44,621 bases of DNA from a virus. The notes beneath the pieces are model-generated. The model saw nothing but the letters and a program-made list of their open reading frames with translations. It did not search any database and had not been told where the DNA came from. The stretch is from positions 1 to 44,621 of the IMG/VR virus record IMGVR_UViG_3300009506_000891. One strand, 5' to 3'. The translations under genes were made by a program, and so were the position numbers. Below are positions 1 through 44,621 of this stretch, in pieces. Position 1 is the first letter of the stretch; every line of letters starts with the position of its first letter.

Positions 1-2007
1 ATGAGCGCACTGTCTATTACTCTTGGTGTTGTAGCAAAAGCACTTAATGCAGAAGATATAGCTTGTAATACTACTCTTACAGCAGCTACTTTTACTCTTC
101 TTACTAGAGGCTTAACTCCTGCTAATTTAAATGTTATTACCACTGTGGTAGATCCTCTTGGTGGTGCTGGTGGAGGAGCAGAGCAGTTTGGTCCTACTGA
201 TGGAGTAGAGGTTGTTATTGCTCCTGATGGTCGTTTTATTTATTCATTAGACTTAGCAGCAAGTGATGTAATAGAATTTACTTTTTCTCCTCCAGCTAGT
301 GCAGCAGCTTTTAGTATTCTTACAAACACAGGACCGCCTTCTGCAACAGCAGTAGATGCAGAAGATATAGCTTGTAATACTACTCTTGTTGGTGCTTCTC
401 TTACTCCAATAAGAGATTTAACAGCAGGTGAAATAGATTCTGATACCTCTGTTGGTCCTGCTTCTCTACAACCTGTAAGAGATATAGCCCCGGCAGAAGT
501 AGATTCAGAAACAACAATTACTGAACCTTCAGTAACCTTCACTTGGGACTTAAATGCTGGTGAAGTAGACTCCGAAACCTCTATTACTGCTGCTAGTCTA
601 CAACCTATTAGGGCATTGGATGCAGAAGAAGTAGATTGTTCTACCAGTATAGATCCTGCTGATCTTCAACCTATTAGGGATTTAGCACCAGCAGAGATAG
701 ATAGTGAAACTTCTATAGGAGCAGCAAGTTTACAACCTGTCCGATTGTTGCAAGCAGAAGAAGTAGACTCTGAAACTTCTATTACTGCTGGCTATGTTGA
801 AATATCTGGACAAACAGTAGATGTAAATGCTGGAGATATAGCATGTAATACTAGCATTGCTGATGCTTCTATTCAGCCTATTAGGGCAGTAGATTGTGCT
901 AATTTAAATGTAGATACAACCTTACCAGCTACATTACAACCTATAAGACCACTTAATGCAGAAGAAGTAGATTGTTCTACTACTATAGAAGCAGCAAGCC
1001 TTCAAGCTATTAGACCAGTAGATGCTAATGAGATAGATAGTGAAACCTCTATAACTGCTGCTAGTCTACAACCTATAAGAGATGTTTCAGCAGATAATTT
1101 AAATATAGATACTTCTTTAGTAAATGCAAGTCTACAACCTATAAGAGATATTACTGCTGAAGATTTAAATGTAGATACTACATTACCAGCTACTCTACAC
1201 GCTGTTCGACTCTTACAGGTAGAAGACATTGCCTGTGATACTCATATTACTGAAGGTTCTGTTTCTGGAGAATTAACTCCTGCGGATATTGTTTGTGATA
1301 CTAATATAACTGCTGGTAGTATTCAACCTATAAGAGATTTAACAGCAGGAGATATAGCTTCTGAAACAACCTTACCAGCTACATTACAACCTATAAGACC
1401 ACTTAATGCAGAAGAAGTAGATTCTGAAACTTCTATAGATCCAGCTATACTTAATGTAATAAAAGATTTATATTGTGCAGATATAAGTTGTCTTACTAGT
1501 ATTACTGCTGCTACTTTACAGGCTATAAGAGATTTAACAGCAGAAGAAGTAGATTGTGAAGTAAGTATAGATCCTGCTATATTGAATGTTATACGAGCAT
1601 TAGATGCTTCTAATATTCCAAGTGCTACTGATATAGCTGGAACGAGTCTTTCTATATATACAGCAATTTCTGGTTCTACTACTTGGGGGCAAGCTAGTGG
1701 AGTATTGGAAGACAATACTAGAACCTTTGTACAAGGGATATTTGAAAAGACAGGAACAATAACAGGATCAGGAGATAATGAAGCATTAGAATTAGAAGCA
1801 GGACAGTATGCAATATTTGAAATGGTGAATACTGGTGTACATAATGTAGAAGTAGATCAAAATGTTTATTATGGTTCTAGTGCAGATGAAGGAACTTTGA
1901 GTTATAGAACAGGAGCGACACAAGCAGCTTGTTTAGTAGCAGGGTGGAATAATTATACTGGTGCGTTTTCTTCTTTAGGATATGCACAAATTAAGGTAGA
2001 AAACTAA
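1..2007 (+). CDS. 22-residue tandem-repeat virion protein A
   Basis: Large repetitive protein of 668 residues, if the ATG at the window edge is the true start; it could begin further left. From about residue 115 to 560 it is made of about 19 degenerate units of 21-22 residues with the pattern L-x-A-x-[DE]-[IV]-x-x-x-T-[ST]-I-x-x-A-x-L-Q-x-I-R. The last ~110 residues are a non-repetitive domain. Regular hydrophobic spacing of about 22 residues suggests a beta-solenoid or other elongated fold, but this is inference. From memory, similar 'TA-x-DI' repeats occur in many phage and prophage proteins. It overlaps the next gene, a paralogue, by 1 nt (TAATG), and the minor head protein follows. A head fibre, decoration or tail appendage role is plausible; function is unknown. 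Confidence 0.75.
   Translation: MSALSITLGVVAKALNAEDIACNTTLTAATFTLLTRGLTPANLNVITTVVDPLGGAGGGAEQFGPTDGVEVVIAPDGRFIYSLDLAASDVIEFTFSPPASAAAFSILTNTGPPSATAVDAEDIACNTTLVGASLTPIRDLTAGEIDSDTSVGPASLQPVRDIAPAEVDSETTITEPSVTFTWDLNAGEVDSETSITAASLQPIRALDAEEVDCSTSIDPADLQPIRDLAPAEIDSETSIGAASLQPVRLLQAEEVDSETSITAGYVEISGQTVDVNAGDIACNTSIADASIQPIRAVDCANLNVDTTLPATLQPIRPLNAEEVDCSTTIEAASLQAIRPVDANEIDSETSITAASLQPIRDVSADNLNIDTSLVNASLQPIRDITAEDLNVDTTLPATLHAVRLLQVEDIACDTHITEGSVSGELTPADIVCDTNITAGSIQPIRDLTAGDIASETTLPATLQPIRPLNAEEVDSETSIDPAILNVIKDLYCADISCLTSITAATLQAIRDLTAEEVDCEVSIDPAILNVIRALDASNIPSATDIAGTSLSIYTAISGSTTWGQASGVLEDNTRTFVQGIFEKTGTITGSGDNEALELEAGQYAIFEMVNTGVHNVEVDQNVYYGSSADEGTLSYRTGATQAACLVAGWNNYTGAFSSLGYAQIKVEN
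427..471 (+). repeat. 45-bp exact repeat shared by the two repeat-protein genes
   Basis: The 45 bases 427-471 recur exactly at 2568-2612 in the next gene, with different flanks on both sides. Other shared blocks are near 354-391 (also 2760-2797) and 798-826 (also near 3009). Identity at DNA level across synonymous positions suggests recent copying or recombination between the two repeat arrays rather than only ancient protein homology. Confidence 0.85.
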
Positions 2008-4406
2008 TGGGCAATAGTTATTTAGATACCGCTGGACATGCCCGATTCTATGATGATGGTTGGACTCCTTTAGCGAATGAAGACATAAGCTATAGTGGGC
2101 TTGATGTTGGGGACCAGTTTATTCTTTGTATAAATGCTTTTTCTGCTGGTGGTTGTAATAAAACTAATGATGGTAGTCAATTAAAATTACAATATTCCCC
2201 CAATAGTATAAATTGGTATGATATAGGAGTAGACTCTGGCAATGGACAGCTAGATCCCGGCTCGGGAGTAGGAACCGATGATGGGAGTAGTACTTCTAGA
2301 TTATCTAATGAAGCTAGTTGTGTTCCTGCTACTACTCCAGAACACTGTTATTTGAATGAAGGAGATAATACCTTACCAGACTCAGGCACTATTACTAATG
2401 CTGCTGAAAATTGGATTGAAACTCAATGGGTAATTGATACTTCTAATGCTGATCCTTCTCAAATTTATTATTTTAGATTACATGAAAATGTAAGCAATGT
2501 AGATTTTGCTACAATGGCAATTACTCTAACCACCGCTGCTGGTGCTACTCCGGTAGCAGTAAATGCTGGTGAAATAGATTCTGATACCTCTGTTGGTCCT
2601 GCTTCTCTACAAGCAATACGAGCAGTACAAGCAGCAGAAGTAGATAGTGAAACAAGCATAACTCCAGCAAGTATTAATTTTACTTGGGACTTAAATGCTG
2701 GAGAAATAGATAGTGAAACTTCTGTTACTGTTCCTTCAATAGATTTTACTTGGGATCTTAATGCAGAAGATATAGCTTGTAATACTACTCTTGTTGGCAC
2801 TGTAATAAATTTCACTTGGGATTTGAATGTTTCTGAAATAGGTAGTGAAACATCTATAGATCCTGCTGATCTTCAACCAATAAGAGCATTAGATGCTAGT
2901 GAAATAGATAGTGAAACATCTATTACTTCTGGAGATTTAAAGCCTATAAGGTTATTACAAGCAGCAGAAGTAGATAGTGAAACAAGCATAACAGAACCTT
3001 CTGTACAAATATCTGGACAAACAGTAGATGTAAATGCTTCTAATGTAGCTTGTGATACTACTATTGGTACTGGAGATATTCAGCCGATTAGAGCAGTAAA
3101 TGCAGAAGAGCTGGATTGTAATACTGCTTTTGCCGGGATGTCTTTACAACCTATAAGACCACTTAATGCAGAAGATCTTTCTTGTAATACTTCTTTAGAT
3201 GGTGCAAGTGTTAGTGTAGTTAGTGCTATTATTATTCAAGACATTACACTAACTATTGTTTCTGTTGTTTCAGTAAATGCCGAAGACATTATTTGTGATA
3301 CTAGTATAGATTCTGCTGTTCTTCAAGCTATAAGAGATATTTCAGTAGAAGACATTGTTTGTGATACTACTATTGGTGCTGGTGATTTACAACCAATTAG
3401 AGATTTAACAGCCGAAGACATTGCTTGTGATACCAGTATAGATTCTGCTTCCATACAACCAATTAGAGATTTGACAGCAGAAGATATTGTATCTGAAACT
3501 ACTCTTCTTGCTACTTTAACTACTATATGGGCGATTAATCCAGAAGACATTGCTTGTGATACTCATATTACTGAACCTCCTTTCTCTACAGAAGAACTAC
3601 CGGAACAGTTAGATGCATCGAATATTTCATGTGATACAACAATTACTGGTACAGTTTTAGATGTTATTAGGGCAGTAGATGCAGAAGATGCAGAAGTAGA
3701 AACGACTTTTGATAGTGTAACACTTAATGTTATCCATAATCTTAATGCAGAAAACGTAACATCCGATTGTTCTGTAGATCCTGCTGTAGTAGAAGCAATT
3801 AGAGCAGTAAATCCAAAAAATATAGAGTCTGATACTGCTGTAGATGCTGCTACTATACAAAGAATAAGAGCATTAAATGCAGAAGATATATCTGTTGAAA
3901 CTTCTATTACTGCTGGTGAAGTTACTACTTCTAATGAACTTAATGCTGGAGATGTTGCATGTAGTACCAGTATAGATCCTGCTATATTAACTAGGATACG
4001 AGATTTAAATGCTGGAGAAATATCTTCAGAAACATCTATAGAGAATGTTACTTTAACTGCTATAAGAGATTTAACTGTTGGTGATATATCTGCTGCTACT
4101 TCTATTGCTGGTATTACTGCACAAGCTATAAGGAATTTAAATGCTGGTGATATAGTTTGTGAAACTTTACTAGATGGGCAGTGGGTACAGGTAAAAACTA
4201 ATTTACTAGAACTTATAGAATTAGATTCATATATAGCAACAACAACAAATTTAGGAAGTAATATATTAATTACTGCTACTTTTGATTCTGAGCTTGCTTA
4301 TACAGAAGTGCCATTAGAGAGTGCTATATTAACTAGTGCTACTCTAGCTTCAGCTATTACTACAGAGAAGTTATTAACTTCTATAGTCGAATTGGAGGAA
4401 TTTTAA
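2007..4406 (+). CDS. 22-residue tandem-repeat virion protein B
   Basis: Paralogue of the upstream gene, 799 residues. An N-terminal domain of about 180 residues has no repeats and contains several cysteines and aromatic residues. It is followed by more than 20 units of the same 22-residue repeat (L-N-A-x-[DE]-I-x-x-x-T-S-I-x-x-A-x-L-Q-x-I-R) and a non-repetitive C-terminal tail of about 75 residues rich in Leu, Thr and Ala. Different terminal domains on a shared repeat rod look like two fibre-like or decoration proteins with distinct attachment ends. Translation is probably coupled to the upstream gene through TAATG. Expression with the head genes argues for a virion component, but no activity can be assigned. 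Confidence 0.75.
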   Translation: MGNSYLDTAGHARFYDDGWTPLANEDISYSGLDVGDQFILCINAFSAGGCNKTNDGSQLKLQYSPNSINWYDIGVDSGNGQLDPGSGVGTDDGSSTSRLSNEASCVPATTPEHCYLNEGDNTLPDSGTITNAAENWIETQWVIDTSNADPSQIYYFRLHENVSNVDFATMAITLTTAAGATPVAVNAGEIDSDTSVGPASLQAIRAVQAAEVDSETSITPASINFTWDLNAGEIDSETSVTVPSIDFTWDLNAEDIACNTTLVGTVINFTWDLNVSEIGSETSIDPADLQPIRALDASEIDSETSITSGDLKPIRLLQAAEVDSETSITEPSVQISGQTVDVNASNVACDTTIGTGDIQPIRAVNAEELDCNTAFAGMSLQPIRPLNAEDLSCNTSLDGASVSVVSAIIIQDITLTIVSVVSVNAEDIICDTSIDSAVLQAIRDISVEDIVCDTTIGAGDLQPIRDLTAEDIACDTSIDSASIQPIRDLTAEDIVSETTLLATLTTIWAINPEDIACDTHITEPPFSTEELPEQLDASNISCDTTITGTVLDVIRAVDAEDAEVETTFDSVTLNVIHNLNAENVTSDCSVDPAVVEAIRAVNPKNIESDTAVDAATIQRIRALNAEDISVETSITAGEVTTSNELNAGDVACSTSIDPAILTRIRDLNAGEISSETSIENVTLTAIRDLTVGDISAATSIAGITAQAIRNLNAGDIVCETLLDGQWVQVKTNLLELIELDSYIATTTNLGSNILITATFDSELAYTEVPLESAILTSATLASAITTEKLLTSIVELEEF

Positions 4407-4407
4407 A

Positions 4408-4692
4408 ATGTCTAATATGTTTGTAGGAGATGTTGGAACAGTAATCAAGCTTAATGCTGGTACTGATATAAGCAGTGCTAGTACCAAGAAGATAAGAGCA
4501 AAGAAACCGGGAGGTACTCTGGTAGAATGGACCGCTGCTTTAGAGGGAACAGATTATTTAACATATACTACCCAAGCAAGTGATATAGATGAATCTGGTA
4601 TTTGGGAATTTCAAATATATGTAGTATTGTCTTCTTGGCAGGGTTACGGTGCTGTTGCAGAACATAGAGTATTAGATCCATTAGCAGCATGA
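4408..4692 (+). CDS. small Ig-like/baseplate-type accessory protein
   Basis: 94-residue protein with a clear ribosome site (GGAGGA at 4394-4399). The pattern resembles small beta-sandwich phage proteins: a GDVGT start, a K-P-G-G turn, then a Y-T-T-x-A-S-D-I-D-x-S-G-x-W stretch near the middle, as in N-terminal domains of BppU-type baseplate proteins. I recognise the style rather than a certain family. It follows the two repeat proteins directly and shares an ATGA junction with the minor head gene, so it may be a partner or cap for the repeat proteins. Function unknown. Confidence 0.6.
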   Translation: MSNMFVGDVGTVIKLNAGTDISSASTKKIRAKKPGGTLVEWTAALEGTDYLTYTTQASDIDESGIWEFQIYVVLSSWQGYGAVAEHRVLDPLAA

Positions 4693-6545
4693 AACAAGAT
4701 CCTACCAGAACTATAGTACTTAGAAGAAGGTTTTCTAATGATATGGCTAGACGTTTCAGAGAACTGAAAGCTGTTATATGGAAAGCTGTAGTCAAGGAAG
4801 ATTGTTTAGGTTTAAAAGAAGAGAAGATGAACAAACTAAAACTGATAGCCAATATTAAATTGTCTACTCCCGGTTTTAGAGCTTTTGAATATAGGAATGA
4901 TGCAGAGAAGGTAAATGAATTTATAGAGTGGTTAAAAGAACAACAAGAAATAGGAATACTGGAGAAAGTAAAGAACCCACTTACAGGAAAGATAGAACCG
5001 TGGACTAATACTTATATTCAAACGGCATATCAGAAAGGGATATTGACAGGAAGAGCAGAGCTTAAAGCAAGTGGAGTAGAAGATTTACCACCCACTGTAC
5101 TGAAAGGAAGTATTGGAGTGGGTTTTAATCAGCCTATTCATATAGAAAGAATAGAACCTATTTATAGTAGAATCTTTTCTGATCTAGAGGGCATTACAGA
5201 AGTAATGGATCGGCAGATAAGTAGAGTACTATCATTAGGACTAGCAGAAGGTAAGGGACCATATCAAATTGCTAGGAATATGTTGGATACTATTGACAAA
5301 GATAAAACTGGTATGGTAACAGTAGGTGGAAAGAATATGAGAGCAATCAATAGAGCAAGATTGATTACTCGAACTGAAATAGTAAGAACACATAATTTAG
5401 GAGCATTAACCGAATACGAGAATTTTGAACCTATAGTAAATGAAGAAATATTAGTACAGTGGTGGACAGCACTAGATGAAAGGGTTAGAGATACACATAT
5501 AGAAAGGCATGGTAGAATATATACTAGGCAAGAAGCAGAAGAGTTAATAGGTGAACCAAATTGCAGATGTGCTTTACTACCTTATATGAAAAGTATTCAT
5601 GGCAGCAATACTAAAGCTGCTGCTAAGAGGGAAAAAGCATTAGGAGTAAAAGCCATAAAAGCAGTAAAGGTTAAACAAGAACTGCTTGCTAAACAACAAG
5701 CATTAGCAGCACTGGAGAAGCAGATAGCTATAAAGAAAAAGGCTATAGAAAAAGCTAAAGCAAAATTAGACTATGCTAAAAAGAAGAAAGAACCAGTAAA
5801 GATTAAAAGGTATCCGATAGGTAAAAAGTATGAAGCGGAAGAAGTAGGAACACTGAGAGGGGAATACGAGAATGTATACAAGCTTTACAGGAAGGAGTAC
5901 AGAAAGTTTATTGAAGGATTAGAAGATAAGACAGAAGGATCAATGCAGAGTGTTATCAGAAAGAAGATAAGCGAAGAATGCCCCAATGTGATGAACCTCC
6001 TTTCTATTTGGCAAGGGTCTACACAAGGTTCGTATCCTGCTTCTTTAAAGTTTGTAGCAGCAAAAGTAGAGAACAGAGAAATAAAAGCTTTTGTATCCAG
6101 TGAGTCTATAGAGAAAGAAGTAAAGAAATATTTGGCAAGTGGTATGGAAGACAGAGTAATAGACGAGTATATAAGAGTGAGAGCAGCTACCCAAGAATAT
6201 TATAGAGCAGTAGGACAAAAGAAAATTACTCTATATCGTGGAACTGACGGAAGTAAAACAGGACCAGCCTTTAAAGCAAGGTGTTTAGAAGCACAAAAAG
6301 AAGGCTATGGTTTGGTTCCAATTAGAGAAAATGCTTTGTCTGGATATACAGATGAAGTGTCAATAGCAGATGGGTTTGGAAAAAACGCTGGTGGGGTTAC
6401 AGCTAGGATAGAAATGAGTACCAAAGATGTAGTACTACCACATGAGCTTTGGTGGAAGAATAAGTTTATGTCTGAAAGAGAGTTTATAGTATTAGGTGGA
6501 AATAAACAAGTACCTATAAATGACTTATTTTGGAAGGGGATGTAA
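4689..6545 (+). CDS. MuF-like minor head protein fused to ADP-ribosyltransferase-like domain
   Basis: 618-residue, two-part protein. Residues ~150-300 form a phage Mu F / SPP1 gp7-type head morphogenesis domain: R-T-E-I-V-R-T-H near 228-236, a D-E-R-V-R-D-T-H segment near 263-270, and the typical P-N-C-R-C at 290-294. A Lys/Ala-rich coiled linker covers ~305-370. The C-terminal ~110 residues carry the three signatures of an R-S-E class ADP-ribosyltransferase: L-Y-R-G-T with R517, an S551-G-Y-T554 segment followed by an A-D-G-F, and S-E-R-E-F with E596-x-E598. MuF proteins sit inside the prohead near the portal, so the enzyme domain could be packaged and injected to modify host proteins, as with T4 Alt; that role is inference. 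Start ATG overlaps the previous stop (ATGA). Confidence 0.85.
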   Translation: MKQDPTRTIVLRRRFSNDMARRFRELKAVIWKAVVKEDCLGLKEEKMNKLKLIANIKLSTPGFRAFEYRNDAEKVNEFIEWLKEQQEIGILEKVKNPLTGKIEPWTNTYIQTAYQKGILTGRAELKASGVEDLPPTVLKGSIGVGFNQPIHIERIEPIYSRIFSDLEGITEVMDRQISRVLSLGLAEGKGPYQIARNMLDTIDKDKTGMVTVGGKNMRAINRARLITRTEIVRTHNLGALTEYENFEPIVNEEILVQWWTALDERVRDTHIERHGRIYTRQEAEELIGEPNCRCALLPYMKSIHGSNTKAAAKREKALGVKAIKAVKVKQELLAKQQALAALEKQIAIKKKAIEKAKAKLDYAKKKKEPVKIKRYPIGKKYEAEEVGTLRGEYENVYKLYRKEYRKFIEGLEDKTEGSMQSVIRKKISEECPNVMNLLSIWQGSTQGSYPASLKFVAAKVENREIKAFVSSESIEKEVKKYLASGMEDRVIDEYIRVRAATQEYYRAVGQKKITLYRGTDGSKTGPAFKARCLEAQKEGYGLVPIRENALSGYTDEVSIADGFGKNAGGVTARIEMSTKDVVLPHELWWKNKFMSEREFIVLGGNKQVPINDLFWKGM

Positions 6546-6546
6546 A

Positions 6547-6717
6547 ATGGGAAAGAAGGTAGCACCATTTGTAGTAGACTTAGTAGAAGAGTCTTTGAAC
6601 GACGATTGGTTTAATTCTGCTAGGTTGAAGAAAAAAGCAAAGAAAGGTGATAAGGTAGCACAAGAATTATTAGATTTAAAAGAGAATACAAAAATGATAG
6701 AGATGGAGACAGACTAA
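6547..6717 (+). CDS. small charged hypothetical protein
   Basis: 56-residue protein starting MGKKVAPF. An in-frame ATG exists further upstream at 6520 inside the previous gene, but the ATG at 6547 has a purine-rich site (GGAAGGGG, about 6533-6540) at correct spacing, so it is preferred. The sequence is charged, with a helical C-terminal half (K-K-K-A-K-K-G-D-K). No family recognised. It lies between the minor head gene and the protease gene. Confidence 0.6.
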   Translation: MGKKVAPFVVDLVEESLNDDWFNSARLKKKAKKGDKVAQELLDLKENTKMIEMETD

Positions 6718-6719
6718 TA

Positions 6720-8297
6720 ATGCCAATACCTACTCCAAGCAAGGGAGAGAAACAATCAGACTTCGTTTCTAGATGTATGGGAAGTGAAGTAATGAAAAAA
6801 GAATATTCAGATTCTAAACAGAGAGCAGCTATTTGTTACAGTCAATTTAAAAAGAAAAGGACAAACAACCAAATGAATAATAATTTGCAAGTCAAAGTGA
6901 CTTTGTTGGTAAATGAAACTAAGAACATAACATTTAATAATGCTCCTACTACAGTAATTCCTGCTGTACTACTAGTAGAGGGTGTGCATAGTGGAGTAGG
7001 AGCAGGACCGCTTTACTACTCTAGTGATGTACTGGAGAAATATGCCAATGTTTGGAACAAAGCACCAATAACAGTAGGGCATCCTAAAGACGATGATGGA
7101 CAGTATGTACCTTGTGATACTCCAGAAGTTTATGAAAGATGTACGGTAGGAAATGTATTTAATAGTAGATATGCTGATAATAAGATTAAAGCAGATCTAT
7201 ATATAAATACTGCTAAGATAGAAGAACAAGCACCAAACTTTATCAATGATGTACTAAGCTATAAAAACAAAGGCGAAATAAGTACAGGAGTAGTAGCAGT
7301 TGTAGATATGGAAGGTGGTACATGGAATGGAGAAGATTATGAAGGAACTGTTACAGAAATTAGAGGGGACCATCTAGCTTTGCTGCCAAATGATAAAGGA
7401 GCATGTTCTACTTCAGATGGGTGTGGACTACTAAGGAATCAAGCAGCAAAAGAAGATGATAATATAATAAAAGGAATGATAAAACATTTTTTAAGTGGTT
7501 TGCTAGACTATGCAAAGACCGAAGATGGAATGTTCGAGAAGTTGGAGAAGTTAGCTAATGCAGTAAGGTCACAAGCACCACTAGGAACGAGCTTTTGGCT
7601 TGTAGATGCATATAAGGATTATATAGTTTATGAGAGATATAAGGAAGGTGAAGAGAGTAAACTATATAAAGTAAAATACTCTACTACTCAAAACGGTGAA
7701 GTAGAATTTAACGAAGCACCTATTGAGGTGAAAGTTAAAAAAGAATATGTAGAAGTAAAAAACAAAATGAAGAAGGAGGCAATTAATAATATGTGTTGTG
7801 AAGACAGAGTGAATGCATTAATCGCAAACGAGGATACTCCCTATGGGGAAACTGACAAGGAATGGCTTCTTGGCTTGAATGAAGAAGCATTTGCCAAGAT
7901 TGAGGAAACCGCTTATAAACAACCAGATGTACCGGAAACTCCCCCGGCAGAAGGTGGAGAAGAAGGAGGGAAACAGGTGAATAATGAAGAGAAAAAAGTG
8001 ACAATGGAAGATCTTCCAGAAGATGTTCAGAAAACTGTTAGGATTGGTTTGAAAGAGTATGATGCAAAGAAGACAAAGCTGATTACTCTTATTACCGGAA
8101 GTGAGAAGAACAAATTTACAGAGGATCAGCTTAAAGCAAAAGACATTGAAGAACTGGAAGCAATTGCTGCTTTGGTAGAAGCTCCTGTACCGGAAGGTGG
8201 AGAAGCAGACTATAGTGGTAGGTCTGGTGGTGTCTTTAATACTGAAGGAGTAGAACCAATGGCTGTACCTACTCTTGCAGATATGAACAAAGAATAA
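6720..8297 (+). CDS. DUF2213-like prohead protease with C-terminal scaffold region
   Basis: 525 residues. Residues 1-45 match a common phage motif (P-x-P-S-x-G-E, then R-C-M, then Q-R-A-A-I-C-Y). Residues ~80-240 look like the DUF2213 head-maturation protease: G-H-P at 120-122, I-S-T-G at 187-190, G-D-H-L-A-L-L at 216-222 and the following G-A-C. The C-terminal part from about residue 358 is acidic and helical and ends like a scaffold. It lies directly before the capsid genes, as prohead proteases do. The product should cut scaffold and capsid precursors during head maturation. An internal ribosome site and start at residue 358 suggest the scaffold is also made alone (separate entry). Catalytic assignments rest on motif recognition. 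Confidence 0.8.
   Translation: MPIPTPSKGEKQSDFVSRCMGSEVMKKEYSDSKQRAAICYSQFKKKRTNNQMNNNLQVKVTLLVNETKNITFNNAPTTVIPAVLLVEGVHSGVGAGPLYYSSDVLEKYANVWNKAPITVGHPKDDDGQYVPCDTPEVYERCTVGNVFNSRYADNKIKADLYINTAKIEEQAPNFINDVLSYKNKGEISTGVVAVVDMEGGTWNGEDYEGTVTEIRGDHLALLPNDKGACSTSDGCGLLRNQAAKEDDNIIKGMIKHFLSGLLDYAKTEDGMFEKLEKLANAVRSQAPLGTSFWLVDAYKDYIVYERYKEGEESKLYKVKYSTTQNGEVEFNEAPIEVKVKKEYVEVKNKMKKEAINNMCCEDRVNALIANEDTPYGETDKEWLLGLNEEAFAKIEETAYKQPDVPETPPAEGGEEGGKQVNNEEKKVTMEDLPEDVQKTVRIGLKEYDAKKTKLITLITGSEKNKFTEDQLKAKDIEELEAIAALVEAPVPEGGEADYSGRSGGVFNTEGVEPMAVPTLADMNKE
7773..7793 (+). promoter_or_regulatory. internal ribosome site in protease gene
   Basis: AAGGAGG at 7773-7779 lies 11 nt before an in-frame ATG at 7791. 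Its context (AAGGAGGCAATT, then an A/T-rich spacer, then ATG) is almost the same as the leader of the major capsid gene (AAGGAGGCAATTTGGATA before 8825). This is unlikely inside an ordinary coding stretch and decides the nested start. Confidence 0.65.
7791..8297 (+). CDS. nested capsid scaffolding protein (in-frame internal start)
   Basis: Predicted second product of the protease gene, 168 residues, starting at residue 358 (MCCEDRVNAL) and ending at the same stop. It is acidic and mostly helical, with a Pro/Glu/Gly-rich hinge and a segment near the end of the type 'I-T-G-x-x-K-N-K-F-T-E-D-Q-L' seen at the C-terminus of many head protease-scaffold proteins. Lambda C/Nu3 is the known precedent for an in-frame nested scaffold. 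It depends on the internal ribosome site at 7773-7779. Higher expression than the protease would be expected for a scaffold. Not proven from sequence alone. Confidence 0.6.
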   Translation: MCCEDRVNALIANEDTPYGETDKEWLLGLNEEAFAKIEETAYKQPDVPETPPAEGGEEGGKQVNNEEKKVTMEDLPEDVQKTVRIGLKEYDAKKTKLITLITGSEKNKFTEDQLKAKDIEELEAIAALVEAPVPEGGEADYSGRSGGVFNTEGVEPMAVPTLADMNKE

Positions 8298-8327
8298 TTT
8301 AAGATTTAAAGGAGGCATAATTATATT

Positions 8328-8792
8328 ATGACAGTTACTACTATTATTGCTGGTGGAAACGTAGAGTATATTGAAAGAGTTCCGGCAGCAGCTTTCTATC
8401 CGGGGCATTTGCTTGAACTTACTTCTTCAAATACACTCCAGAAACATTCTACTGATGGTGGATCATGTATTCCTGTTATGGTAGCAATTGAGAATGATCT
8501 GGAAGGTGAAGGAGTGACTGATGCTTATGCTACTACTGATAGGGCAAGAGCAGTAATTCCTGCTCCCGGTGCGAAATGCTACTTGAAGGTTAAGATCGGA
8601 GAAAATATTGCCATTGGAGATAAGTTGGTATCTGCTGGTAATGGAGAAGTGAGAGAAGCACACGGTGATTCTTCTGCTGTTGTTATGGAAGAAGACGTTG
8701 TTGCTATTGCTCTAGAAGCAATTGATCTTTCTTCTTCTTCTGCTGGTGCTGCTGCACATCCCTATGGGTTTTGTCTGTGCATGTTTAAATAA
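8328..8792 (+). CDS. capsid-associated (decoration-like) protein
   Basis: 154-residue protein with an excellent ribosome site (AAAGGAGG at 8308-8315), immediately before the major capsid gene. It looks all-beta, with Gly/Val-rich strands, a P-G-x-x-L-E-L stretch near residue 26 and an I-G-D-K-L-V-S-A-G-N-G turn near 106-116, the arrangement seen in DUF2190-like and other capsid decoration or stabilisation proteins. Position between scaffold and capsid supports that role. A trimeric decoration protein on the head surface is the likely function; the family is not certain. Confidence 0.65.
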   Translation: MTVTTIIAGGNVEYIERVPAAAFYPGHLLELTSSNTLQKHSTDGGSCIPVMVAIENDLEGEGVTDAYATTDRARAVIPAPGAKCYLKVKIGENIAIGDKLVSAGNGEVREAHGDSSAVVMEEDVVAIALEAIDLSSSSAGAAAHPYGFCLCMFK

Positions 8793-8824
8793 TTAAATAA
8801 AAATTAAAGGAGGCAATTTGGATA

Positions 8825-9859
8825 ATGGATTATATTCTTAATGGACAAGCCACAGGATCAGTAGCAGAACGGCTTATGGCTACTAATTTCAATATTGGTG
8901 CATTGCGTACATGGAGAGAAAATGATGGTAGATGCTACATGATGAATCAGAATGGAGTAGTTGTTCCTGTAGCAAATGCTACTCTTCGTAGAGATGAATG
9001 GAAGCAGTTTGACGATGCCGTTTTGAAAGCTGCTAGGAATAGGCTAGTGTGTGCAAATACTTTTATTTCTAAAGGTCTGGTGTACAGTATTCCCAATGGC
9101 CTAGGAAAGACCGTATTGCAGTATGAAGATCTCAATGAATTTAATGATGCTTCTCTTGGAATGGACCCACTGCCCACTGCGGTAGAAGATCGTCCGGTCT
9201 GGAGCACGAAGTATATGCCTCTCCCGATTATTTACAAGGAGTTTAGAGTAAATATTCGGCAGTTGGAAGCGTCTAGAACATTGGGTGAACCGTTGGATAC
9301 TACCAGTGCTGAAATGGCAGGAAGAAAAGTAGCAGAGATGGTGGAAGAACTTACTTGTAATGGTTCTTCTAACTTTACTTTTGGTGGTGGAGTACTTTAT
9401 GGTATTAAGGATTTTACGAATGCCAATACTGGATCTCTTACTGCTGATTGGGATGATTCTGCTGCTACTGGTGAAACAATGCTTGCTGATGTACTGGCTA
9501 TGAAACAGGCTTTGATAGATGCCTACCATTATGGACCGTATGGTATCTTCATTCCTACTAACTATGAAACTGCTATTGATGCTGATTTTAAAGCTGCTTC
9601 TGATAAGACTATTCGGCAGAGACTTATGGAAGTAGATGGTATTCAGTTTATTACGGTAGCAGATAAACTTACTGCCGATTATGTTGTTATGTTGCAGTTG
9701 ACGCAGGATGTTATGAGAATGGTAGTTGGTCTTCCTATGACTACTCTTCAGTGGGAGAGCAGAGGTGGTTTGAGCCAGCATTTTATGGTAATGACTATTA
9801 TGCTTCCGCAGCCGAGAGCAGATCAGAATGCTAGATGTGGTATTGTTGTATATCACTAA
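8825..9859 (+). CDS. major capsid protein (HK97-fold, encapsulin-like)
   Basis: 344-residue protein with a strong ribosome site (AAAGGAGG, 8806-8813). The order protease/scaffold, small beta protein, this gene, then connectors identifies it as the major capsid protein. The segment P-L-P-I-I-Y-K-E-F with following R-Q-L-E-A-S-R and T-T-S-A-E-M-A-G-R-K-V is like the encapsulin/linocin-type HK97-fold shell proteins, and a C-terminal beta segment (residues ~300-340) ends the protein. No long N-terminal delta domain is seen, which fits use of a separate scaffold. It assembles the icosahedral head. A perfect hairpin follows the gene, perhaps tuning expression relative to downstream genes. Confidence 0.85.
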   Translation: MDYILNGQATGSVAERLMATNFNIGALRTWRENDGRCYMMNQNGVVVPVANATLRRDEWKQFDDAVLKAARNRLVCANTFISKGLVYSIPNGLGKTVLQYEDLNEFNDASLGMDPLPTAVEDRPVWSTKYMPLPIIYKEFRVNIRQLEASRTLGEPLDTTSAEMAGRKVAEMVEELTCNGSSNFTFGGGVLYGIKDFTNANTGSLTADWDDSAATGETMLADVLAMKQALIDAYHYGPYGIFIPTNYETAIDADFKAASDKTIRQRLMEVDGIQFITVADKLTADYVVMLQLTQDVMRMVVGLPMTTLQWESRGGLSQHFMVMTIMLPQPRADQNARCGIVVYH

Positions 9860-9869
9860 TGTTTAAACT

Positions 9870-9897
9870 AAGTACTCCCCCAATTGGGGGAGTACTT
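9870..9897 (+). terminator. hairpin terminator after major capsid gene
   Basis: Perfect stem: AGTACTCCCCC at 9871-9881 and its complement at 9886-9896, with an extra A-T pair outside, a four-base AATT loop and then TTTAAAAAGG. The U tract is short, so it may terminate only partly or protect the 3' end of the capsid message while letting late transcription continue. Confidence 0.7.
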
Positions 9898-9913
9898 TAA
9901 AAAGGAGAAAAAA

Positions 9914-10402
9914 ATGGCTAACAAAAGAACTTATAGAGTAAAGAAGGGATATGGACCACACCAGATTATAATAGCTGGTGAAGGTACATCAAAAGCAGTA
10001 AGAGCAAAGATCTACCCCGGTGAAACATTCAATGATTTTCCAGATAGTAGGAATGTACAGGGTTGGGAGTTTAAATTAGAAGTAATTTCTGGTGGTGTGT
10101 TGGTTGACCATGAGATAGTAAGACAAGAAGTAGAAGTAGAAGAAACAAAAGATGCTGCTGCATTAAGGAAGATAAGTAGGGGTTCTAATAGATTTGATGT
10201 AGTTAATGAGGATACAGGAGAAAAATTAAATAATCGGCTTCTTAGTAGTAAAGAAGCTGATGAACTTATAAATATGGGAGCACCAGAAAAACCAACAGTA
10301 GAAGTAGGGGGCAAGGATGAAGAAGAAAAAGAAGAGGAAGAACAAGAAGAAAAAATTGCAAGCGGTGCTGAGAGTAAAAAACGTAGGCAAAAGATAGAAT
10401 AA
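9914..10402 (+). CDS. hypothetical protein after capsid
   Basis: 162 residues beginning MANKRTYRVK. The start at 9914 is chosen because AAAAAGGAG precedes it at good spacing; an upstream in-frame ATG at 9884 lies inside the terminator hairpin. Residues 1-70 look like a small beta domain (K-K-G-Y-G-P-H-Q, then Y-P-G-E-T-F); residues ~105-125 hold a short R-L-L-S-S-K-E-A-D-E-L-I helix; the tail is very acidic (E-E-E-K-E-E-E-E-Q-E-E) followed by basic residues. The position fits a head-tail joining or accessory head protein. It ends overlapping the next start (TAATG). No family recognised. Confidence 0.6.
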   Translation: MANKRTYRVKKGYGPHQIIIAGEGTSKAVRAKIYPGETFNDFPDSRNVQGWEFKLEVISGGVLVDHEIVRQEVEVEETKDAAALRKISRGSNRFDVVNEDTGEKLNNRLLSSKEADELINMGAPEKPTVEVGGKDEEEKEEEEQEEKIASGAESKKRRQKIE

Positions 10403-11040
10403 TGAATGTCGATAAGAAAAGGAGATTTCTCCCTCCTAAAATATGGGAGGGAGAAACAGTCTATGTAATAGGTGGTGGACCTAGCTTAAAACAATCTCCA
10501 CTACACCTAATACATGATAGAAGAGTATTAGGTGTAAATGATGCATTTAAACTTGGTACTTGGGTAGATGCTTGTTACTTTGGAGATTGTAAATGGTGGG
10601 GATGGAATAGAGAAGAGTTTTTAAAATATCCCGGATTACGGATGACTTCTTGCCAACGTCTATATCATTTATATGTAGTAAAGATATGGAAGAGGGGGAA
10701 ACCAAAAGGAGTAGAAACAAAACCGGGTTTTATATCATGGAATGGGAATAGTGGAATGTCAGCAATAAATGTTGCCTACCACTTTGGAGCAAAGAAGATA
10801 GTACTACTAGGTTTTGATATGCAGGGGAAGAAAGATCATAAAGGAGTAGTAACTTTTAACTGGCATAACTATCATAAAAGTCCTCCTGTTCCACACGCAT
10901 ATAAAAGTAGATATTTACCATGTATGCATACAATAGTAGAAGATTTGAAAGCATTGAAAGTAGAGATTGTAAATGCTTCAGAAGAAACAGCAATAGATCC
11001 ATTAATAGTTCCTAGGGTTAGATTGGAAGATACGTTATGA
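10402..11040 (+). CDS. DUF115/GT42-like transferase
   Basis: 212 residues. It has the nucleotide-sugar type N-terminal motif V-I-G-G-G-P-S-L-K at 22-30, a G-V-N-D-A-F at ~43-48, a central I-S-W-N-G-N-S-G stretch and a K-K-I-V-L-L-G-F-D-M segment. This combination is typical of the DUF115/MptE-like proteins and of the GT42 sialyltransferase fold, in which G-P-S-L binds the nucleotide. It is the first gene of a five-gene cassette of sugar, acyl and sulfo transferases lying between capsid and connector genes. Donor and acceptor are unknown; modification of virion or host glycans is an inference. It overlaps the next gene by 4 nt (ATGA). Confidence 0.6.
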   Translation: MNVDKKRRFLPPKIWEGETVYVIGGGPSLKQSPLHLIHDRRVLGVNDAFKLGTWVDACYFGDCKWWGWNREEFLKYPGLRMTSCQRLYHLYVVKIWKRGKPKGVETKPGFISWNGNSGMSAINVAYHFGAKKIVLLGFDMQGKKDHKGVVTFNWHNYHKSPPVPHAYKSRYLPCMHTIVEDLKALKVEIVNASEETAIDPLIVPRVRLEDTL

Positions 11041-11576
11041 TAGGTAAAAATGTAAAGATAGGAATGAATGTAGTAATAGGACATAATACAGTAATAGAGG
11101 ATGGTTGTATTATTGGGGATGGTGTTTTTATAGGTCATAATTGTGTACTTAGACCAGAAACAATAGTAGGGAAGAGAACGAAGATAGGGCATAATACAGT
11201 AATAGAAGGATGGTTGACAATAGGAGAAGATTGTTTCATTCAAGCACAATGCAACATAACAAAGGGAATGAATATAGGAGATAAAGTATTTATAGGACAG
11301 ATGGTAGTTTCTGGTAATGATAAACGAATGGTACATTTGAGAAGAGAAACCGCACCATTTAATCCTACTCCTCCTACAGTAATGTATGGAGCAAGAATTG
11401 GAATGGGTGCTTTACTACTACCGGGATGTGTTGTTGGCAGAGAAACATTTATAGGAGCAGGAGCAGTAGTAGTAGGCAAGTGTAATGACTATGGAGTATA
11501 TGTTGGTAATCCAGCTAAATTTATGGAAGAAATTCCATCAAACGAAAGGTTAGACAAAAATGGCAAATCTAGCTGA
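11037..11576 (+). CDS. left-handed beta-helix (hexapeptide) acyltransferase
   Basis: 179 residues made largely of hexapeptide repeats ([LIV]-G-x-x-x-x) from residue 2 to about 160: I-G-K-N-V-K, I-G-M-N-V-V, I-G-H-N-T-V, I-G-D-G-V-F and so on. An external loop near residues 95-118 carries a His and ends P-P-T-V-M-Y-G, and the C-terminus has G-V-Y-V-G-N-P-A-K, the standard end of WbbJ/WlbB-type O- or N-acetyltransferases. The likely reaction is acetyl or acyl transfer from CoA to a sugar amine or hydroxyl. Its neighbours are transferase genes, so it probably works on the same glycan. Overlaps the following gene by 17 nt. Confidence 0.8.
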   Translation: MIGKNVKIGMNVVIGHNTVIEDGCIIGDGVFIGHNCVLRPETIVGKRTKIGHNTVIEGWLTIGEDCFIQAQCNITKGMNIGDKVFIGQMVVSGNDKRMVHLRRETAPFNPTPPTVMYGARIGMGALLLPGCVVGRETFIGAGAVVVGKCNDYGVYVGNPAKFMEEIPSNERLDKNGKSS

Positions 11577-12297
11577 AAAACAAATAGTAAACTTTGTAGT
11601 AACACTTAAATCTGGTGGAGATTTTGAAGAGTTTGATGCTATTACACTTTGTAGACAAGTGAAGAAGCATTTATTAATACCACATAGATTTATTTGTTAT
11701 ACTGATTTAGAAATTGACTACCCATACATGGAAACAATTAAATTACAGAAAAATCTTCCCGGCTGGTGGAGCATGATAGAAATGTTCCGAACAAAGGGAC
11801 CAACAATTGCTTCTGGTCTTGATATGTTGGTAGTAGATAATATAGATAGATTGGGAGAGATTGCTTTAACTTGTCCAGAAGATGTTTTCTATATGGCTGA
11901 ACCACAAGCACTAGCAAAGAATAGAGGAGAGAAGTTTTGTTCTGGTTTACAGATTTGGAATGGTAATTGGACTTGGTTATTCAAGATGTTTAAAGAAGAA
12001 GATTTTAAATATAAGATGGAGCAGAGATATACTTATAATAAACTAGAAGAAAGACGATTTAAAATAAAAACAGTACAAAGTGTTTTTGATGGGTACTATA
12101 GTTTTAAACATCATTGCAAGTTTGGAAGAAAACCAAAAGATGCTAGAGTAATACTGTTTCATGGTAAACCTAGAATTAAAGAATGTGGAGTAGGTTGGGT
12201 ACAGAAGATCTACAGAGAAACAGAAGAACCACCACATCCTTTTGAGATAATGGCAAAGGAGCAGGAAGATGTTAGATCTGATGAAGAAATACTATAG
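11560..12297 (+). CDS. GT-A-like glycosyltransferase
   Basis: 245 residues. It follows the plan of small GT8/GT-A-like transferases: a start strand (I-V-N-F-V-V-T-L), H-R-F-I-C-Y-T-D at 42-49, L-P-G-W-W-S-M-I-E-M-F at ~66-76, G-L-D-M-L-V-V at 86-92 in place of the usual D-x-D core, and a late strand V-I-L-F-H-G-K-P-R whose His is commonly a metal or nucleotide ligand. The metal motif is L-D rather than a clear D-x-D, so activity is not certain. Start ATG has GAAAGG upstream and overlaps the previous gene. It is third in the glycan cassette. Confidence 0.6.
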   Translation: MANLAEKQIVNFVVTLKSGGDFEEFDAITLCRQVKKHLLIPHRFICYTDLEIDYPYMETIKLQKNLPGWWSMIEMFRTKGPTIASGLDMLVVDNIDRLGEIALTCPEDVFYMAEPQALAKNRGEKFCSGLQIWNGNWTWLFKMFKEEDFKYKMEQRYTYNKLEERRFKIKTVQSVFDGYYSFKHHCKFGRKPKDARVILFHGKPRIKECGVGWVQKIYRETEEPPHPFEIMAKEQEDVRSDEEIL

Positions 12298-13000
12298 AAC
12301 CTGTTCTGTTAATTTGTTAGTAGACTATGCTATGACTTATGCTAAAACTGAAGCACAAATCAATATTGCAAAAGCCTACTGTTGTGAAGTAGCAATTCTT
12401 ATTCCATTAACTCTTAGGAAGGAGGAGGTACAGGAAGAAGCTTGTCTACTACTTCCTAGAGAAAACTATATAGCAGATTTTATTCGTTATCACAATGAAG
12501 TAAATAGAGACAAGGATCATAGAGCAGATATGATTGATGCAGAATATATCCATCCTACAGCATCTATTGGTAATGAAGGAATGCGATATGCAGTGTATAA
12601 ACCAAAGAGCAGTAAAAATGAATTAGTGGGTTTAAAACACATGGGAAGTGTTGTTTTGAAAAAGGGAGTAGTAGTAGGAGCAAACTCTACTATTGCTAGG
12701 GCTACTTTGGATTATACAGTAATAGGAAGTCAAACTAAAATAGGTTGTGGTGTGCATATAGGACATAATGTAAGAATAGGAAACAGAAATATTATTACTG
12801 ATGGAACAGTAATAGGTGGATCTGCATTAATAGGAAATGATTGTTTTATAGGATTAAATTCTACTATTAGAAATGGTATTCATATCTGTAGTAAAGTATT
12901 TATAGGTATGGGATCTGTAGTAGTTAAGAATATAGATGAACCGGGCGTTTATGCAGGGAATCCAGCAGTATTTAGAAAAGAATGGAATGGTGACTTCTAA
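12269..13000 (+). CDS. LpxD-like hexapeptide acyltransferase
   Basis: 243 residues. Residues 1-110 form a non-repeat domain; from ~112 to 232 there is a left-handed beta-helix of hexapeptides (I-G-S-Q-T-K, I-G-C-G-V-H, I-G-H-N-V-R, I-G-N-R-N-I, I-G-G-S-A-L). I-H-P-T-A-S-I-G at ~93-100 and I-G-H-N-V-R-I-G are typical of LpxD and other sugar N-acyltransferases, where the His acts as base, and the ending G-V-Y-A-G-N-P-A-V matches the WbbJ group. It is the second acyltransferase of the cassette, so two different acylations, or two positions, are likely. Start overlaps the previous gene by 29 nt, with AAAGGA about 8 nt upstream. Confidence 0.75.
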   Translation: MLDLMKKYYRTCSVNLLVDYAMTYAKTEAQINIAKAYCCEVAILIPLTLRKEEVQEEACLLLPRENYIADFIRYHNEVNRDKDHRADMIDAEYIHPTASIGNEGMRYAVYKPKSSKNELVGLKHMGSVVLKKGVVVGANSTIARATLDYTVIGSQTKIGCGVHIGHNVRIGNRNIITDGTVIGGSALIGNDCFIGLNSTIRNGIHICSKVFIGMGSVVVKNIDEPGVYAGNPAVFRKEWNGDF

Positions 13001-13704
13001 TGAAAGATAAACCTATACTAATAACTGGATGTGCTAGAAGTGGAACTTCTCTTACCGCAGGGATAATAAGTAGATGCGGAGCATGGGGAGGAGAAGTAGT
13101 TGGTAGCACTCCCAATAATCAGAAAGGACAATATGAAAATACTGCTATCCGAAATAAAGTAATTAAACCATATTTAAAAAGTATAGCAGTAGATCCAATG
13201 GGGCAGAATCCATTACCTCCTATTGATAGAGTTACTTGGGATGCAAATGGTAGTATGGAGATATGTAATAGACACAAGAAAGAAGTAATGGATATTTTAT
13301 ATAGACAAGGGTATGATGGTAAATCGGTGTGGTTCTTTAAAGGAGCAAAGCTTTGTTTGATCTATCCTATATGGGTTAGAATGTTTCCAGAAGCAAAATG
13401 GGTTTTGGTTAGAAGAGATGACTATGATATTTGTTCTTCTTGTTTAAAGACTTCTTTTATGAGAGCATTCAATAAAAGAAATGGTTGGATGGTTTGGATA
13501 AATGAACACAAGAAGAGATTTGCAGAAATGAAGATGTTAAGTATAGATCTAATAGAGTATTGGCCATTTAAAGCTATCAATGGTGACTTTACTGGAACAG
13601 AAGAAATGATAAAACATTTAGACTTGGAATACCACAAAGAAGAAATAGAAGATTTTGTATCTCCTAAACTCTGGCATTATAAAGAAGAAGGAGGAGTAAA
13701 ATGA
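13000..13704 (+). CDS. sulfotransferase-like P-loop protein
   Basis: 234 residues. G-C-A-R-S-G-T-S at 10-17 is the 5'-phosphosulfate loop of PAPS-dependent sulfotransferases, and V-L-V-R-R-D-D-Y-D-I-C-S-S at 135-147 is the 3'-phosphate site with its Arg and Ser. A G-Q-Y-E-N segment near 43-47 fits the substrate-side loop of bacterial sulfotransferases. The expected reaction is transfer of sulfate from PAPS to a hydroxyl, most likely on a sugar given the cassette. It is the last gene of the cassette; the next gene, a connector, overlaps it by 4 nt, so the cassette is co-expressed with structural genes. Confidence 0.75.
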   Translation: MKDKPILITGCARSGTSLTAGIISRCGAWGGEVVGSTPNNQKGQYENTAIRNKVIKPYLKSIAVDPMGQNPLPPIDRVTWDANGSMEICNRHKKEVMDILYRQGYDGKSVWFFKGAKLCLIYPIWVRMFPEAKWVLVRRDDYDICSSCLKTSFMRAFNKRNGWMVWINEHKKRFAEMKMLSIDLIEYWPFKAINGDFTGTEEMIKHLDLEYHKEEIEDFVSPKLWHYKEEGGVK

Positions 13705-14063
13705 CAAATTATGTAACTGGTGCTGATGTATTGGAGATAATGGATACAGATTTGACTTCTGCACAATTAGATCCATTTTGTGAAGTAGCAAATTCAATAG
13801 TAACAGAGAAACTAACTGGAATACATGCTGCCGAAAGATTGAAGAATATTGCTAGATGGTATGCAGCACATCTAGTATCATGTACTCCATTGGCAAGGGA
13901 AGCAGTATCAGAGAAGATAGGAGATGCACAAGCTACCTATAGTGGGCAAACGTGGAAAGGTTTGGAGGGTACTATGTATGGGCAGCAAGTATTACTACTA
14001 GATACTTCTGGTATATTAGCACAAACAGGAAAGAAGACTTGTTCCTTTGAGGTGATAAATTGA
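13701..14063 (+). CDS. head-tail connector (adaptor, DUF4054-like)
   Basis: 120 residues with a strong ribosome site (GGAGGAG just upstream). The N-terminal part is all-helical (V-L-E-I-M-D near 10-15, then a long helix ending A-A-H-L-V-S). Then come E-K-I-G-D-A-Q-A-T-Y-S and G-L-E-G-T-M-Y-G-Q, a pattern typical of gp6-like/DUF4054 head completion proteins that form a ring below the portal. It is first in the standard connector set that precedes the tail-tube gene. Confidence 0.7.
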   Translation: MTNYVTGADVLEIMDTDLTSAQLDPFCEVANSIVTEKLTGIHAAERLKNIARWYAAHLVSCTPLAREAVSEKIGDAQATYSGQTWKGLEGTMYGQQVLLLDTSGILAQTGKKTCSFEVIN

Positions 14064-14419
14064 GTGCTTTAATTAATAGGATGAAGAGGAAGTATAAACA
14101 GACAGCGGTCTATTGGGCGACTTCTACTAATAGTGGGTATGGTGAAACATATGATGCACCAGTAGAGATTGATTGTAGATGGGAAGATAAAGAAAAGTTG
14201 TTGATAGGTTTAGATGGAGAAGAGAAAATGTCTACTGCTAAAGTTTTTACTAACTCTACCTTGGCAATAGATGGTTTCCTGTTCTTAGGAGATTTAGATG
14301 ATTTATCATCTTCTACTGCTGGTCCTAGAGATGTAGCAGCATCTAGAAAGATAATAGGAACAGGAAAGATACCAGATCTATTAGGATCTGATTTTATAAA
14401 GTTCTATTATTTGGAGTAG
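14060..14419 (+). CDS. head-tail stopper-like protein
   Basis: 119 residues using a TTG start (TTGA overlap with the previous stop, GAGGTG upstream); an ATG at residue 8 is an alternative. Mostly beta: V-Y-W-A-T-S near 17-22, Y-D-A-P-V-E-I-D-C-R-W-E-D-K near 31-44, and a late R-K-I-I-G-T-G. This matches small SH3-like stopper proteins (lambda FII/SPP1 gp16 class) by length, place and style. It would close the portal channel and bind the tail. Family-level call is based mainly on position. Confidence 0.6.
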   Translation: MSALINRMKRKYKQTAVYWATSTNSGYGETYDAPVEIDCRWEDKEKLLIGLDGEEKMSTAKVFTNSTLAIDGFLFLGDLDDLSSSTAGPRDVAASRKIIGTGKIPDLLGSDFIKFYYLE

Positions 14420-14423
14420 TAGA

Positions 14424-15008
14424 ATGGTACAGCAAACAAAAATAATAGAGTGGAAGGGAATAGAAGAAACTATTAAGAATATTAATAGTGAGATTAAGAA
14501 GATCAATAATAGAACGGCTTCTGGTTTAATTAGTGCTGCTCTTTATATTAAAGGAGAAGCAGTGCAGATTTGTCCAGTAGTAACTGGTAATTTGCAGAAT
14601 AGTGCATATGTTATTGGTCCTGCTCCTAGTGGTTGGATGGAAAAAGCAATAGTAGCAGAAGGAGGAATACCAAATAATTTTCATGGTACAAGCCAACAAG
14701 CAGAAAAAGCTAGAGTAGATCATAATGCTGCTGTACAAGAGTCAAAACAAATTGTTGGAAATTCTTCTATACTAATGTCTGTAATAGGTTTTTCTGCTTC
14801 TTATGCTGCTTTTGTACATGAGAATCCTAGAGCTGGTAAGACAGGAGGGCAAAGTCCTACAGGAAAGATATATAAACCCGAGAAGGGAAGTAAAAGAAAG
14901 GTTTATAGTACAAGAAAAGCCGGTAGGTGGAAGTTTTTAGAAGAACCTTTAGTGAAGCATAAGAAAAAGATACTAGACACTATAAAAAAGAAAGCTGAAA
15001 TAAAATGA
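14424..15008 (+). CDS. HK97 gp10-like neck/tail-completion protein
   Basis: 194 residues. It begins with a helical part and carries I-K-G-E-A-V-Q-I-C-P-V-V-T-G-N-L near 43-58, the typical 'A-x-x-x-x-P-V-x-T-G-x-L-x-x-S' signature of the HK97 gp10 / minor capsid group, followed by Y-A-A-F-V-H-E-N near 127-134. Proteins of this type lie between stopper and tail terminator and help join head and tail. An insertion between the two motifs (residues ~75-110) makes it longer than usual. The C-terminus is basic. Confidence 0.7.
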   Translation: MVQQTKIIEWKGIEETIKNINSEIKKINNRTASGLISAALYIKGEAVQICPVVTGNLQNSAYVIGPAPSGWMEKAIVAEGGIPNNFHGTSQQAEKARVDHNAAVQESKQIVGNSSILMSVIGFSASYAAFVHENPRAGKTGGQSPTGKIYKPEKGSKRKVYSTRKAGRWKFLEEPLVKHKKKILDTIKKKAEIK

Positions 15009-15397
15009 ATCCAGCATCAAAAGATTTATTGAATTGGTTAGATACTTCTGGTTTATTTACTTTTGGTACAGATCTATTTATAGGATCTATGCCAGATGTG
15101 CCGGATGAATGTATATGCATATATGATTCTGGTGGAGGTAGACCATTTCCAGATGCAAGTAGAGTAGATGAATTTCCTAGAGTGATGATAGAAGTTAGAG
15201 GGAAGATTAACCAATATGAAGAATCTTATGCACTATGTAGAAGTATTACTACTGCTCTACATGGAAAGCATAATGTAACTATAGGAGGTACTAGATATAT
15301 ATCTGTTTTTCAAGTTTCTGAACCTATCAATCTAGGTCAGGATGATAGAGGTAGATATAAGTGGAGTATTAATTTTGAGATAAATAGAACAGAGTAA
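15005..15397 (+). CDS. tail terminator protein
   Basis: 130 residues, overlapping the previous gene by ATGA. The layout (helix, then I-G-S-M-P-D-V-P-D near 26-34, strand with Y-D-S-G-G, R-V-M-I-E-V-R-G, a helix, then the end strand Y-K-W-S-I-N-F-E-I) is typical of the phage minor capsid/tail-terminator family, which caps the tail tube and binds the connector. It comes immediately before the tail-tube gene, as expected. Confidence 0.7.
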   Translation: MNPASKDLLNWLDTSGLFTFGTDLFIGSMPDVPDECICIYDSGGGRPFPDASRVDEFPRVMIEVRGKINQYEESYALCRSITTALHGKHNVTIGGTRYISVFQVSEPINLGQDDRGRYKWSINFEINRTE

Positions 15398-15419
15398 AAA
15401 GGAGGCTTGTTTTTAAGTT

Positions 15420-15842
15420 ATGACTACAAATGCAATTAGTGGTGTCGGTGCATCATTTAAAAGAGGTGATGGAACAAGTAATGAAAGCTTTACGGCAGTA
15501 GCAGAAGTAAATAGTATTTCTGGTCCTAGTATGTCAAGAGCTTTCATTGATGTTACTTCCCTAGATTCTGCTGGAGGTTATCGGGAATTTATCAGTGCTT
15601 TCAGAGATCCCGGTGAAGTATCACTAGTAATGAACTTTACACACCAAGGTTATGAAGACATGAAGGATGATTTTGATACAGATACTTCTGTAAATTATCA
15701 AATTGTCTTACCTGATTCTGCTGCTACTACTTTGGAATTTGCTGCTTATGTTACTGATCTACCGTTGGATGTTCCTTTGGATGATAAGATTACTATTAAT
15801 GTTACGTTAAAAGTTTCCGGTGCAATCAGTGTAAGTTCATAA
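15420..15842 (+). CDS. major tail tube protein
   Basis: 140 residues with a strong ribosome site (AAAAAGGAGG). An all-beta protein with V-G-A-S-F-K-R-G-D near 9-17, I-D-V-T-S-L-D near 43-49 and G-A-I-S-V-S-S at the end, matching tube proteins of the lambda V/HK97 type. It lies between the tail terminator and the chaperone pair. It forms the hexameric rings of the non-contractile tail; no sheath gene follows, which supports a siphovirus. Confidence 0.8.
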   Translation: MTTNAISGVGASFKRGDGTSNESFTAVAEVNSISGPSMSRAFIDVTSLDSAGGYREFISAFRDPGEVSLVMNFTHQGYEDMKDDFDTDTSVNYQIVLPDSAATTLEFAAYVTDLPLDVPLDDKITINVTLKVSGAISVSS

Positions 15843-15889
15843 TAACAATTTAATGAAAACAAACGGCATTTCTTAAAAAGGAGAAAAAC

Positions 15890-16300
15890 ATGGAAGACGA
15901 GAAAAAAACGGAAGAAGTAGAAATAGTAGAAGCAAAGGTTAAGATTTTAACCAAAGATGAAATATTTAATGTACAAGATGTAGTGAGTGAATTAGTAGAA
16001 GTTCCAGAGTGGGGAGGAAGTGTTTGGGTATATGGTTTAACAGCAAAGGAACGTGATGCCTTTGAGGAAACTATGATTACTACTGGTAAAGGTAGAAATA
16101 CTAAAAGGAATCTCGCAAATCTAAGAGCTAGGCTTTGTGCAAGGTGTATTAGAAATGAAAATGGGAAAAGGATTTTTAAAGGAGAAGATATAGAGAAACT
16201 AGGAGAGAAGTCTGGTAAAGCTATCAATAGAGTATTTGAGGTAGCACAAAGACTTTCTGGTATGACTGATGATGATGTAGAAGAACTAGTGGGAAACTGA
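15890..16300 (+). CDS. tail assembly chaperone G
   Basis: 136 residues, acidic N-terminus and helical body (K-E-R-D-A-F-E-E near 52-59, then L-A-N-L-R-A-R-L-C-A-R-C-I near 75-87). The ending G-M-T-D-D-D-V-E-E-L is common in G-type chaperones. It precedes the tape measure and ends at a TGA directly after a GGGAAAC heptamer, where a fraction of ribosomes should slip to make the longer GT form. It binds the tape measure during tail assembly and is not part of the finished tail. Ribosome site AAAAAGGAG lies upstream of 15890. Confidence 0.85.
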   Translation: MEDEKKTEEVEIVEAKVKILTKDEIFNVQDVVSELVEVPEWGGSVWVYGLTAKERDAFEETMITTGKGRNTKRNLANLRARLCARCIRNENGKRIFKGEDIEKLGEKSGKAINRVFEVAQRLSGMTDDDVEELVGN

Positions 16301-16340
16301 TACTCCGACCAGAACGAATATTCTACCATCGACTGGCCGG
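16291..16340 (+). promoter_or_regulatory. programmed -1 frameshift site with hairpin
   Basis: The heptamer GGGAAAC occupies 16291-16297 in the register G-GGA-AAC with TGA immediately after. Both tRNAs can re-pair after a -1 slip (GGA to GGG, AAC to AAA). A stem of CCGACCAG (16305-16312) with CTGGCCGG (16333-16340), one mismatch and a 20-nt loop, starts 7 nt after the slip site, the usual distance for a stimulator. Lambda uses GGGAAAG at the same place. Confidence 0.85.
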
Positions 16341-16689
16341 GCATTTAGGGATGACAGTAGATGAAATGCTTTCTAGAATGTCTGCTAAAGAATTAAAGTA
16401 TTGGAAAGCATTTCATCTACTCGAACCTTTTGGTCCTAGAGAAGAATTAAGAAGAACAATTATGATAGTGTGTACAATTCTTAATACTACTCCACAAAAG
16501 AAAGGATCAAACAAAGTATATAAGGTAGAAGATTATTTACCGGACTTAGAAGAATTAGAAAAACAATTTTTTGAAGTACCGGAAGAGAGCATGGCAAAAG
16601 CTAGAGAAGCACTTAAAGCATTTGCCAAGGATGTAAATGAAAGCCATAAGAATAAACAGAAGAGAATAAAAAGAGTGAGGCGTAAATAG
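16297..16689 (+). CDS. tail assembly chaperone T domain, made as GT fusion
   Basis: After the -1 slip, reading continues from base 16297 without a stop to 16689, adding 130 residues to give a 266-residue GT protein. The segment before the first ATG (16351) is already coding: L-R-P-E-R-I-F-Y-H-R-L-A-G-H-L-G, followed by M-T-V-D-E-M-L and S-A-K-E-L, a pattern typical of T domains. The ATG at 16351 has no good ribosome site, so separate translation is unlikely. The domain ends in a Lys/Arg-rich tail. GT is thought to recruit tail-tube protein to the tape measure. Confidence 0.8.
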   Translation: MILRPERIFYHRLAGHLGMTVDEMLSRMSAKELKYWKAFHLLEPFGPREELRRTIMIVCTILNTTPQKKGSNKVYKVEDYLPDLEELEKQFFEVPEESMAKAREALKAFAKDVNESHKNKQKRIKRVRRK

Positions 16690-16691
16690 CA

Positions 16692-19600
16692 GTGGCTACT
16701 ATAGGAAACCTGATAGCTAAATTAGGAGTAGATAATACCCAATTTGTCAAAGGGATGAAACAAGCTGTAGGATCAGTTAATCAACTAGAAGCTACTACTG
16801 GTGCTACCGCAAAGTCTTCTATGGGATGGGTTACAAAGCTAAAGTCACATTGGCTACTGGCATTAGCAGCGGTTACTACTGCTATACACACATTTAGAAA
16901 AGCAATTGATCTTATAAAGGAGTCTACTCTATTAGCTGCTAGGGAGGAGGTGCTAGATGTAGTTCTGGAACGAATGGGGCAAACAGCAGGACACACTTCA
17001 AAGGAATTGTATGAAGTAGTAGAATCTCTAGAAAAGCTAGGTATTACTTCTACGCAAGCAAGGCAAAATACTATTAGAGCAATGCAAGCGCAAATAGATT
17101 TTACTGATGCTACCAAGCTTGCAAGGATAGCACAAGATGCAGCAGTAATTGCTAACATGGATTCTTCTGCTGCTTATGAACAATTAATTTATGGTCTACA
17201 AACTGGACAGATTAGAGTACTACGGACAATGGGTTTAAATGTTAGCTTTGAGCAGTCATATCAAAAGCTAGCAGATAGTATGAATAAAACTACTGATGAA
17301 TTAAATGATAATGAAAGGATGCAAGCAAAATTAAATGCTGTATATGAACAAGCAGTAGCTATACAAGGATCATATGAAGCAGCAATGACTAAAGCAGGGA
17401 AGCAATTACTTTCCATGCGTAGGTATATAGAAAATCTTAAAACTGAATTTGGAAAAGCTTTTTTAGCAGGATTTTCTAAAGCTGTTATGGGTACAACAGA
17501 AGCATTAAAAGATCTTACTGATATGGTAAAAGGAACTGCATTAAGAAGTATGATTTCAAATATAGCAGAATCCTTTGGAGAATTATATGTAGGCTTAACT
17601 AGAATAGTATCCATATCAGCAAGAGTAGTAGGTGCTTTTGATAATATAATTACTAGACTTTTTGGTTTAAGTAAAGCTGAAGAAGATGCAGAAGAAAAAG
17701 GCGAAACTTTTATACAGTCTGTATTAGATAGAATGGGATATGTAAACCAATTTCTAAAAGCAATAGAAACTTTGTATAAAATTACTGATAGGGATGTGCT
17801 CTTTCTAATAGATGAAGGACAATTAACCATGCTTGAAGCTGCTACTATGTCTACTGAAGAGTTAGCTAAAGCAATGGAAGACTATGAAAAAAACATACGA
17901 AAAATTACTATTGAAAAAGAAATATCAAAAGTAGTAACTGAATTAGACAAACTGAAAGCTAGAACTGATAGTGGTTTTTGGAGGTGGGTATTTGGTGTTC
18001 CTATTGAAGAAGATGAAAAAAGAATAGGGGAATTACAAAAGAAATTATCAGTATTGAGAGAACAACTAAAAGAAGCAAAGCCAGTAAAGACTATGGCTGA
18101 AAGTGCAGAAGAAGTAGCAAATACTTTTAATGCTGTTGCAGATGGTTTAGAAAATGTTGCAGTACAAACGCAAACACTAGCCGATATCAAGTTTGGTGAT
18201 GAAGCAAAGGGAATATTACTTGGTGGTTTCTTTAAAGAAGCATCTCTACAAACAGATCGTTTTTCTTCTTCCTTAGATGATTTGGAAGACTCTTTAAAAG
18301 GTGTAGGAGAAGAAGCAGAAGTTGCAGGTAAGGAGATTAGTAACATCATTAAAGATCTTGATAGTTTTGAATTAAAAATTCCTACTCTTAGTGATATTAA
18401 ATTTAGTACAGATTTACAGAAGAGTGTTCAAGAAGCATTCTTTCCAGAAGCAGGATTTAAAGATGTAGAAGCATCTTTTGAAAGAACTACAGAGGCAATG
18501 AGTGAAGATATAGAAGTAAATGTAGGAATGAAGTATGAGGAAACTCTAGAAAACTGTGATATAGCGAATAAAATATTTTTAGAAAGAGTGCAGAATGCTA
18601 CAGCAGATGTCTACTATGATATTTTTAGAGGGCAGTTAAACACATTTGAAGATTTTGCTGATAGGATGTTGGATTACTTCATTAGAACACTTGCAGAAAT
18701 GGCAGCAGCTAGTAGTCAAATGAATATCTTCCAAGGTTTGCTTGGTGGTCTTACTGGTGGTATCACTGGTGGATGGGCTAGTGGTGGATTATTAGGAGCA
18801 ATAGGAGGTGGACTTAAAGGACTTTGGACTGATATAATTTCTTTTGGTGGGAATCTGTGGAGTACTGGAAAGAATATGTTGAATGGTCTAGGTGATCTAC
18901 TAGGTTTGAGTGGAAAAATACTAGACGGTTTTACTGGTTTGGGAATGGGTTTTGGAGTAGGAAAAATAGGACAAGCATTAGGAATCTTCAAAGAAGACAG
19001 CTTTGCTGATCTTGGTGCTTCTATCGGTGGTGCTATAGGATCAGCAATACTTCCCGGCATTGGTAGCTTTTTAGGATCTTTAGGAGGTGGTCTTCTTGGT
19101 TCTTTGTTTGGTGGTGGAGGAAAACCAAATACTACTATAGGTCCATTTACAGAGAACAGAACAGAGAAGTGGGGTAGTGATTTACTATCCGGTACTGTAC
19201 AGTGGCATAAGGATAGGTGGGCAGAAGATTCTTGGCAAGTACAGGGAGCAGAAGCATTACATGATATAGTAAATGCAGCAGCAGAGGAAGTCTACCAGCT
19301 TGCAGATCAAACTATAGCTGCATTGCCAGATGAATTTGGAGATATGTTAAAAGATAAGTTAGCTGGTAGTAATATAGAATTTAGTACTAAGGGGATGAAG
19401 CTAGATCTACAAGGTGATCTGGATGCACAAGCTACCCAATGGGCAGAGATGGTGCAGAAGGATATGATAGCAGTATTTAATAGTGCCTATGAACAAGTAA
19501 GAAGAGTATTTGTTACTACTAATGTAAATGAGATGGTAAGAAGTACAGGAATAAAGGGAAGAAGTCTAGGCTATGTAGATGCTTCTAACCTAATTGCTGC

Positions 19601-20891
19601 TGCTGGAGGTTTTGATGAATTAGCTGCTTCAGTAGATAACTTTGTAAATGTCTTTTTAACTGATACACAAAGATTTAGCTTACAGTCTACAGAAATACAT
19701 CATGCTTTTAACGATCTTGGTCTAGCATTGCCAAGAACTAGAGAAGAGTTTGTTAAACTTATAAAGACGTTGGATCTTACAAGTAATGCTGGTAGACAAA
19801 CTTATACTTCTTTATTGGGAATGATATCTTCGTTAGATTCTTACTATGGATATATAGAACAGCAAGAAGCAGCAAGGAAAGCAGAAGCAGAAGCTAGAGC
19901 AAGAGAAGCACAACTTAGAGCAGAACAAGCAAGGAGAGCAGCAGAACTAGCACAAGCAGAAGCAGCCAGAGCAGCAGAAGCAGCTAGAATAAATTTTAAA
20001 AATATTCAAAGTACTTACGAAGATATTACTAAATACACTAGAAATTTAGGAAGAGTACAAAATGAAGAAGAAGCAGCTTTTTCAAGTATGACAGATACTT
20101 TTGATAATGCAATAGAGAGATTGAAAGAACTTGGTGCTGCTTCTTCTTTGATAGCAACTGTAGACTTACAAAGAACTACAGCAGCTAACAAATTAACAGC
20201 ATTGTATGCACAAAAGAGAAGAAATGTGTTTACTGATGTTGTTTATTACATGAAGTCCCTACTTGGAGATTCTACTGCTTTAGAATCTGCTATAGAAGGT
20301 GTAGAAAATCAGTTTGATAGTTTTATAGAAACAATGAAAGAACTAGGAGGAAGCACACAAGAACTAAATAACATTAGAGCAAGAGAACCGGAAGCAATTA
20401 GGAGAGTAATAGAAGCATATTCTGATACACTGTCTGAAGGTTTCCTTGATACTATGGCAGATATTGGAAAAGGTTTCCAAGATTTTAAAGATAGACTTAG
20501 TACTTCTGATTTAGCACCAGTACAGACTACCCAAAACATTAGAGGTATTTTTGAAAGGATGTTGTCTACTACTCAGAATGCTGAAGGATTGGATAAACTC
20601 TACTCCTACTTTGAAAATAGTTATCTACCTTTTATGAAACAATTTGCTGCTGATGAAGCACAATATAAGGATATCTATCAAGCTGGTTTGGATGCTATTA
20701 AACAAGTACAAGTAGAAGTAGGCTCCATTGATGATAATCAGGATTTAGCAGAAAGAATTGTAGCAGAAATGAGAAGAGATGGAATACCTGTACAAATGGT
20801 AGACGGAGAGTATAGAGTAATAGTCCAACTTGATAGTAAAGTAATTGCTGATGCAATAGCAAGTCAAAAAGAAACAAACCCTAATCTATAA
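16692..20891 (+). CDS. tape measure protein
   Basis: 1399 residues, the longest gene, starting at GTG right after the T stop. The N-terminus (I-G-N-L-I-A-K-L-G-V-D near 4-14, then F-V-K-G-M-K-Q-A) is typical for siphovirus tape measures. Helical coiled-coil regions fill most of it. A Gly-rich hydrophobic stretch (~676-815) with several G-G-L-L-G-x-L-G elements could be the membrane-active part, and an Ala/Glu/Arg-rich coil lies near 1055-1100. At 0.15 nm per helical residue, a tail of roughly 200 nm is expected (estimate). It sets tail length and is ejected with the DNA. No muralytic motif was recognised. Confidence 0.9.
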   Translation: MATIGNLIAKLGVDNTQFVKGMKQAVGSVNQLEATTGATAKSSMGWVTKLKSHWLLALAAVTTAIHTFRKAIDLIKESTLLAAREEVLDVVLERMGQTAGHTSKELYEVVESLEKLGITSTQARQNTIRAMQAQIDFTDATKLARIAQDAAVIANMDSSAAYEQLIYGLQTGQIRVLRTMGLNVSFEQSYQKLADSMNKTTDELNDNERMQAKLNAVYEQAVAIQGSYEAAMTKAGKQLLSMRRYIENLKTEFGKAFLAGFSKAVMGTTEALKDLTDMVKGTALRSMISNIAESFGELYVGLTRIVSISARVVGAFDNIITRLFGLSKAEEDAEEKGETFIQSVLDRMGYVNQFLKAIETLYKITDRDVLFLIDEGQLTMLEAATMSTEELAKAMEDYEKNIRKITIEKEISKVVTELDKLKARTDSGFWRWVFGVPIEEDEKRIGELQKKLSVLREQLKEAKPVKTMAESAEEVANTFNAVADGLENVAVQTQTLADIKFGDEAKGILLGGFFKEASLQTDRFSSSLDDLEDSLKGVGEEAEVAGKEISNIIKDLDSFELKIPTLSDIKFSTDLQKSVQEAFFPEAGFKDVEASFERTTEAMSEDIEVNVGMKYEETLENCDIANKIFLERVQNATADVYYDIFRGQLNTFEDFADRMLDYFIRTLAEMAAASSQMNIFQGLLGGLTGGITGGWASGGLLGAIGGGLKGLWTDIISFGGNLWSTGKNMLNGLGDLLGLSGKILDGFTGLGMGFGVGKIGQALGIFKEDSFADLGASIGGAIGSAILPGIGSFLGSLGGGLLGSLFGGGGKPNTTIGPFTENRTEKWGSDLLSGTVQWHKDRWAEDSWQVQGAEALHDIVNAAAEEVYQLADQTIAALPDEFGDMLKDKLAGSNIEFSTKGMKLDLQGDLDAQATQWAEMVQKDMIAVFNSAYEQVRRVFVTTNVNEMVRSTGIKGRSLGYVDASNLIAAAGGFDELAASVDNFVNVFLTDTQRFSLQSTEIHHAFNDLGLALPRTREEFVKLIKTLDLTSNAGRQTYTSLLGMISSLDSYYGYIEQQEAARKAEAEARAREAQLRAEQARRAAELAQAEAARAAEAARINFKNIQSTYEDITKYTRNLGRVQNEEEAAFSSMTDTFDNAIERLKELGAASSLIATVDLQRTTAANKLTALYAQKRRNVFTDVVYYMKSLLGDSTALESAIEGVENQFDSFIETMKELGGSTQELNNIRAREPEAIRRVIEAYSDTLSEGFLDTMADIGKGFQDFKDRLSTSDLAPVQTTQNIRGIFERMLSTTQNAEGLDKLYSYFENSYLPFMKQFAADEAQYKDIYQAGLDAIKQVQVEVGSIDDNQDLAERIVAEMRRDGIPVQMVDGEYRVIVQLDSKVIADAIASQKETNPNL

Positions 20892-20902
20892 GAGGCGAAA
20901 GT

Positions 20903-21304
20903 ATGGCAGCAAAGACTATGAAAGATTATTTATCTGCTGATACGGCAGATTATACTGGTGATACTCTAACTCTACAACCACAAGAAGTAATAGAAGAAGA
21001 AGGTTATAAAAATATAATTACCCATGAATATGATGATGGATCTGAAAGTAGTATAGCCTTGTCTAATGCTTCTATATTTTTTGCTACTTTGCGGTGGGAT
21101 CATATGTCGGCTGCTGATGCTGGTACTATAATGGAGTTCTATCATAATAGCAGTAAAGCTAATGGGACAGCAAGAAGTATTCAGTGGACACATTATGATG
21201 GAAATACATATGTAGTAAAGTTTGTTGGAAGACTCCCAAGGAGTTTTGGTAGATATGCCCATTCTGTTTCTATCAAATTTAAAGTGTTAGGCTATGTATC
21301 ATAA
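20903..21304 (+). CDS. minor tail protein (lambda M-like distal tail)
   Basis: 133 residues directly after the tape measure. The C-terminal half is beta-rich, with F-F-A-T-L-R-W-D near 59-66, a helix with A-A-D-A-G-T-I-M-E-F-Y-H, and then Y-V-V-K-F and a V-S-I-K-F-K-V-L-G ending that resembles the lambda M / distal tail protein style. It probably forms the ring at the lower end of the tail tube. TAATG overlaps with the next gene, so the two are probably translated together. Confidence 0.55.
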   Translation: MAAKTMKDYLSADTADYTGDTLTLQPQEVIEEEGYKNIITHEYDDGSESSIALSNASIFFATLRWDHMSAADAGTIMEFYHNSSKANGTARSIQWTHYDGNTYVVKFVGRLPRSFGRYAHSVSIKFKVLGYVS

Positions 21305-24300
21305 TGACTATTGATTTAGATTCCATACAGGAAGTTATTTTAACTGAACCAAATCTAGAAGTAAAGTGGCTTTTTGAATTTACTTTATATGCTGGTGGGC
21401 AAGCTGTAGCTTTTCAAGGTGATTCAGATGTTACCTTTGGTGTGGGTGGTGGTGCGATTATGACAGATGACTCCTCTGGATATCCTGCTACACCTACTTA
21501 TAGATGGAGTACTACTAATTGTGCTTATGATGGGCATAATTATACTGCCAAGATTAAAGATTTTAACTTCTCAAAAATGACTAGAGCAAAGAGTGAGTTT
21601 GATTTACAAGCACCTTCTAGATGTACTTTTACAGTAGTAAATCCAAATAATGCTCTAACTCCAGAAGACTTTGATGCTTGTAAAGTAATGATTCGGCAAG
21701 TCCTAAGTGATGGAACAAATGAAGATGTCTTCTATGAATTTCTACTTACTGCAAAAGTAACTCCACAGACAGTAGAAGAAACTTTAAAATTTGATTGTGT
21801 AGATTATATTTACAAGTTCTTAAAAGGAACGTGGCCTAATAGTCCTTTGACTTCCAATGAATTTCCAGAAGAAGATAATGACTACGGTAATAGAGATGAT
21901 GGTGCTATAGTACCAGTAGTATTTGGTACTGCTTATATTCCACTTCGTGCTGTTTTTGTCAGCAATGATAGAAGATATCTACTCGGTCCTTCTGGTCCCA
22001 CCTATACTGTTACCAAAGTAAGAGCACCTAGGAAGTATGGAAACTCAGTATGGGAAAATGGTACATATGAATTTAATCAAACTACGGAAACAGGGAATAC
22101 TGGTGGAACTTATAGATGTTTCCAATTTGTTCCTACCACTGGCGATAGTAGTAGTCCTCCTGCTTCTCCTGTTACTAATGGTTTATGGAAAGGTGATGGT
22201 GCTTGGTTAGAAGATGCACTAGTAAAGTTTAGTCGAAGTGATACTGTATCTATAACAAATCCTGCTGATGTATTAGAGTATATCTTAGTAGATATGGGTA
22301 TTCCTAGACATCTATTAGATTTCTCTGATGCTGCTACTACATTTGATAGTTCTGCATGGAATCTAGAATGGAATCACGGTTTCTGGAAGAGAATAGATAG
22401 AAAAGAATTAATAGCAAATCTTCTTTCACAATGTCATTGTGCTTTTGATTATTGCCAAGGACACATAACACTAAGAGTATTAGATACTACTTCACAAGCT
22501 ACTTTAACAGATGCAGATATAAAATGCAATGAACAAAAGCATACTACTTTTGACTACTCTTTATTTACCAAGGATGTTTTTTATGATTGTGGAGACATTG
22601 CCTATCAACAAACAGATGAACCAATAGATCAGCTAACTAGATTTACTGTTCCTGCTAAAATAAATACAAATGAATATTCTGGTGATCTGTTTGAAGTTCC
22701 TTTTGTTAATGATTCAGTAAATGCTCAAAAGCTAGGGATGCTCTACTATCAGTGGAAGTATGGTAGAAAAGCAGAAATAACCTTTGTATTAGGTCCACAT
22801 AGAACAGGATTACTACCCGGTGAACTTGTTACTATCAATGATACCAAGTATGGTGGTTTATACGAAGCATTAATAGATAGTATAGAAGTAAATAAAGATT
22901 GTTCTTTAAAGATAGAAGCTACTATTTATAAATGGACTTTAGATAATTTTGAAGATCTAGCACCACAAGGACTTACTCTTTCTCAAAATGGAACAATGGT
23001 AGTTTGGCAACCTTTGATAGTTGGTAGTCAATCTACCGTTTCTTCTGGTAGTATTCCAGCAGTACTTCCCGGTATCCTTAGAGTGGGTAGTGGGCAGGAT
23101 TACATTTTACTAGATCCAACAATGGGTATCAGAATGATACATCATTTGTATGGTATTACACTGGATATTCCCATTGATGGAAGTACTGCTACTATTTTTC
23201 ATGGATATGTTAAAGAGTGTGAGATACAAGTTTATACTAGTGGAGTAATTAAAACAAGTGCAGATCCTTCTGGACAAGATTCTGATACAGATCCCGGTGG
23301 AATGATTATTAATAATAATGGTATTCAAGGATATACTACTGCTGCAATTTTATACTTCAATCTGGATTTAACCACAGAAGAAGTAACAATAGGAAATGAA
23401 AGTTATGCACATTGTTTAATAGATGGTGATGGTAATTTATATTTTAAAATTGGTAATAGTGAATATCTTTCTATTGGATCAAACGGTGTTTCTTCTTTGG
23501 CATTAACAGCAGGAAGCGACATTACCATGCTTGCTGATGCTTCAGATCCAGCAGTTATAGTTTGGAATGATCCAAATACTGATAGTGCTTTAAATATGTT
23601 TTCATATTTAAATGCAGAGTTTTATATACAGGCATTTTATAGTGATGAAATTACTACCTCTTCTCTTTTATATTTACATCCTTGGACCGGTAGTACTTCG
23701 CAGTTTTTAGTTGCTCTACATGATAATGATTTGGATATTTATTTTTTCTATACTCCAAGTGGTAGTTATGGTGGTATTTATCCAGACAGTGATGATGCTG
23801 TATATTTAGGAACTAGTAGTTATCCTTGGGATAGAGTTTATGCTCTTAATTGTGTTTTCGGGGGAGGTAGTGATAATGATTATGTTACTCTTAGAGCGAC
23901 AGCAAGAGGAGCTACTTCTTCATATTATCCACTTATAGTAGAAAATTCAAGTGAATCGGGATTAATGTATGTAAGAGGAGATGGTTATACTTATGTCTAT
24001 CAAGATTGGGATACCTCTGATGAAAGAAGAAAAGCAAATATTATACCTATGCAAGATTCTATTAAAGACAAAATGAGAAGTATAACTCCTAAATATCATA
24101 CAATGGATCTACTACCTGATAAAGTGATAGCAAGTATAACAGCACAAGAATGGTTGAAGGTTGGATTAGATAAAGCAGTAAGAGAAGTAATACACCCAAA
24201 CGGAAAATCAGAATATTGTACAAACAGTGGAGTAGAGATAGCCTATACAGTGAAATATGTACAGGAATTACACGATGAAATAAAAGAACTAAGAGAGGAG

Positions 24301-24324
24301 ATAGAATTATTAAAAGCAGCATAA
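21304..24324 (+). CDS. tail hub / receptor-binding protein with S74 C-terminal chaperone
   Basis: 1006 residues. The first ~550 residues look like a tail-tip hub protein (beta-rich, with V-F-G-T-A-Y-I-P near 207-214 and a V-D-M-G-I-P segment near 332). The middle (~560-880) is a Ser/Thr/Gly-rich beta region like a fibre, including S-Y-P-W-D-R-V-Y. The last ~102 residues are a peptidase S74 intramolecular chaperone: T-S-D-E-R-R-K with S905 and K910 as the expected Ser/Lys dyad, followed by a closing coil (Y-V-Q-E-L-H, then E-L-R-E-E-I). The chaperone should fold a trimer and then cut itself off before S905. Fusion of hub and fibre is unusual. Confidence 0.75.
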   Translation: MTIDLDSIQEVILTEPNLEVKWLFEFTLYAGGQAVAFQGDSDVTFGVGGGAIMTDDSSGYPATPTYRWSTTNCAYDGHNYTAKIKDFNFSKMTRAKSEFDLQAPSRCTFTVVNPNNALTPEDFDACKVMIRQVLSDGTNEDVFYEFLLTAKVTPQTVEETLKFDCVDYIYKFLKGTWPNSPLTSNEFPEEDNDYGNRDDGAIVPVVFGTAYIPLRAVFVSNDRRYLLGPSGPTYTVTKVRAPRKYGNSVWENGTYEFNQTTETGNTGGTYRCFQFVPTTGDSSSPPASPVTNGLWKGDGAWLEDALVKFSRSDTVSITNPADVLEYILVDMGIPRHLLDFSDAATTFDSSAWNLEWNHGFWKRIDRKELIANLLSQCHCAFDYCQGHITLRVLDTTSQATLTDADIKCNEQKHTTFDYSLFTKDVFYDCGDIAYQQTDEPIDQLTRFTVPAKINTNEYSGDLFEVPFVNDSVNAQKLGMLYYQWKYGRKAEITFVLGPHRTGLLPGELVTINDTKYGGLYEALIDSIEVNKDCSLKIEATIYKWTLDNFEDLAPQGLTLSQNGTMVVWQPLIVGSQSTVSSGSIPAVLPGILRVGSGQDYILLDPTMGIRMIHHLYGITLDIPIDGSTATIFHGYVKECEIQVYTSGVIKTSADPSGQDSDTDPGGMIINNNGIQGYTTAAILYFNLDLTTEEVTIGNESYAHCLIDGDGNLYFKIGNSEYLSIGSNGVSSLALTAGSDITMLADASDPAVIVWNDPNTDSALNMFSYLNAEFYIQAFYSDEITTSSLLYLHPWTGSTSQFLVALHDNDLDIYFFYTPSGSYGGIYPDSDDAVYLGTSSYPWDRVYALNCVFGGGSDNDYVTLRATARGATSSYYPLIVENSSESGLMYVRGDGYTYVYQDWDTSDERRKANIIPMQDSIKDKMRSITPKYHTMDLLPDKVIASITAQEWLKVGLDKAVREVIHPNGKSEYCTNSGVEIAYTVKYVQELHDEIKELREEIELLKAA

Positions 24325-24336
24325 GGAGATTTTAAA

Positions 24337-24765
24337 ATGGCAAAAAAACAAACGGCTAAAGAAGAAAGAGTAAAAGTTACATATGAGCATTTAGAATTAA
24401 TTAATCATGGTGTCTATCAATCTCTACTAAAGAGAGAGTTTAGAAATACCAAAGTACTGAATAGAGTACTTAGAGTTTGTGAATATTTGAAAGAGGAGTA
24501 TAAAAAGTTTGCTACTTTGAAAGATGAATTAAGTAAAAGACATGCCAAGAAGGATGATAAAGGTGAAATAGTTTTGAGAAATGGGAACCAGTACAGTATA
24601 GAAGATTTAAGAGCTTATACAGAAGATTTAGATTCTTTTCTTAAAGAAGAAGTAGAAATACCAGTGAATAGAATAGAAGCAACGTTAGATGACTTACCAA
24701 TTGCTATTAGTGGTATAGAATTAAATTTTATAAAACCTATACTTATATTAAAAGATGATGACTAA
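24337..24765 (+). CDS. hypothetical helical protein
   Basis: 142 residues, strong ribosome site (AAGGAG). Predominantly helical and charged, with V-L-N-R-V-L-R-V-C-E-Y-L-K-E-E near 41-55 and D-L-P-I-A-I-S-G-I-E near 116-125. In style and place (between receptor-binding protein and lysis genes) it recalls DUF1617-type small tail-associated proteins, but I am not certain. It may be a fibre chaperone or tail accessory protein. It overlaps the endolysin start by TAATG. Confidence 0.55.
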   Translation: MAKKQTAKEERVKVTYEHLELINHGVYQSLLKREFRNTKVLNRVLRVCEYLKEEYKKFATLKDELSKRHAKKDDKGEIVLRNGNQYSIEDLRAYTEDLDSFLKEEVEIPVNRIEATLDDLPIAISGIELNFIKPILILKDDD

Positions 24766-25205
24766 TGCCATACTTTGGGAAAATAAGCAAACAAAGACTT
24801 TATACTTGTAGACAACCACTGATACTACTATTTGAAACAGTAGTACAACATTGGGATTGTGCTGTCTTATGTGGACATAGAACTATGGAGGAGCAAAATG
24901 CTTTACCAAGAGAAGTAAGTAAAGTACGTTGGCCTAATAGCGCACATAACAAACTACCTTCTATAGCAGTAGATGTAGTACCTTGGAGATGTTGGGGACT
25001 AGATAGACCAAATGTAGTTTGGCCTGATTATAGAACGAAGACATATAGTAAAGATTTAGCAGAATGGTATTACTTCAGTGGTTTTGTCTTAGGAGTAGCT
25101 GCACAGATGGGAATAAAAATTAGACACGGTGCTGATTGGAACATGAATAGAAGAGTAAATGACCAAACTTTTGATGACCTACCACATTTTGAATTAAGAG
25201 AGTAG
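24765..25205 (+). CDS. M15-family peptidase endolysin
   Basis: 146 residues. It matches phage L,D/D,D-peptidases of the VanY/M15 group: C-G-H-R-T near 36-40, then N-S-A-H-N-K-L-P-S-I-A-V-D at 58-70, where H61 and D70 are expected zinc ligands, and D-L-P-H-F-E-L near 138-144 with H141. The spacing of nine residues between H and D is the H-N-x-x-P-S variant common in phages. No signal sequence or wall-binding domain is present, so export by the holin downstream is expected. It cuts peptide cross-links of host peptidoglycan. First of the lysis cassette. Confidence 0.85.
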   Translation: MPYFGKISKQRLYTCRQPLILLFETVVQHWDCAVLCGHRTMEEQNALPREVSKVRWPNSAHNKLPSIAVDVVPWRCWGLDRPNVVWPDYRTKTYSKDLAEWYYFSGFVLGVAAQMGIKIRHGADWNMNRRVNDQTFDDLPHFELRE

Positions 25206-25228
25206 AAAGGAGGCTAAAATGTAAAGTG
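25206..25228 (+). promoter_or_regulatory. start-stop codon pair before coiled-coil gene
   Basis: AAAGGAGG (25206-25213) is best spaced for ATG at 25219, but that ATG is followed at once by TAA (25222-25224). The true gene then starts at GTG 25226, in another frame and 12 nt from the ribosome site. A ribosome could stop after one codon and reinitiate, which would lower expression of the next gene. Confidence 0.45.
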
Positions 25229-25564
25229 GTAAAAAACAGAATAAAACAAGTAGTAAATGGTTATGGTCCTCTCATAAGAAAGCTAGCTTTGGGATCTTTG
25301 CTTACTGTTTTAGGATTTATGGCAGCTTTTGTATTTAATAAAGCAGTAGATGCTGATGAACAAGTAAAACTACTAAAGAAGGATGTACAAAAAAACGAAG
25401 AAACAATACACCAAAGAAAACAAGATGTAGATAATTGTGTAGAAGAAATGAAAGGCGATATAAAAGATATTAAAGACGATGTAGCTGATATGAGAGAAAA
25501 AACAGCAAACATAGAAGGAATGCTTAAAGTACTTATCAAAGACAAAAAAGAAAAAGGAGATTAA
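25226..25564 (+). CDS. membrane-anchored coiled-coil (i-spanin/XhlA-like) protein
   Basis: 112 residues with GTG start. One transmembrane segment (about 17-38: L-A-L-G-S-L-L-T-V-L-G-F-M-A-A-F-V-F) near the N-terminus is followed by a long charged coiled coil (~45-105) rich in Lys, Asp and Glu. The N-in C-out layout resembles inner-membrane spanins; the coil resembles XhlA, although XhlA has its membrane segment at the other end. It lies between endolysin and holin, with a lipoprotein gene after the holin, so it could be half of a two-protein spanin. Its role is inferred from topology and place. Confidence 0.6.
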   Translation: MVKNRIKQVVNGYGPLIRKLALGSLLTVLGFMAAFVFNKAVDADEQVKLLKKDVQKNEETIHQRKQDVDNCVEEMKGDIKDIKDDVADMREKTANIEGMLKVLIKDKKEKGD

Positions 25565-25567
25565 ATC

Positions 25568-25774
25568 ATGGATACAAAAAAATGGTATGCAAGTAAAACT
25601 ATTTGGGGATCTATTTTTATGTTGGTAGCTCTTATTCTTTCTGGTTTTGGATATACTCTAAATGCAGACGACCAGATTACCCTAGCAGATATTGCTACTG
25701 CTATCGGTGGTGCTGTTGGAGTAGTTTTAACCATTATTGGAAGAGTAACAGCTAGTAAGAAAATTACTATGTAG
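25568..25774 (+). CDS. holin
   Basis: 68 residues with a strong ribosome site (AAAAAGGAG). Starts M-D-T-K-K-W-Y-A-S-K-T-I-W-G, a common phage holin opening. Two hydrophobic segments (~13-29 and ~43-58) are separated by a short acidic loop (N-A-D-D-Q), and the end is short and basic (S-K-K-I-T). Size, two-helix layout and place in the lysis cassette fit a small holin that opens the inner membrane for the endolysin. Confidence 0.8.
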   Translation: MDTKKWYASKTIWGSIFMLVALILSGFGYTLNADDQITLADIATAIGGAVGVVLTIIGRVTASKKITM

Positions 25775-25784
25775 GAGGGAAACT

Positions 25785-26120
25785 ATGAAAAGAAATTGGA
25801 TTTATAAGAGTGCTATTATAGCAGCCCTCCTACTATTTGGGATAGGTTGTGCTACAACAGCTTTAAATACTTCTGATAAGAAATATCTAGCAGCTAGAAC
25901 AGAACTTAATCTACTCATTGAGCAGTATTTAATAGTACAAGATCAGATACCAATGGAAACACACATAAAAGCAAAGGAACTATTCACTAGTGCAGATGCT
26001 TTGTTGGATGGTTGGGAAGTAATGTTAGGAGAAGATTATGATTTTGGTAATGATCTTATGACTTGGATCAAGATTAAAAATGCTATTATAGAAATACTGA
26101 TGGAGGTGAACGATGGATAA
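25785..26120 (+). CDS. small lipoprotein (possible o-spanin)
   Basis: 111 residues with AGGAGG upstream. The N-terminus is a lipoprotein signal: basic M-K-R-N-W, hydrophobic core, and G-I-G-C with C22 as lipidated residue. The residue after it is Ala, which would direct it to the outer membrane in a Gram-negative cell. The mature part is helical and acidic. Together with the N-anchored coil protein two genes upstream this could form a separated i-/o-spanin pair; a lipoprotein of a Gram-positive phage is the alternative. The 3' end overlaps the next gene by 8 nt. Confidence 0.65.
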   Translation: MKRNWIYKSAIIAALLLFGIGCATTALNTSDKKYLAARTELNLLIEQYLIVQDQIPMETHIKAKELFTSADALLDGWEVMLGEDYDFGNDLMTWIKIKNAIIEILMEVNDG

Positions 26121-26274
26121 TGAAAAATTAAAAATGATTAATACAGCATCCGATCTAGTGCTGTTAGGTATTTTACTTCTCCAGCAGATTAGTGGTAAAT
26201 CAGAAGCAGAAGTAATAGAAGCAATTAAAGCAGAAAGTGATAAAACGGATACATTACTAAACAAGCTTAAATAA
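26113..26274 (+). CDS. small hypothetical protein at end of late operon
   Basis: 53-residue protein with a good ribosome site (TGGAGGTGA just before 26113). Sequence starts MDNEKLKMIN; a hydrophobic stretch (L-V-L-L-G-I-L-L-L near 15-23) may be a short membrane or amphipathic helix, followed by a charged helix (E-A-E-V-I-E-A-I-K-A). Overlaps the lipoprotein gene. No family recognised. It is the last gene before the convergent terminators; a lysis role such as antiholin is possible but unproven. Confidence 0.6.
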   Translation: MDNEKLKMINTASDLVLLGILLLQQISGKSEAEVIEAIKAESDKTDTLLNKLK

Positions 26275-26275
26275 T

Positions 26276-26307
26276 CCAGTGGAGTTTTTTGCCGTTTTCT
26301 CTACTGG
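26276..26307 (+). terminator. hairpin 1 in convergent gap
   Basis: CCAGTGGAG (26276-26284) pairs with CTCTACTGG (26299-26307), 9 bp with one G-U, loop of 14 bases. It lies 1 base after the last + strand stop. Likely part of the transcription end for the late operon. Confidence 0.6.
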
Positions 26308-26310
26308 TCT

Positions 26311-26344
26311 ATCCCCTATGGTAGATGTTTTTACCATAGGGGAT
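26311..26344. terminator. hairpin 2, bidirectional terminator
   Basis: Stem of CCCCTATGGTA (26313-26323) with TACCATAGGGG (26332-26342), extended by two A/T pairs on the outside, loop of 8 bases. It sits between converging operons and follows the - strand stop at 26354 by 10 bases, so it can end transcription from both sides. Confidence 0.75.
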
Positions 26345-26353
26345 TTATGTTGA

Positions 26354-26833
26354 CTACCACCAGTGATTAACTATATCTTGGAGATGTAATGTCTTTGCTT
26401 GTGGAGGTCTACCAAGAAGTTTTTCTATCATCTCTGTTTTACCCTTCCAGCTTTGAACTACTTCCAATCTCTTCTCTCTATAGTAATCTTGTGAAAGTCT
26501 GTGATCGAAAAGTCTACATTCAAAAGGTCTAACAGGATAAATGGTGCATGTCTTATTCATATAGAAGGAACATTCACCAGAAGGATACTCTGGATACTCT
26601 ACTCCAGTATGAGAATCTTTTAATGCTGGAGCAATAATAAATATTACTTCTCCATTGTGTTCCTCTCTGTCATCCCAATCTACAGCAAGGAAGGAGTAGA
26701 AAACCGTTTCTACATCCATGTTAAGATATTTTGCTACCTTATCTATCTCTTCTGGTTTAAAATATCCCGGTCTAAAATTACATTGTTTAGCACATACTGC
26801 ACAAGAACATTCTATAAAATCTGGCATTGGCAT
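26354..26833 (-). CDS. YkgJ-type cysteine-cluster protein
   Basis: 159 residues. N-terminal cysteines C9, C11, C14 and C18 are followed by F-R-P-G-Y-F-K-P-E-E-I, and later come C-S-F-Y, C-T-I-Y-P-x-R-P and C-R-x-F. This is the YkgJ/CxxCxxCC family, thought to bind zinc or an iron-sulfur cluster; members are of unknown function. It is the last gene of the - strand operon and overlaps the hydratase gene by 22 nt. A strong ribosome site (AAAGGAGG) lies before the start. Linkage with the hydratase is conspicuous but has no known meaning. Confidence 0.8.
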   Translation of the reverse strand: MPMPDFIECSCAVCAKQCNFRPGYFKPEEIDKVAKYLNMDVETVFYSFLAVDWDDREEHNGEVIFIIAPALKDSHTGVEYPEYPSGECSFYMNKTCTIYPVRPFECRLFDHRLSQDYYREKRLEVVQSWKGKTEMIEKLLGRPPQAKTLHLQDIVNHWW

Positions 26834-27276
26834 TCTGTTTTTTCCTCCTTTACTTCTATTAGTTTAAAATTAGTTTCTACTGTTAATATTGTCCTGTTTG
26901 TTTTTAATAAACCACAATAAATATATGCTCCTATCGTATTATATTTTGTGCTTGAAATAAGCAAATCTGTTTTTATTACATCTCCAAAATGGGCAGGATT
27001 AATAAACTTTGCTTCAAAGTTTTTTATAATAGGAATGTGGTTTTTCAATAACAATCTTGCACTATTTTCGATACAACCAGCAACAAATCCTAGTAGTACT
27101 ACTCCCGGTACTATACACGTTTTGAAGATTGTTCTTTGTGCTACACTATCACTATAATGTATTGGATTATTATCTGTACTCATTTTTATGTAGTTTTCCA
27201 AATGTTCTTTTTCTACTCTATTAATAGTAGAAAACTCCATTCCTACAAATCCAGAATATTTAAACTTATCGTTCAT
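26812..27276 (-). CDS. MaoC-like hot-dog hydratase
   Basis: 154 residues, complete single hot-dog domain. The hydratase signature is clear: S-T-D-N-N-P-I-H at 33-40, with D35 and H40 as catalytic pair, followed by I-V-P-G-V near 55-59, and then F-I-N-P-A-H-F-G-D near 91-99. Enzymes of this group hydrate or dehydrate (R)-3-hydroxyacyl-CoA/ACP. Finding one in a phage early operon is unusual; it might affect host fatty acids or act as a binding domain. It follows the SbcC C-half with ATGA overlap. A Cys-rich tail (C-Q-C-Q) ends the protein. Confidence 0.8.
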   Translation of the reverse strand: MNDKFKYSGFVGMEFSTINRVEKEHLENYIKMSTDNNPIHYSDSVAQRTIFKTCIVPGVVLLGFVAGCIENSARLLLKNHIPIIKNFEAKFINPAHFGDVIKTDLLISSTKYNTIGAYIYCGLLKTNRTILTVETNFKLIEVKEEKTECQCQIL

Positions 27277-27908
27277 TTTATTTCCTTTATGATAGATATT
27301 CCTTTTTCCATTGTTGCTTTAAACACTTTATCTGAATACTTCTTTATATATTTTATATCTACTCTTTCATCACTGATAATAATGAATTGAATACCGAGTT
27401 TTCTACTCAATAAGTTTATCAATTTCAGTCCTCTAATATTTGCCCTCCTTCCTTTTAATTCTAAGAATGGTTCTTCTATAAATAAAATAGGTCTAGTCTT
27501 TGGTTGTGTTAAAGTGTATATAGTACATAGTAGACCTAAAGCAGCAATGTTGCAAGCACCTCCAGAATCAGAAGATGTAGGATCTATTTCTTCTCCATCT
27601 ACACTAAATAGAAAATCACAATGGGTACTTTTACTTCCAAATTTTTTAAACCTACAGATGAATTTATATGGTCTATCAAATACAGCAGAAAGAGAAAGAG
27701 AAGTAATTTCACTAATAGAATATTCTATTTTCTTTTGAGTAGCTTGTGCTGCATATTGTATAATAGCTTGTGCTTTTTTTGCCGTGTCTAATTCTTTCTT
27801 CAGCTTTCTTTTTTCTATATTTTGTAAAAACAAATCTTCTTGCAGTTGTGCTGCTTTTCCTTTTAGAAATTGTATTCTCTCTTTGTAGTGTTCAATTGAT
27901 ATCGTCAT
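27273..27908 (-). CDS. SbcC/Rad50-like ATPase, C-terminal half
   Basis: 211 residues. A short N-terminal coil (1-65) leads into the C-terminal lobe of an SMC-like ATPase. The signature motif is S-S-D-S-G-G at 112-117, and the Walker B strand I-L-F-I-E-E-P at 141-147 has Glu where Asp is usual. I-I-I-S-D-E near 176-181 takes the place of the switch-histidine loop. No Walker A is present; that motif is in the 29032-29949 gene. The two products should join to make one ATPase head that works with the SbcD nuclease between them. Confidence 0.75.
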   Translation of the reverse strand: MTISIEHYKERIQFLKGKAAQLQEDLFLQNIEKRKLKKELDTAKKAQAIIQYAAQATQKKIEYSISEITSLSLSAVFDRPYKFICRFKKFGSKSTHCDFLFSVDGEEIDPTSSDSGGACNIAALGLLCTIYTLTQPKTRPILFIEEPFLELKGRRANIRGLKLINLLSRKLGIQFIIISDERVDIKYIKKYSDKVFKATMEKGISIIKEIK

Positions 27909-28128
27909 ATTCTTCTATCTTTTCTTCTTCTTTTCTTAGTAGCCTCATATATTCATCCCTCAATACTTTTAGCTTCTTCAGTTCTTTTCTAGCATGTTTG
28001 TTATTTCTATATCCTATCTTTGATAGTTCTTTGTTATTGGAATCTAGTCTACCTTTTAGTCTATCTTTTCTTTTTTCAATAGAAGTAATTTTTTCTTTAA
28101 GATGTAGTAGCTTTTCAGTCCTATCCAT
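27892..28128 (-). CDS. small coiled-coil protein in SbcCD cluster
   Basis: 78 residues, nearly all charged coiled coil (H-L-K-E-K-I, K-R-K-D-R-L, L-R-K-E-E-E-K-I). Ribosome site GGAGG lies upstream, and the start overlaps the stop of the nuclease gene; its end overlaps the SbcC C-half start by 17 nt. It may supply part of the coil missing from the short C-half, or be a third subunit of the complex. No family recognised. Confidence 0.65.
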   Translation of the reverse strand: MDRTEKLLHLKEKITSIEKRKDRLKGRLDSNNKELSKIGYRNNKHARKELKKLKVLRDEYMRLLRKEEEKIEEYDDIN

Positions 28129-29035
28129 TTACATACCTCCAAATCTTTTTTTCTACTTTTCTGTCTGTTTTGTTTTTTAGTAGTATTTGTTTTAAGTTGT
28201 GTTCATATGATAGACTTAGGTCTACTTTCTTTGATAAATATTTGACATAGGTATTCATCCTTTCTTTTGAATTACCTCCACTGATTGATACCTTTTTTAT
28301 TACATCTCTTTTTATTTTGAAGAATAGAGGCTCTATTGTGTTTGTTTCTGCATACCATAGGTATGCTCTAGGTTTGTGATCTACTTGATCTATTCTAGTT
28401 CGCATCATACTACCACAATTTACTAATAATCTTCTTCCCTTCTTCATTACAAAAGGTTTGTGGTTATCACCAGATACTATTAAATCATATTCAGTAAATT
28501 TATTTAGCATGGATCTAGCAGTAGTAGTAGTACTACCTAAATATTTCTCTTCCAGATCGTCTATTATTAATTTGTGTATCAGTAGAATATTTGGCATTCC
28601 CTCTTTCATAATGTGTAATGGATCTTCCCCATAAGGACAAGCAGAGAAAGTTAAAGTGATTCCTCCCCATTTTACTACATGCTCTTCTCTATCTATTACT
28701 ACTTCTATAGCACCTATTCCATGTAATAATCCTAATGCTCCAAACATCCACTGATTTAATCTATGTTCTGGTAGATCATGCTGCCCCGGTATTACTATTC
28801 TTCTACAACCACTTTGATACCAGTAAGGAAGCATTTTGGTAAGAAGAATATTAGGCCACTCAGGAATATTCCCCACATCTCCTACTACTACCAAAGGAAC
28901 TTTATACCTATGTTGCCATATATTTAATTGGCCTAGTTTAGAAAACATAGATTCTTCAAATTCTTCTTGTTCTCTACATTTTGGAGCAAGTAGTCTAATA
29001 TGTAAATCAGCACAAAACAAAGCAGTGGGTTTCAT
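28121..29035 (-). CDS. SbcD/Mre11-like metallophosphoesterase nuclease
   Basis: 304 residues. Motifs of the calcineurin-like fold: C-A-D-L-H (D10, H12), V-V-G-D-V-G (D53), P-G-Q-H-D at 83-87 (Mre11 has G-N-H-D), L-L-I-H-K (H154) and S-G-D-N-H-K-P-F (190-192; usually G-H-x-H). Two metal ligands therefore differ from bacterial SbcD (N to Q, H to D), a pattern that seems to mark a phage branch. It should cut DNA ends with the SbcC-like ATPase. Gene lies between the two ATPase halves, overlapping the N-half by 4 nt. Confidence 0.8.
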   Translation of the reverse strand: MKPTALFCADLHIRLLAPKCREQEEFEESMFSKLGQLNIWQHRYKVPLVVVGDVGNIPEWPNILLTKMLPYWYQSGCRRIVIPGQHDLPEHRLNQWMFGALGLLHGIGAIEVVIDREEHVVKWGGITLTFSACPYGEDPLHIMKEGMPNILLIHKLIIDDLEEKYLGSTTTTARSMLNKFTEYDLIVSGDNHKPFVMKKGRRLLVNCGSMMRTRIDQVDHKPRAYLWYAETNTIEPLFFKIKRDVIKKVSISGGNSKERMNTYVKYLSKKVDLSLSYEHNLKQILLKNKTDRKVEKKIWRYVNG

Positions 29036-29949
29036 AGTACACCTTTTTTATTCTTTACTTCTTGATTACATAAAGGACAAATATCTGGAAACTCTTCTAT
29101 CAATTGCTTTTTATACATTTTGTACATTCGTTCAATATTTTTCATCTCTTCTGTTATAGATACTTCTTCAGCTAATAGATTTTCTATTGCATTTATAGCC
29201 TGTTCTATATCTTCTATCTTTTCAGCCAAACCAACCATGTTTTCTATCTGCTCTATAGGTGGATAATTTTTTTCAAGTGTTCTAATATCAGATAGTATTT
29301 CTTCTCTTTCTTTTAGGATCTCCTCTGTTTTTCTTATCTTCCTGTCTACCTCTCTGGTCTTATTCACTATCTCTGTCAGAACAGCTAAAGTTCCTTCTGC
29401 ATAATGTATCCATGCTATTTTTTTTAATTCTTCTTTTGTTTTCTTTATTTCTTCTTCTTTGTGTTTGAGTCGTGTTTTGATTTTAATAATATCTTTATTC
29501 GCTTCTTTGCTTGCTTTATCTATTATTTCTAAATTAATAAGTTTGTTAATAAACTTTGCTCTATCTCCCGGTCTAATATTCAATAGGAGTCTACCATTAT
29601 TATTAAAATTATTTTCTGTTAGATTTATTACTTCTTTTATTTCATCTGGAACATATCTACCCACTGCTTCAAACTTTTCACCATTCAGCTTCATCTGTAT
29701 TCCTTTGGTTCCTTTTGTCTTCTCTACTATAGTTCCATTACTGAAAACAGCTTTTCCTTGTACTTCTTTCTGTCCATGTCTAATTAGATTTTTAGGAGAA
29801 ATATTAAAAAACAACCACTTGGGTAGACGTTGAAATATAGAAGTCTTTCCGGTTCCTGAGTCTCCTATTATGTAGTTTACTCCTTCAGCTAATTCAATAT
29901 TAGTAGATTTATGGCATTGAAAGTTTTTAGCTTCTATTCTTTTTAACAT
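29032..29949 (-). CDS. SbcC/Rad50-like ATPase, N-terminal half with zinc hook
   Basis: 305 residues from the ATG at 29949 (a TTG at 29967 would add six residues; the ATG fits the usual 'M-L-K-R-I-E-A-K-N-F-Q-C-H' start better). Walker A is G-D-S-G-T-G-K-T at 29-36. Residues ~140-270 form a coiled coil, and the protein ends with C-P-L-C (291-294), the zinc-hook motif at the tip of Rad50 coils. It therefore contains the N-lobe, the descending coil and the hook, and stops there; the C-lobe is encoded 1.1 kb downstream. Dimers through the hook can tether DNA ends. Confidence 0.8.
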   Translation of the reverse strand: MLKRIEAKNFQCHKSTNIELAEGVNYIIGDSGTGKTSIFQRLPKWLFFNISPKNLIRHGQKEVQGKAVFSNGTIVEKTKGTKGIQMKLNGEKFEAVGRYVPDEIKEVINLTENNFNNNGRLLLNIRPGDRAKFINKLINLEIIDKASKEANKDIIKIKTRLKHKEEEIKKTKEELKKIAWIHYAEGTLAVLTEIVNKTREVDRKIRKTEEILKEREEILSDIRTLEKNYPPIEQIENMVGLAEKIEDIEQAINAIENLLAEEVSITEEMKNIERMYKMYKKQLIEEFPDICPLCNQEVKNKKGVL

Positions 29950-30295
29950 ATCCCTTTTCCATAGCAAAGGTAAATAGATCCATCCAATCCTTTGCTTTCA
30001 TATGTACTAGTGAATCTTCTATTCTACCATTGGTTGTATGCACTACTAATATTGGTATTTTCCTTTTCGCCTTTTTGCAATTTGTTTCGGCTTGTTTGAA
30101 CATAGTAGCACCTGCATACTTCTTCCTGTCTTTTACTTCTGCACTGAAAATTCCTAATTTTGCGTCTTCTCCACCATACAAACCTTTAGCATCAAAGCCT
30201 AGATAGTCGGCTACTCTCTTTTCTACACTTCTACCTCTTCTTTTGTTTTTGTTTGCTACTATCCTTTCTACGTTTATTTTTTTTCTCTTCTTCAT
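29927..30295 (-). CDS. PDDEXK nuclease / Holliday-junction-resolvase-like
   Basis: 122 residues. G-R-S-V-E-K-R-V-A-D-Y-L near 21-32 (with E25), D44 in a G-G-E-D context, and A-E-V-K at 52-55 give the E, D, E-x-K order of PDDEXK nucleases; F-K-Q-A-E-T near 67-72 fits the later helix. Phage proteins of this type resolve branched DNA during replication and packaging. The basic N-terminus may bind DNA. It overlaps SbcC N-half at the 3' end and the membrane protein gene at the 5' end. Confidence 0.7.
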   Translation of the reverse strand: MKKRKKINVERIVANKNKRRGRSVEKRVADYLGFDAKGLYGGEDAKLGIFSAEVKDRKKYAGATMFKQAETNCKKAKRKIPILVVHTTNGRIEDSLVHMKAKDWMDLFTFAMEKGYVKKNRS

Positions 30296-30431
30296 TAAGT
30301 CTCCCCCATCCTGCTTTTATATCTGCTTTCACTAGTGAAAATACTTTATGCTCTCCTATTAAATAATACATAAGAGCAGAAAGAGGTGCTGCAAATAAAA
30401 CATAAAAACAGAAAGCAAGTTTATTAAACAT
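30231..30431 (-). CDS. small membrane protein
   Basis: 66 residues, ribosome site AAAAAGGAG at good distance. A hydrophobic segment (about 4-26: L-A-F-C-F-Y-V-L-F-A-A-P-L-S-A-L-M-Y-Y-L-I) is followed by a very basic tail (K-K-N-K-R-R-K-D and K-Q-K-Q-K-K-R). It overlaps the nuclease gene by 65 nt in another frame. Both genes have good starts, so the overlap looks real. Unknown function. Confidence 0.5.
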   Translation of the reverse strand: MFNKLAFCFYVLFAAPLSALMYYLIGEHKVFSLVKADIKAGWGRLNEEEKKNKRRKDSSKQKQKKR

Positions 30432-30450
30432 TGTTTACTCCTTTTTATTT

Positions 30451-30553
30451 ACTGCTTAGTTGGACTCGAACCAACTCGTCAACCCGACTTTTTAAAGTTC
30501 CGAATCGAACGGAACGGCAAGTGAAACAAGCCACTCTTCCCCCGGCAAGCAGT
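30451..30553 (-). tRNA. atypical tRNA-like element, possibly tRNA-Ser(CGA)-like
   Basis: On the - strand, 103 bases begin ACTGCTTG and end TAAGCAGT, a perfect acceptor-like stem apart from one G-U. Next to it is a canonical T-arm (GTTGG, loop TTCGAGT, CCAAC). A second hairpin (GTTCCG, loop TTCGATT, CGGAAC) stands where an anticodon arm should be, giving CGA, with a 22-nt variable region after it. The D region has AGTGG but is about 10 bases too long and its stem has a mismatch, base 37 of the loop is T, and no CCA is encoded. It may be an aberrant class II tRNA, a degenerate tRNA or a tRNA-like RNA. Confidence 0.5.
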
Positions 30554-30564
30554 ATTAATATTAT

Positions 30565-30798
30565 TTAACCACTCTTCTTCATTGCCATTCGTTTATTTTT
30601 TTTGTCCTGTATAAGCTGTCTACTTTCTTTTGTCCTTTTGTGTACTACCATTAAACAATCTCTGGAATTTTTAGCAGCTACCATAACCTTGTCTACTTTA
30701 AATCTTTTATATTCTTCATATCCTTTTTCTAATGCTGCTATCATTTCTTTAAAGTTTCTACTAATAGGATCTACCTTCTTTTTTTTCTTATCTTTCAA
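30565..30798 (-). CDS. small basic hypothetical protein
   Basis: 77 residues starting at TTG 30798, chosen because AAAGGAG lies at the right distance. Rich in lysine (K-D-K-K-K-K-K-V), with two predicted helices (F-K-E-M-I-A-A-L-E-K-G-Y and K-E-S-R-Q-L-I-Q-D-K-K). It could bind nucleic acid; no family recognised. Lies between the 5' exonuclease and the tRNA-like element. Confidence 0.6.
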   Translation of the reverse strand: MKDKKKKKVDPISRNFKEMIAALEKGYEEYKRFKVDKVMVAAKNSRDCLMVVHKRTKESRQLIQDKKNKRMAMKKSG

Positions 30799-30816
30799 TG
30801 TTATTCTCCTTTCTGT

Positions 30817-31656
30817 TTAAAAGTACTCTACAGTACCATCTAAAAATAATTGTTTCCATTTTGGTAGTTCTGTTATTATAGAATTAAAACCAAATCTATA
30901 GCAGTAAATTTTAAATGCTTTCCAATTGAAACTATCTTCTATTGGTATTCTAATAGGAAAATCTTCAAATGGGAGTTTCACTAATTCTCTATTTCTATCT
31001 ATTATGCTTTGTTGTTGTTTTATTTTCACCATTCCTTTCTGGCTATGTGTACCTTTGATAATCTTTATAGCAGTAGCTTCTCCCACTCCTCTAATTCCTT
31101 TTACATTATCAGTAGAACAACCAGCAATAGCTTTTACTTCTGCCCACTGTACAGGAGTTATCTTATACTGCCGTTTAAAATCTTTTAGAGTATATTCCTG
31201 ATCCTTCTTTGGTTTGTACATCATAGTAGTAGAAGATAATAATTGATATAGATCCTGATCTGATGATACTATTACCTTTCTACTGTTTTTAAATTTATGA
31301 CAAATTAAAGCTATTAAATCGTCTGCTTCATATCCATTTCTATAGTAGATATTTGTAAATCCAAGTTCTTGTAGTACTTGTGTTCTTAATAAATCAAATT
31401 GTGCAAAGTCTTCTTCAGAAAGCATAGACTTGGTTTTGGTCCTGTTTGCTTTATACAAAGGATAGATTTCTCTTCTCTTACTTTCCTTGCTATCCCAAGT
31501 AAAAAGAAATGGAGATAAATTATTATACTTCTTTTTAAGATTATAAATATCTCTAAAAAATCCATAGACAATTCCTGTCTTTTCATCGGCAGTAGTTAGA
31601 GCACCATAGGAGAAGAAAGCTTTGTAACATAATGAGTTACAGTCTACTATAATCAT
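30817..31656 (-). CDS. 5'-3' exonuclease (FEN/PolI N-domain type)
   Basis: 279 residues. Conserved acidic sites: V-D-C-N-S-L near 4-9, Y-E-A-D-D-L near 108-113, and S-S-D-Q-D-L-Y near 130-136. The helix-hairpin-helix is G-I-R-G-V-G-E-A near 187-194. This is the PolI small-fragment or T5 D15 class. It should remove RNA primers and flaps at the replication fork, complementing the PolA protein encoded upstream, which has no such domain. TAATG overlap with the recombinase gene. Confidence 0.85.
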   Translation of the reverse strand: MIIVDCNSLCYKAFFSYGALTTADEKTGIVYGFFRDIYNLKKKYNNLSPFLFTWDSKESKRREIYPLYKANRTKTKSMLSEEDFAQFDLLRTQVLQELGFTNIYYRNGYEADDLIALICHKFKNSRKVIVSSDQDLYQLLSSTTMMYKPKKDQEYTLKDFKRQYKITPVQWAEVKAIAGCSTDNVKGIRGVGEATAIKIIKGTHSQKGMVKIKQQQSIIDRNRELVKLPFEDFPIRIPIEDSFNWKAFKIYCYRFGFNSIITELPKWKQLFLDGTVEYF

Positions 31657-32678
31657 TAAAACTTCCTTTTCCTTTCTACTTTGATAGCTTTAAGCATCTC
31701 ACTCCAAAGTTTAGTGGTTTCTGCTTTTAGCTCTTCTTCTAGTCCTTCATCTTCTATCAATTTTATTAATGCTTGTTGTGTATAATTACCCCAAGGAGAT
31801 TTTATTTTACTATCAGTTTTCTTCCATTCTTTATATTGTATTAGAAATAATATTTGTGATAGAATATCATCAATCCCATAATCTACTATCAGTGGAAACT
31901 CTATTCTACCTTTCCTACCAGTGGATCTATTCTTTGTTACCTTTACAGCTACAAAGTTTCCTATTTCTTCTTTCCTTTCCCTAAATGTTTTAGTTATTGG
32001 TTTTCCTGCTGCTAACCACTCTTCTACTTCACAGTAATGCTTTAATGCTCTACCACCAGTTCTACGCTTTTTTGATCCAAACATAACAGCATCCAGATTA
32101 TCCCTAACTTGGGAAACAATAAAAATAATACTACCTGTTTTCTTTACTGTACCTTCATTTCTTCTAAGGATTTCTGTTAGTATCCTTGGTTTTGATGGAT
32201 AGTTTCTATCTTCCACCTTCTTTTTTTCTTCTTCTTTGCATTTTAAATTATCAAAGCTATCCTGTACTTCTATAATTGGTCTTTTTGACATTCTCTTAGG
32301 TAGGTCTTTTGCCCAATTCTCTATATAAATAGAATTTTTAAAACTACCTCCTTCTACTTCTCTTATAACCTTCTTAGCTGCAACTTTACCAAATAGATCT
32401 TCTATATCAAAACCTACTCCGTTTTCAGATTCATTATAAAATTTATCGTAATCTTTTACTCTCTTATCACTACAAGCAAGTGCTAGTATTGTCCATGCTA
32501 GTACTGTTTTCCCTGCAAAAGAATCTCCTATTATATTTACAAAGGTTCCTTTTTTATATGCACAATCGGGATGTCCTGTTAGTCTTAGGTTGTGTAGAGT
32601 AGAACCACTGCCAATAAACATGCTTGGATCTACTCTAGGAAGAGAATCTTCAAGTTTTATTCTTTTTCTTTTCTTCAT
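31656..32678 (-). CDS. RecA/UvsX-like recombinase
   Basis: 340 residues. Walker A G-D-S-F-A-G-K-T at 51-58; a strand S-I-I-F-I-V-S-Q near 181-189; and T-G-G-R-A-L-K-H-Y near 208-216, the DNA-binding L2 loop pattern of phage RecA/UvsX proteins. It catalyses strand exchange in recombination-dependent replication and repair. Its gene follows that of the gp32-like protein, a usual partner. Lysine-rich termini. Confidence 0.8.
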   Translation of the reverse strand: MKKRKRIKLEDSLPRVDPSMFIGSGSTLHNLRLTGHPDCAYKKGTFVNIIGDSFAGKTVLAWTILALACSDKRVKDYDKFYNESENGVGFDIEDLFGKVAAKKVIREVEGGSFKNSIYIENWAKDLPKRMSKRPIIEVQDSFDNLKCKEEEKKKVEDRNYPSKPRILTEILRRNEGTVKKTGSIIFIVSQVRDNLDAVMFGSKKRRTGGRALKHYCEVEEWLAAGKPITKTFRERKEEIGNFVAVKVTKNRSTGRKGRIEFPLIVDYGIDDILSQILFLIQYKEWKKTDSKIKSPWGNYTQQALIKLIEDEGLEEELKAETTKLWSEMLKAIKVERKRKF

Positions 32679-33826
32679 TATTTTTTGCCTTTCTTACCTT
32701 TTTTCTTTCTATCCCTCTTTTCAGTAAGTTCAAAACACTCATCCCAAATATCTTCATCACACTTCTTACATTTGCTTATCTTATTACATTTTAAACCAAA
32801 GCAATCAGGTTTTTCTTCATCTTCATCTTCGTCTTCATCTTCGTCTTCCTCTTCATCTTCGTCTTCCTCTTCATCTTCGTCTTCATCTTCGTCTTCAGTT
32901 TCGGTTTCTTCTTCATCTTCGTCTTCCTCTTCATCTTCGTCTTCATCTTCGTCTTCAGTTTCGGTTTCTTCATCTTCGTCAAAACGCTGTCGTTTTTTCT
33001 TTTTGTTTTTCTTTGTTGGTTTTTCCATTAGTTCATCTATAGGAAACATTTCTTCTATTTCTTCTTCACTTTTAATTTCTACTATTTGTTCCAGATCTGG
33101 TACTTGTGCTAAAAGTTTTTTAAGTTCTTTTGGTGAAAATCGGTCTTCCTCATCTCTTTCTTCTATTCTCACATCTAGATAATCCGTATTCAATCGGCTG
33201 CCGGTTCTTTCAAAAAGGATATTCCAATTTTCTTCTGGAATAAAAAAATCTTTATACCCACCTTTCTTTTTATTTTTAGAAGCAATACTACCTACAACAT
33301 CTATTATCTTTTTATGTGGTGCTTCCCAAATTTGGATACCTTTTTTTCTATCCTTTTTTGAATCGAAACAGTAAATAGCCATAATCCCTTTCTTTGTTGC
33401 TCTAAGATCATTAATAAGTTTTTCATCTTCTTCTGGATCTAGTGTATCTATGAAATTACAAATGGGACATGGTTTTTTAACAGTACCCGGACAAACGATC
33501 CTATCACGGTTTGGTCCGACGTTACTATGTATTAGTAATGTTAATCTCCAGATTCTACAATTATCATTTTCAATGTCTTCTTCTCTAAATGGTTTGTTTA
33601 AAGCATTATTACTTCTGAAAATACTGTTTTCTGGATCTTCTATTTTAGAAGGCATAATAGCAATTTCGTGTTCATCTTCTGAAACTTTCCATAATTCTAC
33701 ATCTCCAACAAAATAATTACCAAACTTCCCTGTATTACCTCTGTTTTTTACAACATGGTCTACATCTTCTCTCATACCACTGTAATCGGGAGTGCTTCTT
33801 TTAGTAGTTTTTTTCTTTTTACTCAT
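32678..33826 (-). CDS. gp32-like single-stranded DNA-binding protein with long acidic tail
   Basis: 382 residues. Residues ~15-250 resemble T4 gp32 family proteins; the zinc module is H100, C112, C120 and C123 (C-P-I-C). From ~285 to 345 follows a nearly pure Asp/Glu/Thr tract with repeats such as E-T-E-T-E-D-E-D. After it comes an unusual Cys cluster (C-F-G-L-K-C, then C-K-K-C) and a basic end. The acidic part of gp32 normally binds partner proteins; here it is longer and is followed by a possible second zinc site. It protects single strands during replication. Confidence 0.75.
   Translation of the reverse strand: MSKKKKTTKRSTPDYSGMREDVDHVVKNRGNTGKFGNYFVGDVELWKVSEDEHEIAIMPSKIEDPENSIFRSNNALNKPFREEDIENDNCRIWRLTLLIHSNVGPNRDRIVCPGTVKKPCPICNFIDTLDPEEDEKLINDLRATKKGIMAIYCFDSKKDRKKGIQIWEAPHKKIIDVVGSIASKNKKKGGYKDFFIPEENWNILFERTGSRLNTDYLDVRIEERDEEDRFSPKELKKLLAQVPDLEQIVEIKSEEEIEEMFPIDELMEKPTKKNKKKKRQRFDEDEETETEDEDEDEDEEEDEDEEETETEDEDEDEDEEEDEDEEEDEDEDEDEDEEKPDCFGLKCNKISKCKKCDEDIWDECFELTEKRDRKKKGKKGKK
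32816..32980. repeat. acidic codon repeat in SSB gene
   Basis: Simple repeat of CTTCAT, CTTCGT and CTTCCT hexamers with two GTTTCGGTTTCTTC blocks, encoding the Asp/Glu/Thr tract on the - strand. A block of more than 35 bases ending GTTTCGGTTTCTTCATCTT also occurs in the other acidic gene (38180-38223 region), which suggests copying between genes. Confidence 0.8.
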
Positions 33827-34301
33827 TGTTTTTATTTCTCCTTTTTTGTTTTCTAAGTCGTAAATCTGCTTCTTCTAATGGATCTGCATTGTGTTCTAAT
33901 CCCCAATATTCTCCTTTCCATAGTTCTTGTAAATACTTTATACCCGATCTTCTTTGGTCTAAAGCATTTACTAAATTAGCTGCCATATTAAATTCATGTC
34001 GAATGTCTATTAGCTCATCTCTAAGTCTTCTAATAGTTTTATGTCTACTAATTCTTTCTTGTATTGCTTTATCTTGTACACTTATCTTATCAGTACCTAA
34101 ATATTTCATAGGTTGTTTTCTGTATTTCCCTGCTAGATCTGCTTCAAAATCTTTTATTCTTTTCTCTAATTTTTCTTTTCTTCTTCCTACTTCAGCTTGT
34201 GTATCTGCTGCATCTAAATATCTTTCCGCTTGTTCTTCTGCTGCATCGTCTAGATTATTTCTACTAAGTCTTACTAATTCTTTTCGTTTCATTTTATTCA
34301 T
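33819..34301 (-). CDS. hypothetical coiled-coil protein
   Basis: 160 residues, very charged and helical (E-E-Q-A-E-R-Y-L, R-R-K-E-K-L-E-K-R, R-R-L-R-D-E-L-I). The late part contains G-E-Y-W-G-L-E-H-N-A-D and a basic end. It lies between the DUF3820-like gene and the SSB gene, overlapping both slightly, so it belongs to the replication operon. Another start at residue 4 is possible. A helicase loader or replication accessory role would be a guess. Confidence 0.6.
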   Translation of the reverse strand: MNKMKRKELVRLSRNNLDDAAEEQAERYLDAADTQAEVGRRKEKLEKRIKDFEADLAGKYRKQPMKYLGTDKISVQDKAIQERISRHKTIRRLRDELIDIRHEFNMAANLVNALDQRRSGIKYLQELWKGEYWGLEHNADPLEEADLRLRKQKRRNKNNE

Positions 34302-34491
34302 CCATTCTTTCTTGGTTTTCTCTTCTTTCTAACCATTCTTCATTGCATTCTATCATTAAAAACTTATATTGCTTTTCAAACCAACTTTGTTCAAGTAACC
34401 AAGTTAAATAAGAATACGGTAGATCTTCTATATATGTCCCTTTGTATTTACCAAAAGGCATTTTACTTCCTGTTTCATTTTTCCAAACCAT
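34294..34491 (-). CDS. DUF3820-like small protein
   Basis: 65 residues with ribosome site GGGGAGA. The pattern M-P-F-G-K-Y-K-G near 11-18, then D-L-P-Y-S-Y-L-T-W-L near 23-32, is the DUF3820 signature. Members are often found next to or fused with exonuclease or replication proteins, but their role is not known. It follows the zinc-ribbon gene in the replication operon. Confidence 0.75.
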   Translation of the reverse strand: MVWKNETGSKMPFGKYKGTYIEDLPYSYLTWLLEQSWFEKQYKFLMIECNEEWLERRENQERMDE

Positions 34492-34494
34492 AAT

Positions 34495-34758
34495 TTATCT
34501 CCCCATAAATTCAGTGCCGTGTTCAAAGAAATTTATACATCCTTTGGTTTTACACATAACATGAAAGGAGTAGTTAAAAGTTTCCATAGAATAGACAACA
34601 GCATTTCCACAAATAGGACACCGCACTGCTCCATCATATTCTTTCTTATGTTTTATCTTCCATAGTATTTTGTTTCTTACACTTAACCATTTTTTCGGTA
34701 TGTGGTCTACTGGATTATAATGGAGTCTTTCTATTACTATCTTCTCTCTCTTTTTCAT
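34495..34758 (-). CDS. small zinc-ribbon protein
   Basis: 87 residues starting at the ATG that overlaps the polymerase stop (ATGA); an in-frame ATG 23 codons upstream lies inside the polymerase gene and is less likely. C-P-I-C-G near 47-51 and C-K-T-K-G-C near 68-73 form a probable zinc ribbon. The first half is basic. Possibly binds nucleic acid; not assigned to a family. Confidence 0.65.
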   Translation of the reverse strand: MKKREKIVIERLHYNPVDHIPKKWLSVRNKILWKIKHKKEYDGAVRCPICGNAVVYSMETFNYSFHVMCKTKGCINFFEHGTEFMGR

Positions 34759-37385
34759 TTTACTTCTTTCATCTCTGCCCAATTTGGACCTATTTCCCAT
34801 TCTGTCTCTAGTGGTACTATAATCCAAGGATTATCTTCTCTGATTTTTTCTGTCATGATATAGTCTACTTTCTTTTTCAATACTGGAAATTCTCTTCTCC
34901 AGTTATCCCAAAAAAGTTCATCATGGATCTCTCCACATAGTAGACTCTTCATGTTAAAGAAGTTTTGTTTCCAGATCTCATTAATACTCCATTGTAAACA
35001 ATGAAAGGCTGGTCCTTGAATTGGGAAGTTAAATATTTTCGTTCTATCTAAATAACCTCTTCTAATAAATCCCCAAGCGTAATCTCTTATATAGCCTTTT
35101 TTATAATAACTATTAACATAATTATTCTGCCATTCTCTAGTAACTTTAAACATAGTCCAAAAGTCGTCTTCTACATCTTCTATGTGTTGCTCGAATTTGT
35201 TATAGTTTTTCCATTCTCTTCTTTCTTCATCTGTCAATACTTCCCATAAATCGGGTGCGGTTTTCTTATAGAAAGATCCATAGAAGCAAGGAAAAACAAG
35301 TTTATTTTTTGTTTCCTGTCTTAATTCTTTTGTTCTTTCTTTACTACTAAAGATTCTACTAAATATCTTTTCTGACCAATAGGCATGAGGATCGTTACCA
35401 CTAACAATGAAGTCTATTAGTACAGGATCTTTTGTTACACAAGCTATAATTCTAACTTCCATTGCTTTATAGTCTGGATTTGCTAACTGTCCGAACTGCC
35501 CAAACCTAGTAGTAAAAAGTCTTCTTATCTCCTTCCCTGCTTCATATCTCTTTGGTTGATTCTGTAAATTAGGATCATTAGAACTAGATCTGTAGCTTGC
35601 TGGTATATGTAGATTGAAATTTGGGTAGATAAACCCATTTACTTCATTATCTAATATTTGTGATAGGTATGTACCAGAAAGTTTTTGTAGTATTCTTATT
35701 TCCAATTCGTGGTCTAGTATCTCTAGTTTATTCCTAGCAGCAATTTTAGTTAATACTTCTTTATCAACAGACCAAGTTGTTTTGGTGTGTTTTATTGGTT
35801 TGATCTTCAGTATATCAAATAGTAGTACTCTCAAATCTGCTGCTGATAATTCTTTATTATAAGCCATAGGTCTACCCTTCAGCTTTTCAAACCTCCTTGC
35901 TTCTTTACTATTCAATATACTGTCTTTGAGTTCTACTATTCTATTATCCCACTGGTTCTTTAGTTTCTTTGCTAATGTTACATCTATTTTAATTCCATTT
36001 TGTTCTATGTCGGCATAGGCTATTACTCCTGTATGCAATAAATCATATGCTTTGGTTAGTTTCTGTTCTTTTAATTGTCTCCTTTGGATCTTTTTTATTC
36101 TATTAGTAAATGCACTATCATAACCACAATAATTAAAAGCTTCTTTAGTAGGAGCAAGTATAAAATTATTTTTCTCTCCTCTTTCAGCTACCATATATCT
36201 TTTCATTTCTCTACTATAATCATATACTCCAAAATGGTAGAAGGTTTGAAATTTTAATCCTGTAGTCTTAGCAGTTTCATCTAATACGTGGTGTGCAATC
36301 ATTGTGTCGAATGCTGCACCTCTAACTTTTGCATCTTCTACCAAATATTCAGAAGCAATTATTTCATGCTTTATGTTTTGTGCTACTTTAGTAATTGTAG
36401 GATCTTCAAGGATTCGTTTTAGTAGATTTTTTATTTCTCTTCTTTCCCACCTACTCCACCATGCTACTCTACTATTATTCTTATACTTATGTGGAAAGTC
36501 GTAGGGAAAAACAAATGTCTTCCCTTTATAGCATATGGATACTAAATATAATTCATGCTGATTTTCAAAGTATCTAAAAGAACTGGTTTCATAGTCAAAG
36601 CAGATCTCTCCTTTCTCTCTTAGTATCCTGCTTAATAACTTCTTTACTTCTTCAAATTTTTTCAAGTTGTGGATTTTGGGCATTGGTTCTAATTCAAGTG
36701 GTTCATCTACTTTCTTTAGAAAGTTCCTAAGTTCTTTGCAATAAATATTAAAATATTTATCCTTTCCTCTAATTATGTATGAAGGATCGTATATATGTCC
36801 TACCCATATATTCAGTTTTCTATCTTTTATTATTTTTCCTCTCCAACTAGACAAGGATACTTCTGAAAAGGCGTTTCTGTCTTCATCAAAGCTATACCAA
36901 GAAGATATAGCTTTTTCACCTACTAGTAAAACAGCTTTTGGTTTATACTTCTCAATAGCTGATAGCTTTCTATTCCAACAACATCGTATTTCTGTTTTAG
37001 TAGGTGTTTTATCAGTAATGAAAGAATCATGTCCTTCTCCTACTATTTTTACTGATCTACAGTCTATGCAATTTACTATTTTACAATCTCTATATAAACT
37101 CCATCCACAATTTTGAAAGGCTTTATGTAATACTTTCCATGCATCATCCTTAATACTAAAAGGTTTTCCATTATAATCATCTTTTGCTGTTACTGCTTCT
37201 CCTATAACAAGTACTTCTTTTCTGAAACTACCATAAGGTTTTAATTTTGGATTATGCAACATTGTTTGTTTGTATAATCCACACTTTTCACAACCATCTT
37301 TTTCGTTTGGTAGTAGTACTGATCTCTTAATAGGTTTTTTCTTTTTTGCCATTTTCTCTTCTGTATAAAAACCTTCCTTTGCCAT
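34755..37385 (-). CDS. DNA polymerase family A fused to UDG-like N-terminal domain
   Basis: 876 residues in three parts. Residues ~28-225 look like a uracil-DNA glycosylase superfamily domain, with C32-x-x-C35, V-I-G-E-A near 60-64, N-G-K-P-F at 72-76 and H-I-Y-D-P-S near 197-202; cysteines at 135-136 may help hold an iron-sulfur cluster. Residues ~258-440 are the 3'-5' proofreading exonuclease (F-D-Y-E-T, D264 and E266). The rest is the PolA polymerase: N-P-D-Y-K-A-M-E (motif A), T-K-N-K-L-V-F-P-C-F-Y-G (motif B) and H-D-E (motif C). SPO1-like phage polymerases have a comparable fusion. It is the phage replicase. The ATG at 37385 has GAGGA at good spacing. Confidence 0.9.
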   Translation of the reverse strand: MAKEGFYTEEKMAKKKKPIKRSVLLPNEKDGCEKCGLYKQTMLHNPKLKPYGSFRKEVLVIGEAVTAKDDYNGKPFSIKDDAWKVLHKAFQNCGWSLYRDCKIVNCIDCRSVKIVGEGHDSFITDKTPTKTEIRCCWNRKLSAIEKYKPKAVLLVGEKAISSWYSFDEDRNAFSEVSLSSWRGKIIKDRKLNIWVGHIYDPSYIIRGKDKYFNIYCKELRNFLKKVDEPLELEPMPKIHNLKKFEEVKKLLSRILREKGEICFDYETSSFRYFENQHELYLVSICYKGKTFVFPYDFPHKYKNNSRVAWWSRWERREIKNLLKRILEDPTITKVAQNIKHEIIASEYLVEDAKVRGAAFDTMIAHHVLDETAKTTGLKFQTFYHFGVYDYSREMKRYMVAERGEKNNFILAPTKEAFNYCGYDSAFTNRIKKIQRRQLKEQKLTKAYDLLHTGVIAYADIEQNGIKIDVTLAKKLKNQWDNRIVELKDSILNSKEARRFEKLKGRPMAYNKELSAADLRVLLFDILKIKPIKHTKTTWSVDKEVLTKIAARNKLEILDHELEIRILQKLSGTYLSQILDNEVNGFIYPNFNLHIPASYRSSSNDPNLQNQPKRYEAGKEIRRLFTTRFGQFGQLANPDYKAMEVRIIACVTKDPVLIDFIVSGNDPHAYWSEKIFSRIFSSKERTKELRQETKNKLVFPCFYGSFYKKTAPDLWEVLTDEERREWKNYNKFEQHIEDVEDDFWTMFKVTREWQNNYVNSYYKKGYIRDYAWGFIRRGYLDRTKIFNFPIQGPAFHCLQWSINEIWKQNFFNMKSLLCGEIHDELFWDNWRREFPVLKKKVDYIMTEKIREDNPWIIVPLETEWEIGPNWAEMKEVK

Positions 37386-37413
37386 AGTAGTATCCTCAAT
37401 TTTTAGGCATAAA

Positions 37414-37467
37414 AAAAAGCCTCAATAGACGCACCTATACTAGAGGCACAATCTATTGAGGCTTTTT
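37414..37467 (-). terminator. strong terminator upstream of polymerase gene
   Basis: GCCTCAATAGA (37419-37429) pairs with TCTATTGAGGC (37452-37462), extended by five A-T pairs; the loop is 22 nt with an inner CCT/AGG pair. On the - strand a run of eight T follows. It ends the operon of the acidic protein and separates it from the polymerase gene, so the latter needs read-through or its own promoter. The + strand also has a T run. Confidence 0.85.
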
Positions 37468-37496
37468 ATTCATATTACTTCCTTAAACCAATTCTA

Positions 37497-38903
37497 CTAC
37501 TTCTTTTTGCCTTTGCCTTTTTTGAGGATATACTTACCATCTACTACTTTAACAGTGTATCCTCTTCCCATGATCTTTGGAGCCTTCCCACCAAGATAGA
37601 CAGAAACAGATTTTGCCATACCTTCTGCGCTTCTATCAGCGAATCTCTTTGCAAGTTTGTCTACCAATGCTTTCTTGGTAAGTGGTTTTTTCTCCAAAAA
37701 TTCCACCATAGAATCAATTACTCCCGGCCCATTTTGTACTCTCTTAGGTGGTGCTTTCTTTCCTTTGTCTTTTTTAGTAGTGGTTGTTTTCCCTTTTTTT
37801 GCATCAAGTTTAGTACGTTTCTTTTTGGTTTCTACTACTTCCTCTTCTTCTTCCTCTTCTTCCTCTTCTTCCTCTTCATCCTCTTCATCCAATGCTCTAA
37901 TAGCTTCTCTAATATCATCGTCTGACATTTTCTTGAATACTTTTACTTCAAGATCATTTTCCTTAATGTGTGCTTTCAATTCCTTTCGATCCATTTCATC
38001 CAGACCATCATCTTCCTCTTCCTCTTCCTCCTCTTCCTCTTCATCTTCCTCTTCGTCTTCCTCTTCCTCCTCTTCATCTTCCTCTTCCTCCTCTTCCTCT
38101 TCCTCTTCATCTTCCTCTTCGTCTTCAGTTTCGGTTTCGGTTTCTTCTTCGTCCTCGTCTTCAGTTTCGGTTTCTTCTTCATCTTCGTCTTCATCTTCGT
38201 CTTCAGTTTCGGTTTCTTCATCTTCAGTTTCTTCTTCCTCTACTTCATCTTCATCATCTTCCATTTGTTCATCTACAACAGAATTATAGAAAAGCAGCAT
38301 TTCTTCATTTTCCTTTGAGTTTCTGAACTTCCTGCTACCTCTTGCTTTCTCTTCTATTACATCTAAAACTTTTTCTTCAAGTGTATCTTTATTCATTTTT
38401 GTATATTTTGGAATCTCCAACAACTTTGCAAATTTCTTTAATTTTGCTAACCGTCCATCTTTTGGTGCAGTGCTTTTCTTGTTGGTTTTTTTGGTGGTAG
38501 TCTTTTTTGCCATTTTTAATTTCTCCTTTTTCTGTACATCATAAAAAACATAGTTTAATGCTTTACGAACTTCTTTAATTCCTTTTACTATCTTATATCT
38601 ACTCCAACCATATGATGCTAAATATCTTTCTAACTCTATGAGTGTAATATACTTCTCTTTCTCCTTACTTAGAGTGATTTCTTCTAAGTCTTTTGGGGGA
38701 TCTAATACAAGATTAATAATTTGTTTTGAGGAAGAAGATAATTTGTTTAGGATGTTTGATAGAATGGTAGACCTCTCTGCATTGTGATCTACAAAACTGT
38801 TTTTTAGCATCCCTTTTACTTCTTCTTCTACACCGGAGTCTGATACACTATCCAAACCCTCTATTCTTTCTTCTGGACTATAGTTTTTTTCTTCAGAAGA
38901 CAT
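37497..38903 (-). CDS. acidic multi-domain protein, possible DNA-associated regulator
   Basis: 468 residues. Residues 1-130: helical domain with S-S-K-Q-I-I-N-L-V-L-D-P-P near 58-70 and Y-G-W-S-R-Y-K-I near 97-104, a pattern I have seen in small phage proteins suspected to act on transcription. Then a Lys/Thr-rich stretch and a SAP-like helix region (R-L-A-K-L-K-K-F-A-K-L-L), a very long Asp/Glu/Thr tract (~215-305), a second helix pair (R-K-E-L-K-A-H-I, then D-D-D-I-R-E-A-I), another Glu run and a basic domain with a compact end (G-R-G-Y-T-V-K). Two helix-extended-helix units and basic ends suggest nucleic-acid contacts. Function unknown; an internal start may split it. Confidence 0.65.
   Translation of the reverse strand: MSSEEKNYSPEERIEGLDSVSDSGVEEEVKGMLKNSFVDHNAERSTILSNILNKLSSSSKQIINLVLDPPKDLEEITLSKEKEKYITLIELERYLASYGWSRYKIVKGIKEVRKALNYVFYDVQKKEKLKMAKKTTTKKTNKKSTAPKDGRLAKLKKFAKLLEIPKYTKMNKDTLEEKVLDVIEEKARGSRKFRNSKENEEMLLFYNSVVDEQMEDDEDEVEEEETEDEETETEDEDEDEDEEETETEDEDEEETETETEDEEEDEEEEEEEEEEDEEEEEEDEEEDEEEEEEEEEEDDGLDEMDRKELKAHIKENDLEVKVFKKMSDDDIREAIRALDEEDEEEEEEEEEEEEEVVETKKKRTKLDAKKGKTTTTKKDKGKKAPPKRVQNGPGVIDSMVEFLEKKPLTKKALVDKLAKRFADRSAEGMAKSVSVYLGGKAPKIMGRGYTVKVVDGKYILKKGKGKKK
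37840..38260. repeat. long acidic codon repeat tract
   Basis: CTTCTTCC/CTTCATC-type hexamer repeats, interrupted near 37885-38005 by a complex segment, encode Glu/Asp runs on the - strand. The region contains GTTTCGGTTTC blocks identical to those in the SSB gene (32816-32980). Such tracts change length easily by slippage. Confidence 0.8.
38511..38530 (-). promoter_or_regulatory. internal ribosome site and start in acidic gene
   Basis: AAAAGGAGAA (38530-38521) stands 7 nt before an in-frame ATG (38513) that starts MAKKTTTKK, an opening like other genes of this phage. It would give a 338-residue product lacking the N-terminal domain. The 130-residue part and the 338-residue part may once have been separate genes now fused by loss of a stop. 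Confidence 0.6.
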
Positions 38904-38914
38904 TTACTACTCCC

Positions 38915-39265
38915 CTATAATATAATCCTCCTTCTTATTTTTTTAGTCCTTCGTTTCTTATTAAATACTGATAGACAATAGATATCACTATCTAGTCTTT
39001 TATCACCTCCTTTTCTATTTTCTTTAATTACCATTGATAAAGCCTTTTGTTTCCTTTTGCTTCTTTTTTCTCTTGAAACTTCATTAATATAACCTCTAAA
39101 TAATCGACTACTATTGTACTCTTTCAACCATCTTTGTAATATGCTTTCTCCTTTCTTAGTATTTATGCTAAACAAAGCTAGATCCATTAAAGCATCTTTT
39201 AAAACATTATCTTCTACACATTTGTCATATCCAATTCTTTCATTTCTTGCTGGAAGTGTTTCCAT
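38915..39265 (-). CDS. hypothetical basic protein
   Basis: 116 residues with ribosome site AAGGAAG. N-terminal half helical (L-K-D-A-L-M-D-L-A-L-F-S), C-terminal half strongly basic (S-R-E-K-R-S-K-R-K-Q-K, and K-K-R-R-T-K-K-I-R-R-R). May bind DNA or RNA. No family recognised. It lies between two other unknown genes in the early operon. Confidence 0.55.
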   Translation of the reverse strand: METLPARNERIGYDKCVEDNVLKDALMDLALFSINTKKGESILQRWLKEYNSSRLFRGYINEVSREKRSKRKQKALSMVIKENRKGGDKRLDSDIYCLSVFNKKRRTKKIRRRIIL

Positions 39266-39268
39266 AGT

Positions 39269-39616
39269 TCACTTCCTTTTTCTTTTGTTTGTTTTAAGTA
39301 TAATTGGTTCATCTGAATAGGTAGAATCTTTCCCAAATACTTCACCATAATAAGTTTCTGGTAGGTATTCTATCCATCTTTCACATCCTGCACAATCAGG
39401 AAAAAGCTTTGTTGTTTCATCATTCGGTAGAAAGTATTTACTAATACAGGATTTAATACTCTGTCTACTTTCATAAAGCTTTCTACCTCTTCTTATCTTA
39501 CATGGTATGTAAAAATCAGGGAAGTATAATCTACCTACTATTCTATACTTAATTTTCTTTAATCTTAGTTTCTTTCTCTTTGGTGGGAGTGGTATTCTCT
39601 GTCTTCTTTTTTTCAT
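39269..39616 (-). CDS. hypothetical basic Cys-containing protein
   Basis: 115 residues, beginning with a very basic arm (K-K-R-R-Q-R, K-R-K-K-L-R-L-K-K). Tyr-rich middle part and C-A-G-C-E-R-W near 75-81, so a metal site with other Cys residues (near 39 and 57) is possible. Overlaps the 3' end of the upstream gene by 68 nt in another frame, with a fair ribosome site (AAGGTG). Unknown function. Confidence 0.55.
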   Translation of the reverse strand: MKKRRQRIPLPPKRKKLRLKKIKYRIVGRLYFPDFYIPCKIRRGRKLYESRQSIKSCISKYFLPNDETTKLFPDCAGCERWIEYLPETYYGEVFGKDSTYSDEPIILKTNKRKRK

Positions 39617-40352
39617 TAGACACCTTTTCCTGTATGTCTTCTATGAAGTTGAAAGGTACAGCATTCATAAATCTATTTAATACTACTTCAGCTACCATTG
39701 TTTTGATACCACTTTCTTTAGTAGAATAAAACCGTTCTTCAGTATTATGGAGAGCATCTACCATTTTTAAATGCCAAGGTTTGTTATACTCTTCATTAAA
39801 TTCAAGAGTAGCTAACCATTGTTCTCCATTAAAAAGCATTACAGTAGAAAATTTTGAGGGACTTGCTAGTATTACTCTAACATTGAGAAATGTAGTTGGA
39901 TAGTATATTTTTTCTGGTATTCTTTCTATCATTGGTCCTTTATCAATTTCTATTACTGCTCTGTCTATACTCATTATCTCTACTACAATATCTTTTAAAC
40001 GATTTCTTATATCATCTCCAGTAGAACATTTCAACAGTTCCCCAAGTTCTTCTTGACAGGTTTCTACTTTTCTATTAATAGCATCCGAATAAACTTTCTT
40101 ACTAAGATGTTTTTCAATATTAACTATCCATTCTTCTATTGTTTCTTCTATGTTTTTCTGATTTGGATAGAGGTATTTCATAGTAGCTACTATCATATGT
40201 CTTTCCATAGAATAGTTATCATCTTTTAAAGCTACTATAAATGCTTCTTGATCTGGTGCAGTTTTGTATTGGTTGTAGATATATTTAAATATTTCTTCTT
40301 TAGTAGTAGTACCAATTTCTATTGGTATCTTCTCTGTTCGTTTTTTTGCCAT
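39549..40352 (-). CDS. hypothetical protein, first gene after promoter
   Basis: 267 residues with strong ribosome site (AAAGGAGG, 40364-40357). It opens MAKKRTEKIP, is helical for the first ~150 residues (including K-V-E-T-C-Q-E-E-L-G-E-L-L near 95-107), then beta-rich (V-R-V-I-L-A near 158-163, V-M-L-F-N-G-E-Q-W near 171-179), and ends with a Lys/Glu/Thr tail. No family recognised. It follows a promoter and palindrome at 40373-40425, so it leads a transcription unit that probably runs to the terminator at 37414-37467. Confidence 0.65.
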   Translation of the reverse strand: MAKKRTEKIPIEIGTTTKEEIFKYIYNQYKTAPDQEAFIVALKDDNYSMERHMIVATMKYLYPNQKNIEETIEEWIVNIEKHLSKKVYSDAINRKVETCQEELGELLKCSTGDDIRNRLKDIVVEIMSIDRAVIEIDKGPMIERIPEKIYYPTTFLNVRVILASPSKFSTVMLFNGEQWLATLEFNEEYNKPWHLKMVDALHNTEERFYSTKESGIKTMVAEVVLNRFMNAVPFNFIEDIQEKVSNEKKKTENTTPTKEKETKIKEN

Positions 40353-40372
40353 TTTGCCTCCTTTAATAAATG

Positions 40373-40392
40373 GATAGTAGACTTCTACTATC
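40373..40392. promoter_or_regulatory. 20-bp near-perfect palindrome in 5' leader
   Basis: Arms GATAGTAGA (40373-40381) and TCTACTATC (40384-40392) are exact complements with two bases between. It lies between the putative -10 at 40417-40422 and the ribosome site at 40357-40364, as expected of an operator or a regulatory RNA hairpin for the gene starting at 40352. Confidence 0.55.
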
Positions 40393-40416
40393 TATCCTTT
40401 CTAACCCTATGTTTAT

Positions 40417-40425
40417 ATTATACCA
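40417..40425 (-). promoter_or_regulatory. extended -10 promoter
   Basis: On the - strand TGGTATAAT is a perfect extended -10 element (TGN-TATAAT), placed in the 82-bp gap just after the radical-SAM stop. No good -35 is visible at 17 bp, which extended -10 promoters can lack. Transcription would start near 40410 and read leftwards. Confidence 0.6.
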
Positions 40426-40434
40426 CATTTTTGT

Positions 40435-40956
40435 TCAAAGTCGCATAAAAATTTCACCATTTGGTAATGGACAGTTTTTTCTCCATACCATATTTCTTTT
40501 TATTTTCCACCAAGGGAAGATAATTTCCGGTAATTCTATGCCTTTAAACACATTTACTCTCATGCTGTATCGTTCTGCATTGTACCATAAATTAAACCAA
40601 AGTTGAAAATTATTGAAATGTTCAACATCTTTTTGGTTGTGTAAGGTCACTGTGTACCCTTCTACTCCTACTCTACAAATATAGTAGAAGGGAGTAAGCA
40701 TGTCTAGTTGTGCAGTGTAGACATAGATTTTTGCATCTTTATTATTTCTTCTTATTCTGTAAATTGTGTCTACTACTACTTCTGGTTTTAATAATGGTTC
40801 ACCTCCTGTTAGTAGAAATTCTTTAAAGTGTTTAAAGTCTTCATCTTCTACTTTTGGCAATGTGTTTAAATTCCAATCTTTGTTACAGCAACCGGGACAG
40901 CCTCTATTACAGTCTTCAAACAGTAATAACCGCATTTTTGTTATTGGTGCTTCCAT
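40435..40956 (-). CDS. short radical SAM protein
   Basis: 173 residues. C16-x3-C20-x2-C23 (C-N-R-G-C-P-G-C) is the iron-sulfur binding motif of radical SAM enzymes, and L-T-G-G-E-P-L near 49-55 binds SAM. The rest fits a shortened TIM barrel, similar in size to QueE-like or NrdG-like activating proteins, but no specific substrate motif was recognised and no partner (ribonucleotide reductase or deazaguanine genes) is in the window. Ribosome site AGGAGGT is strong. Last gene before the promoter at 40417. Confidence 0.75.
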   Translation of the reverse strand: MEAPITKMRLLLFEDCNRGCPGCCNKDWNLNTLPKVEDEDFKHFKEFLLTGGEPLLKPEVVVDTIYRIRRNNKDAKIYVYTAQLDMLTPFYYICRVGVEGYTVTLHNQKDVEHFNNFQLWFNLWYNAERYSMRVNVFKGIELPEIIFPWWKIKRNMVWRKNCPLPNGEIFMRL

Positions 40957-40969
40957 ATTTAATTACCTC

Positions 40970-41149
40970 CTAGCTTCTGTCTTTTTTTGTTCTTACAGAT
41001 CTTTGTTCTGAAAGTGTTTGGTGTTTAATCTTTGCTTTTGTATTGGTAATAGCTTTTTCATTTCCTTGTTTATAATCCTCTTTCTCTAATCTTTCTATTG
41101 CTTCTACTCTTCTCTGATAGATTCTAGCTGGAAAATTTCTTGGTTTCAT
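40970..41149 (-). CDS. small basic hypothetical protein
   Basis: 59-residue gene with ATG at 41149 and ribosome site AGGAGATA. It starts MKPRNFPARIY and is basic and helical (Y-Q-R-R-V-E-A-I-E-R-L-E-K-E-D near 11-25). Its TAG stop lies within the ribosome site of the radical-SAM gene, so the two are coupled. No family recognised. Confidence 0.65.
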   Translation of the reverse strand: MKPRNFPARIYQRRVEAIERLEKEDYKQGNEKAITNTKAKIKHQTLSEQRSVRTKKDRS

Positions 41150-41282
41150 TTTTCTATCTCCTATTTAAAAAATTTTGGGAAATTACTACGACGGATTTGC
41201 TAAACGTACTAATAATTAAAAATGCTTCTCTCCATACAACAATACTCCCCATAGCAATTTCTCACTATGGGGAGTATTTTGT
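41150..41282. other. intergenic region with hairpin
   Basis: 133 bases without a gene. A hairpin with AATACTCCCCATAG (41241-41254) and its exact complement (41265-41278), loop of 10, follows the DUF3150 gene. It looks like the ACTCCCC/GGGGAGT hairpins after the capsid gene. The + strand side has TTTT after it; the - strand side is poor in T. The rest could contain a promoter for the 59-residue gene; none is clear. Confidence 0.6.
41241..41278 (-). terminator. hairpin after DUF3150 gene
   Basis: Perfect 14-bp stem and 10-base loop immediately after the stop at 41283. Probably ends or stabilises the 3' end of the AAA+/DUF3150 message; no T run on the - strand, so efficiency is uncertain. Confidence 0.6.
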
Positions 41283-42155
41283 TTAGAATACCAGATCACG
41301 TTTTCCAATATTCTCTACTTCAGTTTGTACAGTATCAATAATTTCTGTTACTGCTTTTTTAACTTGTCTTTTTGCTGCTCTATCGAACCTCAAATCATCT
41401 GCATTTAGGTCTACTATGTTTTCTTTAATTTTTGCAATTGCTTCTTTTAAAGCATCATTACTAATAAAACCTTTCCATAACATATCCCACTTTTCAAGAA
41501 GACTTTCCAGACCATTAATGGTTCGTTGGCTTATTCTCTTCTTTCCAGAACACATATCTTTTAGATTGTTTACTCTCATTAGAATGTCATTAGAAATAAG
41601 ATTTATTGTATCTTCTTCCATTTGTTTAATATCTTCTTTGAATTTATCCTGCTCTTCTTTGTACAGCTTTGGATCTATTGACTTCAGAGAATCACTAGGA
41701 GATAAATCTTTAAAACTCCACTCGAAAGCGAAATGGGATCTAAAATATTTTTGCGATGGATACTTGTTTGGTTTATAATACTTAGGGTGTTTAGCTTTAA
41801 AGTTTTCTTTGTATTTTTCAATATCCATTCCATCTACTACTTCAAAAAATTCCTTTTTTACTTCTTCCAAGTACCTATCAATTTCCATTACTCTTTCTCT
41901 AGGAACCATTACAAATCCAAGTACAGGAAATGGAAAAGAAACACTATTAAGGTAGGTAACAGTGACTTTTGTTTTAATCTTTCCCAATTGTTCAAGCTTT
42001 TCTTTATCTTCTTCCAAAATTAGTGCTTGTGTAGCTTTTACGATATCGGAAGGAAGGGAGCCAAGCTTGTCTTTCTCTACTTTACTACTCGCTCCCCACA
42101 TTCTTATCTTGACATTTAGAAAAATTCCTTCTGTATTTACTTTTTGTACTTTCAT
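41283..42155 (-). CDS. DUF3150-like protein
   Basis: 290 residues, start with AAAGGAG upstream. The pattern I-R-M-W-G-A-S near 17-23, K-L-G-S-L-P near 30-35, a helix with V-M-E-I-D-R-Y-L near 89-96, H-P-K-Y-Y-K-P near 122-128 and Y-P-S-Q-K-Y-F-R-S-H-F-A-F near 132-144 is that of DUF3150, a phage and mobile-element family of unknown role that often accompanies AAA+ ATPases. Here the ATPase gene is two genes upstream, which supports a common complex. Helical C-terminus. Confidence 0.7.
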   Translation of the reverse strand: MKVQKVNTEGIFLNVKIRMWGASSKVEKDKLGSLPSDIVKATQALILEEDKEKLEQLGKIKTKVTVTYLNSVSFPFPVLGFVMVPRERVMEIDRYLEEVKKEFFEVVDGMDIEKYKENFKAKHPKYYKPNKYPSQKYFRSHFAFEWSFKDLSPSDSLKSIDPKLYKEEQDKFKEDIKQMEEDTINLISNDILMRVNNLKDMCSGKKRISQRTINGLESLLEKWDMLWKGFISNDALKEAIAKIKENIVDLNADDLRFDRAAKRQVKKAVTEIIDTVQTEVENIGKRDLVF

Positions 42156-42529
42156 TTTTGCTCCTTTTCTTCTTCAGCATTTTGCATTGCTGACATAATT
42201 TGTATTAGTTCTGTTGTTGATAGTTCATCTCTACCATTAGATCTAGCAGCTTCAACCATTACTTCTCCACCTAATATTTTCATAAAATGTTCTACATTTT
42301 CATCTTCAATGTGTTTCATTACCACAACTGCTACATTAGTATTATTCTCTGTTATATCTATCAATAGAACATGCTGTAATTCTCCAAACATCTTATTAGC
42401 TTTTTCTAATGTGTTTTCTACTCTTCTTCTAAACAGAGGCAATTCAATATCAATATCACCTTGAAGTTTAGGATACGATATTTTCATTTGCATACATTTG
42501 TAATTTTCTTTAAATTCCTGTTCATTCAT
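42152..42529 (-). CDS. hypothetical protein between AAA+ and DUF3150
   Basis: 125 residues with AAAGGAGA before ATG. Beta strands (V-L-L-I-D-I near 54-59, N-V-A-V-V-V-M near 65-71) between helices, and an acidic tail. It overlaps the DUF3150 gene by 4 nt. No family recognised. Placement suggests a third component or adaptor of the AAA+/DUF3150 group. Confidence 0.6.
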   Translation of the reverse strand: MNEQEFKENYKCMQMKISYPKLQGDIDIELPLFRRRVENTLEKANKMFGELQHVLLIDITENNTNVAVVVMKHIEDENVEHFMKILGGEVMVEAARSNGRDELSTTELIQIMSAMQNAEEEKEQK

Positions 42530-42544
42530 TTTTTTCTCCTTTGA

Positions 42545-44005
42545 TTAAAAGTCTACTGCTCTTTTATTGCTTGTTTTTATTTCTTTCTTATCTTCTGGCG
42601 TACTTGCTATTAAACAATTACCAGCAAATGCCCACTTTTCTAATGCTTCTATTTCTTCTTTCTTTGTTTTACTAATAGGAATAACAAACTTTGAAGCATC
42701 ATCTAGAGTAGTATTCATCATTTTGGCAAGTCTACAACAGGTTTTGATTTCTGCTCCACTCCAACCTTTCATATTTGGTGCTTTCCCTTTTACATCATAT
42801 TCTTTCATATAGTGATCTAGAATAGCTTTCTGTTCTGCACTATTTGGTAATGGAATATAAAATACTCCATCCCACCTTTCTGCTCTTAACCATTCTGGAG
42901 GTAGAGAATCTTTTTCATTGCAAGTTCCCATAATGTATAAACCTTCTCTTTCCACCTCATTAGACATAAGTTTCAACAATTGAGAAGCAGATTTCTTAGT
43001 AGTAGAATCTCCACTAGTACCTTTATTATTAACTCCAGAAAGTCCTTTTTCTACTTCATCCAATACCAGAACACAAGGAGCATTAGCAACTACTACTTGA
43101 ATAAATTTCTTATATGCTGCTTCTGCTTGTCCTACTAAACCTTCTCCCATTAGTTCCGCAAGTTCACCAATAATACAAAGTAAACCAAGTTCATTAGCTA
43201 CACATTCTGCAAAGTGTGTCTTTCCTACCCCCGGAGGTCCAAGAAGTAATACACCTTTAGCTAGTTTAGATTTACCAGTAGTTTTAACAAATCTCTTGAT
43301 TACATCATAACCTTTTAGAGAAGAGAAGTTTTTTCCGAATTTCCCCAATTTCACACCCGGTGTTTTTTCAATTTCTTCTGCTCTTAAATAAGCTATCTCT
43401 AAAGGATCTATCTTTCCCTTCCCTTTAATAGTAGCAAGGGAGAAAGCATTTACTACTCCAGTTCTAGTCAACCCTCTAGCATACTCTATTACCAGTTTTT
43501 CATCATCCGGTAATTTCCAATTTGGATTTTCTTTATAATCTTCTTTAAATGCTTCCCATAACTCTTTTATTTCTTCTCTATCAGGTAGCTTAAATTCTAT
43601 ATATCTGAAATGCTGGACTAGACAAGCTGGAATAGCTTTCTCTATAGGATCTGCCGATACTACTACTAATGATCTCCTATTACCAGCAGTGGAAAACTTC
43701 TCAATATTATTTAATAGAAACTGATTAATAGTTCTACTACCTTCCACCTCTTCCTGCATAAACCAATTCAGATTCTTTGCTATTACCACCATTCTATTTT
43801 CTGCATTTTCACCAGAAAGCATTTCTATTACTTCTGAAGGATCACCACTTTCTGTAAAATCCCACTCTTTGATATTTGATATTGTGCCATTTTCTTTTAA
43901 CTCTTCTAATTCTTTCTTTACATCATCTATAGCAGCATTTGGTTCATAGGTATTTAAATAGAATAAACTAAATCCTGCTTTTATACCTAGTACAAGTTCT
44001 TTCAT
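42545..44005 (-). CDS. Ycf46-like AAA+ ATPase
   Basis: 486 residues. The N-terminal ~210 residues are a degenerate AAA-like domain without a P-loop; the C-terminal part is an active AAA+ module: G-P-P-G-V-G-K-T at 256-263, V-L-D-E at 314-317, sensor N363 in G-T-C-N, and R374/R377 before W-D-G-V-F. G-E-L-A-E-L-M-G-E-G-L-V-G near 280-292 and V-E-K-G-L-S-G near 318-324 are like Ycf46, which has the same two-part plan. It probably remodels a protein or protein-DNA complex. Overlaps the 83-residue gene upstream by 38 nt. Confidence 0.8.
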   Translation of the reverse strand: MKELVLGIKAGFSLFYLNTYEPNAAIDDVKKELEELKENGTISNIKEWDFTESGDPSEVIEMLSGENAENRMVVIAKNLNWFMQEEVEGSRTINQFLLNNIEKFSTAGNRRSLVVVSADPIEKAIPACLVQHFRYIEFKLPDREEIKELWEAFKEDYKENPNWKLPDDEKLVIEYARGLTRTGVVNAFSLATIKGKGKIDPLEIAYLRAEEIEKTPGVKLGKFGKNFSSLKGYDVIKRFVKTTGKSKLAKGVLLLGPPGVGKTHFAECVANELGLLCIIGELAELMGEGLVGQAEAAYKKFIQVVVANAPCVLVLDEVEKGLSGVNNKGTSGDSTTKKSASQLLKLMSNEVEREGLYIMGTCNEKDSLPPEWLRAERWDGVFYIPLPNSAEQKAILDHYMKEYDVKGKAPNMKGWSGAEIKTCCRLAKMMNTTLDDASKFVIPISKTKKEEIEALEKWAFAGNCLIASTPEDKKEIKTSNKRAVDF

Positions 44006-44219
44006 TTTCTTTGCTATAAATACATGATTTCTTCATTTGCATAATTATTCTAGAGAAAGTCATAACCTTATTAGCAAGGAAGACACCTTCCGAACCTTGC
44101 CAAATTTCTCTATCTACAAACCTCTTTGAATAAAATTGAAAAGTACCATTTCTTCTGGCATTTCTCTTTTCGAGATCTGCTCTCAATACCCAATTGGTAG
44201 CATTTAAAATAGTACACAT
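43968..44219 (-). CDS. hypothetical protein
   Basis: 83 residues with AGGAAGGTG before the ATG. Basic and mixed structure (V-L-R-A-D-L-E-K-R-N-A-R-R near 11-23, then S-R-I-I-M-Q-M). Overlaps the AAA+ gene by 38 nt in another frame. No family recognised. Confidence 0.5.
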   Translation of the reverse strand: MCTILNATNWVLRADLEKRNARRNGTFQFYSKRFVDREIWQGSEGVFLANKVMTFSRIIMQMKKSCIYSKENERTCTRYKSRI

Positions 44220-44230
44220 AACACACCTTC

Positions 44231-44449
44231 CTATCTAAAGTCTTCCATTGCTATTTCATTCAACCTTTGGATAGACTTTGTTAAGTGATTATACGCTTTT
44301 TTGTGAAACTTGCTTTTAAATGTTTTACTTTTCTTCTCTGCTTTTAGATATCTATAAAATGGAGCCATATACAATTCATTAGCTAACAACTTTGCTTCGT
44401 GCCTTTCTCTATTCTCACTTGATATATATCCTTTTTGGTAGTATTTCAT
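44231..44449 (-). CDS. hypothetical protein
   Basis: 72 residues with GAGGTGA as ribosome site. Basic and helical, rich in Tyr and Lys (R-Y-L-K-A-E-K-K-S-K-T-F, then H-L-T-K-S-I-Q-R-L). Start overlaps the stop of the upstream partial gene (ATGA). No family recognised. Confidence 0.6.
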   Translation of the reverse strand: MKYYQKGYISSENRERHEAKLLANELYMAPFYRYLKAEKKSKTFKSKFHKKAYNHLTKSIQRLNEIAMEDFR

Positions 44450-44621
44450 TTTTTCACCTCTACTATCTTTCCACCCCTCAATACATTTTTATTTTTCCAG
44501 AAATTGTGTTCTTTTTTTGTAGTGGTAACACTACCTCCCATTGCTTCTATTATTGCTTCTAGCAGATCGTCAGCATTTTTATGCATACTTTCTGAAAATG
44601 CTTCTGAATCTATTTTTAACA
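44446..44621 (-). CDS. partial hypothetical protein, cut by window edge
   Basis: The last 57 residues of a gene continuing beyond the right edge, ending at TGA 44448-44446. Visible part: L-E-A-I-I-E-A-M-G-G-S-V-T-T-T-K-K near 20-36 of the fragment and a basic end R-G-G-K-I-V-E-V-K-K. It reads without stops in frame and overlaps the next start by ATGA, as true genes here do. Function not visible. Confidence 0.6.
   Translation of the reverse strand, partial: LKIDSEAFSESMHKNADDLLEAIIEAMGGSVTTTKKEHNFWKNKNVLRGGKIVEVKK

Follow-up and report, generated by a model that had tools for sequence, protein, structure and literature searches.

A capsid-adjacent island of exchangeable sugar-enzyme genes in uncultured tailed phages, a putative virion-glycosylation locus

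Results

An island of enzyme genes, conserved at both edges and strongly variable in the middle among dozens of uncultured relatives, lies between the capsid and connector genes of the virus analyzed here, and we interpret it, with a probability of roughly 0.6, as an exchangeable virion-glycosylation locus. The window, by which we mean the whole stretch of 44,621 nucleotides from IMG/VR record IMGVR_UViG_3300009506_000891, carries the island at positions 10402 to 13704, which are filled by five intact plus-strand ORFs that overlap each other and both flanking genes by 1 to 29 bases. The DUF6260-type major capsid gene (PHROG 771; 8825 to 9859, plus strand) stands two genes upstream, with one small head protein gene, orf9884 (9914 to 10402, plus strand), intervening. 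The island then runs from gene 1 (P0001; 10402 to 11040; 212 aa), a DUF115/GT42-like transferase forming the 5' edge, through gene 2 (11037 to 11576; 179 aa), a WxcM/QdtC/NeuD-like hexapeptide acyltransferase, gene 3 (P0003; 11560 to 12297; 245 aa), a GT6/GT8-like glycosyltransferase of GT-A fold, and gene 4 (12269 to 13000; 243 aa), an LpxD-like hexapeptide acyltransferase with a divergent N-terminal part, to gene 5 (P0005; 13000 to 13704; 234 aa), a PAPS-type sulfotransferase forming the 3' edge. Downstream, also on the plus strand, follow genes for a DUF4054 connector protein (13701 to 14063) and a head-tail connector (14060 to 14419), an ORF with no PHROG match (14424 to 15008), and a connector/tail terminator (15005 to 15397). 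A decoration protein is encoded at 8328 to 8792, and no evidence marked the ORF at 2007 to 4406 as a terminase. The 7.9 kb of DNA around the island had no match in the phage collection.

Gene 1 matched the Pfam family MptE/DUF115 (PF01973) with an E value of 3.8e-6 and 27.2 bits, below the cut-off of 34.6, and because that cut-off was missed, it is classed by sequence as DUF115-like only. Its match to PHROG 4603 (E = 7.9e-33) covered residues 23 to 212, most of the protein; the name of that family, "alpha-2,3-sialyltransferase," is an annotation. The predicted structure (pLDDT 93.5) aligned best with Maf (5mu5; Z score of 15.5 over 184 residues, rmsd of 3.4), at positions 257 to 510 of the 632-residue chain, and second best with CstII (1ro8; Z score of 12.2), which was also matched by the A7 profile (E = 8.9e-5 over 127 positions); Maf and CstII ranked first only in this second structure comparison (VIA), and a Foldseek search of the model against PDB gave nothing below an E value of 0.001. 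Several human sialyltransferases, with unrelated folds mixed in, occupied the leading Foldseek rows. In BFVD, 24 viral models were found at an E value of ≤0.001, several of them named MptE-like and from uncultured phages, so the fold itself is not new in phages. The DUF115 residues D62, G118, G137, and D139 were kept in all 91 distinct sequences, N46 was kept in 90, and H155 was kept in 85.

At the opposite edge, gene 5 belongs to Sulfotransfer_3 (PF13469; E = 4.2e-6; 27.6 bits, above the cut-off of 27). Residues R13, S14, and R139, kept in 94 of 94 sequences, and S147, kept in 92 of 94, make up what we take to be the PAPS-binding motifs. No match to gene 5 was found in the phage collection at an E value of 1e-3, and the sulfotransferase profile gave nothing among PDB sequences at an E value of 0.1.

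Two of the three middle genes encode hexapeptide transferases: gene 2 (E = 2.6e-26) and gene 4 (E = 3.7e-15), the latter resembling the C-terminal part of LpxD and scoring 120.3 bits against the LpxD model TIGR01853, under the equivalog cut-off of 242.5 and over residues 93 to 240 only. Gene 3 gave no match in a Pfam search at an E value of 1 and matched PHROG 1962, a glycosyltransferase family (E = 4.8e-22); its model has a GT-A fold, with Foldseek E values of 8e-7 (4fqw) and 2.1e-6 (glycogenin, 1zcu) and TM scores by query of 0.44 to 0.59 among the 50 matches listed. The second Asp of the DxD motif is present throughout the glycosyltransferase alignment (105/105), and the first is Asp in 77 and Gly in 28 sequences, gene 3 of the window virus being one of those with Gly. 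One record of the phage collection matched gene 3, and a scan of viral_contigs with the alignment gave three loci, this virus among them, so that counts for this family rest on iterative profiles within the fetched loci.

Relatives were gathered by a capsid-anchored scan of IMG/VR, from which the best 80 of 490 capsid relatives were fetched, and by a sulfotransferase search, from which the best 80 of 163 were fetched; both sets were those nearest the query. ORFs were called mechanically as the longest frames of 60 aa or more, a procedure that misses short genes and makes gene counts rough. Many contigs are fragments, and absences in virus records are weak evidence; one virus may also occur in several records (the maps of L178 and L162 are the same), and the Jaccard table may include duplicate records. 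Of the contigs from the best 80 of 490, 55 were nonredundant and extended 600 bp or more beyond the capsid gene; all 55 carried gene 1, which in two of them follows the connector gene Conn1. The connector was reached in 40 of the 55, and the sulfotransferase was the last gene before it in 30 of these 40 and was lacking in 9. A sulfotransferase with no DUF115 gene was seen in L173, a locus from a MAG. Exchange between the edges is illustrated by the pair L051 and L087, in which both edges are kept and the middle is exchanged.

The same order of all five families is found again in L002 and L006 (39 to 52% identity by BLASTP) and in L123, so the cassette is more than a chance assembly. Each of these three loci bears one extra ORF before the sulfotransferase; in L123 this ORF has a weak methyltransferase match, and by eye those of L002 and L006 also resemble a methyltransferase. 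L006 has genes 1 and 2 as a single fused gene, and the exact five with no extra ORF occur only in this virus among the loci examined. The dN/dS ratios of island genes ranged from 0.03 to 0.25 in seven partly overlapping pairs of relatives, with synonymous change unsaturated. Four isolates with distant capsid proteins (25 to 40% identity) gave no DUF115, glycosyltransferase, acyltransferase, or sulfotransferase profile match around the capsid gene. The ORF map and the Pfam and PHROG matches bear out the initial annotation in its central observation, five overlapping enzyme genes between capsid and connector, and its five enzyme labels fit the families found (Maf/GT42-like, two hexapeptide acyltransferases, GT-A, and PAPS-type sulfotransferase). 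It had also held that its proposal would fall if there were no glycan on virions or host surface and the cassette were not conserved; the slot is conserved, and the proposal survives on this point, while the description "five-gene cassette" proved too narrow for a locus with conserved edges and an exchanged middle.

Ten loci have a KdsB-like gene, which immediately precedes the portal gene in nine and is separated from it by one small ORF in the tenth. Among the 27 representatives in which the portal gene is preceded by at least 700 bp of sequence, 6 have the KdsB-like gene. Four KdsB-like records came from the family search, and three of them exceed the TIGR00466 kdsB cut-off. The family searches covered 34 hand-chosen records, the longer ones, in none of which was NeuB (PF03102) matched. 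PF02348 had no match in the 76-kb twin of the window virus, and the donor there would therefore need to be supplied by the host.

Most of the loci examined have the small head protein gene orf9884 after the capsid gene. It is listed from a TTG at 9884, and an ATG at 9914 stands after AGGAG. A C-terminal motif, written by eye and post hoc, occurs in 61 of 75 distinct copies, some of them truncated, and in 23 of 2,188 background ORFs, and no homologue was found by profile in the four cassette-free isolates. That the protein might be a cassette-specific acceptor, or possibly a docking protein, is a speculative lead. A 118-aa protein of StAshley resembles its N-terminal part by eye.

Discussion

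In the scheme that we infer for donor, acceptor, linkage, product, and benefit, the DUF115/GT42-like enzyme would act in the host cytosol and transfer a CMP-activated ulosonic acid, either Kdo or a sialic-acid-like sugar and supplied by the host in this virus, onto a protein of the virion, for which the capsid protein and the product of the small gene next to it are candidates. The KdsB-like genes near the portal gene in 10 loci speak for a donor of this kind. The GT-A enzyme would attach a further sugar, both hexapeptide enzymes would acylate an amino sugar, and the sulfotransferase would attach sulfate from PAPS. Relatives would retain the first step and usually the last, and exchange of the middle genes would alter the glycan. 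The enzyme families fit the building of a glycan with acyl and sulfate groups, as had been suggested at the outset. Of the two roles then offered for such a sugar, virion modification is the better one: the genes lie among head genes, membrane and export genes are lacking, and gene 1 resembles an enzyme that O-glycosylates proteins. Nothing was found that would speak for receptor mimicry.

Maf enzymes, as described in passages of PMC11339370, O-glycosylate Ser and Thr of flagellin, use CMP-ulosonic acids as donors (two of them accept CMP-Neu5Ac and CMP-Kdo), and act on a structural protein before its assembly into a filament. Their central Maf_flag10 domain (pfam01973) has the GT42-like fold common to gene 1; the same passages give Maf three domains, and gene 1, at 212 aa, is too short for the two outer ones. 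Judged by its model, gene 1 may work like Maf yet is not a Maf, and it differs in lying in a phage head operon, in having a sulfotransferase edge, and in the lack of a NeuB match. Variable sugar-gene islands are a feature of maf genes as well.

It is also conceivable, although unlikely, that the enzymes remodel the LPS or capsule of the host during infection, as a block to superinfection or an aid to release, with the place in the head operon reflecting late expression. Pelagimyophages have a hypervariable host-recognition region with several glycosyltransferases, similar in this to the island, and the authors read these as modifying the host O-chain, but in the passages of PMC7029224 the cluster is a tail-fiber region, whereas the island lies by the capsid gene. 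Gene 4 is like LpxD and gene 1 is weakly like the Kdo transferase WaaZ, both LPS enzymes, and enzymes in the cytosol could still modify lipid A-core precursors that have yet to be exported; the fixed place adjoining capsid and connector genes argues the other way, as does the makeup of the islands. Neither a flippase (PF01943) nor an initiating transferase (PF02397), either of which would mark an export or serotype-conversion cassette, was matched in the 34 records (0/34 each), and a simple hydropathy rule, which lacked a proper positive control, gave no membrane segment for 387 of the 389 distinct island proteins that were at least about 100 aa long. On these two grounds, the glycan acceptor is probably cytosolic. 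Lysogen conversion is unlikely for most of these phages, since an integrase (PF00589) was found in 2 of the 34 records.

Radical SAM proteins, transketolase halves, short-chain dehydrogenases, and many methyltransferases were among the Pfam matches listed for island ORFs (the first 25 families of each tally, from 178 representatives of unlabelled island ORFs chosen by hand out of 213, with small ORFs and those outside the island dropped). Such genes also occur in secondary-metabolite clusters and would suit a moron-like cargo locus that makes a soluble or lipid-linked metabolite with no relation to the virion; we consider this improbable, as the conserved transferase edges, the overlap with head genes, and the presence of DUF115 in 55 of 55 contigs (from the best 80 of 490) point to a core late function. 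Viral glycosyltransferases that hypermodify DNA have been described (Pyle et al. 2024, cited in passages of PMC12619734), but with the genes placed in the virion operon, the replication genes in the other half of the window, and a modeled gene 1 fold that points to CMP-sugar transfer, modification of phage DNA is very improbable here. We give just as little credence to the view that the DUF115-like protein is no longer an active transferase and serves in assembly: in L120 and L153 it does stand between head genes with neither a sulfotransferase nor any other island gene, and in L163, L165, L166, and L168 it stands between Conn1 and Conn2, again with no other island gene, but the candidate active-site residues are kept in 85 to 91 of 91 distinct sequences and sugar enzymes accompany it in most loci.

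Virion glycosylation, the reading that we prefer, invites a broader and tentative proposal, to which we would give somewhat less than an even chance: that the island is a "capsid serotype" locus in a large group of tailed phages, most of them uncultured, in which an ulosonic-acid transferase starts a virion-protein glycan, a sulfotransferase usually ends it, and O-antigen-like exchange between the two gives close relatives differing sulfated or methylated coats, with some adding kdsB beside the portal gene for CMP-Kdo. If this is true, a widespread phage group would diversify its particle chemistry by swapping cassettes beside the capsid gene, mirroring the way in which bacteria vary their surface sugars. 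Such a locus would also suggest a function for the DUF115 genes of CcrColossus and D3 and for phage sulfotransferases, whose function is described as unclear in the passages of PMC10580990.

Virion glycosylation is already known in mycobacteriophages, in which glycans are found at the C termini of capsid and tail-tube proteins (Freeman et al. 2023; passages of PMC12619734 and PMC11256854); a capsid-adjacent, exchangeable, sulfotransferase-edged version was not among the papers listed in the open-licence PMC searches. Those passages mention neither DUF115 nor a sulfotransferase, both of which the present locus has, and the glycosyltransferase genes of Maravista lie near the 3' end of its genome (PMC11256854). 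The view of the initial annotation that no such phage system had been described holds insofar as no account of this locus was among the matches listed in the open-licence PMC literature; it has to be qualified by mycobacteriophage virion glycosylation and by the DUF115 genes annotated beside head genes in D3 and PAJU2, which were already named sialyltransferase by similarity.

DUF115 adjoins head genes in other lineages as well (D3, PAJU2, S20, and L008). In D3, PAJU2, D14O (Detrevirus), and S20, it comes after capsid or connector genes and has a methyltransferase gene nearby, and in D14O and S20, a gene annotated as a glycosyltransferase is also close; unlike the island, none of the four has a sulfotransferase in the phage collection at an E value of 1e-3. 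The D3 and PAJU2 stretches gave no profile match to the capsid family of the window and belong to other capsid lineages. The DUF115 genes of CcrColossus, Domovoi, and phiNP neighbor tail or lysis/terminase genes instead of the capsid gene. One relative lies within a Zixiibacteriota chromosome record, and others are in MAG contigs labeled as other phyla.

Organization and conservation of the putative glycan locus

From sequence comparison, the island appears to be one case of a glycan locus that is conserved next to the capsid gene, with exchangeable content, across a large group of mostly uncultured phages. The window, a virus record of 44,621 bases, carries its virion genes in the left part as one rightward operon (genes for head morphogenesis, protease, decoration, major capsid, and small proteins, the five island genes, then connector, terminator, and tail genes), with replication genes on the minus strand of the other half. 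The initial annotation described five overlapping enzyme genes between capsid and connector, and the ORF map and family matches bear this out: overlaps of 1 to 29 bases join the five genes (10402-13704, plus strand) to each other and to each flanking gene, and they are therefore probably translated together with the head operon. A 76,009-base IMG/VR contig is a twin of the window virus, with 100% identity in the portion compared (window 2402-21701).

A sulfotransferase-anchored alignment scan of viral_contigs identified 163 relatives among 228 candidate stretches, and the best 80 of the 163 were kept. The connector gene Conn1 was present in 88 of the 91 loci collected by that stage (duplicates included). 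Among 90 distinct sulfotransferases that had a following gene, that gene was Conn1 in 75. A second scan (490 relatives among 512 candidates) yielded 79 loci, kept from those nearest the query, or 58 after clustering of capsids at 95%; because the anchor was the capsid, this set was unselected for sugar genes. Lack of conservation of the cassette, part of the refuting outcome named by the initial annotation, was not observed: the slot is conserved here, with DUF115 found in 55 of 55 representatives extending at least 600 bp past the capsid gene, in two of them (L165 and L166) after Conn1. In the 40 representatives that reached a connector gene, the capsid-to-connector interval had a median of 4217 bp (range, 332 to 9604); DUF115 preceded the connector in 38, with 0 to 10 genes between, and a sulfotransferase was present in 31, being the last gene before the connector in 30. 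The only exception was L148, where four ORFs (117, 767, 126, and 92 aa) separate it from Conn1. These 40 loci displayed 32 different arrangements. Minimal forms were DUF115-connector (L120 and L153) and DUF115-sulfotransferase-connector (L154); the exact five-gene set occurred with one extra ORF in L002, L006, and L123 and, among the loci examined, without it in the window virus only. A capsid scan of genome_contigs added 10 MAG loci, one (L171) within a 3.7-Mb Zixiibacteriota chromosome record; seven extended past the capsid gene, six with DUF115 and one (L173) with a sulfotransferase and no DUF115.

Isolates with distant capsids, StAshley (40% identity), Hardycor1 (31%), K1M (28%), and Mannheimia phage 587AP2 (25%), had capsid, protease, and decoration profiles in common with the window group and no island profile matches in the stretches fetched around the capsid; judged by these four, the locus is not universal among capsid relatives. 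The small protein encoded after the capsid gene (9914-10402) has, like its relatives, an acidic linker, and a C-terminal motif written by eye occurs in 61 of 75 distinct copies; a profile match to it was likewise absent from these four cassette-free isolates.

Exchange of the middle genes

In the 99 loci whose interval was complete (duplicates included), 106 protein families occurred between the DUF115 and sulfotransferase edges, 57 of them confined to a single locus. The Jaccard index of this middle was 0.94 at capsid identities of at least 90%, 0.82 at 80 to 90%, 0.39 at 70 to 80%, and 0.06 to 0.21 below 70%, so many close pairs have the island in common. In some close pairs, the middle is exchanged. 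L051 and L087 retain similar edges (capsid 80%, DUF115 63%, sulfotransferase 79%) and downstream genes (first two connectors 68 to 69%, third 40%, terminator 80%, tail tube 78%), and the only BLAST hit between their middle genes was one 60-aa stub; L053 and L054 (capsid 89%, DUF115 73%, GT 48%, sulfotransferase 60%) have eight middle genes without a match. Among 178 unlabelled middle ORFs in two sets (91 and 87 members), the commonest Pfam models were methyltransferases (up to 15 and 11 members, respectively), followed by GT2 (9 and 8) and radical SAM (9 and 7); epimerases, short-chain dehydrogenases, Polysacc_synt_2, transketolase halves, and additional sulfotransferases also occurred. NUMOD3 motifs, familiar from homing endonucleases, were found in 3 of 91 island proteins of relatives (alignment A8), and these proteins are a possible means of exchange.

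Enzymes and sugar donor

The DUF115 protein of the window matched PHROG 4603 (E 7.9e-33) and, under the cut-off, MptE-like PF01973; its sole NCBIfam match, a weak one, was WaaZ, a Kdo transferase (E 3e-4, 20.2 bits versus 200). With an AlphaFold2 model built from 29 phage sequences (pLDDT 93.5), plain Foldseek against the PDB gave weak matches only, several leading ones being human sialyltransferases; the VIA second look placed Maf of Magnetospirillum at the top (Z 15.5, 184 residues, rmsd 3.4), followed by CstII (Z 12.2), Cst-I (Z 11.6), and an archaeal HPPK (MptE-type) enzyme (Z 11.1). CstII was also reached by profile search from the DUF115 side (E 8.9e-5). Genes 2 and 4 encode hexapeptide acyltransferases, closest among the matches listed to WxcM/QdtC/NeuD-type sugar acyltransferases and to the C-terminal part of LpxD, respectively, with no curated NCBIfam cut-off passed among those matches; in L006 (2920-4089), DUF115 and the first acyltransferase form one fused 389-aa protein. 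The predicted model of gene 3 (pLDDT 93.2) has a GT-A fold near GT6/GT8 enzymes (Foldseek E 8e-7 to 1.1e-5 among 50 matches listed); Gly takes the place of the first Asp of its DxD motif, a substitution found in 28 of 105 distinct sequences, and the second Asp is invariant in those 105. Gene 5 encodes a PAPS-type sulfotransferase, in which the presumed PAPS-binding motif residues R13, S14, and R139 are conserved in 94 of 94 distinct sequences and S147 in 92 of 94. For the DUF115, acyltransferase, GT, and sulfotransferase genes, dN/dS was 0.03 to 0.25 in pairs with unsaturated synonymous change.

Maf donors are CMP-ulosonic acids, and two Maf enzymes accepted CMP-Kdo, according to PMC11339370. 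Family searches covered 34 virus records of 23 to 89 kb, possibly fragments, among which NeuB (PF03102) was found in none and CTP_transf_3 in four. Profile search of all fetched loci placed KdsB-like proteins (E below 1e-20) in 10: L145 (4736-5467), L105 (4037-4768), L128 (1679-2440), L096, L098, L099, L101, L122, L144, and L161, the gene being the same in L144 and L145. It lies immediately 5' of the portal gene in nine and one small ORF apart in L105, and it is present in 6 of 27 capsid-set representatives that include the portal and 700 bp or more of sequence 5' of it. Of the four CTP_transf_3 records, L145, L105, and L186 passed the TIGR00466 kdsB cut-off; L128 fell under it and passed the kdsB subfamily model NF003952. 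These data are suggestive, not proof, of Kdo as the donor sugar. No such gene occurs in the 76-kb twin, and the window virus would therefore depend on its host for the donor. In LR756500.1, a 462-kb uncultured phage, homologs of DUF115 and KdsB lie near 212 kb and 130 kb, respectively.

Site of action

Polysaccharide export and lysogenic serotype conversion both fit poorly, since a hydropathy rule detected no membrane segment in 387 of the 389 distinct island proteins with a length of at least about 100 aa, the flippase PF01943 and initiating family PF02397 were each found in 0 of the 34 possibly fragmentary virus records (control genomes positive, 13 of 14 and 9 of 14), and the integrase PF00589 was found in only two of those records. 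A cytosolic acceptor fits these results. Assembly of phage heads and tails takes place in the cytosol. O-glycosylation of flagellin by Maf enzymes is described in PMC11339370. From its position, the predicted fold, and the absence of the export genes tested, the preferred reading, which we judge somewhat probable (roughly 60%), is that the product of the locus sits on the virion. Virion glycosylation as such is already known in mycobacteriophages, as cited in PMC12619734 and PMC11256854; the literature matches listed contain no account of a capsid-adjacent exchangeable glycan locus.

DUF115 matches at E 1e-3 occurred in 54 records of the phage collection, where the sulfotransferase had none at that threshold. 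In D3, one small gene separates DUF115 from the capsid gene upstream. The connector-region genes of D3, PAJU2, IME307, and D14O include a methyltransferase, and D14O also has a GT9 gene there by annotation. In virus S20, the order is terminase, portal, protease, and two hypotheticals, followed by a pair of DUF115 genes accompanied by a glycosyltransferase and a methyltransferase. In L008, which belongs to another lineage, DUF115 and then a sulfotransferase come after the terminase, the portal, a morphogenesis gene, and a 96-aa ORF and before the protease. In CcrColossus, DUF115 comes after tail genes and is accompanied by genes for sugar transferases and methyltransferases. Against a link with the head, DUF115 lies between tail and lysis genes in Domovoi and between lysis and terminase genes in phiNP, and no annotated head gene is near it in JK004 or in Eowyn (DUF115, hypothetical, methyltransferase). 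The DUF115 frame of D3 (L180, 5813-6409) can open beside orf6.5, 5' of the position annotated as the start of orf7 (5951). The tblastn match begins at 5837, and orf7 seems to be annotated with too late a start.

Other features of the window virus

Window positions 1-4406 hold a tandem pair of large ORFs, related to each other and made of short repeats, directly 5' of a 94-aa ORF and then the head morphogenesis gene. The ORF at the record edge encodes 668 aa (833 aa in the twin record, where it occupies L092 682-3183), and the other encodes 799 aa; phmmer matches were confined to loci of the window virus itself, and head fibres are a possible identity. On the minus strand, 34755-37385 encodes, as a single protein, an 876-aa DNA polymerase A with an N-terminal uracil-DNA-glycosylase-superfamily domain.
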